From Bryoerythrophyllum caledonicum (taxonomy: Eukaryota; Streptophyta; Bryopsida; Pottiales; Pottiaceae), in assembly GCA_963971425.1 (NCBI GenBank), contig OZ020517.1, positions 26,802,668 to 26,866,667 on the forward strand: a stretch of 64,000 nucleotides of DNA, given 5' to 3'. Every line of letters starts with the position of its first letter. Within the stretch, counting starts at the first letter, position 1. The translations under genes were made by a program, and so were the position numbers. Shown here piece after piece: positions 1 to 64,000 of the stretch. Under the pieces are notes generated by a model that had not been told where the DNA came from, made no database searches, and saw only the letters and a program-made list of their open reading frames with translations.

Positions 1-200
1 ACCTATTAGACTAGGTTAAAAGTTCAGGGTTCTAGGTTCAGGGTTATTGCTTCATGGTGTAGGGTTTAAGGTATTGATCTCAGGGTTTTAAATTCAGGGT
101 TTCAGGTTTAGAGTTTAGGCTCTACGGCGTAGGGTTGAGGGTCGAGGGTTTAGGGTTTAGGGTTCAGGTTTAGGGGTTCCACGTTTAGGATATTGGACTA
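1..200. repeat. Degenerate telomere-like TTTAGGG/TTCAGGG sequence
   Basis: The stretch is full of variants of the plant telomere heptamer (TTTAGGG, TTCAGGG, GTAGGG), with a short regular run near position 150. It is too degenerate to be an active chromosome end. An interstitial or decayed telomere-like repeat is the simplest reading. Confidence 0.6.
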
Positions 201-1028
201 AAATTCAGGGTTTAGAGTAATCCTTGAAACCCTTGTATAAATGATTCGTTGAACTTGGATAAAACATTCACATATTTTATACTAAACATACAATAAATGT
301 ACTAGAATATAGCAAGACATACACCTTTGGATTGGAGATTCAACTAAAATATTTCATTTGGGGGTCATTTCAACATCTAAAGCTTATCATGCTTAAATAT
401 GACACCATACATGTAAATAACATGACCATTTTGCAACTTTCCAACCCTAAACCTAGGTGCACTAATGATCTAAATAAAATTGTCATGTGTCCGTGGATCA
501 AGCTCAACACAATTATAGGGAATTATAACTATTGTATACATCAATTCCTACACCTTGTATGTGAAATTTGAATTAACAATGATCAAGTTGTATTTATCCT
601 TCAATAACAAATGAATTTCAACACATAGTAAATGTATGTATTGCCAATTCCTTGAGTGCCATGTATTGTTTCATCAAATAATTTTGATGCAACTTTAAAG
701 GCTATTAAGAGCTCAAGGTGACAATTTGTACCAATAGTAGGAGATTATGATACAAAAATGAATTCTCTCAAATGCAACGCGTCAGGCCTAGGACTTTTAT
801 CATTTGTATTCCTAGTCTATGTTTTCAAAAAATTCATTCCTACTTGGTCTAGAGAAATTGTAATTTATTAAGAAGAAACTATCACTTTAGTGTGAAATCA
901 TTGAAATAGTATATAGAATCTCCTTTGCAAATGATTTTGTAACTTATTTGCCACCCATGTAAAGGAAACTTCCCTATAATTATCTAAGATTATTTTTGAA
1001 GTTCTTTGAATTTTAAGATTTAAGTAAG
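201..1028. other. AT-rich sequence with no recognisable gene
   Basis: I see no supported gene here. The only open frame of note (332-571) is 79 codons, has no recognisable motif and lies in AT-rich sequence. Confidence 0.5.
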
Positions 1029-1029
1029 G

Positions 1030-1740
1030 TTTATTGAATAGAAATAACTAGAATCAAAAATGGAATAAAGAATCAGTTTAATAAAAGATTGAAAAGAAAT
1101 AAGTAGAATAAAAAAAATAGAATTAAGAAATAGAATGAAAGACGACATAGAAATAATTAGAACCAAAAAATAGAATAATGAATTAGTCTAATAAAATATT
1201 GAATAGAAATAAGTAGAATCAAAAAATAGAATAGGGAATTAGAATGAAAGATTGAATAGAAATAACTAGAACCAAAAAATAGAATTAAGAATTATTCTAT
1301 TGAAAGATTGAATAGATATAAGTAGAATCAAAAAATAGAATTAAGAATTAGTCTAATGAAGGATTGAATAGAAATAATTAGAATTAAAAAAATGAATAAA
1401 GAAATAGAATGAAAGATTGAATAGAAAAAATTAGAATAAAAAATTAAAATAAAGAAATAGAATGAAAGATTGAATAGAAAAAAATAGAATAAAAAAATGA
1501 AATAAAGAAATAGAATGAAAGATTGAATAGAAATAAGTAGAATCAAAAAATAGAATAAAGAATAAATCCAATGAAAGATTGAATAGAAATATCTAGAATG
1601 AAAAGAAAAATAAACAAATAGAATGAAAGGTTGAATAGAAATATCTAGAATCGAAAAAAAAAATAAACAAATAGAATGAAAGATTGAATAGAAATAACTA
1701 GAATTAAAAAATTGAATAAGGATTGAATAAAAATAAATCG
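1030..1740. repeat. AT-rich tandem repeat, unit about 52-56 bp
   Basis: The phrase GAAAGATTGAATAGAAATAA recurs with starts near 1250, 1306, 1362, 1414, 1468, 1521, 1577, 1629 and 1682, a spacing of 52-56 bp. More diverged units lie on the left. The long minus-strand open frame across it (1328-1777) is a low-complexity by-product of the repeat. Confidence 0.85.
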
Positions 1741-1984
1741 TGAATTGACAATTTATGAACCTCCACTCCTTGCACAATTGTTTTGAATATGCTACACCCC
1801 TTCTCTACCTCCAAAAATTGGTGTATAGGGAACTAACCTCATGCTTAAGACAATGCTAAGAGATTTAGAGCTTGTGTAGTGCAAGAATATTATACGAAGT
1901 GAAGTCTAAAGAACTTATGATTTAATTTATTTTTCAGCTCCAAACTCTGAATTAAAATTTAATTCTTGATTAGATGTTTCAGTC

Positions 1985-2617
1985 TTCACCGTATAGTGAT
2001 GATGACTCGAAGCATCATTAGAGCTTGATGTAGATGGCAACTCATCCGTCGTGGAAGAGTTGTTCGACCATCAATTACACTTCTCGTCCTCTCTCCCCCT
2101 TCCTCCTCCCCTCTTCCTTCAGCTTCTTGTTTTCGCCTCACTTTCGGTTTCTTGTTTTTAGAGCCGTTTTTTGTGATTTGTTGTGAGTGTAGTGCGTAGA
2201 AATTTGTGTTGTTACCGTGAGTGTATGCGCGAGTGTGAGCGCTATGAGCGCTGTGAAAGTAGTCTGAGTGTGAGTGCGTTTCAACTTCAAATCGGTGCGA
2301 CTGGCGGACGCGTCGTTATGAAAGAGTGCGGCGCCTTGAAAGAAACAATACTTCGAGGTATGTATTTTCTTCTTAGAAACTCTGGTCAGTTGATATGTAT
2401 TAGAAATTCGGTGTTTTTAGGTCTTTGTGGAGCTGAGGATGTCGGTAAGGAGAATGAAGTTGTTCGGCGTTCTTCAATTGTCGATGTTTTCTAGACATTG
2501 AATAGGTGTTGTTGCTGTGACTCACAAGCTTCTAACACGTCGTCTCGTCTAGCGTATAGGGCAACCAATTCACGAGGATGACAGGCCCATCCGGCAATGC
2601 AAGCGACTAGAGTGACC
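1985..2617 (+). promoter_or_regulatory. Possible promoter and leader exon of element gene A1
   Basis: A pyrimidine-rich tract (about 2085-2160) is followed by GTG-rich sequence with one 103-codon frame (2183-2494). Possible splice donors follow at about 2358 (gtatgt) and 2618 (gtaagt). The next sequence with coding character on this strand starts near 3954, so this could be the untranslated leader of A1 and the DNA between could be intron. No convincing TATA box was found. This is inference from position and composition only. Confidence 0.25.
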
Positions 2618-2689
2618 CGTAAGTTTCTATCCTTTCAATGATAATAAATTTTTCTTTCTCGCGTTCTGGTTTAGATGATTTGTAGTATG

Positions 2690-3200
2690 TTCTGAATGAT
2701 TGTCAGATTCAGGTGTTCGTGTTAGGTTTACAAGGTGCGTAGTATGTTATGAATGATTGTCAGATTCAGGTGTTCGTGCTAGGTTTACAAGGTGCGTAGT
2801 ATCTTATGAATGATTGTCAAATTCAGGTTTACGTGTTAGGTTTACAAGGTGCGTAGTATATTATGAATGATTGTCAGATTCAGGTGTTTGTGTTAGGTTT
2901 ACAAGGTGCGTAGTATCTTATGAATTATTGTCAAATTTAGGTTTACGTGTTAGGTTTACAAGGTGCGTAGTATATTATGAATGATTGTTAGATTCAAGTT
3001 TTCATGTTAGGTTTACAAGGTGCGTAGTATGTGCTGAATGTTTTCAGCTTTAGGTTTCAGGTAAAGTTTGTTGGATCTGTACAATCTTATGAATGATTTT
3101 CTACTAAGGCTTTCCATGTTCAGGTTTACAAGCTCTGTTGAATGATGTGAATGATATTCTAGCTTTGGTACTCATACTCAGGTTTACAAGGTTTGTAGTA
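2690..3200. repeat. 57-bp minisatellite
   Basis: GCGTAGTAT recurs at 2737, 2794, 2851, 2908, 2965 and 3022, an exact 57-bp period. Degenerate units continue to about 3200. It lies in the presumed first intron of A1. Confidence 0.9.
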
Positions 3201-3257
3201 TGTCATGAATGTCATAACACTCATCGAATTTTCTGAATCGTATGTCAATCTCTTGTA

Positions 3258-3324
3258 GTATGATATGCAATTTAGGGTTATTGTGTATGATATGCAATTT
3301 AGGGTTATTGTGTATGGTATGCAA
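3258..3324. repeat. 27-bp tandem repeat
   Basis: GTATGATATGCAATTTAGGG starts at 3258 and again at 3285, and a partial third copy starts at 3312. The period is 27 bp. Confidence 0.8.
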
Positions 3325-3424
3325 ACTTTTCACGATAGATAGAATGTAGATCTATTGTAAATATTTACACATGAAGTTGTTATAAGTTGTACATTGGTGT
3401 TGAAGTGCACCTGAAGTTCATACG

Positions 3425-3895
3425 ATCTTCATGGAGATCGTAAGATCCTACCATTGTCATGAGGTTGGTAGGATCTTACGATCTATGAGGATTGTAAGAT
3501 CATACGATCCCTCAAGGTGATCATTAGATCCTACGATCCCTTTCAGAATCGTAAGATCTTACGATCCCATTCAGGATCATTAGATCTTACGATCCCATTC
3601 AGGATCGTTAGATCTTACGATCCCATTCAGGATCGTTAGATCTTACGATCCCATTCATGATCGTTAGATCTTACGGTCCCCTTGAGAGATCGTATGATCT
3701 TTTGCAATCCCTCAGGTCTGCTTGAACCAAAGGTCCCCTCGAAGATAGTAAGATCCTACGATTCCTTTCACAGTGTACTCTAGTTATCACAACTTCTTCT
3801 CTATGGTATTGTAGAATCCCACCGTAAAATCTTACGATCCCCCTGAGGTCTGTATGAACTTACCATACCTTTTTGGATGGTAGAATCTTACGATC
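3425..3895. repeat. Array of GATCTTACGATC / GGATCCTAC palindromic sites
   Basis: Variants of the half-sites GTAAGATC and GATCTTAC recur through the whole interval. A regular core has AGATCTTACGATCCCATTCA starting at 3554, 3582, 3610, 3638 and (variant) 3666, an exact 28-bp period. Each unit holds inverted pairs of GATC-centred half-sites. The same motif recurs in other introns of A1 and in A2, so it marks the family and is not a random minisatellite. It could be a binding array for a dimeric protein. Confidence 0.85.
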
Positions 3896-4883
3896 CTCAG
3901 TTTGATGGTTGGCCGTGATTTGGAAGGAAACCGTTGACACCTGAGTTTCTTTTATGAGTACTAAATTTATGCATTGGTATGGTCAGGGAAAACATCATCA
4001 AACTCAAAGACGTGAATCCCGACTAGTGTCCTGTAACCTCTATGACGCCGTTTCGTGTGGGCTGAAGAACATAGAATGTAATCTAGTTAGTGATCCTCAG
4101 CCCACCGCTTTATTCATGGCCGACAAGGTCGTGGAATGGGGTCTTCATTAGACGCTTGATTGGAAGCAAAAGAACATTTTGATTGCGCCACTAATGGCTA
4201 TTACAAATTCCGCAGCTCCTAGAGGTGCTTCATACAAGTTATCAACAATGAACATGGAAGTACAAGAGTTAGTGCACTTCACCGCCACCATTTTTGTAAT
4301 TGTCATCTCCGAGTTTGTGGCGAGTTTGGGCTGTTCCAGGGCGTATGGCTTAGTCATTGACAAAGTAGATTTGATCCCTGCAGTAAACAAATCGGTCAAG
4401 GACTGGGGATTCACAATATCAAATTTTAATCCCAATGTTTGAAGGATTGTGCAAGGCTAGAAGGAGCTTCAGACGAATCGAGATTTGTACAATAGAGATC
4501 GACAAAAATCAGCTCCGCCTACACCTCCTAAGAAGAAGCGGTTGTCTTCACTTCTTGCGGCGGAGGGGCCGCCAAAGAAAAAGTCACAGAGGAAGAAGTC
4601 GGACCCCAAGGTGGACAAACTGACACTAGCCACGGCAGTGGGGATGACGAGCAAGACAGTGGTAGGGAAAACCGCAAAGGAGCTGCAGCTTGTGAGGACT
4701 CTGTACGAAAGAGAGTTCTCGAAACTCCATATTTTTGGTAAGAAGCCAATGAAGGTGTCCCCGTAGGACCCCGCTGATCTGGTAGTGGACATTGACCGCC
4801 TTCACTGAGCTCTAGCCGGTATTGTTGTTTATCAACCACTGGATAAAAAGTGAGTTTTACAGCTCATTGACTAGAAGCGCACG

Positions 4884-5332
4884 ATGCCATTTCAGGCATC
4901 ACTACAACATCTGTACGTGATGCCAGTGAAGGGTAATTATCCAGTCCGGAAAGAAGATTTCAAAGACGTGCCGCACGATGCATACGAGTTTTTCACGGAG
5001 CAACCAACATTGAAGGACATCGGCCCAAACATTCACTATGTGATTATAGGCGGGCAACATTGCATGGCTGCGCACAGAGTCCTCATTGGAGAGGGTAGTC
5101 TCTTGGAAGAAGATGAAAGAGATGCCAAGAGCTTCATCGTAACAATCGTCTGGCATGATGTGAAGGATTGGAACTTGATGTTATACTATTCAAGGGTCCT
5201 CAACCAAGATCTTGTTGGCGTTAGATCGGAGGGCAACTATCTAATCCTTCTGGGTTTTGCGTGTAAAAGGTGGGTTTCACCCGGTAGTCTAGCTCCATCC
5301 AAGAATAGATTGGCACACTCCAATGAGTTCAA
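4884..5332 (+). pseudogene. ParB-like exon segment of A1
   Basis: This is the longest uninterrupted part of A1, starting MPFQASLQHLYVMPVKG. The core motif IIGGQHCMAAHR at about 5041-5075 matches the ParB/Srx signature in which a Gly-rich turn and His/Gln precede an Ala-rich helix. A long helical region with charged residues follows and ends at NEFK, directly before a consensus donor (gtgagt at 5333). The segment is the equivalent of the DGNHRRQAW region of gene B. It is open here only because the stops lie upstream. I recognise the fold by motif, not by alignment. Confidence 0.5.
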
Positions 5333-5512
5333 GGTGAGTCACTGAAACATTACCCATCACCTTAATGTTTGAGTTACCAATTCATATACAAGGTGTAGAC
5401 GGATAGTAGGATCTTATGATCCCAACTTAAATAACCACATGGTCGTCAGGATCATAGGATCCTACTATCTCCAAATTTATGTGTTTAACTTTTGACTCCC
5501 CCAATCCTTGCA
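5333..5512 (+). other. A1 intron carrying the family palindrome
   Basis: The donor is AAG|gtgagt and the acceptor ccttgcag|G. The flanking exons stay in the same reading frame when it is removed. The intron contains TAGGATCTTATGATCC near 5406 and GGATCATAGGATCCTAC near 5450-5467, so the palindrome sits in a spliced-out segment. Confidence 0.75.
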
Positions 5513-6925
5513 GGCCTGGTCTGATAAACTTCTGGCACTGTTTTCCAACTCGGATTCTAAGATCGTTGAAGATAGCAACACATAAATCCCAAAATATCCA
5601 TTGCTTTTTGTTTCGGAGCCAATTTTCCAGATTTGGTTACTGATCCAGGAGAGCTGGGTACTTGGACTTCTTCCCCACGCATTTGGAGTAACTTCGAGCT
5701 TTGTCTCAGGTGTTGACGAGGACTCTACAGAGGACATCAATGACAACAAGGATAGGACGAGGAAGGAGTGTTTGAAGCAGAAGCGATACCAGGCGAGGGC
5801 TCTAAAGCAGAACGACTTGGTGCTACTTTATTCCATGTGGACTAGTGACATCGAGAAGATGGCCAAGTTGGTGATGGCGAAGAAAGTCTTGGTGAAGTCG
5901 GCGAAGAAGGTACCCGTCCTTCAAGGCCTCGAGAAGGCGTGTCAGACTGAGAAGAAGCATAGATACATCAAGAATGAGTTCATGCACTACTTCTTTAAGA
6001 AGCCCCTGAGGTGTAAGACATTGAAGGAAGCCTCCTATTCCAAGGATGATTATCTTAAGTCTGCAACGGAGTACAAGCCTACAAGGTCACCGAAGCCACC
6101 ATCACAATGTGGTTTGAGAAGGTTATAAAGGACCCCACTGGAGAGCGCTTCTTCTCGAAGCGAGGATCCGCCTTAGCCCCCTCAAACAAGGAGGATGACG
6201 TTTCAACTATCCTGAAGATGCTCTTCGATCACCAGAAGGCCATGGAGGAAAATCGAGTTGACAGCGCTCCAACCTCATCCGGATAGTCGCTTTCAACAAA
6301 ATATAAATCCATTTGGATGAACAGGAAGTCTGGAGACCTGGCAAAGATTCTACTGTTGGGCACTGACCACATGCTGCAATGGATAAAGAAGGACGCGATG
6401 GTGGTTATGGTGTACTGCTTTGTCAATTGCAAGAAGAAAGGAAAACCTGATTTTTCAATCATGGAACAGGGATTGCGAACTTTACAGGTCATGGAGCATA
6501 AGGATGATAACCAATTCAGGAAGGTCCGTTATCCAGGTGTGTTTATCACTGATCGGGCTGGAATGGTGGAGGTTGCCAACGCTATAGCTGAGAGGGGCGC
6601 GGTCGCTACAAAAACGCTACCATGGTTTCACACCCCCAGTTTATATATTACCCAGCGGACGGAGGGCTTCGTGAGTCCTTCATCTCCCGAACCAACGTTG
6701 CCCTTGTATTTTTTCTTTGTATACGAGAACGACTTCAGTTTGGCTGAAGCAGTGTGCTTTCGATCAGCTTTTCGGAATGAGATGCCGTTCCAGACAGTGA
6801 TATTTGCAGCAGATTTTGAGGATGCTCCCAAATATTGAGCTCAACATTCTTATGCCAATTTCAATATCGACGCGGTTAGTAAGTTGCTTGGCACATTGGG
6901 GGCTCCAAACAATGTTATTGTCAAG

Positions 6926-9900
6926 TGTTGCAGTTCGTAGAGTGAGTATTCCTTCGGATAGCACTTAATTGAAGCTAAATGTATCTGGAATATCTGCTCT
7001 AAATTCGTTCCCACAGAGACCTATTGTTTCTTTCTTAAATGATACGTATAACTAACTACTACCCTCCTATCATCTACCAGTTAGCATTCCTATTCATCCC
7101 TTGATCTACTAATCCAGATCTTTTCGGATTCTGGATGTCCCTTCTTTCAACCTCCGGACCCTTCCGGATTCCGGATAGTGTCAGACGGAGTTTTCTTCCG
7201 GAGTTTTTAACCAAGTGGGCGGGTACCACTGATCCTATTTTGTGTAAGTGGCCGAATTCCCCACTGCCTTGTGATTTAATGTAGCTAGACACCCACTACC
7301 CCGGACTTTATAGTGGTTGGACACCCCACTCTTCCTACTTCACTAACCGGTAGTTGGTTTGTTGATTCCGGATTCACCCTCTCACATTATCCGGAAGGCC
7401 TTCCGGATATGGTCACTCAGAAGCTCGTCCGGACTACAACGACATTCCGGTTGATGCTCAGTGGTTCTATAAGGTGCATATGGTAGATTTGCACCTAGAC
7501 TTCCTTCAAGACATACACCTCAGGCTTTTCCATCTATCTTAAAGGGAAAATTCCGGCCGCAACCGGAATCTGGGTTCACACGGATTCCCGTGCCCTAGGA
7601 GCTACGAGGCTCACCACCTACGGTACCCTCCCTCCCCCTCCAGGCTTCTTCCGGTCACTGTGGATCGTCAGACTCTTTCTAACCTCTCCTTCAACTTTTT
7701 CGGGCGCTCTCTTGAGGCAAATCCCAACCGGTTGTACTAAGATGCAATCCGTGTACCCCTTCACATCCAAGAACTAATTCATTAGACATCAACCACAATG
7801 GATCTTATCCTCTATTCACAAAGCTGGTACTCCATCACCATAAGTTCAAGAAGAGAAACATATACTAACATAAAATACTCTTCGTGAAAGAGGGAACAAG
7901 ACCCCGAGCCGACTAAGACTCAGGTAATAAGTAACCACCTGCCTAATTCTAAAATCTTATCCTATCAGCTAAAAATCTGGAAAATCCTATTCTAAAAGTA
8001 ATAGAGATCTTATCCCTAGAAATCCGGAATTCAAAACTCAGACCCGGAAATTCCGGATCTCAAATCCAGTTTTCTCGGATCTAACGCAAAACTTAATTTA
8101 GGGTTTCCTTTAGTCTACTGCGTGATAGCCATATGCAACCCTGAGCCCCATCGTTAATCGCTATCACATTTAAGCACTAGAGGTCCCTATCTACGGAGTA
8201 ACCTGGTTCTTCCGCCTACTACTACGGCGCGTAGGGGTAAACTCTGCTGGTGCTGCGCTGGCTTCCGGATGTGCCGGAATGGTTGCTGGTGGCTCCGGTA
8301 CTGAGGTCGGTACCTGCATTCTTGGTCTGGCAGGCATTTCCGGATCTTCTACTGTTGCGGTCTGGCTGATGGTGCGGTTGTCCGGTCTTGTAGGCTCTGA
8401 AGGTCTCGGAAGCTACCAGTAGGACTGACTACCATGGGCGTCGCCGCAGAGCTTCCAGGTAAAGGAGCCGTCATTGGTGGCACCGGAGATGGAGACTCTA
8501 ACGGAATCCGGAAGGGCAAAGGGGTACTGGCAATGGATTCCCCGGCATCTCCTGCCATTTTTGCATACTTTCCGTGCTTGGGAAGGCCACCCCATTCCAA
8601 CTCATCGGAGAGTTGAAGTCCGACGTTTCCACGAGGTCGTTGAATCCTCCGGTAGGGGTCTTTGGTGTTCCGACTGTAGGTCTGGGTGAAGAGCCAACTG
8701 TAGGTTGGGGCAGAGATGCGGCTTCTGGTCCAAAGAGAGATCCGGACGGACCTGCAGCGGTTCCGGATGGCCCTGCACCGTCTGGAGCCGGAGGTGCTGC
8801 GTCCGGAAGTAGAGCTTCTGGTACCGTGGAGGCCACAGCAGTGAGATTCTTCGCCATCTCTTGCATCTTGGTCCAGGTGCTCTCCATCTTCCGGCTGTGA
8901 TCCACTAGGAACCGGATGATCTGCCCCTTGTTGAACTTCTCGTTCTTCTCCAGGCTCTTAGTGTAGAGAAGAACCCGGTTGACAGTATCCACCGGAAAGT
9001 CCAGTGCCCCACGAATCTCCGTTAATGACTGGAAGGCCGCCCAGAACTTCGCTTCCGCCACAATTCTGGCATGCTGTGCTACATCTTGTGCCGCTTCCGC
9101 CTGTTATATCTGTCTCTTGAGCCGGGTGTTGGTCTTAATGACGGTGGCGTTCTCCTGCTCCAGCCTTGTGATTGAACCCTGCTTCGCCTTCATCCGTGTG
9201 AGTTGTGGAATGAGGTCAGTTGAATCCTCCAATCCTACCGCCTCCAGGACGGCCATGATCATAGCAAGCCTTTCCCGGATTTCTCCTTCCTGGATCCTGG
9301 TCCGCCAGACGATATGTTTGCAGAGCTCATGAACGTCCACCGAAATGTCGCCATTGATAGTTGGGGCCCACGTAGGTCCTGGCTTTTATCCGGTTACGAA
9401 TCGTTTGTCTTCTGCTGGCGGTTCCGGTGCGGTTGGTGGTGCCGCGGACGGACTCTGAGCCGGTATTGTAGACAGAGGTTGGCCGGCTCTCGAGGCTTCC
9501 GGAGTCTTCTGCACCGAGCGACTCCGCTTCTAGGATGGTCTTCGGAGTATGAGGGGGGATGACGACTTCTCCGTCTCAGAGTCCGTTGAATCTTTTGGCT
9601 CCTCATCCGTCTCCATTCCTCCGTACGACTAAATGGTGAGCAAGCTATCGTACTCGGACTGCTCGTCCGGGCTTAGCATCTTCTGCTTCGCATACATATG
9701 AGCGACATAGGTGGAGAGGGGGGTTGGGATTTTGCGAGCTTTTGGCAGGTTCTTCACCATCCGGTCTATGTGTTCGTCCATAATGGCTCCCCAATCGACA
9801 GACAGTTTCCCTCTCATCGACCCTAGTATTAAAGTAGCTAACTTGGCCACTATCCGTTTAGGTTTCTCGGGGTGGAAAATAGGGTTAAAGAAGGCCATCA

Positions 9901-10775
9901 CTAACCTTGCATCCGGATCAGTGAGGTTGCTGAGTACGTACCCGTCTTTAGGGTTTGCCTTCGCGTGGAACTCGTCCTTCAGGATGTTGTCGTCGCGCTC
10001 CGCCACCTTAACCGTCCGTGCCCGGAGTCCATAAGTGTCGCTTCAGAGCGACGTAGTCCAGACCTCCGGATGCGCCCGGACGCGCTTCTCGTACTTTCTT
10101 GGTGGCTCTCCTAGGAGCTCCGCCACCATAGTCTCGCTCTGGAATGCCCAGGGTGCTCCCAAGAAATCTACGCATCCCATTATCTCCAGGTAGCTCTCCA
10201 AAACCCTACATGTCTTGTCCGGCTTCGAAATCTCCAGCGTCACCTTCTGTAGCAGTAGGATTCCGCCTGCTGGAGCCTTACCCTTCTTGCCCGCCATTCG
10301 AGCCCACTTCTTTGTGAACTTGCGCCTCGCAATGGTGATCGGAAACCCTGCACGCACTGACCTCACCAAGTCCCTCGTGCTACGCTATCTCTGCTCTACC
10401 GTCCCAAACGAAGGTCGGACGTGAAAACCCTAAAAAATGGCGTGGGGAAGGAGAGAGACGAGATTGCTGGAAACCCTAAAAAATGGCGCCCAGGGCTGGC
10501 AGTTGTGTTATATCTTTGATGCGCTGTACAAAAACCCTTTCGCGTCATAATGGCGTTTCCGGATGCAACTGCCGCCGTACTCCGATTGCGCAACTTCCGG
10601 GAAAATGCTGTAACTACCTCTTTTAAAGATTCCGGCTCAGCATTAAAACCCTATTTACTTTATGAAACTATTTGGGCTACTTAAACTAACTAACTACCTA
10701 ATTTTTAAAAAATTTCTTCATTTCCTTCCGGATCCGCTGTTAAGTTCCGGAAATTAGTGCGAACGCCTTCCCACA
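6926..10775 (-). mobile_element. F1 element copy 1 (TG...CA, 5-bp target duplication)
   Basis: The copy begins TGTTGCAGTTCGTAGAG and ends GAACGCCTTCCCACA. Flanks are TCAAG (6921-6925) and TCAAC (10776-10780), a duplication with one mismatch. Removing the element restores the A1 frame through VIVNIGGGPS. The outer 5' hairpin seen in the other copies is degraded here. No terminal direct repeats are present. TCCGGA is very frequent, including the 18-bp palindrome TCCGGAAGGCCTTCCGGA at 7390-7407. Its coding strand is minus, opposite to A1. Confidence 0.85.
8190..10369 (-). pseudogene. F1 copy 1 gag-like coiled-coil protein, frameshifted
   Basis: The start is MVRSVRAGFPITIARRKFTK at 10369, which aligns by eye with the nearly intact protein of F1 copy 2. 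Recognisable blocks follow in order: a region with LESYLEIMGC and RAHPEVWTT, a block with NPIFHPEKPKRIVAKLATL, a coiled-coil block with RLEQENATVIKTNTRLKRQ, and a tail rich in Pro, Gly and Ser. The frame changes several times (near 10043, 9620, 9390 and 9100), so no full protein can be made. It keeps a Gln codon in TESMQKWQE at the position where copy 2 has a stop. Confidence 0.75.
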
Positions 10776-10827
10776 TCAACATCGGTGGAGGTCCTTCGAT
10801 TACTTGGATTGGCCTGGTAAGATGACC

Positions 10828-10839
10828 GTAGGATCCTAC
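10828..10839. repeat. Family palindrome GTAGGATCCTAC in an A1 intron
   Basis: This is a perfect 12-bp palindrome 12 bases inside the intron that starts gtaagatg at 10817. The acceptor is gttgcag at 10951-10957. Confidence 0.85.
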
Positions 10840-11548
10840 AATCTCTTTACCTCATCCCTGAGTTCACTCAAGTTCTCTCTTCCATACTATCTTTACATCA
10901 TATGAATTTGTTTTTTATCATGACTCATCTAATACAGCCTACTATTCTGTGTTGCAGACTAAAGGAGCACAAGTCATCGAAGTCGTCTTCTCCAGGGAAG
11001 AAGTGACGAGAGCCAACGAGACAACAAACAATATCTGGGAAAGTGCTCAGACGCTGGCAATAGCAGTACCTGCCATGGCGGCCTCGACTGTGAACGAGAG
11101 GAAGAAAAAGAAGATCGCAAGAGGCAAGAAGAAGGTCATCAACGTATTCAGCTCTGAGAGTGACACCTCTAACGACTCGGACAAGGCCCCCTCAGAGAAG
11201 AGCACTGATGTGGAGGAGGAGGAGATCGAAGAGGCGGATCAACCTATGGACGACAGGCACAAGGGCAGGTCTAAGACTCATCGAAGATTGCAGTTAGATA
11301 ACCAAGAGCAGATCAACTTGACTCCTCCTTTTTCTACACAACCCGGTGTCCTGATGTAAATATTTTCAGTGTATAAAATATTTACTTGTTTACCTTTTTG
11401 GAAAGATCTTTGATTAGAAGGACGAAACTTATTGGTGACGCTTCCAGTAGCTTCAAGGTGACGCTTATTGCTCATGGAATTGTTTAAAAGGCGAAAGCCG
11501 TAAACAATATTCACCAATTCGAAGTATTCCTTTACGTTCTTAGAGTTT

Positions 11549-12034
11549 GTGTTTGGATTTGAAGTTCGAACTAATATGTCGAACTGGAGGGTTTTTATGG
11601 AGTCACAAGATCTAGAGTCTGAACCGGAGGTAGATTTACAGCTTTTCTTGTCTCAGTTGCCAATTCAACCATCCCAGCCGGCGGTTTCTTCACCATTGCC
11701 ATTTCACCCGCAAGATGAAGCTGGATCTTCTCGTCCGCTAAAGCAGCCTCGTGTTGAGCAGCGTTGGCATGGTAATCTCCAAAAGGACGCGCGTGTTTTA
11801 GTAATCTTACTTCAAACTGGATGTGTTGAACCGGGCACCCGTGAAGTGACATTTGAAGGCAGTTTCGAGGGCCTGAACGAAGACCATTATTTCTGTATAC
11901 CTAGGCCAATCGAGCTAAGCACTGGCCACCATCGTTGGTTAGAAGGGCCAATGAATCCTTTGACAAAGACTCAACGTGCAGATTACATCGCAAGTACTAT
12001 GAAGCGCATCCTCAAGTTCTTGCAGATGGAGTAA
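11549..12034 (+). CDS. F4 ORF, 161-aa protein of unknown function (copy 1)
   Basis: I do not recognise this protein. The frame is open from MFGFEVRTNMSNWRVFM, with a possible second start at MSNWRVF, to a TAA at 12032. The N-terminal third is acidic and rich in Pro, Gln and Ser (QLPIQPSQPAV). The central part holds QKDARVLVILLQTGCVEPGT, and the C-terminal half has HYFCIPRPIELSTGHHRW followed by a basic end. The other copy at 61050-61535 has 150 of 161 residues identical by my count and is also open. That suggests selection or recent spread. It has no signal peptide or membrane segment. F4 has no other convincing gene, so this product may be the element's own accessory or regulatory protein. 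Confidence 0.55.
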   Translation: MFGFEVRTNMSNWRVFMESQDLESEPEVDLQLFLSQLPIQPSQPAVSSPLPFHPQDEAGSSRPLKQPRVEQRWHGNLQKDARVLVILLQTGCVEPGTREVTFEGSFEGLNEDHYFCIPRPIELSTGHHRWLEGPMNPLTKTQRADYIASTMKRILKFLQME

Positions 12035-13650
12035 CACTGTTCTTTGACTTTAGTTTTTACCTCTACTTGTTTTTTATTGAAGCTTTGTACTAAATTTTTG
12101 TGTTTTGTGTTTCATTTGAATGTTAGAAGTTAAAAGATGATAGATAGAGGGTAGTTTACCTCCTAGTTAGAACTCTAAAGGTTTGTTGACCTTTAAAGAT
12201 AAGTAGATACTTATCTTTTGAGTTTTCCTAGAGCCAATGGGTGTTTTGAGGCCCATGTGATATACACATGGGCTGATCTTATCCACCTTAGGGGTCTAGA
12301 GGGTAGGTAGGCATCTTCTCTCTCCCTCCTAGTCGGGTTTTGGGGGAAAAAGGAGTTAGTGTGCTTTGAAAGAGAAGGGTGTGTGTGTGAAGAGAGCCGA
12401 GAGTTTGATGGGCGAGAACTCTGGTTGTAAGCAATTTTTTTAAATGAAATTTTGAGGGTGGTTTCTTCTTTGAGATGCGCTTCTAGAGAGATTATTTTCG
12501 CTTGATTTGGAGTTGTGGGCAAAAAGTTACAAGCGTGTGAGTGGAGGAAGGTCTGCTGCCACCCAAAGAAGGGGAGCAGAGATTCGGGCAGCCACCAAAG
12601 TTTGTAGCTTTTGCGTCTTTCTTTGAAAATTTCAGGAGTTATAGAACTTTTGTTTAGCTTTCCATAAACTTATTATTCAAGTTGATTAGAGTTGAATTGC
12701 AAAAGTTATGAAGGTTTGAAATTGTGAAGACCCGAGGCCATCCATTGAGAGGGCAGAGGTTTCAACAAGCCATAACTTTTGGACAGTAGTTTAGAATGGT
12801 TTGAGATTTGAAAGGTGTGTGCACCATTGTTATAGCTCTCTAGAAAGCTATTACAATTAAGATTTGGAGTTTTGAAGAAGAAGTTATGAGCAATTGAATT
12901 TCTAGAAGGGTGGAACTTTGAACTCACATAACTTTCGGATTGTAGTTTAGAATGATTTGAAATTTGAAGGAGTGTTAGTTATTTGTATTAGCTTTCCAGA
13001 AAGTTATTAAACTTAGTAGTTGGAGTTTTGAGTCATCTGTGGCACTTGTTTGAAGGTTACAGCCTTGATGGAAATTTTTCCATTGTGTTTTTGAACACTT
13101 CTTTTGAGTTTCTTAGTGTTTTTGAACACTTGAAGACTTGAAGACTTGAAGATAAGAAGACATGAAGACTCGTGTGTTGTGGCTTGTGGCTTGTTATTCC
13201 TAGCCGGATTTGGAGGCTCGTTGTCTTTTTTTGTTATTCCCAGCCGGATTTGGAGGCTAGTTCTTTTCAATTCTGCTTCGTAAATTTTGTTGCGGCGAAG
13301 TGGGGTTGATCACCCACACGGTCGTATTTATGTTGTTCCCACCGGTGAGGCGCGATTGCTGGTCACCGTGGGTTTGAATTTTAGGCGCCAATCTTTCGGA
13401 CGGTTTCAGCTTGTGGTCTGGCCGTCCCGTTTTACCCGTCCGAGGCCGTGGGTTCTTATCACCTTACCTTTACCCTTAACCCGTTTACAGCCACAACAGG
13501 ATAGGCCAACGGGGAGCTGTTTGAAGAGTCGAAGAGATGAAGATATGAAGATTTGAAGAATTGAAGACACGACTGGACTCTCCTGCCATCTATTCCGGTT
13601 GCAGCCAGATTCCCCGTGAATTCTCAAAGTGCTCCCCTCTCTACACGACA
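12035..13650 (+). other. F4 3' non-coding region with GAAGAC-rich tract and a possible 89-codon frame
   Basis: The sequence is largely non-coding. A GAAGACTTGAAGA-type short repeat lies at about 13130-13170. The CCGGATTTGGAGGCT(A/C)GTT phrase occurs twice (about 13202 and 13240). An open frame at 13287-13556 (MLRRSGVDHPHGRIYVVP) is also open in the other copy at 62813-63082, but has no recognisable motif. I rate it as doubtful. Confidence 0.4.
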
Positions 13651-13990
13651 CCGGTGCCCATGAGGCGACTATTGTACGATACACACGCTAAATTTTATCT
13701 CTGTCAAGGGACAAACTGTTTCTAAGACAATTATATATAACAATAATCATGTGAACTAATGATCAATGCATTGTGGTTAATTTTATGTTTCCATATTTGT
13801 TGTATTCATCATCATATCCCAACTCCATGCATGGAACTGAGGAAGTTTGTGATCGGCATCTGCATACTTCATCTTCGGAGCCACCGGTATGAATGACATT
13901 GCTCTGCCTGTAGTTTATACAACTTGGAATATATGTATCGATGGATCCATTTTACGCGATATAGTCATTAGTTACTACTCAATGAGTGCT

Positions 13991-14016
13991 TTAGGATCAT
14001 AGGATCGTACTATCCC
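13991..14016. repeat. Family palindrome variant in the last A1 intron
   Basis: TTAGGATCATAGGATCGTAC is a diverged pair of GGATC/GATCC half-sites, between the donor at 13887 and the acceptor at 14196-14198. Confidence 0.6.
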
Positions 14017-14256
14017 TTCTCGTCTTTCCTTGTAGAGATTTATTCTTACCAGATTTTGATTGTTGTAGTTATGCATAGATGCTTCGCTTCACAAAGCACT
14101 TTCTCCTACACCCCCTTTCATCCATCTTGATCTTCAATTTTTCATTAGTAGTTCCCAACTGGGACAACAACTTAACTGACCTTATTTCATGGCCGCAGCA
14201 TCTCCAAATTGCTTATGACGATCATGTGGCGTCGGACGAAGCTATTTTGCGAGCGT

Positions 14257-14284
14257 AGAGCGGTGAGCGGTGAGCGGTGAGCCG
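14257..14284. repeat. GAGCGGT-type terminal repeat at the right side of A1
   Basis: GAGCGGTGAGCGGTGAGCGG is a triple 7-bp repeat directly after the A1 stop codon. Its reverse complement (ACCGCTCACCGATCACCGCT) appears at 57973 at the left of A2. Similarity extends outward (GTAASTTYTG) and inward (AAATAGCTT against AAGCTATTTT). I infer a terminal inverted repeat of the A family. Its outermost ends are not resolved. Confidence 0.6.
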
Positions 14285-14654
14285 TAAGTTCTGAGATAAT
14301 TTGATTAAAATGTAACTTTAAGCAGTAAGCTTAGGGTATTTTTGGACTAACCGTATTTTTTGTTATTTTTTTTCTAAACTTAGTAAATATTGGGACCTAT
14401 GACCGTGGACAATTAAGGGTTTTGATACAGAAAAAAATATAAATATATCAGTGAAAAATCTGGTAAATGTGGTAAATTGAACATTTGGAATTATGATCGT
14501 GTACAATGAGGGCCTACAGCCGTGAAAAATTTGAATACTACCTAGGGTCTAGTGATTTAGAAACATTTTAGATCAGTAAATGGATTTTCACTGTATTAGA
14601 GTTGGGATAACATATAATTTTAGTCAAATGAGCATTTAGTATACTTTAAAATGA

Positions 14655-14770
14655 AATTTACTGTATCACTAAGATGAAGCATATTGTATTAGTTATATGA
14701 TATCACTTACTATTTCAGTGAATGGGTCTTACTGTTTTAGTAAATTGAAACTTACTGTATCAGTAATAAA
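14655..14770. repeat. Array of TTACTGTATCAGTAA palindrome-like sites
   Basis: The perfect inverted site TTACTGTATCAGTAA is at 14752-14766. Variants lie at 14658-14672, about 14682, about 14707 and 14729-14743, a spacing of 21-25 bp. The array sits between the right side of A1 and the 3' end of gene E. It could be a subterminal binding array of E or of a still older element. Confidence 0.6.
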
Positions 14771-14966
14771 TAACTTATTGTCTCAAGTCAAAGACGAACT
14801 GTTTCAGTATAATGAGAATTATATGTACTCTAAAAGGATCAAACAACTTTGGAACAGTGAAATACATGTGGTGAGTCAAATATCTTGTAGTGGCCCTTTT
14901 AGTCTCACTACATCATGATTATAACAAATCCTCCATACATATGTTTCTCTGAAGAAATTGAAAACT

Positions 14967-15870
14967 CTAAGAGTCAAGGTACTTCAGTAAACCACCCTTC
15001 AAAACTCGCTTCACTTTGTTGAAGCTAAAACTAGCTGCATGAATGAACGTGTCTGATTCTGAGTCCAAACCACACACTACAGTAAACAAATAGTACAAAT
15101 GCTTACAGTTGGCCCATTGACCCCATTTTGCAATTGCTTTAGTCGCCATCTCCTTGAAGTTAGGACAACTACATGCTGGCAGCTGCGAAAATGTCAAGTA
15201 ATATTGCTGAAGCTTTGGGGGCGTGCCGAAATCCAATGAGACAATGCATCCTAAGGCAGGTGTTGGAAGCATGCACAATTTACGCACTCTACCTTTTAGT
15301 AGTAGGGTTGAGGCACAATTATTGGCGTGCTTTGTTGACGGGGCCTTCTTGTTGCGCCGAATCAACTTCCCTGAACGCCAGGTGGGAAATTCATCCGGAT
15401 ATGTAGGAGTCGTGTAGCTTGCTAAGTCCACAGGCAACGGGTGGTCCTGAAAAAGTTTTGTAGGTGTCATCTCCTTCCGCTGGGACAGTCTAAAGCCTGC
15501 GTTTTCTAAAGAGAGGATCTCTTTGCAGGTTAAGTTGGTCCCCAACTTAACCGGCCATACCTCTGTAACGCTCGGCACTGAGAGAACCCACTTCCTCTTT
15601 GTGCCCTTGACGCATCTCTCAATATCGTCGTTGCAGAAGAAGAAGTCCATGGGGTCGGTCCTATTCTTCCGATAGTTCTTCATAAGGCTCGAGTAGGTAG
15701 GTGCAGTGGTGCTCTTCCCGTCTTGTACAATCCGAGCAACGCACTTCTTCTTGGTGATTGCTTGTAGAGCAAAGCAAGCCTTCGCAGATGTCTTAGGCAC
15801 ACGTGCAATGTGCCACTCCCCACTGGGCAGGGTTGCATGTTGTCTCCTCAATTGCGGTGACGTGTTACGG
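14967..15870 (-). pseudogene. C-terminal SWIM-finger part of E
   Basis: The frame is open for 317 codons as read, with the true E sequence joining near residue 22, where the frame changes relative to the upstream exon. A block with LDFGTPPKLQQYYLTF is followed by CSCPNFKEMATKAIAKWGQW and CKHLYYLF, a CxC-x(n)-CxH SWIM finger. SWIM fingers bind DNA or protein. The product ends about 45 residues after the finger at LLKYLDS. The segment just before it (16317-15865) is Ser/Pro-rich and basic. Confidence 0.75.
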
Positions 15871-18820
15871 GTCGAGCTGCTGCGGAGCGTCGTCTGATGG
15901 AAGTTGCAGCTGCTCGACATCTGTAGTTGTGGGAGAATCAGGAGTTATTACAGGAGGTGGAGAGTCGTTTAGTCGGGCAGATCTGGTTTGGATGCGTGGT
16001 CGGGATATACTGATCTTGTCTGGCCTGTGAGATTGACGTTCGTCACCAAAAGCAGTATCTGATTTACGCTTCAGAGAAATAAACACCTCTTCCCCTTCGA
16101 GGTGGGGAGTCCTAGTGTACCACTCGTCACTGCCAGGCATCTTCAAGATGGCCTCATGAAGCGGTTTGGAGTTTTCTGTTTTTGCGGCTGACCTCTGAGC
16201 ACGCCTCAACTTCAATTCCTCCCTCGATGGTCCAGTACCAGGGTTCTCTCCCTTCAGGAATTGGTAATATGCTGAGCACTGCATGAAAGCACGCACAAAA
16301 TCATCGATTGTTGCCACATATAGGTCGCTGCCTCTATCGCCAGATTGCTGCTTTCACTTGTTATGAATAGATTCAGCAAGGTTACAAGATGGCATTTCCG
16401 CTAGTTCGTCTTCATTGAGATCCTGCAATATGAATACACTCCCATATTAGAATAATGGTGGAATTAATGTAGTTGTACTATACAGAATGAACTATAGAGG
16501 AAATATAGAGGGAAATCCAGACTTATCAATTCCATAAATCCACCCCACTAGCGGTAACGGAAATGCCAGAAGGCCAGCTGTTGCAGTTCGTAGAGACAGT
16601 ATTCCTCCGGAATGCTCCGAATCGTCACTAAGAGCTTCCCGAAGTAACCGCTCCGGTTTCGTTCCCACAGAGACCTAAATATCTTCTTTCCAATACTCCG
16701 GATTACTAAGCTTAACAAAGAAGTTCTGTTACGGGTTAGCTATAGTCTGTACTTACTTAGGTTAGATCCGGATCCTTCCGGAATCCGGATTACTTACAAT
16801 GGTTTCCGGAGAGTAGGTTCCGGAAATCTGGAGGGTAGTTTGTTTTGTCTCTGTTCCTCCTCAGAGAGTCTCCTGGAGTTTTTAAGCGAGTGGCCGAAGT
16901 CCACTGACCCTGTTTTGTGTAAGTGGCTCGGTTTCCCACTGCCCTGTGACTTAAAGTGGCTAGGCACCCACTGTCCGGAACTTATAGTGACCGAACACCA
17001 CTCTCCCTACTATGCTAACTGGTAATTTGATTGCTATTGCCGGACGTCGGCTCTCACGACATCCGGAAGGCCCTCCGAATGCGGTCACACAGAGATTAAT
17101 CCGGCTACAACGACATTGCGGGGAGAGGTATGGTTGTAATTCTCCGTAGCAAAGATTCACGGTTTGCTATGGTTATTCTATCTAGGTATTCGTATCAGGC
17201 TTTTTCCTATCTTAGGGGAGAATTCCGATATTGACCGGAATCCAGTTTAGTACGGTTTCTTTCGTAAACTAGAGATTACCAGGAACACCTCTGCAGTTCA
17301 TCTCTTCCCCTCCTGGCTACTTCCGGACCCTGGAGACAACCAGGAACACCTCTGCAATAGTTCTCTTCAGCTCTCCCGGGCGATCTCCTAACAATGCCCT
17401 CGATAACTTCCCCCTCCGGCAAAACACGTGAATTACCTTATTCCGGAAGAATTACTCACACAACCATACCCTCAAGAATGGATCTATCACTCACAGGATC
17501 CACACGTCACAACAAAACACAAGGTAACAAATCTAGTGCAAAAAGGTAACGTATATTTCCGAGTGAAATGAACAAGATGAAGGTTTTTTTCCCAAAAACC
17601 TCCTATAAAATACTCTATGAATTCTCTAAATTTAGATTTCCTTCTACCTATGCCTACGGAAAATCCGCTAGATCTTATCTAAAAGATCCGAGAAATCCGA
17701 AAAAGTCCCAGATCGGATCTCAGATCCTAAAATCTCGGAACAGTTCCGGCCTCCGGACTTCCTTTTCTAACAAAACCTGGCTATTGATTTCGGTAGCAGC
17801 CGGGTGCACTTGGGGCCCCATTGTTAGTCGCTGCTGATCCGGACTCTAACCCTGAGAAAAAGGAAAAAAAGAAACTTACAACCTAATTAATCCTAAGTGG
17901 GAGCACCAGGACCCCGATTTCTCTCACTCCGGCGGGAGGGGGAAATCTCCACTGGAACGCGCGACTTGCCCTTTGCCTTCTTCGACGTTGCAGGTGAAAG
18001 ATCGGTCTTCCGGGTTGATGGTCCTGCTGTTGGAGGGGCAGCCACCACCGGAGTACTGGCGTCCGGCGGTGGAGGGGGCTGTTCCGGTGATCCTTCAGGG
18101 ACCGGGGGTGCTGGTGTTTCCATCGCGGAAGCTGACTTGGTCTCTTGGACCAAGTCCCTGTTGCTTCTGGAAGGACTCCTTGGTCCAGACGCCAACCTCC
18201 GGGAGACGGAATTTGGTGGGACAGGGATGTCGCCTTCCGTCCGAGGATCTGGCAGGCGCATGTTGAGAGGCGACAGGAGATCCGGAAGGGTCTTCAAGAT
18301 CTCACTCGTACTCGGGTTGGGAAGTACGATGCCCTCTGCTGACGTCTGGGGTGACGGGGTGTCCAGCGACTCCGGGTTTGCTGACGTGCTTGAAGCTGGA
18401 GTGGAGTTGGCCGGAGGTCCCGGAGAGGCTGTGGTCCGTGTTGGTGTCGTGGTCCTGTCCAGTCCAGGTGCTGCTGGGTCTTCCGGGGGCTCCACGCTGA
18501 CGTTGTCCACCAACATCTTCATCTGGTCCCAAGTCCGGTGTCGTACCACAAATTTTTTGTTTTTCTTAGTTAGGTAGATATAGGTATTAAAATTAGGTAA
18601 GATAGCTAGGCTAAAAGGTTATCCCCACCCGGGATTATTCTTTAAGTAAGATTAGGATAGGAGGAGTACGGGGCTTTTATGAAAGCCTTAATAGTTGCAA
18701 GAAGGGACCTAGAGCTATGACTTAGACCCTAGCCTAAAAACAGTCCCTCGGGCCCCAAACCCACAGGAAGACCAAGAGGCAAGGAATGCCATCATCCGGG
18801 TCAACCCGCACAAACCCGAA

Positions 18821-19005
18821 TCTGGCCCGGAAGAAGGAAGGAGATCGAATCTGGCCCGGAAGAAGGAAGGAGACCGGATCTGGCCCGGAAGAAGGAAGGA
18901 GACCGAATCTGGCCCAGAAAAAGGAAGGAGACCGAATCTGGCCCGGAAGAAGGAAGGAGACCGAATCTGGCCCGGAAGATGGACACCACCCGAATCTGGC
19001 CCGGA
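18821..19005. repeat. 29-bp minisatellite with TCTGGCCCGG core
   Basis: TCTGGCCCGG starts at 18821, 18850, 18879, 18908 (one change), 18937, 18966 and 18994. The spacing is 29 bp, and 28 bp at the last step. Confidence 0.9.
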
Positions 19006-19234
19006 AGGTGAAAAGAAGCGGGACGAGAAGAGACCAGGAAGGTTCCCACGGCGTGAGCCACCGGGCATAAAGGCCAGCTCGACGAGGAGGATCATCACAA
19101 CTGTCGGCAAGGGAGATCCAGGAGCGAGTGAGTGCCAGCGAATGGGTGAACACGAGGCTCCGGGCTAGCGAGTGGGTGAGCACGAGGCTCCGGGCCAGCG
19201 AGAGGGTGAGCACTAGGTTCCAGTGAGAGAGAGC

Positions 19235-19490
19235 CGAGCTAGCAAGGAGCACAATCGTAAGGGCGAGGAGCACAGTCGTAAGGGCGAGGAGCACAGTCGT
19301 GAGGGAGAGGGCTCCGAGGCCAGTATACACACGAGGGCTCCGAGGCCAGCATACACAAGTAGGCTCCGAGGCCAGCATACACAAGAGGGCTCCGGGCCAG
19401 CATACATACGAGGGCTCCGGGCCAGCATACACAAGTGGGCTCCGAGGCCAGCATACATGAGAGGCTCCGAACCAGCATACACGAAGAGCA
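19235..19490. repeat. Two adjacent minisatellites in F3
   Basis: A unit of about 20 bp (GAGCACAGTCGTAAGGGCGA) occurs three to four times to about 19305. A unit of about 26-27 bp (GGCTCCGAGGCCAGCATACA) then occurs about seven times to about 19490. Confidence 0.8.
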
Positions 19491-19799
19491 GGACGAAGCC
19501 AAAGGCCGGTACAAGAACAAGTAGCGGAGCGCGAGGAGGAGGTCCGAGCAGGCAGCTCAAGCAGGAAGTTGCTCACGAGCTCCACCCAAGCTAGAGGCCG
19601 GTACAAGAACAAACAGCAGAGCGCGAGAAGGAGATCTGATCAGGCAGCCCAAGCACCGGAACACGAGGAAGGAGGAGATCCGAGTAGGCAGCCCAAGCAC
19701 CAGAGCGCGAGGATCACCGCGGAGCAGGCTAGGGGCAGGACTTTAAGGGAGAGGAAGAACCTCGTAAGGACGACGGCAAGGAACATGAGCAAGCAGGCG

Positions 19800-20200
19800 G
19801 GAGGAAGCTGGTCCGGAAATCTGGCCCGGAAATCTGGCCCGGATAACTGTCCCGGGAGTCCCGTACCTTGGGAGAGGCATAACTCCCTCAATACTTGTTT
19901 AAATGGGACAAATGATGAGTCTATCGGCATCTACGCAACAAGGAGATATCAATCAAGTGGTCGAGGGTCCCGTTTGGATACGGGAAAAGGAAGATACACG
20001 GCCCGGAAGGCTGGCCCAGAAAGTTGGCCCGGAAGGCTGGCCCGGAAGGCTGGCCCGGAAAACTGTCCCGGGAGTTCCGAACCTTGGGAGAGGCATAACT
20101 CTCTTGATACTTGTCCAAATGGGATGAGTGAGGAGTCTATCGGCATCTACGCAACGAGGAGATGTCAACTAAGTGGTCGATCTTCCCGTTCGGATGCAAA
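19800..20200. repeat. Duplication of about 215 bp with GGCCCGGAA repeats
   Basis: The phrase CTTGGGAGAGGCATAACTC occurs near 19866 and 20083. In both cases it is followed by GAGTCTATCGGCATCTACGC and preceded by a run of GGCCCGGAA units ending ACTGTCCCGGGAGT. Confidence 0.8.
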
Positions 20201-21900
20201 ACAAAGAAGATATGCTGCCTAGAAGGTTCAGCTCGGATGTGAGCTCGGAAGGAAGCTCGGATAGGCAAAGGAGGACGACCACCACCGCCACGGCAAGGAA
20301 GGCAAGCTCGGATAGGCAAGAGAGAAGGACCACCACCGCAAAGAAGAGGAAGATGAGCCCGGATCGGGAAGAAGAAGACGAGCCCGTACCGGGAAGGAGA
20401 GAACGAGACCGAACCGGGAAGGAGAGGAGGTCCAGGCCAGCCCGAACTCTTAGAGATCAAGACGAGGAGCTCCATTGCTGGAGTAGAGGTCCGGGCCAGC
20501 CCGGACTCGTGGGGATCAAGACAAAGAGCACTTGCGATGGCAGCGTCCACCCCGACTTCAAGCCGGAGTTCCAAGAAGTGCAAGAGGAGGGAGGAGAGGA
20601 AGAGGCTCGAGGAGCTGGCCCGGAAGTAGGCTAGGATCTTGGTTTGTAGGTCACTGTTCAGTCCGAGATTTGGCCCCCGGTTGACTTTGGTTTTGACTTG
20701 GTTTTGCCTTGGGTTTTGTGTAATAAGTGACCTCTGACGGTGCACGTCGTGTGGAGTGGTAGCACCGCCGCCAAGAGTAGTTATTGTCACCATTTTTAGT
20801 TAGAAGGTATCGTTTGAGTTTGGACTCTTGTGTGAGTCCTTCGTAGTATAAGAGAGGAGTCCTCAGTCTTGTGGCTTCTCTCTTCACTGCTTGATGTGTG
20901 TACTTGCTTTCAGTTTAATTCTAAACCTACGCTTTCAGAAAACCTTCGACGGTTGGAGAGCTCGGATTCTATATGACTCTGAGTACCATCTCAAGTAGTC
21001 CACTCCTCAAGTCCATACTAACCGTCGAAGTCATTGTTTCCTTGTTCCATCAAGTAGATTAGTCGTGGTGGATGGGAATAATAGGTGAGATGGTTAGATT
21101 GTTAGTTGGGCGTGACTCTAACTCTAACCCCTTGTGATTGTTTTCTTGTTTCCTCAAGTAGAGTTAGTCCGGGTGGAGGGGAATAACAGGTGAGATTATA
21201 AGTGGTTAGGGGAGGACGAGGGGGGAGTGACGGGTGTGGAAGGAGTCTTGATATGTCTTGTGTGACCGGTCGGCGGCAGTATGTCATCGATTGTGAAGAT
21301 GTACTCTAGATCCCAGACGCATCAACCTTTGGTCGGATAGGTTGATCCATAGGAGCACTACATACCATCAACCCTTCGTGTTGAGGACGGAGTAGACTGG
21401 TTTGACCTAAGGGCAGTAAGTCCAGACCGACTCTAACAGCTCGGGTTATCTTGAGAGAAGAAAGGAGATCCAACTAACCCCTTTGCGAGGTGACCATCGC
21501 AGTAATAAGAGGAGGACTTTGTTCCCTGAAGAAAAGGAGTGGGAATCGGGTACCCGGGGCTAATAGCTAGGCGATCCCACGACTTACCATTCCTTTAGTT
21601 GATTCTAAGGTAAAGGAAGGTCTCACAGCTCGAATGGTAGGTAAACCGCATACTTGCCACCAGAGTAGTGTTAGTCTTTAAGGCCCAAGCCTTATCTCCT
21701 CTTACGGGGGGGAACCCAGTGACACCACAACCATCCCAAGTTAATAAGTAGGAGTGATCGGAGAAATTGTGAGGAAGAAGTGACGTTTACTAAAACTTGT
21801 TTGAGTCCGTGAACCGTCGTTCATGGTGATAAAACACTCCCCGGATACGCAAGTATCCCGGATGTCTATAATGTATATAGTTGTAAAGTCCATATGGGAT

Positions 21901-22028
21901 CCGGGCCGTGTAGGATCCGGGCCATGTACAATCCGGGCCATGTACAATCCGGGCCATGTAGGATCCAGGCCATGTACAATCCGGGCCATGTAGGATCCGG
22001 GCCATGTACGATCCGGGCCATGTAAAGT
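21901..22028. repeat. 16-bp minisatellite CCGGGCCATGTACAAT
   Basis: Eight units follow each other at exact 16-bp spacing. Differences are at the AC/AG position before AT and one CCAGG. Confidence 0.9.
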
Positions 22029-25000
22029 ACTTGGGTGGGGCGGTTGGTGTAATTAACGCTCCCCCTTGAGATCTAAACCTTTCTCTCTTTTCTTTTGATG
22101 TATATATTGTATAGTTGACATTGTACAGATCATGGTTTGTTGTTAGTCGTTGTAGTTCTCGGTGACTCTCTGCGGGAACGATTACCTTAAGGGTATCTTT
22201 GTGTTAAGATGTGAATACTTGCCAACGCGTACTACGACATCTGGCCCATCTTCTCTGCTTGGTCTAGGAGAAACCGGATGATGTTGGCCCAAGTGACCTT
22301 CTCCTTCTTCTCCACCAGTTCGGTGAAGAGCCGGCTCCGGTTGACCACGTCGACCGGAATTTGCAAGGCTGCCTGGACCTCTGTTAGGGCTGCTGCGGAA
22401 GCAAGGGCTTTCGCCTCGGCCTCCTTCCGGGCCGTCACCGCCAGGGCTGCTTCGACGAGGTAACGCTTCATTTTCTTCTCCATTTCCGCACTGGCCTTGT
22501 ACACGGAGGAGAGTTGGGTATGCAACGCCTTTGCATCCGTCTCCCGGTTCTGGAGCTCCTCCACCCAGGTGATAGCGTCCTCCGGCCGGTCGACGTCCAG
22601 GCTTCGGAACATCTGCTCCACGCTGGTGATGATGATGTAGTTGGTCTCCTTAAAGAGCTCAACTCTCAAGCCAATATCCCGAGTGAGCTCGTCCATCAGT
22701 TTGAGATGACCCTTGGAATCGCTCTTATCGACCTTCCTCCTCTTCCGGTTGGTCCCCTCCGACGGTCCGGACTCGTCTTCTCCGGATGATGCCGAGGAGC
22801 TGCGTAATTCTGGACTCTCCGCCTCAGGCTCCTTTCCGCGAGGTCTCTTGAGAGCCTTCTGGCCCTCCGGAGTTCCCGTGGTTGCTGCTTCCGGCACCGT
22901 CTCCTTCTCTCCGGATTCTTCTTCCTCCGACTCATCTCCTCCATACCTCTGGAAGTTAAGCACTTTGTCGTAGTGCCGAACTTCCGCCTGAGTGAGTTGC
23001 TGGTGGTGCGCATAAAGATGCACCACGTACGAGGCCAGCGGTGTTGCCGATTTCTTCACCTTCTGGAGATTGGCGACCAACCGGTTGATTAGGTCGGTCA
23101 TCAACGTTCCCTAGTCGACGACGATCTTTCCCCGGAGTGCTCCGAGGAAAGTGCAGGCCCACTTTGCCACCACCCGTTTCGGCTTTTCTGGATGGAATAT
23201 AGGGTTTAAAAACCCTAGCACGAGCAGCGCATCCTAGTGCCAAAGGTCTTGGAGGTTGTAGCCATCCTTTGGGTGTGCTGGAACCGAACTCCTCCGTCAG
23301 GAACTCGTCCCGCCGTTCTACCACCTTGGTGCCGCCAGCCCGGAAATCGTAGGCCTGAGACCACTCCGGGACTCCCCAGACTTCCGGATGGGCTCTCATC
23401 AGCCCCTTGTACTTCTCGTCCGGCGTCCCGACAAGCTCCCGGACGTAGACCTCCTCTCGGATTCCCCACGAAACCTCGAGCAAACCCTCACAGCCCTATA
23501 CTTCAGGCTGTTCTTCAGCATACCGAGTTCCTCCGGGTCTTCTGGGATTTCCGGTAGAACGCGGGTTAAGGGGGGCAGTGCCACTGCCGGCTCCTCGTCT
23601 CTCCAGCCGCGCCCATCGCCGTCCGTTCTCTTCTTCTTGGCCATCGGCACAGACTTCATGGAATCAGACTATCACCTCACTATCTCTCGAGGTTGTCCCT
23701 GCACGCACCGTCCTCACAAAAGCCCTCCCTAATGGACACACGTCCGTTCTAACTGTCTGATTCTCCAAACCCTAACGGCAAGCGGTTCGGAAAATCGTAA
23801 GAGCGAGAGAAAAAGCGAGAGCAAAAGAAAGAACAAGCCGCGGCACGGGAAGACAAATTGAGAAGAAAGGGTATCCATCCAAACCCCAACCTTAAGTAGT
23901 CTAGCCGTTAGTATGGCATCATGATGGCGGTTGATGGGGACAGTTCCGGCTGACGGTTCGAGATAACTGACTGCCCCGGAATCCTGGTAACTGCTCCGGT
24001 TTCGCTTTTAATATCTTTAGGCTTAATTAGGGTTGGCAGTCAGGTTGATCCGACTTTATTCCTACCTGAAGACTATTGGATGTATCCTGGCACACTCTAT
24101 CATAATTAATTACTAAGTTTTTGTGTTTTGGCCGGAACTTAGGATTAACTTCCGGCACCATGTGGGAACGGAATCCCACACCAGCCAGAGCTCTAGTCGA
24201 GGTAGCGCTTGTTCAATTGCTGACCAAATGACATCCACCATGCCCGAATTGCCAAATACTTCATCTCGGCCTCCGCCATCGATTTTGCACTCTTGTATTG
24301 CTGGCATAGTCTTCGATGCTGAGATTGCAGGTCTTGACGGATATCGGCCTTGGTATGTTTCTCCAAGGACTGCGTCCAATGGAAAAGACAAGTCCTTTCT
24401 CTGTCCACCATCTTTTCAGACGCATCTCCACTTCCGTATATGATTCGAACCGCATTCCAGTTGGCTTGTGCACTATCGGCCATGAAACCTTTGAAATTGA
24501 CATTGTCCACTCCATGCGCAGCCATGAGGGCGTTGAGGTTCTTCCATACGACTGACTGGGCTGCAACATCTTCAGACTGCATGTCGCATAGTGCAATTGT
24601 CATGACATGGCAGTATGTGGAATCGTACACATGGCAAGCCATTGTCGTTCACGACCTGACCCGTTTGACATGGTCAAACATTATCCAAGAGTTCTCCAGG
24701 TCACCACCAGTTTGCATTTGTTTCACCAGGTCGACTCCGCTGCCCGGTCCAACTTCAGACATCTTGAAGACAAAGACCTTGTCCATGTCCGCCCCTTGCC
24801 CTGGAAACTTATTCTGCTGCACGAACTTCCAATTGCTAGCACCGCGTAACTTGGTAATATTGTCCATGACTCCAAAGCGACGGATAGTCCTGAATGTGGT
24901 GACTGCGTTACGAATGTTGGGCGAGGTGAGGTGCTTACATCGATCGAAAATACCTTGCAGCTCATCCAGCTCCAAGATCTTCTGTGGTTCTCCTTCTTTA

Positions 25001-25401
25001 GCAAGGAGGAGTGGGCCCAGTACTTCCTTAGCAGTTTCAAGCACAATAGCCGAGCGAGTGGCTGATGGGGTGCGTTCGACTTGCTCCCCAATCAAGTTGT
25101 CTGTCAGTTCGATGAAGTCTCGATGATCACCAGACTTGACGGGATGGTCGTGAGATCCAAGTGCACACAAGCCCTCGTAATGTGAGGTGAGGAAGTAACA
25201 CAACAGATCTTAGCAGGGCAGACAACAACACAAGTGGGAGGGACGTTACAGGATTTGCAAACAACTGTCGAACCAGTGGGAGGCTTGGACCCCTCCTCAA
25301 ACACCTTCTCAGACAATCCTTCCCACTCTGTTTCATTCACTTTGGAAGTCCTGTGGTCTCGCTGAAGATACTCAGAGTCACGGTTGTCGCAACGGAGGTG
25401 G

Positions 25402-28400
25402 TGTGGGAAGTCGTCCCACAAGTTTTTGGATGATTACCATAAAATCCGGTTAAAATGAAAAAAAATAGCGGTGATAATATAAGTAAAGTAGAGTTAGATA
25501 GTACATAATCAATAACTAGAAAATAGGATGGGCGCCGGATCAGCTAAGTCCTTAAAAGGTCTAACGAAGTGCCTAATCCGGTCGGCCGGGCACGTGTGGA
25601 ACCGGGTATTACCTAGGGAACCGGACAATGCCTTGAACCGGGAGAAGAATTTTGAATGTACCTACCACGGATCCGGTCATGAGATGAGCTACCCGGACGA
25701 ACCCAGAACCGGGAGAAAGAATCAGTAGATAACCAATACAAAAACCGTCATAATAAGGATGGTGACATCAGAGCCGTAAAATAAAGTGAGATAGTGACGT
25801 CACTACCCTTGGAGAATCCCGTACCTTAGGGCCGTTGTTAAAAGAGCAACCGACGGAACTTCCAAAATCAGTTATCTTCCTCTTCCTCTTCTTACCTTCC
25901 CCCGCATTTTTTCGATTCCTTTTTCTCCTGCTTTCTTCTGCTGGTTTCTAAAACCGGTTGCTCGTCAAGCATCCGGCAGTAGTGGAGAGTCCTTGTGAGG
26001 TCAGTGCGTGCAGGTTCGATGGAAAGAGTACCATGGCCGGTGAACGGGCAGGGAAACAGGAGAAGGTGAAGAACACCACCACCGGAGGACCACCCATCGT
26101 GAGGGTGATACCGGAGTACCCCACGGCGGACCGTGACCTCCATACATTGTTCCACTTCCTGGACATCATGGGATATTCCGGTCTGATAGCCGCAGCATGG
26201 GGGACGAAAGACGAGAAGGTAGTGACGGAACTGATTGGAGCTCCGGATAACCAGTACGACGGGAGTATACGAGCGCACCCGGAGAAGTGGACGCGGGCAG
26301 ACTGGAAGCGGACGTATGCTTTTGCCGATGGGGTCATGAAGGTGGCGGAGCGGAAGGACGAGCTCACGGATAAAGAGTTCCGGGGGCCAACTGATCCAAA
26401 AGAGGGGTATTCCATCGACGACCTGGCTGACCCAAGAGCCCGGATTGTAATAGGGTTTCTAAACCCTATTTTTCACCCGGAGAAACCCAAGCGCTTAGTA
26501 CTGAAGTGGGCGGCAACGTTCTTGGGAGCCATGCGCGAGAAGATCACGGTCGATTGGAGCTCTCTCATGCAAGACTTGGTGGAGCGACTGGTCAAGAATC
26601 TTCACCGGAACCGGAAGGCAGGGTCCCCGCTGCCGACGTACCTGACTCACCTATACCACCAGCATGAGTTACTTAAACCGGAAGAGCATGACGAGTACGA
26701 GGCCCTGCTTACCATTCAAAGGTACGGAGGAGTTGAGGCTGATGATAAGGAGGAGGATGATGAAGACACGGAGACTGCTTCGGCACAAACACCCCAGTTG
26801 CGGAAGAAGAGTCGTTCAGCGGCGCGTTCCCCATCCGCCCGTCTGGACCACGCTCCGGAAGCTGAAGATGATGATGGGGCGGGACCTTCGAAACGGCCAG
26901 GGCGATGTCCCACCCCTGATCTACCAACACTCACCGGAAGTAACAAGGATGACATCATGGAGCTACTCCAACATGTCGCATGGAGAGCCACGCGGATCAA
27001 CCAACACCTGAATGACAGCACCGCCCTTATATACGCCGTTATGGGGGAGCTCCGGATTGAGAATTCGGAGGAGATCCTGCCTCGATTGAAGACCCTTAGG
27101 GAGAGCGATTTCCGGCTGGAACAGATGGAAGCACAGCATCGAACTCTTCTTCAAGCCCGGTCAAAAATGCAACAGGAACTATCAAAGGCGGACGCAGCCT
27201 TGGAGGAGGCCCAAGTGCTCCGGAAGACAGCGGAAGACAAGGCGGTTGCCTCAGCTCAAGCCCTGGGTGAAGTCTGAGTAGCTTTAAGTTTTCCGGTTGA
27301 CATTGTCAACCGGAGCCTTCTCTTCACCGAGTATCTGGAGAAGGAAGGTGAGGTAAACCGGGGCCAGATCATCCGTTTTCTTCTCGATCATGGCCGGAAG
27401 ATGGAGAAGGCATGGGGACAGATGCAACTACTGGCGAACAACGCAGCCAGTACTGTCATTCCGGAGAAGCCGGTTGCAGCCAACCCCACCATTGACCTTA
27501 CCTCTTCCCCGGAGGCGACCGGACCATCACAATAGGCACCGGAACCCTCGGGGAAGGGTAAGGAACTAATGGACAAACCGGTGGCAACTCCGGAAACGAA
27601 TCCTCCCGGACCACAGGGCAGGGCCCCTCCCAACAGTCCAGTGACGTCCAGGAAGACCCCTCTTCTTTCAGCGATGTTCCAAGAGCAGTCTCTCGGCTTC
27701 CGGATTCCTCTCTCTCCACCGACCTCCGGTCGCCGTAAGACTACTTCTCCCCCGTCCCGAGGCTATCCGGATGTTGCCGCCAGCCCCAAGACAGCGGAAG
27801 GGACTACCACCGGTACAGCAGACAAGGGCATGCAGGCGGCGGCTTCCACTGAACGACCGGAGCCGGAAGCACCAGCTTCCGAAAGTGGAGCCGTACCAGA
27901 TCCAACTCCGGACAAGGTAGGTGGCAGAAGGCAGACCGTGGGAGCATCTCCGATGCGTCGGAGTGGACGGAATAAGAGGACTCCGTAGTTAGTTTTATTA
28001 GAAGGTTAGTTAGTTCCGGTCATCAGACTTGTCGTAGCGATTAACGATGGGGCTCCAAATTGCACCCGGCTACCGAGCTGTCTGTCAAACCAGACACTTA
28101 GAATTGTGGCCGGCAGAAAAATCGGATCTGAGATCCATCATTTTCGGATCTCAGGTTTAAAATCCCAGACCTTTTGGGGATAAGATTTTCTAGATTAGAT
28201 TTTCCGGATTTCTCGCAGATAGGGTAGTGCGGTGATCAGGTTGATTTCCTAGTACTTAGTATACTGAGTTTTCTCAACTCAAGATCTTGTTTTTTTTTCT
28301 TTATGACTGAATATATTCCGGAGCTATGACTAGATTTGCTACCTAGTTTGTGTGACGAAAGTTGTTCTTCGTAAGGTACAAGGTCCGTTGCTGTAGTACG

Positions 28401-29313
28401 TTTTGCACAAGTTTCTTTGAAGAGAAGGCTGTTTTGTTGAGCTAAGGAGTGAACCGGCTTGGATCTTCAGCAGGGGATTGTCCGGAATAAAAGAAGGAGG
28501 TTGCAGAGGTGTTCCTGGTCACCTTCAGAAGTCCGAAAGAACTAGGAGGGGAAGAGATCTATTGCAGAGGTGTTCCTGGTAGTCTCTAGGGCACGGAATA
28601 GTCCGTGTAAACCCGGATTCCGGTCCCAGAGTCGGAGTCTACCCCCACGATAGGTAGAACCTGTTATGTGTGTCTAGAAGGAATCCTCCCAAGTGAAACT
28701 ACATCCCTATCTTCAGAGTGCAGCAAATGTACCGCCGGAACGTCGTTGTAGTCCGGACTTACCTTTGTGTGACCGCATCCGGAAGGCCTTCCGGATGTTG
28801 TGAGAGTGAAGTCTAGACTCAACACCATATCACCAGTGAGTAGATTAGGGAGAGAGTGAATGTCCGGACACTATAAACTTCGGGACAGTGGGTGTCTAGC
28901 CACTTAAAGTCACAAGGTAGTGGGGAATCCGGCCACTCACACAAAACAGGATGAGTGGCCTTCCGGCCACTCGTTTAAACCTTCCGGAAGTTGCTCTGAG
29001 GGGAAACAGAGGTAAATCAAACTACCCACCTGGTTTACCGGAAATCCTTTCCGGAAAACACTGTGTACAATGTACCGGAAACCTGCTCCGGTATATTCCG
29101 GATAAAGGTACCGGAAACCAGTTACGGTTTACGGATCCAGTTCCTGTACGGAATAGAATAACTAACATAGGTGCTCGATAATTTTTAGGTTTTGGATAAG
29201 TTGGAAAAGATAAATAGGTCTCTGTGGGAACGAAACCGGAGTGGTTTACTTTGGACGTGCTTAGTGATGAATTAGTGCATTCCGGAGGAATACTGACTCT
29301 ACAAACTATGACA
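25402..29313 (+). mobile_element. F1 element copy 4
   Basis: It begins TGTGGGAAGTCGTCCCACA, a terminal hairpin, and ends CTCTACAAACTATGACA. A perfect 5-bp duplication GGTGG flanks it (25397-25401 and 29314-29318). Total length is 3,912 bp, with no nested insertion. It splits an exon of gene E between TSSCLGH and LRCDNRDSE. The 18-bp palindrome TCCGGAAGGCCTTCCGGA is at 28778-28795. It is the only F1 copy here with its gene on the plus strand. Confidence 0.92.
26033..27988 (+). pseudogene. F1 copy 4 gag-like protein with two in-frame stops
   Basis: A single frame of 652 codons runs from MAGERAGKQEKVKNT to RRSGRNKRTP. It is broken only by TGA at 27275 and TAG at 27533. The N-terminal 200 residues hold RAHPEKWTRADWKRTYAF and NPIFHPEKPKRLVLKW. 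An acidic, Ser-rich linker follows (around DDKEEDDEDTE), then a coiled coil (LRESDFRLEQMEAQHRTLLQ) and a Pro/Ser-rich tail. The start at 26033 was chosen because it lines up with the internal MAGKKGK of copy 2. The protein resembles gag-like or plant transposon proteins in layout, but I cannot assign a family. No zinc knuckle, protease or reverse transcriptase is present. Confidence 0.7.
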
Positions 29314-29318
29314 GGTGG

Positions 29319-29522
29319 CCTAAACAAGAGGATGTACGAAACAAAAGATTCAGATCATTCTGAATATTGGATGTAATTGTGCGAGACCAAGCATGGCCAT
29401 CGTACCGTCTATCCATTCCACGAAGCTGTTTGGCCTTTGTGTTCTGGCCATGGTCACCTAAAGGTGGAAATTTGAAGATAACGTCCCCATCGTAAGGAGG
29501 GGGGGGTAATCAACCTGCTAGA
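29319..29522 (-). pseudogene. E exon: N-terminal zinc-binding block
   Basis: After the acceptor ctctagcag (minus strand, near 29522) the frame reads through YDGDVIFKFPPLGDHGQNTK and RRYDGHAWSRTITSNIQND to TSSCLGH at the F1 copy 4 junction. It continues past the insertion as LRCDNRDSEYLQ. Cys and His spacing resembles the DNA-binding region found before the MULE core in plant transposases. Confidence 0.55.
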
Positions 29523-29588
29523 GTTTGATTGCATCAAAGTTAATTCAAGATAACACACTTTTGGAACGTTTACGAGCTCCAAGGCGCA

Positions 29589-30161
29589 TCAAAGAATGAA
29601 TGATACTGACAAGAGGACTTGCCACAACCTTGGACTGACCAGGATGACGAGACAGACTAACTGGAGGAGTTGTTCTTTCCGAACTACTTGTGGAGACAGC
29701 GCAGCTTGGACTTTACTCTCTGATCTTAGAATTTCAACCTCACTGTCGGAATCATCACTCAACTCATAAGTTGTTTCTAGACCGCGCTCAATTTTGACCC
29801 TAGACAACACTGGTCTCTCAATGCTAACAGTGGACGACTCCCTAGGTGTTAGTAGTTCAGTCGAACCATCTAACACAGACTCTGAGACTCCATATACACG
29901 ATGTTTTCCGGGCTTGAGCAACCAGAACGAACCGACTTCATTCTCTCCTCTAGTCTGACCAACTGCATGTGAAAGTAGACCGATTTGATTGTCAAAAACT
30001 TCTTCTTCGACAAAGATTGTGTCCTCACGAAACTGAAACCTCAAACTTAATGTTGTACAAGTGACTGTAGCATGACCGTCTGCACCTAATGGAAAAAGGA
30101 CTGGAACAGAATGATGATCAGCACGAACAAGGGCCATAGTATTCCACACTGAAACGCTCAA
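29589..30161 (-). pseudogene. Likely upstream exon of E, 190 codons
   Basis: The frame is open and reads MSVSVWNTMALVRADHHSVP, with a possible acceptor (gaattcag) just upstream. A hydrophobic and aromatic segment (GSFWLLKPGKHRVYGV) is followed by an acidic run (SDDSDSEVEILRSE). I do not recognise a domain. Its strand, position and spacing make it a likely N-terminal exon of the transposase gene. It could also belong to a separate second gene of that element. Confidence 0.4.
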
Positions 30162-30609
30162 CCACTGAATTCAATTCGCATCTAGTGAAGGACTTGAACA
30201 GCAGTTTGACACAACAAGTACACTAAACATTGAAATAGCATGAATATATAACAGGAAAGGAATTACAGTGTAAACTGGTTATTCTATGTGACAATAAGAG
30301 GAATTTAAGAAGTTAATAGAGAGTCCTGCAGATTAAGCTGAAAGACGGCTGCCAATGAACAATTTTAGATGTAAGTCCGAGATATGTAAGAAATCGATAT
30401 CCGTCTTAAACATACTTTACCAATATAAAGATTGCTTTAGAAGTGGTTCTATCATACACACTCAAAAGCTGTTATGTTTAACTGTTTTCAAATAGTAGAA
30501 TCCAAGTACAGGCATACAATCTAAACATTGATGGTTATAAAATAGATTAGCAAATCAGGTCATACGAATGACGGCTTCCACGAAGAATGTGGAGAGCATG
30601 ATAATAGCT

Positions 30610-31107
30610 CTAAAATAATAAATTCCATACATCAGAAAGTACGGATGCTATATTGTCATTAACAACGAACACACTTATGGGAACCTTTGGCATTATTGTC
30701 ACCGTCATTGTTATGACAATGGTCAGTATTTGAACTGCAGTGCATCCTGCTGAGCCGAGTTTCCGTCCTTTGGGATGTGGGGTACTCCTTAATAGAGATC
30801 TTGAGTACGTGCCTGGTTTTATAACCTCTACTCTAGAGTAGGCATGACTCTTGAGAGTAGACTTGACATCTATCCGGGTTGTTTCATCCGCCTGCAACGA
30901 TGGAGTCCGTTGATCTGGACAATGAACCACGTCCGCCAGTGTAACTGCGCAGTCAGTTGGGTTGGCAATCTTCATGTTGTCGTCATCTGAAACTCCGATA
31001 CAAACAAAAGGTCCATGAAAACCGTCCATGGATAACGTGCAGTTAATTTGAGATGACCTAGGAGAACCTGAACGAGCAAGGCATGGAGGACTTGAGTCAG
31101 TTTCCAT
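30610..31107 (-). CDS. Likely first exon of the E element gene
   Basis: ATG at 31107 opens METDSSPPCLARSGSPRSSQ and the frame runs 165 codons. It contains a possible beta-rich block (MDGFHGPFVCIGVSDDDN) and ends in a hydrophobic stretch that may already be intron. A TATATAAT-like box on the minus strand lies about 50-60 bp upstream. No family is recognised. It is either the first exon of E or a small separate element gene. Confidence 0.4.
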   Translation of the reverse strand: METDSSPPCLARSGSPRSSQINCTLSMDGFHGPFVCIGVSDDDNMKIANPTDCAVTLADVVHCPDQRTPSLQADETTRIDVKSTLKSHAYSRVEVIKPGTYSRSLLRSTPHPKGRKLGSAGCTAVQILTIVITMTVTIMPKVPISVFVVNDNIASVLSDVWNLLF

Positions 31108-31151
31108 TGGAAAAGTAGATGGAGAGGAGAGGAAGGTATGGGTATAAGTAC

Positions 31152-31168
31152 TCGATTATTATATACGC
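31152..31168 (-). promoter_or_regulatory. TATA-box candidate for the E transcript
   Basis: On the minus strand the sequence reads GCGTATATAATAATCGAG. It is about 50-60 bp upstream of the ATG at 31107, a normal distance for a TATA box plus short leader. Confidence 0.4.
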
Positions 31169-31541
31169 CTAGGGTGGACACCAATGCCCTAATCTATGGC
31201 AACCTTGGTTTTATCAATTAATAGTCAATACTTATTTATGTCATTTCTAGACAACCTGTTTAGCAAGGATTAGAATGTACTAAAATACTAGTCATAACTT
31301 TATCGCCACCAAATATCTGACATGGCAGGATACGATTATCTAAATTAGATTTTAGCGCCGGCTTTTATAGTGAATTATTAGAGTGAGGATTAACTCTTAC
31401 AACCTATCTCAAATAATTTAAGAAACTGTAGATTAACTTAATATATCTAAGAGAATGTGAACATAATGATCGCGCATTGATGTTAATTATGATAGACTTG
31501 ACAATGATAAATATGATCTCTTTGCTTCAATATTGTGAGAG

Positions 31542-32300
31542 ATGATCACTAGATCGAGAGCGAGAGCAGATAGAGAAGTCAGGAGGACTATAGAAAAACA
31601 GAGGCGTTTCGAGAGAAGGCAAAGGTTAGAATCAAGAGAGAGCTTAGGGACGTTGTACAACTTGCGGCCAACAATGGGTAGACGAGGGAGTAATTCTTCG
31701 AGGGGTACTGGTAGAGGTTCCAAAGGGGATAAGATGTTTGATGTCTCAACGGTAGCTCCCATCGTTCTATTTCCAGTATCAGAGGGAGACAACCCAATTG
31801 ACAATGGGGGCAATGAGGTGTTGTTTATCTTTATTCCTAAAGATGTACTTTTTTTTGCATTCGTATTGTTAACTTCTATCTAGGATAGTTAGAATAGTTT
31901 AGACCCATTCACTTCCCTTGTCGTGTGGGCAATGTTATCGGCTCCTTTATTTTTTTTTTATCGATGGTGTTCGAATGTGACTTGGATTTGGCTTCGGCAT
32001 CTCGAACAGAGACTGAGGCAGAGACAGCCTCAACCTAGGGCAGCCTCGAGTGCCTCAACATCACATCATAGTGAGCAGCAGGTTTGCAATAAGTGCTTTC
32101 TATTGCTGACTGGTTTTAGGTCCTATGTGATGATTGCTTTCCAGTGCTTACAATTTCTTAGGTCAACTTCATAGCTAATGAGCACAGGACATTTATATCT
32201 GCAAACTCAATAGAGCGTAGGAGAACTCGATCGCGACCCTGACGTTGTTGATCTGGTCAAAGGCAACATGGATAATCACGAGCAACACTTCGGGGAAGAG
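31542..32300 (+). pseudogene. Possible 5' exons of B
   Basis: An open frame starts MITRSRARADREVRRTIEKQ and is very basic. A second segment around 31970-32090 is Gln/Arg-rich (RLRQRQPQPRAASSAS). A third near 32235-32290 reads DVVDLVKGNMDNHEQHFGEE. They are separated by frame changes or unproven introns. Coding character falls off after 32300. I infer a disordered N-terminal region, without a recognised domain. Confidence 0.35.
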
Positions 32301-34553
32301 GTAGGTTGTCACACCCAGAAATCTAATGTGGATCTTTCGTATAAACCTGCGGTGTTCCTTAAATGTGTTTTTTGGTTTAGGGTTCGTAGATCCCCAAGGC
32401 TCTTGACTTGTTTTGCGGTGGAGGTCCTACCTGATTCAGATTTGTGTTTAGATGAGATGGTATTTACGGGATAGTAGTAGGAACATCGCAGCCGACTTTG
32501 TGACCTGGAATTGTCTAGATTGTGAGTCTCGGCCCCGAGAGAGACTTCTGAAGGCTCTCGAGCTATAGCTGATCGATTAAGGAGTCTACAAAATGAGAAT
32601 ATCGGGATAGTATGTGAAGTCCTGAGTAGGGCTGGTCTGTATTATTTTTGCAGCTTGTTTGTCCATATCGGTGCCAAGAGAGACATTTGAGACATTTGTT
32701 TCTGTTTAATTCGAGAAGCAATCTGGAGGGTTCGGAACCTGAAATCACAGACACCTTGAGTTTAGTGTGCTTAATAATTTCTGGAATTTAGTTGAAGAAC
32801 ATTTCTGAATCGAGAATAATGGTGTCGATTGGGGGTGACAGATTGGGGTGATGTTGAGAGATGAAAGGGTCTTTGGCACACGTTGATGCGCCCGGCCCAG
32901 TTCGGCATCTCAGGTCGTTGTGCAGGCATGAATATATATTGGCATGAAAAAAACTAAGTTCTACTAAGCGCAACCATTAGGTACAGATTATACAGAACCA
33001 ATATGACGAACAGATGGTAATAAGGAAGAAGACCTGTTAAGGCATCAATTTAAGTAGGAATGAGAACGAACATCTGTGCAGAGATGTTGGAAATGCTCTC
33101 CTTATCTCCGGGTGACCGAGTGATCTCTAAACAAAAGGGATTGATTCTTGGAAGAACAAAGCCACCAGCACGATGAAATGGTATGAACTATGAGTGAAAG
33201 TGAAGTTACTTGTTTGTCCATATCGGTGCCGAGAGAGACATTTGAGAACTCCAAGGACCGGGTACTGTCAACTCTGCCATGTGTTGAGGGTGAGGGCGAT
33301 GCAGTCGTTCTTGCAGTCTCGGGACCGAGACATACTTGCTGGTAATCCTTGATTAGAACCTTCGACTTCAAATATATAGCCCAAGGATAGTAACTGTCAT
33401 TTAGTTCGCAGATATATGTGTTGACCTAGCAAGCTGGCCATCTAATTCACTTTTTTTTAAATCCGAATTTGAGTGTCTCAGCTTCGAACATGAACTTCGA
33501 GAATTATCAAGGTACTTAATTTGTTTCATACAAAAGTTCATGATGATATGAAGGATGCCTCTTTTGGTCCGAATAGATCTACATTTCAATATCTCGGAAC
33601 CGAGACTGACATTTTGCTGATTCAGTGAAGATAGAGTCCGATACCAAGCGCAGCAGTGAATGCATTGTTCTGAGTTTAGTTTAAATGTTTGATGGTAAGT
33701 GATTAGCGTTAAAAGGTTGATTTGAAATGTTTTGATTTGAGTTATTGTGGGTCTCGGTTCTAATATACATAAATGGATTGATTAAAAATGCCTTCAGAAT
33801 TAGTTGGTGATAAGATTAACTTCATGCACTGCACTGAAATGAGTATGCATTGGATTGCCGCATGCACTGTATTGGTCTTAGTTGTTTTTATTTGACTAGG
33901 TCTGAACTGGTTTAAGGTTGAGCTTTGACTGTCTCGGGACTGAGACTAACATATTGATGATTCAGTGAGGGAAACAAAATTCTAATAGCTTCATTTAGAG
34001 GTACGCTCTGAGGTTAGTTTAGATGTTCGGAGGTAAGTGATTAGCGTCCAAAGGTAAATTTGAAATGTTTTGATGTGAGTTAATGTGGGTCTCGGTCCCG
34101 ATATACATAAATGGATGAATTAGAAATGCCTTCAGAAGTAGTTGTTGATCCGAAAAATTCTTGCATTGCATTGAAATGAGTATGCATTGGATTGCCGCAT
34201 GCACTCTAAAAAAATAGAATTAGTTTTAATCGACTAGGTCTGAACTTGTTTTTGAGTTCTGCATTTGACTGTCTCGGGACCGAGACAAACATCTCGATGA
34301 ATCAGTGAGGGAAAGAATATTTAAAAAGCTTCACTTCGAGTCACGCTCTGATTTCAGCTACTGTCTTTGGTGGTAAGTGATAAACTTGCAAAGGTTGCTT
34401 GTAAATTTATTGTTGGGAGTTTTTATGGGTCTCGGTCCCGATATACATATAACTTAGGATTACAATCTGATTAAGTTCATGCGTTTCAATAAGATGTCGA
34501 TGCATAGGAATGCCACATTCACTGTATAGTTGATCTGATCATAGAAATTGCAG
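32301..34553. other. B intron region with GTCTCGGnnCCGAGAC palindromes
   Basis: No supported exon is seen. Palindromes with 7-bp arms GTCTCGG and CCGAGAC occur at 33316-33331, 33931-33946 (one change) and 34271-34286. Shorter or diverged forms are at 32527-32540, 33221-33236, 33592-33606, 34089-34102 and 34429-34440. Some lie in a diverged repeat of about 340 bp (compare 33700-33950, 34040-34290 and 34380-34460). Confidence 0.75.
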
Positions 34554-35499
34554 GTGCCTGCTGTCTCCTTAACTAACTAGTACTTGTAATTTGGAGGTTG
34601 AGAAAACTGCAAAGGAGGATGCTCTTGCTGTTTCATCACCGGCGGCAACTCCGGTTTCTCTAGACAATTCTGAAGAGGGTCAGGATGAGGATGAAGAGGG
34701 GCTTGGAGATAGAGATCCATATGAAGGGGATGAAGATGATATCAGGACCCGACAGAAACCTAATTCCGTTGCCACGATTTCTCGACTGAGAGTCCAACCC
34801 CTGAGTTCCTCAAGGTTCAATATTCCCTTATGCAGAATGCTGGCCATGCCTATGGTGAGGCCAACTCTCTCAAGTGATCTTGCTAAATTGGAGCAGGAGT
34901 TTGTCCATGGATATAGAGAGGGTGCCTCAGTATTTTATGTCACAATAACAGATGAAGAAGGCAAAACACATGAGGTGACTGAAGCTGATAAGGCATCATG
35001 GGATCCCATTTGGAGTGCCAAAAATGAAGAATTCAACTCCTTTCTTCTGTCCGTTCCAGTGTTAGCCAGTTTAAAAAATTTGATGTTCTTTATTTGTGAC
35101 GGGAACCATAGGCGGCAGGCTTGGTTGAATCATATTCAAAGACTTCACAAAACAGAAGAGGCTTGGCATTGTTTTGTGGATAGCATCCTCCTTGACACTA
35201 AGGGAAAAATTGGTGTTGTTATGCAAGTTATGCATAACATCAACAAGTAAGTATTCTCCATTATGTATTGCTTTTATCTATGCAAAGTACTTAAAATCTA
35301 CATTTATTATGATGTGCTTATCTTTACTCTATGATTGTTAATTGTAGACATACTGAAGACTCTCACGTCAAGACCAACACAGTTCACACACTATTCAGGG
35401 TGCTGAAGTATGGACTTATGCCGCTCGAACAGTACCAAGACATATTGATCCAGCGGAAATTAAAAGGTGCAAGAAATCTCAAAATGCGAAGACGACGTG
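34554..35499 (+). pseudogene. ParB-like domain exons of B
   Basis: The first exon opens with an acidic linker (EEGQDEDEEGLGDRDP) and then a region with RMLAMPMVRPTLSSDLAKLE. FFICDGNHRRQAWLNHIQRL follows, a clear ParB/Srx signature with Asp-Gly-Asn-His-Arg. After the intron at 35247-35347 the chain continues KHTEDSHVKTNTVHTLFRVL, like the helix after the ParB core. The exon is open apart from a TAA close to its 5' edge. ParB N-domains bind CTP and sit next to a palindrome-binding helix-turn-helix. I cannot see a canonical helix-turn-helix here. Confidence 0.6.
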
Positions 35500-36840
35500 G
35501 TATTTGTTAAATCTACATGTATTTACGAACTTCATCTTCCATGTATGTTCTCTAAAGTACTCACTCTGAATGACTAATTCCCGCAATTTTCATCTTAAAT
35601 TTTATTTCACATAAAGCAGGCTGCGGGTAAAGTCTTTGTCAATAAGTCTTTGTCAAAAACTGTTTTAGATCAGATTTGAGGTTTAGGCTAATTTATTCGG
35701 GTTGCACGGGGCTTAGTCAGGGTGCGTGATCAGAGCTTCTCTTCTGCGAACTAATTTGTTAAAACGTTGTAGTAGACTGTAGAGGAACCTAATGAACGTT
35801 GTAGCATTAGAATGGAAGAGGTCTGCTTGCAGGTTATGGACAGGCTTAGCGTGAGGACAATTGTCTTTACATATCACTGTACAGGCGTTGCCGGTAATCT
35901 GTTCGAGGGATCATACTTTCTTTTCTGAATCTTTATGCTAATCCGTAGACCTTCATCCCATCGAGCATATTGACAACTCGAGGTAATTGCTAGGACACAG
36001 TTGTAAGTCACTCTAGGTAATTGCTAGGACACAGTTGTAAGTCACTCTAGGTAATTGCTAGGATACATTTGCATGTCACTCTCGTTCACAGGTGCAAGTC
36101 ACTCTCGTTATCGAGACACATTGACACCCTTGTCAGTATTCTTGGATCTAAATAGGCTAAGATATTATCATGGATTTTATTACACATAAACCAAGCTAAG
36201 GCCAAGGTGAATAGATAAAGTCACACTTTTACGACGATCAGTTAATTCAGTATAGGTATAGTACCAAAGCAGGCGCGGTATAGTAAGTAGACAGAATGAA
36301 CATAATTTGGACGTGGAACTTCAAGGCTGCGTCAGCTATTAGTTCACCCAATCCATCGTGAGATTGTCCAAATTGCTAGGTTTCAAATCAATTCCCGACT
36401 CTCTCTCACTTTTCTTTTCCCAGTTGTTACAATCTTCTTTTCCCAATTGTTGTAGTCTTCTTTTCCCACAACTGAATTCAACCGCAAAATCTTAGAAGAG
36501 TCGTCATAGATATCTACAAGTTTGTGAGTCTAAGAAAGCCACAGAGGCCGGAATTCAGTACCTCAGAGTGTGATCAAAATCATGGTCATTGTGTACACCG
36601 CATCTGTACACTTCTTAGACAGTTGTAAGTGACTCTCGGTACCGAGACATAATTTGACGATATTCTTGTCTCCCGTGTTCGACAGCAGCAACTAGAATTT
36701 CAGTAGTACCTAGAATCTGGATCCGTAAGCTTAGCCGGGTAATTATCTTTTGCTGACAGACCAGGTTAACTATGCTCACAACCACTGATGGCTAACGGAT
36801 CACTCAGGTTTGGCTTCTCGGACTAAGCTACTCGGCTCAT
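35500..36840. other. B intron, left part
   Basis: It is non-coding. It contains the 34-bp tandem repeat listed separately and the perfect palindrome TCTCGGTACCGAGA at 36634-36647. A diverged site TCTCGTTATCGAGAC is near 36108. Confidence 0.6.
35979..36085. repeat. 34-bp tandem repeat, about three units
   Basis: AGGTAATTGCTAGGAC starts at 35981, 36015 and 36049 (one change in the last), and the units share the trailing GTAAGTCACTCT phrase. Confidence 0.8.
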
Positions 36841-38963
36841 TGTGAGCCAAATAAATCGCCCCTAAAGGGTGGCTTATCTTGAACACAAGATCCTAAACGA
36901 GGGCCTAGTTCCTTGTGTAACCAATCCTCAGCCCATTCATACACAACTTATACAAGCATGGTGACACATCTCATGTTCACTTAGGTCCCTTGTGGTTGAT
37001 TAGTGAGGTGGTGACTTAATCCAGCCTTTTGATTGAACCCACCTTTGAACAAGTGTAACTTTTGCTCTAGGGCTCCGAATGCAACGTTTCCAACTCTTAT
37101 GGGTTCAATTCAGCATTCCGAACTTGATTAGACCCTTAATGATCAGTTTCAGGCTTAGGTGTGACCCTGGAACCAGTTGGCAGCAGACAGGCTTCCCTAT
37201 TTTCTACAAACTTATAATCCTAATTATCTCCTTGACTCTAACTCCGATTCTTATGTTTGTTTTTTTGATTCTTATTAGTTTTTTGTGCTTAACGTGAGGG
37301 CAGCATTCAATCAACCATGCAACTCAATCATGAACTCATAACCAACGACCAGCAGTGCACACTCAACATATAAGTTTATTCAAGATCGTGCACCACATTC
37401 CTACGCATATACCACATCCATTCACACAAGAATCCACTCCAGCCTTACTAAGAATGAGCCTCCAGCTGCGTTCACTTACTAATGGCGTTTTAATCGATTG
37501 TTAAGTTGAATATATAGCAAACCCTAATTCTACCAAAAAATTGGCAGCGCTTCCGCGTGGTTTTTGTATTTAGAAAATTAGGTTTCACGTCATACACAAG
37601 GAATTTAAGAGGTCCGAGGGAGAAGAGGGGCTCCCTGATTTAATTCGGTTCACCCTCCATCCTTAGCCTTCAAACTGTTCACTCCAGCTCTTGTGACCTT
37701 GCTCCAGCTCGTGTGATCTTCTTCCTCTTGTTCGTCGTGTGATCTTGCTCCAGCTCGTGTGATCTTCTTCCTCTTGTTCGTCGTGTGATCTTGCTCCAGC
37801 TCATGTGATCTTCTTCCTCTTGTTCGTCGTGTGATCTTGCTCCAGCTCGTGTGATCTTCTTCCTCTTGTTCGTCGTGCTTGCTCACTCCAGCTCGTATCA
37901 TCTTCTTCCTCTTGTAGGCCGTGCTTGCTCACTCCAGCTCGTGTCATCTTCTTCCTCCTGTAGGTCGTGTTTGCTCACTCTAGCTCGTGTCATCTTCTTC
38001 CTCCTGTTCATCGTGCTTGCTCACTCCGGCTCGTGTGATCTCCTTCCTCCTGTAGGCTAACCTAATCTCGTTCACCAGTTCTGGGCCGGGGCTTCCGGCT
38101 CTCTCCCCACACAAATTCAGTCTCTCCCCTGTTCTCTCTCTCTTTCTACTCCTTGCACACTAACCGAATGAGACTTCTCCAGGGGGTAACCCCCCAACCT
38201 TTGCTCTCCTTGAGTTCTCAAAGAAGTTCCCTGCCGTTTTTGGCCTTCTTCCATAAATGGCTTCCTTCTTACAAAACCTACTAACCCTATGACTACTAAT
38301 TCCGTGCCACCCTTGCATTTAACAAGAGTGGGTGTCCCACTAACCAAGGAATATCTAAATCTAAACATTAACTCCATGCCACATGGGTGTGCATGATCTC
38401 AATAAGTGAGCTATTAGCTAATTTCCAAGGAGGCTAAATCTAATTTAATCTACCTAAATTGAATCCCCTTTGCTTGGGGTAATTCCTAATTTTACTTAGC
38501 GAGTGATGAGGGGGTTGTCCAAGCCTTTTGGACCTTTCCCACTATTTTTTTTTAAGGGCTTTTAAGCCTCTTCTTTTCATTTCTTCCCTTCACCATCATT
38601 TCTCTTCTTCCATTTTTTTGGTTTCGTGATTTCTTCATCGTGACCAATTGCGATCCACGACTTGGTAGGAGGTAAATTCTTCTCCATCACTATTAATTTT
38701 AATTTTTTTCTATTGTTTTTTGTCTTTTCTGTCTTTTCTTCATTTTTTCCTTTCTATTTTTATTTTTTTGGCTAACTACCTAAATTCCGCGATTGCCAAT
38801 AAGTGGTTCCTAGTTAAGGAATTAGCGCATGGAAGGCTATTTAGCTATTTTGATCAAAAGACCACGAGCTAACCAATAGGATAACCCATTTTCACCACTT
38901 ATTAGCCTTAATGGACCCGATGTGAGGTCCATTCATCACCGTGAGCCGTTTTTGCGGCTCACA
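36841..38963 (-). mobile_element. F2 element copy 1
   Basis: The ends are TGTGAGCCAAATAAATCGCC and CGGCTCACA, with TIR TGTGAGCC/GGCTCACA. Flanks CTCAT and CTCAC form a 5-bp duplication with one mismatch. The sequence is the reverse complement of F2 copy 2 (41083-43550) near both ends and around 37530-37570. A terminal hairpin GTGAGCCG/CGGCTCAC lies at 38941-38962. No protein is recognised. It resembles a single long terminal repeat and lies in an intron of B. Confidence 0.85.
37691..38060. repeat. 46-bp minisatellite in F2 copy 1
   Basis: GCTCCAGCTCGTGTGATCTT-type units start at 37701, 37747, 37793 and 37839, a 46-bp period. Variants continue to about 38060. Copy 2 of F2 does not have this array in expanded form. 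Confidence 0.85.
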
Positions 38964-39482
38964 CTCACGTAAAACGGTCTTCGTAGCACCGCTTGTGTTG
39001 TTTTCTGTTTTAGCCAAAATTCAAAAGTTCAGTCTCGGGACCGAGACATAGTCTGTACAGTACCTTTGGCGATCGAAATTTCAGCTCTGAGAGAATCTCC
39101 TGGTTCTCATCTATTTGAACATTTTATTGCTCTTGATCAAAGTCATCATTTTCTGACACTTCATATTAGAGTCGGACATTGATGCTTGGCGATCTGATGT
39201 TGATGCTTGCTAATGCGATTACTCATATAACTCTTATTTTGCGACATCTGGTACTAATGATTAAAGTTTGTATGGTATGGTTCAGTTATGTAGTTTGCAT
39301 GATAGTTTCGACTACTTCATATTAATGCTGCTATTTTACGTTTTTTTGAATGTTCTCCGATGCACTGATCGTGTACATTGTGAATACAGGGAATGTGATT
39401 CGAATAGGCTTCTGATATAGGCTACTAATACTTGTTAATCTCTATGTTTACTAACATGATCAAAATACCTTATGTGTTGCAG
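38964..39482. other. B intron, right part, with a palindrome
   Basis: It is non-coding. GTCTCGGGACCGAGAC lies at 39032-39047. The acceptor tgtgttgcag ends at 39482. Confidence 0.6.
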
Positions 39483-40413
39483 TTGTTTGATGACAAACTA
39501 ACTAAGGTAATCCCTTTGCAGCACGAACTCGGACTTGCTGCAGATGAGGGTGTTCGTCAACTTGTTGAGCAAACGGATGGAGAGGTGTGTATTGCTGAAA
39601 AAGCAGCTGCTATGAAGGTCGTTGCTTCAAAGAGAGCCGAGGCACTTCATAAGAAAATGTCAAAACTAGTTTGTGTGGCAAACCCAGAGTTGACAGAGGG
39701 ATGGCTTCGGGGGTATGTCCACTACTATAAGGCCCATTTTTCATCCTTCAAGTAATTTAATGAATTTCATGATTCTAATATATTGCTCTGTGGTTCACAA
39801 ATTGAGCGTCACTATACCCTTAACTCAATTACACCGGAGCTCAACTTAGAGAAATTGCAGTTGATCGCTACTGCAAAAGCATCAACCGCATTTAAAATCA
39901 AATGGTTGGAATATTTCAATTCCTCTGCATCAACACGTGAAGCCAGCAAACTGCCAACCAAGCCTACCAACGAGGAGAAATTACATGCATTCCTAGCCAA
40001 GGCATGTTTTTGGGCCGGAGTGAGTACATAACCCCCTATGTACCCTTTAGTTTTGTACGACTTGATTTGAGCAGTTACAGTAATTCTGTCTTGCTCTCGG
40101 TTTTTCTCACGGTCTTGTTCTTGGTCATCTTTTTGGTCTTGCTCACTATGATTTCATTCAATAAGTCGGTTATGTTCTCAGTCTTGTTCTCGGTCTTGCT
40201 CACTCTGATTTCAATAAATATGTCGGTTATGTTCTCAGTCTTGTTCTCGGCCTTGCTCACTCTGTTTCAGCAGATTTCCGATCAGACATCCATTCTCTTT
40301 GAAGACACTTTGCGCCAAGACAGACTAGCTACCAACTTTGAAATACCCAGCGAGCCCTTGACCTTGGCTGCATACATTGAGGACTGTAGTATGAAATTAT
40401 GGGACAATGCGTT
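39483..40413 (+). pseudogene. B exons upstream of the F1 insertion
   Basis: The first exon (39483-40019) reads from LFDDKLTKVIPLQHELGLAA, with a TAA at 39753 that leaves the frame unchanged, and continues to NEEKLHAFLAKACFWAG. It is alpha-helical and charged. The intron 40020-40270 contains tandem CTCGGTCTTG-type repeats. The next exon (40271 on) reads QISDQTSILFEDTLRQDRLA and reaches the F1 junction at DNAF, resuming at 46746 as PTFFRGQEAF. No domain is recognised in this middle region. Confidence 0.55.
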
Positions 40414-41082
40414 TGTTGCAGTTTGTAGAGTAAGTATTCCTTCGGATAACACTTAGTTGGAGCTAAATGTGCCCGGAATGGTCGCTCTAAATTCGTTCCC
40501 TCAGAGATCTATTGCTTCTTCTTGGAATGATAAGTAAGCTATATGCTATCCTTCTACCACACGCCAGTTAGCATTCCTATTCTACGCCTTATCTATTCAT
40601 CTGGATTCTTCCGGACGTCCGATGTGGTTTCCTACTATTTTCCGGATCCTTCCAACTTCCGGAAGGTCAGATGGAGTTTTTCTTCCGGAGTTTTTAAACG
40701 AGTGGCCGGGTACCACTGATCCTATTTGTGTAAGTGGCCGGATTCCCCACTGCCTTGTGACTTTAAGTGGCTAGACACCCACTCTCCCTATATTGCTAAT
40801 CGGTCGTTGGTTTGTTGTTTCCGGATGCACTCTCTCACATTATCCGGAAGGCCTTCCGGATACGGTCACTCAGAGGCTCACCCAGGCTACAACGACATTC
40901 TCGGGGATGATTAGTGGTTCGGTGAGGTGTGAAGGGTAGATCGGCATTTGGACTTCCTTCTAGACATACACCATAGGCTTTTCCATCTATCGTAAGGGGA
41001 AATTCCGATCGCAACCAGAATCCGGGTTCACACGGAGTCTCCGTGCCCTAGGAGCTACCAGGCCCACCACCTAAAGTACCCT

Positions 41083-43550
41083 TGTGAGCCCTAAAACGGG
41101 CTCACGATGTCATTTGGGCATTAATATTAACTAATTAGCATTAGGAAGTGGTAGTTAGGGTGAGGGGTGAAACTAAGCCACCTATTGTGGTTAAATGGCT
41201 CAAAAAGGCCCTTTATGTGCCATTTCCCAATTTAGAGGGAGGTCATCATCCCCAATTGGGAATTTAATCTTGTTAAAAAACAAAAAATAAATAAAAAAAT
41301 AAAAATAAAAAATAAAAAACTTAGAAGACGAAAGGAGTTCTTGCAAAAAAGGGAGACACCTCAAACTCCATGTGTTTTTAACACAATGGGAGGAAGCCTT
41401 GGGAAAAAACAAAACAAAAAACCAAAGAGGTAAGTAGACAATTAAGTAATCAAATAGACAAAAAACAAAAGTAAACAAAACTCGGAGTGTAGCCATGATG
41501 TGGCCACTCTTGTAGTTAATCTTTTAAAAACCCATGCACAAAGTAGTGGCACATGGCCTTGGAAGAAATTAGAAAAGTTAGATGGTGACGAGGAGAGAAA
41601 TTAGCACCAATTATTGGCGATCATGGGCTGCCCTTAATGGCATGCCTGAAGTTATCTTTAAAAATCCTTTTTATTTTTGCTTTCTTCCTTCCCCCGAGCT
41701 GGCTCGGGGGAATTTTGGGTTTTCCTAGGGAATATTCCCTGGAATCTGCTGAAGAAACGCTGGACTTCCAGCGTGAGTTGCGTGCGCGGCTGCCGTGGGA
41801 GCTGGAGGGCGCTGGGTTGACTGCGGACAGGGAGTTTTCGGGCTCTCTCGTTTTTTGGTGTGTAGAGTTTTTTTTTAGGGTTGTGTGGGAGTGCCGCGAT
41901 CAGGAGAGGGGAGCTGCCGGAACGGCTGTCTCTCTGCGTTTTTTTGAGGGAGCGAGATCAGCAGAGAGGGAGCGAGATCAGTAGAGAGGAAGCGAGATCA
42001 GCAGAGAGGAAGCAAGATCAGCAGCGATGGAGTGAGGCGAGCAGTTCGAGCGAGAGCGGTGGCGACGGCGACGGCGGGGGCAATTCGGCGTGACGTACCT
42101 GTGCACGCCAGCAAGAGCAGGCAGGTGTGGATGGTGCTTGAGCACCGAAGGATGAGCGCTCGATTATGAGAGAGGAGCTGCCGGAGGGTGTGATTGACCC
42201 CACAGGAGCGCCGGTCGAAGAGATTGGTGTGGACAGGAGGCCGGAAGAGTACGGCATCGGCGTGAGCGGAAGGAGCGCGGCTGCGAGCAAGGGGAGCCGG
42301 CACGCGCGCAAGGACGGACGAGTCGACGATGGCGATGGCGACGAGGAACTCCAGGCTCGAGAGCTTGATGGAGTTCTCTTCGAAGTAGATCTGCGTTTTG
42401 GGGCTACGGTGAAGGCTGAATCGATTCCTGGATCGTAGAGAGGAAGGACCCTGCGACATCGGGGTTGAGGAGAAGCGGAGTCCAGTTCGTTTAGGAGATC
42501 CAGGCTGCAGCATTGGTGGATCGGCTGCGAGATCATTCCGGCCAGCCACCAGGGAGCTCTCATTCTCCCACTTAATTCTCATGCATGTGATGGTACTTGG
42601 AAGTGCAAGTGGGAATCCTTGGGTGCAGTAGGTGTTAAAAATTCTGGTGATTGAATCCCGCGCGGAAGCGCTGCCAAAAGTTGGTAAGAACTAGGTCTTC
42701 TTGAGTCAAGGCACACACTCGCCAGCTGCGTGATATCCAACCTCATTCGGTGGAAGCTAGTGAATGAAGAAGTGAGCTTGTATGCGAATATGCATGGTTG
42801 CATGAAGTTTGAACACAAGGTCATGATTGTTGAGATCTGCTGGTCATGTGAATGGTGAATGCAGTCCGTCCCTGATTATAGTGATCGAGTCGATACAAAA
42901 ATCTGACCCAAATTTTCAGTAGCTTACCAAGTTAATCATCTTGAATTAGTAAGGTTAGGCTGGAGAAATTCCGAAATTGAGTAAAAACACAAGAAGTTCT
43001 TCACGTTGGAAGTTCTGGAGTTCTGGAAGGGTCTGCGATCTGTCTGCTGGTCGTCGGGCTGTGGGTCCAGGATTGAGTCAACCGGTTAATTGGAGGCTGC
43101 CATCGTGTTAAGCAAGAAAAACTAATAAGACTACAAAAAACAAACGTCAAAAACGGAGTCATAATCACAAAGATAATGAAGAATTAAACTTAATATAAAA
43201 AGAGGAGCCTGTCAGCTGGACGCTACTATCAGGGTCGCACTTGGGCCTGGAATTGGTGGTTAAGGTGCTAATCAAGTTCACAAGGTGGAGTTGAACCTAA
43301 TAGAGCCAAAAAACGTTGGAAACGGAGCTTGGAGGCAAAGTTTATGCTTGTTAAAAAAAAATCGGGTTTAATTTAAGGCTGAATCTAGCCATCACAGCTC
43401 TGATCATTAACGAACCTTCTTAAGTGACACACCGTGGTTCATCATGCTTGTATGAATGGTTGAAGGATGCTTGAACAAGGGTTGTATCCCACATGTAGGG
43501 TATTGTGTTCAAGATAAACCACCCCATTAGGGCGGTTTATTTGGCTCACA
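41083..43550 (+). mobile_element. F2 element copy 2, nested in F1
   Basis: The ends are TGTGAGCCCTAAAACGGG and TTGGCTCACA, flanked by a perfect 5-bp duplication ACCCT (41078-41082 and 43551-43555). A terminal hairpin GTGAGCCC/GGGCTCAC is at 41084-41105. A short GAGCGAGATCAGCAGAGAG repeat lies at about 41945-42020. The open frames across 41637-42600 on both strands show no recognised motif and disagree with copy 1, so I do not call a gene. The hairpin end here matches the 3' end of copy 1, which is inverted. Confidence 0.92.
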
Positions 43551-44115
43551 ACCCTCCCTCCCCCTCCAGGCTTCTTCCGGTCACCAAGGATCGTCAGACT
43601 CTATCTAACCTCTCCTTCAGCTGTTCCGGGCGCTCTCCCACAGCAAGTCCCAACCGGTTAGACTAGATGCTTATCTGTGAACCACTTCAGCTTCCACAAC
43701 TATTCCTCTAATCATCAACCACAATGGGCCCTATCCTTCATTCACAAAACGATATATGCCAACATAATTTCAAGACGAGAAAGTATACTAACAGCAAATA
43801 TCATTCGGGAGGAAGAAGAAAAAAGACCCTGAGCCAGCTACGGCTCCCGTCTCAAGAGCCCGCTACCACTGATCTAAAAACGGATCTAAGAAGCTAAAAA
43901 TCCGGAAAATCCTATCCTAAAAGTGAAAGGGATATTATCCCTAGAAATCCGGAATTCAAACTTAGATTCGAAAGTTTCGGATCTGAGATCCGGTTTCTAC
44001 GGATCTATCTCAAAAACTAAAAAAAATTGTCTTTAGTCTTACCGCATGATAGCCGGGTGCAAACTTGAGCCCCATCGTTAATCGCTATCAGACTTTTAGC
44101 CCTAAAGATTCTAAT

Positions 44116-46329
44116 CTACGGGGTTACTTGGTTCCGCCTCCGACTGCTATGGCGTGAAGGGGTAACCTCTGCTGGAGCGGTGCCGGCCTCGGTTTGCGCC
44201 GGAATGGCTGCTGGTGGCTCTGGTGAGGTGGTCGGCGTCGGCATACCTGGTCCGGATGGTGCATCCGGGTCCTCTGTTGTGACCGCCTGGCCGGATGGTG
44301 CATTTGCACGGTCTTCAACGTCCGGAAGGTCCCGGAAGCTACCGCTGGGGCTGACCACCATGGGTGTCGCTGCCGAGCTTCCGGGTAAAGGGTCCGTCAC
44401 TGGTGGCCCTGGAGAGGGAGACTCTGAGGGAATTCGGAAGGGCAAGGGTGGTACTGCCTGACTCCCTGGCACCTGTTCCCACTTCTACATACTCTCCGTG
44501 CTTAGGAAGGCCACCCCATTCCAACTCATAGGAAAGTTGAAATCCGACGTTCCCACGAGATCATTGAACTGTCTGGTGAGTGACTTCACTGTTCCAGATG
44601 CAGGTCTGGGTGAAGAGCCGGCCGGAGGTTGGGTAGGAGAAGCAGCTGCCGGACCGGATGGGGATCCGGACGGGCCTGCAGTGGTTCCGGACGGATCTGC
44701 CTGGGTTCCGGATGGTCCCGCAGCGTCTGGAGCAGGTGGTGCCAGAACTGGAGGGGGAGCTACTGGTACTGTTGAGGTGGCCGCCACGAGATCCCTTGCT
44801 AGCTCCTGCATCTTGGACCAGGTGCTCTCCATTTTCCGGCTGTGATCCACCAGGAACCGGATCACCTGCCCCCTGTTGAGCTTCTCGTTCTTCTCCGAGC
44901 TCGCTGTGTAGAGTAATGCCCGGTTAACCGTATCCACCGGGAAATCCAGCGCTGTGCAGATATCGGTCAGTGTCTGTGAAGTTGCCCGGACCTTCGTTTC
45001 TGCCACCACTCGGGCATGTTGTGCTGCATCCCGTGCGGCTTCCGCCTGCCGGACCTGACCCCAGAGCCGGGTGTTAACCTTGGTTATGGTGGCGTTCTCC
45101 TGCTCCAGTCTTGTGACGGAATCGTGCTTCTCGTTCATCTCTTTGAGCTGGGCGATGAGGTGAGTGGTGTCCTCCAGTCCGACTGCCTCTAGGATGGCCA
45201 TAATCATGGCATGCCTCTCCCGGATCTCTCCTTCCTGGATCCTGGTCCTCCAGACAATATGTCTGCAGAGCTCGTGGACGTCCACGGGAATGTCGCCAAT
45301 GATGCTTGGGACAAACGTCGGTCCCGGCTTTGATCCGGTCGCGAATCGTTCGTCTTCTGGGGCCGATTCCGGTGCGGTTGGCTGCGCTGCGGTTGGTGGT
45401 GCTACGGGTGGGCTCTGCGCCGGGATTGTTGACAACGGCCGGCATGCTCCCGGGGTCTCCGGAGTCCTCTGCACCGAACGACTCCGCTTCCGGTTCGGTC
45501 TTCGAAGTATGAGGGGGGATGACGACTTCTCCGTGTCAGAGTCCGTCGATTCATCCAGTTCCTCATCTATTTCCATCCCTCCGTATGACTGGATGGTGAG
45601 CAGGCTATCGTACTCGGCCTGCTCATCCGGACCCAACATCTTCTGCTTGGCGTACATGTGAGCCAGGTAGATGGAAAGCGGGGATGGGGTTTTCCGGGCT
45701 TTCGGCAGGTTCTTCACCATCCTATCAATCTGCTCGTCCATGATGGCCGCCCAGTCGACGGACAGCTTCCCTCTCATCGAGCCCATGATCAGTGTTGCTA
45801 GCTTGGCCACTATCCGTTTCGGTTTCTCGGGATGGAAAATAGGGTTGAAGAATGCCATTACTAACCTGGCGTCCGGATCGGTGAGGTCGCTGAGGACATA
45901 CCCGTCTTTAGGGTTAGCCTTCGCGGGGAATTCGCCCTTCAGGATGGCGTCGTCACGTTCCGCCACCTTGATTGTTCCTGCCCGGAACTCGTAGGTGTCT
46001 CTCCAGAGTGCCGTGGTCCAGACCTCCGGATGCGCCCTAATCTTTTGCGCGTATTGGCTTGGTGGTTCTCCCAGGAGCTCCGTCATCATCGTTTCGCTCT
46101 GGAAGGCCCACGGTGTCGCTAGAAGACCTTCACAACCCATGATCTCGAGGTAGCTCTCTAAAACCCGGTAGGTCTTGACCGGCTTCGGAATCTCCGGAGT
46201 CACCTTCTGCAGCACCAGTGTTTCGGTAGCCGGAGCCTTGCCCTTCTTGCCCGCCATCCGTGCCCACCTCTCCGTGAACTTGCGCCTCGCAATGTTGTCA
46301 AGAAATCCTGCACGCACTGTCCTTACCAA
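44116..46329 (-). pseudogene. F1 copy 2 gag-like coiled-coil protein, one in-frame stop
   Basis: The frame is 738 codons from MVRTVRAGFLDNIARRKFTE to SSRRRNQVTP, broken only by a TAG after AFLSTESM. F1 copy 1 has Gln there, so the stop is a Gln-codon change. Residues 1-230 form a conserved block (LESYLEIMGC, RAHPEVWTTALW, NPIFHPEKPKRIVAKL, LSIYLAHMYAKQKML). An acidic linker near 260 (DEELDESTDSDTEKS) precedes a coiled coil near 360-440 (RLEQENATITKVNTRLW). A helix FPVDTVNRALLYTASSEKNE and a Pro/Gly/Ser-rich tail follow. Position and size suggest a gag-like or DNA-binding element protein. The family is unknown to me. It has no zinc knuckle. Confidence 0.75.
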
Positions 46330-46745
46330 GTCCCTCTTGCTAACCTAATTTGGCTCTACCGTCCTTCACCAAGACCGGATTCGAAACCCTAAGAGAATGC
46401 GAAGAGTGGAAAGAGAATGAGCCTGGTGGAAACCCTAAAAGATTGGTGCACAGGGCTGCCAGTCGCGTTTTGTATCCGACGCACTTGTACGGAAAACCGT
46501 TATGCGTCATGATGGCATTTCCGGGTCCGGCTGTAACCGTCCTCCGGTTTTGCAACTTCCGGGAAGGGTGCTGTAACTACCTTCATTAGGAATTCCGGCG
46601 CAGCACTAAAATCTTATTCCGTTCTATGAACTACTTATGCTCATATGGCCGACTAACTAACTAATTTTTCTAATTTTTTTCCTTATTTTCTTCCGGATTT
46701 GGTATTAAGTTCCGGAAGTATGTGGGAACAGCTTCCCACAGCGTT

Positions 46746-47654
46746 CCCCACCTTCTTCCGAGGGCAGGAGGCTTTTAACAAAACTCTCGAATTTGTGGGT
46801 TTTAATGGGACTGACTTGATTGTGCGAAGAGTACTCTTTCGGTGAGTTTTCTCCTTTAACTACTATTATTCTTATATTTGGCATAGTGATTTGGTTTTTC
46901 ACATGACAGGTATTCCTATTGCAAGGTATATAATGATAAGCTGTTTTTTACCCGCAGGTATTTCAAGTACGAGCTCATTGCAAAAGGAGCAATAACAAAA
47001 GAAGATCTCCCCATATTTCTCTCTATATGGCTTGACAGATCGAACTCAACGTGCATGTTCTCAACAAATCAACAGCGGACTTGGTCAACCTCACATCTCA
47101 CAGGAGGTGGATGGTACCTCGACTGTGCTCCTAGTTTCACTCCTTCCTTTGAAACTGAACTTAGGAAGTCAAGGGAGGCAGTTGGAGAATCTGGTGTTGA
47201 GATGGTTGATTTACAGGGCATAGAAGACGAGCACGAGAGGGCAAAGGCCCTCTCGCAACGTCTAGAAGAAGATAGGAAGAAAGCGTTTAGGGTGAAAGAA
47301 GCAGAGGAGAAAGCGGCCCAAAAAGAGATGGAGAAACTCCAGAAGTCTCTGGAAAAGACTAACAGGAGGGGGAAAAAGAAGATGAACTCCCCTCCAGAGC
47401 CAGAAGGTAAGAGCCCACCTGCGCCTAGTCCTACTTATGACTCTGGTTCTCATGCTCCAACTCAGTCTAGAGGAACCAAATGCAATTCCTCCTACGAGCA
47501 GTGAAGCCAAGGAATCCCTGTTTTCACATCGGCTGAGGAGCATGATGGCCAAGTTGGGGAGTAGATTAAAAACTTCTCACTAGAGGAAGTCCTTGGTGGC
47601 GAAACGGGCAGCTTGAGTCCACTATTTGACGAGTTAAAGAGCTTCATTTCCAAG
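46746..47654 (+). pseudogene. B exons downstream of the F1 insertion
   Basis: The exon 46746-46841 ends at a gtgagt donor. The exon 46958-47654 opens YFKYELIAKGAITKEDLP. A region with HLTGGGWYLDCAPSF follows, and then a strong charged coiled coil (RLEEDRKKAFRVKEAEEKAA) and a Lys/Pro-rich linker. TGA at 47502 and TAG near 47562 are the only breaks, and the frame continues to a gtacta donor at 47655. The coiled coil suggests a dimer. Confidence 0.55.
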
Positions 47655-48419
47655 GTACTACCCTGTTCAACTGCTTTGCTTTGTTGAAGATTTAATTTTA
47701 TTATATTTTCGAAGATGCGCAGTCTGTACCGTTAGTTGTCAAGTCCAATGACCTTACTGAACCTCGTGATGCTCGAATCAAGCCAACCAACTCTAAAATA
47801 TATTCAGAATTTGAGTCATAATAGTCAGCAATTCATGAGCAAGTCCAATGTGATCAGTTCTGAACTACATTCTAGATGTGTCAGTTTCGAAGCTCGCAGT
47901 TTGAGTTTCGGGTTCAGAGACCTTAAATTTGTGGACTGTTTTTTTTTATTGATTTTTTGCGATAATTGATTCTGAATCGGGTTAATAGACTTGCTGCAAT
48001 ATGGACCTGAGCCAATCAGATCAAGTTCTACCCTCACGCCTGTAATCTGTTGTATTAAATCTAATCGAATTTCCTTTGTCAAGTCTTAGTCAAATTCAGT
48101 AGCCATTTTAGTTGGGCAGTTTCCATTTTAGCTGTTTATCTATCAGAACAAAACTTGGCTTTATCTTTATATTTGAGAGATTAGTTTTCATTGCTTGGTG
48201 TTTAAAATTGTTGTACATATGAGCCCCTGTTTGGTAGAATTTTTGACTACTTCCTTAAGTCATTAACCAGTTTCTTACTGCTGACATGTGGTTTATTTGA
48301 TTACAATTGATGATTTTCTTCTTTTAATATTTTATAGCTCCAAGTCATGTAATTTGTGCATGCTTTTAAAGATTTGTCTAAGTTTTTTCACGCTCTCAAT
48401 ATTGCTTATTCATGCATAG
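47655..48419. other. B intron or inter-exon region
   Basis: A short possible exon (about 47713-47820) reads DAQSVPLVVKSNDLTEPRDA before two stops. The rest is AT-rich with nothing recognised. Confidence 0.4.
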
Positions 48420-48767
48420 CACTCAAGTGTCAAAGCCCGACGATATAAGGGATCTGCTGCGAAAGTACCCTGTGTGGACTTGATTCTTGCAGATCTTCCA
48501 GAGGGCCTTCTTGTTCGAGGAATTTTGAATCCACCTTCGTTTGTTCCCGCCTGGAACATAGAATCTGAAGATTGGTTTCAAACAATCTTTGATTTCGTAG
48601 ACCATCACTTCCAAGACGATGGGGCGATAATTTTGTTCCATCCTTTTTGAATGACTACAAAGTCAAACATTCTTGGATACTCTTCCACGTATGGATTTGC
48701 TGTTCGCAAGGAGTGGTGGGGGATGAACAAGCTTCACCTGACGTCCCCAATTAATCATGCCTTGACT
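48420..48767 (+). pseudogene. B exon with methyltransferase motif IV-like ADLPEG
   Basis: The frame reads KARRYKGSAAKVPCVDLILA, then ADLPEGLLVRGILNPPSF, then a helix (WFQTIFDFVDHHF) and strand (DGAIILFHPF). A TGA at 48648 is followed in the same frame by TKSNILGYSSTYGFAVRKEW and a gtgagt donor at 48768. VDLILADLPEG matches the position of the catalytic (D/N/S)PP(Y/F/W) motif of amino-methyltransferases, with Leu and Glu in place of the usual residues. This may mean loss of activity. The strand-helix-strand pattern after it fits the family. Confidence 0.5.
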
Positions 48768-48889
48768 GTGAGTTCATTTTATGATATGACTTATTGCTAA
48801 TTTGATTGACAGATGTATCTATGTTATGTTACGTTAGCTATCCCACATATTTTATGCCATGCAAACTATGTGCACGCGGATGTCCATTA
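48768..48889. other. B intron up to the hAT insertion
   Basis: The gtgagt donor opens the intron at 48768. Nothing else is recognised before the hAT target duplication. Confidence 0.5.
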
Positions 48890-49089
48890 CTCGGTATCAG
48901 GATTGTCATACTGGACAGACGTCCGGTACGCCCGTCCGGTAGAGCTCTCGCCCGTCCGGGTAAGTCAACTGAGGGTTGACTTACCCGCTAGGTAAAAAAC
49001 AGGCGACGTGGCAGCCACGTATGAACTAAAGTGATGCCACGTAGGATATAAACTAAAAAAATGAATAATTGACTACATAAAATAATATA

Positions 49090-49735
49090 TTGGCCGCAAA
49101 GACGTCTCCGCCCCTAATAAGTAGGGGCGGGGACGTCACCGCCCCTAAATGGTAGGGGCGGAGACGTCCCCGCCCCCAAATGGTAGGGGCGGAGACGTCA
49201 CCGCCCCTCCCCGCCCAATTTAGGAATCAGGATCTTTGAACGGCCATATCTCACTCAAAAATAGTCCAAATTAAGCGTGTGATATGCTTTTTGGCATCTA
49301 CGAAAAATTTAGATGCCAAATCACACCTCAAACGCTTGATTTGGGCTATTTTTGAGTGAGTTATACCCATTCAAACATTTTGACTCCAAATTTAGGCGGG
49401 GAAGGGGCGGGGACGTTAGGGGCGGGGACGTCTCCGCCCCTTAATGGTAGGGGCGGAGACGTCCCCGCCCCTAAATGGCAGGGGCGGAGACGTCACCGCC
49501 CCTCCCCGCCCAATTTTGGAATCAGGATCTTTGAGAGGCCATATCTCACTCAAAAATAGTCCAAATCAAGCGTGTGATATGTTTTTGGCATCTACGCAAA
49601 ATTTAGATGTCGAATCACACCTCAAACGCTTGATTTGGCCTATTTTGGAGTGAGTTATGTCCATTCAAACATTCTAACTCCAAATTTAGGCGGGGAAGGG
49701 GCGGGGACGTTAGGGGCGGGGACGTGAGGGCGAGG
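49090..49735. repeat. Palindromic GC-rich satellite, GGGGCGGAGACGTCYCCGCCCC core (left)
   Basis: There are two units of about 300 bp. Each has a cluster of GGGGCGG-GGACGT-CCGCCCC palindromes and an AT-rich segment with inverted phrases (CAAATCAAGCG and CGCTTGATTTG). Further units lie at 52485-53340 (three) and 55165-55447 (one). Confidence 0.85.
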
Positions 49736-50265
49736 ACTCAACCCTTTGAAGGTTGTAGAGGAACAAAGTTGGGCAAACTCCATTCTCGCCTTGGCAAAGG
49801 CCTTCCTCCTTCCCATGCGTTAGAGAAACGATATTTTTAATGTAAATTTAGTTTTCCTTTCAACTTCTAGGGAATGACATGATTGCCGTGATGATTAGGG
49901 AATGCAAAGATCTTGTCGAAACCAAATATAGTGACTTTTTGTTCTAAATGATTCTATTGGACTTGAAGTAGGAGAAGACGAAGAACTACGGTCTTCCAAT
50001 GGGACCGGCGTAAATGTAGTGTTTGTTCATTCTCTTCACTAAGCATATGGCCACGGGACATAGGCTAGTGTATAAAGAACTACTTTCCCCTCTCGAGGGT
50101 CAACACTTTTCCACACTAAGTGCTTCCCTACACTAATTGCATTAAAGATAACCAACATGTCATCTCCCCCAAGGGCTTTGTGGGTTCCCATACAACGAGG
50201 CCGTGGGATCTTCCACCATAATTGGGTGGACTATGGTGGTACTTGAATTAGAATGTTGTATTACG

Positions 50266-50493
50266 CTATAAACAACAAATTCTATTTTTCATTTTCAAAG
50301 AAGGTAATATTCTTTGCACAAGTGAAACCTCATTTATTATCGACGGACAAATACCATTGAGCAATGTAGTTTTAATGTAAAGATGTGTTCTTAAATGACT
50401 CATCTTGAGGTCATATTCAGATTTATGAAGCATAATGTCGAATCGTCCAATGTGTAACAACCCCTTTGGAACAATCCACGAATTACTCTTCAT
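50266..50493 (-). CDS. 75-codon frame duplicated in the hAT arms, doubtful
   Basis: The frame MKSNSWIVPKGLLHIGRFDI is identical in the right arm at 54402-54629 (+), because the arms are inverted copies. The third copy near 51750 carries differences and stops. No motif is recognised. The identity shows only that the arms are recent copies, so coding is unproven. Confidence 0.15.
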   Translation of the reverse strand: MKSNSWIVPKGLLHIGRFDIMLHKSEYDLKMSHLRTHLYIKTTLLNGICPSIINEVSLVQRILPSLKMKNRICCL

Positions 50494-52484
50494 AACCGTA
50501 GGGTCGATGAAATATCTATCTTTAAATTGTTGGGGTTATGATAATTTATCCCTTTATTCAATCATAAAGAAAGATGATGCAAATAAAAGCATTCTCTAAA
50601 GGCCACAATGTTTCAAAGTCGAAGTAGTTCTCTCACTACACTTCTTACTAAATGGTGTCAATTTAACTTTAAATTGATTAAACCTTGCAAAGGTTAGATG
50701 AAACTCCAAAAGGCTTTGCAACTAAGGGTGACACCTCAAAAGGTCACATTAAGCATGTCTATTGTAAAAGCAATGGATGTAGGGGAGAGACACACGACCA
50801 AATGTTTTTTAGTATACATATAGATGTACAAAAAATATAAATGTCAATAGAAGCTCTAGTAAAATTTCTAGCAATATAGGACATAACTATCAACTTCTTT
50901 CTTGAACTCATGTCTGTATACAATAACGATAGAACTTTGTATGGTTTGCATGAAATTCTTTTCCTAAATAAATATAATTTTGAGGTTGTGATGTACTATA
51001 CATATGCCGTATTTATAAATTGGGAATGTCAATTTCTATATGTTGAAATGGAAACTATTACATTTCCTCTAACACGTGCAAACTATTTGTATGTTCCTTA
51101 CCTTTTGGTTTATCTTTCCATGCCCCTTCTTAACATTGGATTCAATTGTAGAATACTTATATATAAAGCGTATTACCTTCTTCTAAGATTCCAAAAAAAA
51201 GTATTTTCTTTGTTGTTAAAATACATTTTAATCCAAGTAGAGCACGTTTACACTTTTTGGGGAAGTTGGAAAAAAAAGTAATCTCGTAGGGGCCCCTAGC
51301 ATAAATTGTAGAAACGACGTACGATAACGAAATAGGGGCAAATATATTCACTTAGGATAAATTTTATAAAGAAAGTACATGAAACATACATTGCTTTAAA
51401 AGTGTGAAATATGGTTATAAATAATATATAAATAGATATAATATCAAAGAACTATGTAATTGATACAAACAAAATATCATGGAATGAATAGGTACAAAAT
51501 TTGAATGGTAGATTATACTGATTTGTGTTCTCACTATTTCTCAATGGATGAAAAGGGAGTATTTATTGTGGAGCACTCATGCAACATTTTATTGTTGGAT
51601 AAGTTGTACATTTCCTCCGTGGTTAGAAGTTTACATGAGCCCTTATGTTTGGGGATATATATATTTCTCTCTCATTGCATGTTTAAAAAATTCGTTTGTA
51701 AAGTTAAGTTGAGTAATTCCTTTGTAAAGTAAAGTTGAAGGGTTGTTTCACAAGGGAAATATAGACATTGGACGATTCGATATTATGCTTCATAAATTTG
51801 AATATGACCTCAAGATGAGTCATTTAAGAACACATCTTTACATTAAAACTACATTGCTCAATGGTATTTTTCCGTCGATAATAAAGGAGGTTTCACTTGT
51901 GTAAAGAATATTACCTTCTTTGAAAATATCAAAAAGAATTTGTTGTTTATAGCATAACACAACATTCTAATTCAAGTACCACCATAGTCCGTCCAATTAT
52001 GGTGGAAGATCCCACGGCCTCGTTGTATGGGGACCCACAAAGCCCTTGGAGGAGATGACATGTCGGTTATCTTTAATGCAATTAGTGTAGGGAAGCACTT
52101 AGTGTGGAAAAGTGTTTACCCTCAAGAGAGGAAGTTAGTTCTATACACACTAGCCTATGTCCCGTGGCCATATGCTTAGTGAAGAGAATGAACGAACATT
52201 ACATTCACGGCGGTCCCATTGGAAGACCGTAGTTCTTCTTCTTCTCCTAATTCAAGTCCAATGGAGGAAAAAAACGCTATATTTGGTTCCGACAAGATCT
52301 TTGCATTCCCCAATCATCACGGCAATCATGTCATTCCCTAGAAGTTGAAAGGAAAACTAAATTTACATTAAAAATATCGTTTCTCTAACGCATGGGAAGG
52401 AGGAAGGCCTTTGCCAAGGCGAGAATGGAGTTTGCCCAACTTTGTTCCTCTACAACCTTCAAAGGGTTGAGTCCTCGCCCTCAC

Positions 52485-53340
52485 GTCCCCGCCCCTAACG
52501 TCCCCGCCCCTTCCCCGCCTAAATTTGGATTTAGAATGTTTGAATGGGCATAACTCACTCAAAAATAGTCCAAATCAAGCGTTTGAGGTGTGATTTAACA
52601 TCTAAATTTTGCGTAAATGCCAAAAAACATATCACACGCTTGATTTGGACTATTTTTGAGTGAGATATGGCCTCTCAAAGATCCTGATTCCAAAATTGGG
52701 CGGGGAGGGGCGGTGACGTCTCCGCCCCTGCCATTTAGGGGCGGGGATGTCTCCGCCCCTACCATTAAGGGGCGGAGACGTCCCCGCCCCTTCCCCGCCT
52801 AAATTTTGGAGTCAGAATGTTTGAATGGGCATAACTCACTCAAAAATAGCTCAAATCAAGCGTTTGAGGTGTGATTTGACATCCAAATTTTGCGTAGATG
52901 CCAAAAAACATATCACATGCTCGATTTGGACTATATTTGAGTGAGATATGGCCGTTCAAAGATCCTGATTCCTAAATTGGGCGGGGAGGGGCGGTGACGT
53001 CTCCGCCCCTGCCATTTAGGGGCGGGGACGTCTCCGCCCCTACCATTTTGGGGCGGAGACGTCCCCGCCCCTAACATCCCCGCCCCTTCCCCGCCTAAAT
53101 TTGGAGTCAGAATATTTGAATGGGCATGACTCACTCAAAAATAGCTCAAATCAAGCGTTTGAGGTGTGATTTGACATCCAAATTTTGCGTAGATGCCAAA
53201 AAACATATCACACGCTTGATTTGGACTATTTTTGAGTGAGATATGGCCGTTCAAAGATCCTGATTCCTAAATTGGGCGGGGAGGGGCGGTGACGTCTCCG
53301 CCCCTACCATTTAGGGGCGAGGACGTGAGGGGGGGGGACG
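52485..53340. repeat. Palindromic GC-rich satellite, central block
   Basis: There are three units of about 290-300 bp with the same GGGGCGG/GACGTC palindromes as the left block and the same inverted AT-rich segment. It lies on the plus orientation of the right arm. Confidence 0.85.
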
Positions 53341-53839
53341 TTGTGGACTCAATCGGGTGAGGGTTGTAGAAGAGCAAAGTTTGGCAAATCTCATTCTTGC
53401 CTTCGCAATGGCCTTCCTCCTTCCCATGCGTTGGACGAACCATTTAAAGCAAATAACCGCTTTATTTGGTTTCGACAAGATCTTTGCATTCCTCAATCAT
53501 CACGGCAATTATGTCCTTCCCGAGAAATTGGAAGGAAAACTAAATTTACAATAACGTAAGGGAAGATGGAAGGCCTTTGCCAAGGCGAGAATGGGGTTTG
53601 CCCAACTTTGTTCCTCTACAACCTTCAAAGGGTTGAGTCCCCACCCTCACGTCTCGACCCCAAACGTCCCGGTCCCTTCTCCGCCTAATTTTGGAATCAA
53701 AAAGTTTGCACGTGTTAGAGAACAAAAGTGAAACCATTTAACATCGATGTAAAAATAAATCCTCTATGTTCCAAATATAATACATATATAAAGAGCAACA
53801 AATATTAAAAATGAAATATAATAGGTTCCATTTGAACAT

Positions 53840-55447
53840 AAAGAAATTAACATTCCCAATTTATAAATACAGCATGTATATATATATATATATATATCTT
53901 ACAAAACAACGTCAAAATTATATTTATTTAGGAAAAGAATTTCATACAAACCATACAAAGTTCTATCATTATTGTATATAGACATGAGTTCAAGAAAGAA
54001 GTTGATAGTTATGTCCTATATTGCTAGAAATTTTACTAGAGCTTCTATTGACATTTATATTTTTTGTACATCTATATGTATACTAAAAAACATTTGGTCG
54101 TGTGTCTCTCCCCTACATCCATTGCTTTTACAATAGACATGCTTAATGTGACCTTTTGAAGTGTCACCCTTAGTTGCAAAGCCTTTTGGAGTTTCATCTA
54201 ACCTTTGCAAGGTTTAATCAATTTAAAGTTAAATTGACACCATTTAGTAAGAAGTGTAGTGAGAGAACTACTTCGACTTTGAAACATTGTGGCCTTTAGA
54301 GAATGCTTTTATTTGCATCATCTTTCTTTATGATTGAATAAAGGGATAAATTATCATAACCCCAACAATTTAAAGATAGATATTTCATCGACCCTACGGT
54401 TATGAAGAGTAATTCGTGGATTGTTCCAAAGGGGTTGTTACACATTGGACGATTCGACATTATGCTTCATAAATCTGAATATGACCTCAAGATGAGTCAT
54501 TTAAGAACACATCTTTACATTAAAACTACATTGCTCAATGGTATTTGTCCGTCGATAATAAATGAGGTTTCACTTGTGCAAAGAATATTACCTTCTTTGA
54601 AAATGAAAAATAGAATTTGTTGTTTATAGCGTAATACAACATTCTAATTCAAGTACTACCATAGTCCACCCAATTATGGTGGAAGATCCCACGGCCTCGT
54701 TGTATGGGAACCCACATAGCCCTTGGGGGAGATGACATGTTGATTATCTTTAATGCAATTAGTGTAGGGAAGCACTTAGTGTGGAAAAGTGTTTACCCTC
54801 AAGAGAGGAAGTTAGTTCTATACACACTAGCCTATGTCCCGTGGCCATATGCTTAGTGAAGAGAATGAACGAACACTACATTCACGGCGGTCCCATTGGA
54901 AGACCGTATTTCTTCTTCTTCTCCTACTTCGAGTCCAATAGAATCATTTAGAACAAAAAGTCACTATATTTGGTTTCGACAAGATCTTTGCATTCCCCAA
55001 TCATCACGGCAATCATGTCATTCCCTAGAAGTTGAAAGGAAAACTAAATTTACATTAAAAATATCGTTTCTCTAACGCATGGGAAGGAGGAAGGCCTTTG
55101 CCAAGGCGAGAATGGAGTTTGCCTAACTTTGTTCCTCTACAACCTTCAAAGGGTTGAGTCCTCGCCCTCACGTCCCCGCCCCTAACGTCCCCGCCCCTTC
55201 CCCGCCTAAATTTGGATTTAGAATGTTTGAATGGGCATAACTCACTCCAAAATAGGCCAAATCAAGCGTTTGAGGTGTGATTTGACATCTAAATTTTGCG
55301 TAGATGCCAAAAAACATATCACACGCTTGATTTGGACTATTTTTGAGTGAGATATGGCCGTTCAAAGATCCTGATTCCAAAATTGGGCGGGGAGGGGCGG
55401 TGACGTCTCCGCTCCTACCATTTGGGGGCGGGGACGTCTCCGCCCTA
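53840..55447. repeat. Right arm of the internal inverted duplication of the hAT element
   Basis: It is the reverse complement of the left arm over most of its length. Its satellite part is one unit, against two in the left arm. A TA-dinucleotide run lies near 53877-53896. Confidence 0.8.
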
Positions 55448-55635
55448 GTGCCACGGTGGCGTGACACGTCCGTATGTGACGTGGCGATCATAGTTAAAAT
55501 TTCTTACTTGCAAAAAATTACTGGGCGCTCTTCGGGCAATTCGTCCGAAGCGTCCGTCCGTGCTGTCAGGACCGCCCGTCCGGTTGTTCCGTCCGATCAC
55601 CTCAACCCGTCCGTTATGACAACCCTGCTCGGTAT

Positions 55636-56099
55636 ATACTGCAATTAATTATTTATAATCACATTTTCTTGTAGCCATGATTAGTTATAATGTGGATTAG
55701 TGATAATATGTGCTGCTGTGATAGTATGTGATGGAATATGAATGCCGTGGCTGATTTTCTAACTATGTGCACACCATAGTTGACAATCAGACAGCTTGTT
55801 TAAATTCGAGTCTGTGATAGTATGTGCCACTGATGGCTGTCTTTTATCTATGTACATGCAATGGCTGGATAATGAGTATGTGCATGCTAGTCGTTGTACT
55901 TGTCGTTGAAATTTGACTAGGCCCTGGCTGATGTTACATCCGGTTGTAGCGAATTGGCTGAGACGGAATTCGAGATAGCCACGGCAGTTTTAGAGATCCA
56001 GTTTGTGAAACTAATCTTCCATTTCATTTGCTGGAATGTGCTTAATGATTTTTATCTTCTTTTGTAAGTAAACTAATTCACTGTTTTTGTAATCAGCAG
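55636..56099. other. B intron, right of the hAT insertion
   Basis: The sequence is AT-rich and holds no recognised exon apart from the acceptor near 56096-56099. Confidence 0.4.
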
Positions 56100-57074
56100 A
56101 CCATGAGGTTTGGGATAACCTTAGTTGTGAGGAGCATTCCGAAGGTGTCTGCTTCCAGATTTTGCTTTCAACACATCCCTGTACTAGACCGTCACCGGGT
56201 TGATGTGGCACGGGATGACATCCTCCAGAACTTGGTGTCAAGGGAGGATCAGTTAATGGATGGATCCACCCCATGGCGTGGTCCTCGTGAAAAATCCGTC
56301 GTCCTTATGCCGATGCTCATTCATGCATCTTCTTCGCCAGGGGATATTGTTCTAGACTGCTCTACAGCTACGAGTACGTTTAACATCTCTTCTTGTTTAA
56401 ATAAGTAATTGTTGACCATTTCATGTTAATTAATTTTTATGGTGTTTGAAAATTGAACTTCATTGTTTTCTTATTTTCGAGGAGCTTCTATTCATGCGTG
56501 CGGCAATGTGAACCGTCACATTGCGGCATTAGAGGCTGATAAGGCAATTTTTGAAGCCTTGATCGCTCCTCTAATTCGATCTGCTCTTGCCATAGAAGTG
56601 AAATCAAGAGATGGTGTCATCTCAGAGGATCCAGATAGCAAAGTCATTGTTGTTCAGAAGATCGTGAAGAAGTCAAGGTTTAGTAAGTGAGTATAGCTAC
56701 AATTTCTACTACTAGTGTTATCTTTTCTGATTTGCTTTTATATGTAGCGGTTTTATGAACATGTTGCCATTTGCATTTGCAGAAGCGGTAATTTGAGTTA
56801 CCCTATTCACCACCCTTTTTTTTGTGACCCTAAGTTCTATCCAAGCCCTCCAAAGTCCTCGCAACTCCCTTCATACGCAAATGACGTTGCCAATGAATTA
56901 GCGGAAGGTTCATATCGTACATTTAGACCTAAGAAGTTGATGCTAAGAGGTATAGAGTATGTTGATTTAGAAGCTGTTGAGTCTGAGGATGAAGGCTCCT
57001 TAGATGCAGATAGTACAGATTCTAAAGTCCTTGTAGCAACATCTGATAATTGTGATTTCGATTATATGACTTAG
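56100..57074 (+). pseudogene. B exons: methyltransferase C-terminal block and acidic tail
   Basis: Exon 56100-56373 reads FGITLVVRSIPKVSASRFCF, then GPREKSVVLMPMLIHASS and SPGDIVLDCSTAT. Exon 56482-56687 reads ASIHACGNVNRHIAALEADK. Exon 56783-57074 reads NLSYPIHHPFFCDPKF, then an acidic tail ending CDFDYMT. EKSVVL and PGDIVLDCSTAT followed by ALEADKAIFEAL match the end of N6/N4 methyltransferases (EKPVALM..., GDxVLDPFAGSG, GIEIDxxY). The usual FxGxG is replaced by CSTAT, so cofactor binding may be lost. The start of the first exon is uncertain because two nearby acceptors exist. Confidence 0.6.
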
Positions 57075-57785
57075 CTAGAATTTTGTGTCTTATTGCTTAC
57101 ATAATAATATATTTTTGCATTTGATTGTTCAGTGTTCTTTAAATGCGGTAATCTTCATGATTTTCCTTAGACAGTGAATTATATTTTGTAATGCCTTCAT
57201 AAATATAGTCATCATTTTCTATTCCTTAGTACTAGGCATCTATATTTTAAAATGTACACACAATGGTTACGTTACATATATCTCTACATTTTGCAGTTAT
57301 AGCTCCGTCATTGATATATAATATTTGATGTTATTTTTAAATTTATTTACTATGTTCCATTCAAGTGGCACATACAATATTCTTACACTCTATCATTCAA
57401 TAAGACATAGAGGTAAACTACCTCATTATCCACCATAGCATCATCCATGTAACAAAATTTAAAACAAATCCAAAAAACAAAAAAAACAAAAAAAAGTTGA
57501 AAATATAGATCAAAACATGAAACAAAGACTAGGGAATCGGGAATAACGGGAAAACAAACCCAAAAAATTAAAGATGAAAAATATAAAATACCAATACATT
57601 TTTAAGAATTACAAAAAATAAGAAGATAGAGTGGAAGAAGAATGGAAGAATAAAAAATAAAAAAATAAATAATGGAAGAAGAATGGAAGAATAAAAAAAT
57701 AAGAAGATATTAGAATGGAAGAAGAATGGAAGAATAAAAAAATAAGAAGATATTAGAATGGAAGAAGAATGGAAGAATAAAAAAA
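57075..57785. repeat. AT-rich DNA and about 43-bp tandem repeat
   Basis: After the B stop there is AT-rich sequence with nothing recognised. From about 57615 to 57786 AGAATGGAAGAAGAATGGAA recurs at roughly 43-bp spacing. Confidence 0.6.
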
Positions 57786-57972
57786 TTGCACTATCTATTT
57801 TGTATTATAATAATTATACCCTCGCATTCTGAAATTTCCCCCAAGTGCCTGAACCACGGATATAGGCATGATTTTTTCCCTAAAAAATTGAATTATATTC
57901 AAAATAACTACCAAAACCATGGTCATAGGATATGCTTCACGAGACAGCAATTTCCAAAATTACAGAAAAGTT

Positions 57973-58002
57973 ACCGCTCACCGATCACCGCTCACCGCTC
58001 AC
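57973..58002. repeat. ACCGCTC-type terminal repeat at the left of A2
   Basis: ACCGCTCACCGATCACCGCT (continuing CACCGCTCAC) is the inverse of the terminal repeat beside A1. The A-family TIR therefore faces inward here on the left side. Confidence 0.6.
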
Positions 58003-58879
58003 TAAATAGCTTTTCCCATGTGTCGTCTACTTCAGCAGCGGCGGAGCATGTCTACGCCCACCGCGATTCACCTATGCATGATATCGACCATGTCAATGCC
58101 AACAGAATTTATGAAGAGGAGGATAGTAGCCTTCAGGCTCTAGTTAACGACTTGCCCGATGAGTGCCATGAGGACCTGAGTTGTCGAGGAGGTGAACTTC
58201 TAGAGGTGACTCAAGTGAGTTCTGTTCCAGATCAGGAGAGAACAAAAAGAGAAGAGGAGGTGTCGTTGCTCGTGGAGGAAGAGTTACTTGCTCCTCGAAC
58301 CAGGATGACCGTCAGGAATGTACCACCTTTAAAGCCAAGAAGATCGGACGTGCTTCATCCCCCGTTGTCCGGACCTACACCGATGGAGATAGAACCATCG
58401 TCTCATCCTTCCTCCAGCTAGGATATGGAGACTACAACGGATCCTGAGCAACACTCTGCCGCGAATACACTTGCTAGGTTACAGGACATTGATCCGACTA
58501 TTTCACCCCTAGTAAATAAAGCGCCGTTCGATAGGGAGCTTATCAGAGGTATATTCGAGGAGGCTAGTCAGTCGCTACACGCCTTCAACCCTCCTAGGAA
58601 TGTTTTGAATGCACCTATTGTTGAGCACTACTTGGATGACCCTTTGAATTTCAGTCAAGAAATTCAGCCAACAACCTTTAGGATCGTCCCAACACCTGTT
58701 GATGTTGAGGCTGATGCTGCTGAAAAGGGTCCTCCATCCGCACAACATACCGATGCAAGACCCTCTGCAGAAGGTATGTGGCTATTGAATTCTACCATCT
58801 GGTTGTTTGTTATGTATCTTATATGTTCTACGTTCACAGTATTATCCTCAAAGGATATCAAGATCTGCGATCCTAACGG

Positions 58880-58980
58880 CCATGGTAGGATCTTACGATT
58901 CCTTTGGGGAGGGTAGGATCTTACGTTCCCATTGGGATGGTAGGATCCTACGATTCCAATGGGATGGTAGGATCCTACTA
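58880..58980. repeat. Four GTAGGATCYTAC palindromes in an A2 intron
   Basis: GTAGGATCTTAC at about 58884 and 58912 and perfect GTAGGATCCTAC at 58940-58951 and 58967-58978 lie within about 95 bp. The intron begins gtatgt at 58774 and ends ggtag at 59079. Confidence 0.9.
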
Positions 58981-60087
58981 CCCTCGAGCACTGTTGTCTC
59001 GAATGCTGGCAATGTATAAGCATTTTGAATGGCTTATGGATCGTTTATTCTTCACTAATGACCTTCTTTTTTTGGGTAGGGAAGATGTTGAGGACTGTTC
59101 AACGTTGTGAAAAGGTTCCATCATCGGTGGCACATAAGGGCTGTGGTCCCTCTAGAGAAGGTATGATTCTAGACAATTCTATTGTTTATTATTAGTATTC
59201 TATATTGGAGACTCATTCTTGCAACGTTGGTTTTGTGCAGGAAAACTTACTGCACTCGCCAACAAATCAGCCCCTAGATCAGCAAAGGTAAGGCAACCTT
59301 GGTACATTGTTGTGCTGGACTTGAATGGATTTTTGATTCAGAGATCGTACGATAAGGGGCGTAAAACTGTCGCTAGACCTGAGTGTGCAAATTTTCTGAA
59401 GGTGCTGACAAATAAGGCTATTGTCGTGGTTTGGAGTTGCGCCATGAGGAAAAATGTCGATAGCATGTTACAGCTGGCTTTGGGTAGTTCTACTATAAAG
59501 CTAGAGGACCTAACAGCTACGTCACAATCTGATATTACGGAGTCGAGCTTTCGGAGAGCGGGGAACAACGTTGAGAAGTACATGCTCAAGGACCTCAAAA
59601 ACGTCAGGAAATTTGTTGACCACGTAGACTTCAGTCTGACATTGCTCATTGACGACAGCCCCAAGAAGAACCTCCTCAACGATGAGTTCAGTGCGATTCA
59701 TCTTCAAACGTGGACAGGTGACCTGAAGGACAAGTTCCTCATGAACACTATGCTTCCATGGCTCGAGAATAAGTTTTCCTCAAATCTCTCTGTGGCCAAA
59801 TATGTCCGTAACCATCCCCTTCCCGGATGTTCGGTTCCTGGAGAATTTAGATCCACTACATTGGCTCAGAACATCGTAATTGGGTGTTCTCAAAAATGGA
59901 ATTCCAAAGTCGGGGCATTTCAATGACTACTCACTCGTATCGGTGATGTGCATATTTTGTATATTTTGTTTCAATATAAACTTGTAGGATGTACCTCTAC
60001 CTTATCAGACACTCTTCAATATTGAGGCCATCATCTTATTTTGAATATTATTAATCGCAATATCTCCCATGAATTATCCTTAGGGTG

Positions 60088-60253
60088 GTAGGATCCTACG
60101 ACCCTGAGGAATATAGTAGTTAAGGATACTGTATGATTTTTGTGATGCGGATAGCAGTGTGGTAGGATCCTACGACCCTCATGGATGGAGTAGTTAAGGA
60201 TCTTGTATGGAGGATTTGTTTGTAGTATGGATGGCACTGTGGTAGGATCCTAC
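60088..60253. repeat. Three GTAGGATCCTAC palindromes between the FCP-like domains
   Basis: Perfect copies lie at 60088-60099, 60162-60173 and 60242-60253. They are about 74-80 bp apart, with related flanks (GATGGAGTAGTTAAGGAT-type). This lies in the presumed intron that ends at 60299. Confidence 0.9.
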
Positions 60254-60847
60254 GATCCATGATGTTATTTATAACTTCTATCTTTCTCTATGATCACAGC
60301 GACGCAACGACTCGTCAAAAGTTATCATGTTGTTTGTCAATGGATTGCTTTGTTTCGAGCAATACGAAAACTGCACCCCGCGACGCTTCAATCAGAACAA
60401 CATCATTGTTTGGCCTAGTCTCCTAGAGTTCTTCAGTATACTTCTGAGGTCCTTCCAAGTTGGTATATGGTCGTCCATGGTCCCTGCGCGCCTGAAGAAG
60501 GTCCTTGAAGTCCTCCTCCCCGAAGACATAAGGTCAAGACTTCTTTTTTGTTATGGACGAAACAAGTGTTCAAGGCCACAATTGTATCCTTTTTGTGACA
60601 AGGATCTTCAAAGACTCTCAAGGACCGGAAGACAAAGCAGTTCTGTCTTCCTGACAAAATGTTGATGGTTGATGACCAGCCAATGCATCATGTCTTCAAC
60701 GGAGACCTCGCTTGCTACTTTTTGAAGTCATGGCATGGTGAAATGACCTTATCCAACACATCCAATGTTATACCTAATATTGGCACAATGTTGCTTGCGT
60801 TCATCCTTCCGCTACGATCTTACGCCTCGGTGAAGGGGTATCTGCGG

Positions 60848-63184
60848 TGTCTTGATGTAAATATCTACAGTGTGTAAAATATTTACTTGTTTACCTTTTT
60901 GGAAAGATCTTTGATTAGGAGGACGAAACTTATTGGTGACGCTTCTAGTAGCTTCAAGGTGACGCTTATTGCTCATGGAATTGTTTAAAAGGCGAAAGCC
61001 GTAAACAATATTCACCAATTCGAAGTATTCCTTTACGTTCTTAGAGTTTGTGTTTGGATTTGAAGTTCGAACTAATATGTCGAACTGGAGGGTTTTTATG
61101 GAGTCACAAGAGCTAGAGTCTGAACCGAAGATAGATTTACAGCTTTCCTTGTCTCAGTTGCCAATTCAACCATCTCAACCGGCGGTTTCTACACCATTGC
61201 CATTTCACCCGCAAGATGAAGCTGGATCTTCTCGTCCGCTGAAGCAGCCTCGTGTGGAGCAGCGTTGGCATGGTAATCTCCAAAAGGACGCTCGTGTTTT
61301 AGTAATCTTACTTCAAACTGGATGTGTTGAACCGGGCACCCGTGAAGTGACACTTGAAGGCAGTTTCGAGGGCCTGAACGAAGACCATTATTTCTGTATA
61401 CCTAGGCCAATTGAGCTAAGCACGGGTCACCATCGTTGGTTAGAAAGGCCAGTGAATCCTTTGACAAAGACTCAACGTGCACACTACATCGCAATTACTA
61501 TCAAGCGCATCCTCAAGTTCTTGCAGATGGAGTAGCACTGTTCTTTGACTTTAGTTTTTACCTCTACTTGATTTTGATTGAAGCTTAGTACTAAATTTAA
61601 GTATTTTGTGTTTCATTTGAATGTTAGAAGTTAAAAGATGGTAGATAGAGGGTAGTTTACCTCCTAGTTAGAACTCTAAAAGTTTGTTGACCTTTAAAGT
61701 TAAGTAGATAATTATCTTTTGAGTTTTTCTAGGGCCAATGGATGTTTTGAGGCCCATGTGATATGCACATGGGCTAATCTTATCCACCTTAGGGGTCTAG
61801 AGGGTAGGTAAGCATCTTCTCTCTCCCTCTTAGTCGGGTTTTGGGGAAAAAAGTAGTAAGTGTGCTTATAGAGTGAAGTGTGTGTGTGAGTAGAGAGCCG
61901 AGGGTTTGATGGGCGAGAACTCTAGTTGTAAGAAATATTTTTAAATGAAATTTTGAGGGTTTCTTTTTCTTTGAGATGCGCTTCCAGGGCGATTATTTTC
62001 ACTTGATTTGGAAATGTAAGCAAAAAGTTACAAGCGTGTGAGTGGAGGAGGGTCTGCTGCCACCCAACGAAGAGGAGCAGAGATTCGGGCGGCCACCAAA
62101 GTTTGTAGCTTTTGCGTCTTTCTTTGAAAATTTCAAGAGTTATAGAACTTTTGTTTAGCTTTGCATAAACTTATCATTCAAGTTCATTGGAGTTGAATTG
62201 CAAAGGTTATGAAGGTTTGAAAATGTGAAAATCCGAGGCCATCCATTGAGAGGGCAGAGGTTTCAACAAGCCATAACTTTTGGACAGTAGTTTAGAATGG
62301 TTTGAGATTTAAAAGGTGTGTGCACCATTGTTATAGCTCTTCAAAAAGCTATTACAATTAAGATTTAGAGTTTCGAAGAAGAAGTTATGAGCGATTGAAT
62401 TTCTAGAAGGGTGGAACTTTGAACTCACATAACTTTCGGATAGTAATTTAGAATGATTTGAAATTTGAAGGAGTGTTAGTTATTTGTATTAGCTTTCCAG
62501 AAAGTTATTATACTTACTAGTTGGAGTTTTGAGTCATCTGTGGCACTTGTTTGAAGGTTACAGCCTTGATGGAAATTTTTCCATTGTGTTTTTGAACACT
62601 TCTTTTGAGTTTCTTTGTGTTTTTGAACACATGAAGATTTGAAGACTTGAAGACAAGAAGACATGAAGACTTGAAGACAAGAAGACATGAAGACTCGTGT
62701 GTTGTGGCTTGTGGCTTGTTATTCCTAGCCGGATTTGGAGGCTCGTTGTCTTTATTTTGTTATTCCGAGCCGGATTCGGAGGCTAGTTCTTTTCAATTCT
62801 GCTTCGTAAATTTTGTTGCGGCGAAGTGGGGTTGATCACCCACACGATCGTATTTATGTTGTTCCCACCGATGAGGCGCGATTGCTGGTCACCGTGGATT
62901 TGAATTTTAGGAGCCAATCTTTTGGACGGTTTCAGCTTGTGGTTTGGCCGTCCCATTTTACCCGTCCGAGGCCGTGGGTTCTTATCACCTTACCTTTACC
63001 TTTAACCCGTTTACAGCCACCACATGATAGGCCAACGGAGAGCTGTTTGAAGAGTCAAAGATATGAAGATACGAAGATTTGAAGAACAGAAGAATTGAAG
63101 ACCTGACTGGACTCTCCTGCCATCTATTCCGGTTGCAGCCAGATTCCCCGTCAATTCTCAAAACGCTCCCCTCTCTACACGACA
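60848..63184 (+). mobile_element. F4 element copy 2
   Basis: The ends TGTCTTGATG and CTACACGACA match copy 1. GCGG lies at 60844-60847 and 63185-63188, a 4-bp duplication. Removing it lets the gene C frame run on to a stop at 63266. It is 2,337 bp. The hairpin at 60857-60886 has one arm diverged. A GAAGACTTGAAGACAAGAAG repeat near 62640-62695 is longer than in copy 1. Confidence 0.85.
61050..61535 (+). CDS. F4 ORF, 161-aa protein of unknown function (copy 2)
   Basis: This is the second intact copy of the F4 protein (see 11549-12034). It differs from copy 1 at 11 residues spread along the chain, including DLES to ELES near residue 21 and STM to ITI near the C-terminus. The conserved middle (HGNLQKDARVLVILLQTGCV) is identical. 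The copies are about 49.5 kb apart and lie in the same kind of host element. The intact frame in both is the best evidence that it is a real protein. Function remains unknown. Confidence 0.55.
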   Translation: MFGFEVRTNMSNWRVFMESQELESEPKIDLQLSLSQLPIQPSQPAVSTPLPFHPQDEAGSSRPLKQPRVEQRWHGNLQKDARVLVILLQTGCVEPGTREVTLEGSFEGLNEDHYFCIPRPIELSTGHHRWLERPVNPLTKTQRAHYIAITIKRILKFLQME

Positions 63185-63373
63185 GCGGGGGCATCCGATG
63201 GATGTAAAGTTTAATTGTAGACTTCTTGAACCATGGCACTTTGAGGGAGTGTTTCAAAGTATGTAGTCAGTTCCTTACATTGAACTGTTCTATTGGCGTT
63301 GGTTTTCATCTAGTTTATTCTATGAATATATTTTTTTGATAGTCATTATCCCCATTCTCCACGTAATTGGCAG

Positions 63374-63731
63374 TGTTCAATGCTTCCAGAAGTGCAAGAG
63401 GAGTCTGGAGGGGACCCAGATTTAGGACTACCTCTAGACACGTCCACGATTCACTAGAAGGCACCAGAGGATGATATTGTCTCGTTGGAGTTATTTGGAC
63501 TCTGGAGGAATTGGAAGTGACTTAGCTGCAGTGCTGCAAGTAAGGATCAAGGTCAAACGCTATATCAATGTAGATGTTGATGAAGCAGCAAGGCACGTGG
63601 CCAAACAACATTCACCGCAATTGAGGATCCAATTTCCAGACTTGTTGGCCACTAGTGCCATCAAGACTTATTTTTCCACCCTTGTTGGTGATATTGCCTT
63701 AATGCGACATTTAAGTAAATGTGGACTTTAA
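63374..63731 (+). pseudogene. C5-cytosine methyltransferase-like N-terminal segment, probably frameshifted
   Basis: A spliced exon appears to start at the acceptor tggcag (63373). A frameshift lies near 63495 within motif I: VSLELF is in one frame and SGGIGSDLAAVLQ in the next. Together these resemble the F-x-G-x-G cofactor motif of C5 methyltransferases. The following IKVKRYINVDVDEAARHVAK fits motif II of DNMT3-like enzymes, and SPQLRIQFPDLLATSAIK follows. The catalytic Pro-Cys motif would lie beyond the stop at 63731 and is not seen. C5 methyltransferases in retrotransposons are known from Symbiodinium and a charophyte. It may belong with gene C or to a separate gene. Confidence 0.55.
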
Positions 63732-63984
63732 GATGAATTCTCGACTTTGGATCAATTCTTGATATAGGAAGCAAGATCATGAGATCATATGGTGTTACCA
63801 TTGGCATCAGGAATATTTCAATAAATATAGGATTGAGCCTACAGATTAGGGGTAACCCCATGACGTATAGCACTGCCGAGCCCACCAAGACATCATATGA
63901 CTTAGCCTTTGTGACTATAGCTTTCACTTTCATCAAGCTTGCATCCTCGTCAACATCTTTGTTAGGTTGCAACACTAGCTCCAA
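63661..63984 (-). other. Minus-strand open frame with faint protease-like phrase
   Basis: The 107-codon frame contains AKSYDVLVGSAVLYVMGLPL, which faintly resembles the end of a retroelement aspartic protease (YDVILG). Its active-site DTG is not seen. It overlaps the end of the C5 methyltransferase segment on the other strand. The window edge cuts the rest. I rate coding as unlikely to moderate. Confidence 0.2.
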
Positions 63985-64000
63985 TTTTGTGATGCTCGTA

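Follow-up and report, generated by a model that had tools for sequence, protein, structure and literature searches.

The gene described here is probably a broken copy of the accessory, or second, gene of a many-copy two-gene DNA transposon of the cut-and-paste type. It lies in a 64,000-bp stretch of moss DNA (the window; C4:26802668-26866667 of the 437-Mb assembly), and its undamaged product was likely a protein of ~1,100 aa in which a middle region separates an N-terminal ParB/sulfiredoxin-fold domain from a permuted N6/N4-type DNA-methyltransferase (MTase) domain at the C-terminus. A preliminary description of this DNA had proposed a mobile eukaryotic gene of the plant lineage that combines ParB-type and N6/N4-MTase-type domains and contains introns, and our analysis supports that proposal. 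It had also assigned the motifs it quoted to one spliced gene across 22 kb; the single gene is borne out, and the 22 kb prove to be mostly nested elements rather than introns.

All four quoted motifs read from the plus strand, with the ParB-type signature peptide FFICDGNHRRQAW at 35086-35124, VDLILADLPEG at 48474-48506, EKSVVLMPML at 56289-56318 and SPGDIVLD at 56334-56357. Compact genomic copies are collinear with the window; DNA identity is ~91-94% in most of the coding pieces and 80-90% in the stretches separating them. Five copies fetched with their flanks (L031-L035) stay collinear as far as their sequence extends, and a further copy, A, contains every piece of the window gene without the large insertions. 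Spliced alignment recovers the same exons in divergent copies. When the best 150 matches of each list were compared, 57 of the 150 ParB-exon matches were followed, at a distance of 1-25 kb and in the same orientation, by a motif-IV exon, and two control arrangements gave 0/150 each. In Ceratodon purpureus, the gene is annotated as a single 1147-aa protein (P0001). The alternative of two separate genes was rejected on the collinear copies, the exon pairing and the single annotated Ceratodon protein. Introns alone were likewise rejected as the source of the 22-kb span: most of this length comes from other elements nested within the gene. Stop-free relatives have a gene span of ~4-7 kb and a protein of ~1,050-1,150 aa. 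The parts of the window gene are listed below.

31542..31730, plus strand: probable first coding exon (MITRSRARADREV...), placed by eye, 3' end not fixed
34603..35246, plus strand: ParB-fold exon, contains DGNHRRQAW
35348..35542, plus strand: exon following the ParB exon, frameshifted
36813..38963, limits approximate: intron stretch absent from all compact copies compared
39522..39716, plus strand: middle-region exon
39807..40019, plus strand: middle-region exon
40274..40413, plus strand: split exon, first part
40414..46740: 6.3-kb element inserted within the exon, TG...CA ends, GCGTT on either side
46742..46841, plus strand: split exon, second part
46958..47654, plus strand: long middle exon, two in-frame stops in the window copy
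48420..48767, plus strand: MTase exon, DLILADLPEG at the motif IV position, one in-frame stop in the window copy
48846..55997: nested stretch of 7.2 kb with many inverted repeats, missing from compact copy A
56100..56373, plus strand: MTase exon, motif X / motif I region (WRGPREK...SPGDIVLDCSTAT)
56482..56686, plus strand: MTase exon downstream of motif I (SIHACGNVNRHIAALE)
56783..57074, plus strand: final exon and stop codon

By eye, the first coding exon appears to resemble the MVETRAVRR... start of Ceratodon P0001 and of L064, a relative described below. The window copy is a pseudogene: its reading frame is interrupted by three stops and a frameshift, and a 6.3-kb insertion divides one of its exons. 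For L041, a splice model placed by hand joins ten GT-AG exons into a coding sequence for 1100 aa. With a spliced aligner that we wrote for this analysis, L040, L044 and L045 each showed ten matching exons and no stop, L043 nine exons with two stops, and A eleven exons with one stop. The alignments of L031 (which has two stops), L032 and L042 were partial, and some of the introns are missing from L042. MAFFT alignments A4-A6 misplaced short exons and were not used. The 6.3-kb element starts TGTTGCAGTT, and a very similar stretch occurs again near window position 6925; its interpretation as an LTR retrotransposon was dropped because no repeat was found within the element. Repeats in the stretch at 48846-55997, both direct and inverted, reach 97% identity; they include one inverted pair 1.6 kb long, and from them the stretch appears to resemble a foldback element.

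The compact form of the transposon is ~15.6 kb from inverted end to inverted end (copy A, on C10). Over their long matched pieces, copy A and a second copy, B (on C6), show 97-98.5% identity, and they share no match beyond their ends. These ends read GGACGAAGCTATTTT... and GGGAAAAGCTATTTA..., with GGTGAGC repeats after each, and are bordered by 10-bp target duplications, AGTAATGTAC in A and GCTCTATGCT in B. The window element occupies 14234-58017 and is enlarged to 43.8 kb by other DNA nested at 16.6-24.2, 25.4-29.3, 30.7-31.2, ~36.8-39.0, 40.4-46.7 and 48.8-56.0 kb. Its ends, and the nested DNA outside the gene parts already given, include the following.

14224..14233: left target-site duplication ATGTGGCGTC, 9/10 equal to its right partner at 58018-58027
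14234..14285, plus strand: left terminal inverted repeat, GGACGAAGCTATTTTGCGAGC then GGTGAGC repeats, inner limit approximate
16579..24180: nested DNA missing from compact copy A, a gap between A-window matches
25402..29312: nested DNA missing from compact copy A
57971..58017, minus strand: right terminal inverted repeat, end ...GCTCACTAAATAGCTTTTCCC, inner limit approximate
58018..58027: right target-site duplication ATGTGTCGTC

The ParB-MTase gene forms the plus-strand half of the element and adjoins the right inverted repeat. Right-end repeats also follow the gene in L040, L041, L043, L044 and L045, five of the six divergent copies scanned, and not in L042. The transposase gene lies on the opposite strand.

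14967..16353, minus strand: transposase C-terminal part (two ORFs), CxCx21CxH SWIM-like pattern by eye
24193..25401, minus strand: transposase DDE-like middle part (ORFs 24193-24648 and 24649-25209)
29589..30170, minus strand: transposase N-terminal part

The DDE-like part is broken in the window and open in other copies. A divergent element (L040 with L046) again has the transposase opposite the gene, and there a single open frame of 736 aa covers its N-terminal and DDE-like parts; the N-terminal part is present in L044 with L047, and the CxCx21CxH pattern can be seen by eye in the transposases of A and L046. Across the genome, a transposase match lies on the opposite strand within 30 kb upstream of 40 of 150 ParB matches, compared with 1 in each of two controls and 0-2 in shifted lists. 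For 61 of 150 transposase matches, a ParB or MTase match in divergent orientation lies no more than 35 kb away. Coordinates for co-location were transcribed by hand from the match tables. All exon and transposase pairing counts are lower bounds, because they draw on best-150 lists (from 1303 candidates for the motif-IV exon and 2058 for the transposase).

The window-type element is like MULEs in having inverted ends and a 10-bp target duplication, in three of three elements; the target duplication of MULEs is 8-11 bp in the portion of PMC6446971 consulted. A SWIM zinc finger, CxCxnCxH, is found in many, not all, MULE clades. The transposase gave no Pfam or NCBIfam match (SWIM and PF10551 included) and no meaningful PDB sequence match, and hhalign comparison with the PF10551-positive MULE proteins of the same genome, using very thin profiles, was hardly different from shuffles. 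The 10-bp duplication fits Mutator-like elements; we assign the SWIM-like transposase to no superfamily. The genome also has MULE transposases with PF10551 matches at 138 places, one of them just left of the window (C4:26798877).

The ParB exon has at least 150 genomic matches (the best 150 of 1775 first-look candidates), ranging from 100% down to 43% identity, and by our own count about two thirds of these 150 have no stop in that exon. In the window's subfamily, dN/dS among A, L031 and L032 is 0.29-0.35; the A-L041 pair gives 0.08 at a dS of 3.4, and dS is saturated in three further pairs. Compared with 5.8 billion proteins, the L041 protein had one match, P0001 (Ceratodon purpureus M758_1G295400; 31% identity over 84%, E 4.5e-123), which was again the sole match of a full-protein profile search. 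A ParB-exon profile search, which admitted exon-sized ORFs only, returned 883 proteins at E up to 1e-3, those among the 120 listed coming mostly from ENA, JGI and 'lgn' sources. None of 69 pattern matches in one scan of viral contigs was confirmed as a relative. Within the moss genome, L064 (C3:3862001-3872000; the same locus as L058) is a Ceratodon-type relative that is 57% identical to P0001, contains no stop and starts MVETRAVRR. Its spliced alignment comprises ten segments, one a doubtful 15-base exon, and lacks three introns present in the window's clade; the 10 kb read at this locus contained neither a transposase match nor GGTGAGC-type ends. L064-like copies occur on several chromosomes and point to a possible second mobile clade, of the DxPF type defined below by motif IV.

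Transposons often carry captured genes, and the gene could be a host or bacterial sequence carried passively, without function for the element. We regard this as highly improbable given that L040, L041, L044 and L045 have the same intron places at 32-44% identity, that the gene adjoins the right end in five of six divergent copies scanned with the same transposase opposite, that dN/dS is ~0.3 in one subfamily and that the gene is also found in Ceratodon. Passive carriage of this kind would be Pack-MULE-like, and Pack-MULEs are named in the sections of PMC12477816 available to us.

Fold comparison places the ParB exon in the ParB/sulfiredoxin superfamily, closest to CTP-bound ParB, and DGNHRxxAW is conserved in all eight aligned rows that include this exon. 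There was no Pfam match to ParBc (PF02195) at E up to 10 in seven members of A2, nor at E up to 1 for the window exon, and the putative ParB assignment rests on fold comparison rather than on a Pfam profile. An AlphaFold model of the whole Ceratodon protein had a pLDDT of 38 and was not used. One reading makes the ParB fold the working part of the protein: it would clamp DNA in a nucleotide-dependent manner, or nick it, to prepare the element's ends, and the MTase fold would provide sequence recognition. We consider this possible and rather doubtful: the closeness to CTP-bound ParB and the invariant DGNHRxxAW point towards it, whereas nuclease activity of ParB folds is a matter of debate. The ParB domain of the bacterial ParB-methylase Bce_0392, a further point in its favor, nicks DNA according to the part of PMC5512222 consulted.

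Pfam traces in the separate window exons were weak (the motif I exon alone scored 15.1 bits against PF01555, below the 26.7 cut-off), and the proposed ParB-MTase gene was therefore tested through relatives. P0001 matches N6_N4_Mtase (PF01555) at 30.4 bits, above the curated cut-off of 26.7; at an E limit of 1, four of the five A1 members also match, the best with E 9.7e-9. A profile match to the CcrM-type beta-class MTase extends over the whole domain (E 7.2e-9). Eight matches were scored in a PF01555 search of the genome, all to the motif X/I exon, and the seven read further are of the Ceratodon type.

The canonical catalytic motif IV, (D/N/S)PP(Y/F/W), is present in 0 of 26 sequences read, which were hand-picked and include many close relatives (the window with L031-L035; the seven DxPF loci). 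Eighteen of them (the window, L031-L035, L040-L045 and L065-L070) are without the aromatic and carry DxPE or a variant, for example DLPE, NLPE, DIPE, DMPD, DMLD, DCQE, DVPK or DIPN. The other eight, which make up the Ceratodon clade, read D(Q/T)PF (L056, L057, L058, L059, L061, L062, L063 and P0001); L060 gave no motif IV reading and is outside the 26. The AdoMet loop FxGxG of motif I is absent from nine of nine aligned rows, which read D-x-x-(A/V/T)-(S/A/G)-T-G, and the E that closes the AdoMet-binding strand is conserved in the same number. Altered motif IV is also found in the stop-free copies L040, L041, L044 and L045; being common to the clade, these included, it is therefore not the mark of a single relic and, as far as the copies read can tell, is family-wide. 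The preliminary description had taken the altered catalytic residues as the sign of a relic of an active family, a reading that the clade-wide change and the missing canonical tetrad do not support; the window copy is a relic by its stops, frameshift and insertion. It had also looked to PF01555, ParBc, an intact motif and intact copies in the same genome for support: the PF01555 match and the stop-free copies were found, the ParBc match and the canonical tetrad were not.

NLPY, an active motif type of rRNA adenine methylases, is resembled by the D-x-P-F of eight sequences (P0001 and seven loci). Together with the above-threshold PF01555 match of P0001 and the retained E of the AdoMet-binding strand, this would suit an active enzyme that places 6mA or 4mC on its own element for protection, transposase marking or hiding from silencing, with DxPE as an unusual active site. 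We judge such self-marking unlikely, since no sequence has the canonical tetrad, 18 lack its aromatic, and the FxGxG loop reads ASTG-like in every aligned row. Epigenetic self-modification is proposed by the Ectocarpus authors in the sections seen of PMC12477816, whereas a change of SPPY to APPA abolishes the activity of bdelloid N4CMT, as stated in the portion seen of PMC8885841.

The best explanation of the whole, which we think has a better than even chance of being right, is a degenerate accessory gene whose protein would bind the DNA of its own element and whose MTase domain would be non-catalytic in the window's clade. Binding would occur through the ParB domain, with the GGTGAGC repeats at both element ends as the most likely candidate sites, and the bound protein could help the element move or escape silencing. 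The window's clade has lost the aromatic and yet has a dN/dS below 1, so its MTase fold most likely serves a non-catalytic role, presumably holding DNA or binding a partner. In the DxPF clade the enzyme may still be active, with residual methylation possible. A transposon-encoded DNA-binding accessory protein acting on its own element is the common ground of the main readings. A bolder extension, to which we assign a low probability, is a large radiation of transposon-borne pseudo-methyltransferases in which the tetrad was lost and selection keeps a ParB clamp loading on the GGTGAGC end arrays; the dead MTase fold would occupy or read DNA, and so shield the element from host methylation or guide the transposase.

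The combination of ParB and MTase in transposons is already reported from algae, and the moss version is one with motif IV changed in every copy read. In the available parts of PMC12477816, the giant Ectocarpus transposon Sola1-1_Ec32 encodes an accessory protein of 1104 aa, with ParB-like and N4/N6 MTase domains, opposite its transposase, and similar proteins are cited from green and red algal transposons (Iyer 2011; Petroll 2025, Bostrychia). Compared by this published description, the two systems share both domains in one ~1,100-aa protein opposite the transposase of a large DNA transposon, and differ in the moss host, the 15.6-kb element, the 10-bp target duplication, the SWIM-like transposase and a motif IV changed in 26/26. 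Bacterial and phage ParB-methylase fusions such as Bce_0392 likewise pair a ParB-type domain with an amino-methyltransferase (PMC5512222, in the part consulted), whereas the moss protein is much longer, with a middle region of ~450-500 aa, introns and a changed motif IV. Bdelloid N4CMT, which has an SPPY motif and adds 4mC, and the Marchantia 4mC MTase, described as without extra domains, are also amino-MTases of bacterial origin in eukaryotes (PMC8885841, in the portion seen); unlike both, the moss protein is transposon-borne and has a ParB fold. CcrM-type MTases have DPPY in place of the DxPE or DxPF seen here, and their FxGxG loop is replaced in the moss family. VANC, the anti-silencing protein of Arabidopsis VANDAL elements, is not known as a ParB protein or an MTase. 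By description, it is likewise a transposon-encoded second protein that acts on its own element's sequence (PMC5735166 and PMC10398659, each in part). We found no report of a land-plant ParB-MTase transposon protein among the top matches listed in the open-licence literature. The present family extends such proteins from brown, and (as cited) green and red, algae to the moss lineage, with a named Ceratodon relative. Two clades, DxPF and DxPE, are present in one genome, which makes it testable whether the transposon DNA is modified or the MTase fold serves for binding only.

Other reading frames surround the element. A second ORF cluster on the plus strand at 4461-6838, especially 4875-5345, has a ParB-like signature by eye (IIGGQHCMAAHRVL) and no Pfam match above cut-off, and may be another ParB-type mobile gene. 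At 59156-59926, also on the plus strand, a 256-aa ORF (VVLDLNGFLIQR...) looks by eye like an FCP1/NIF-type phosphatase. Two near-identical 176-aa ORFs (MSNWRVFMESQ...) flank the transposon at 11504-12034 and 61005-61535.
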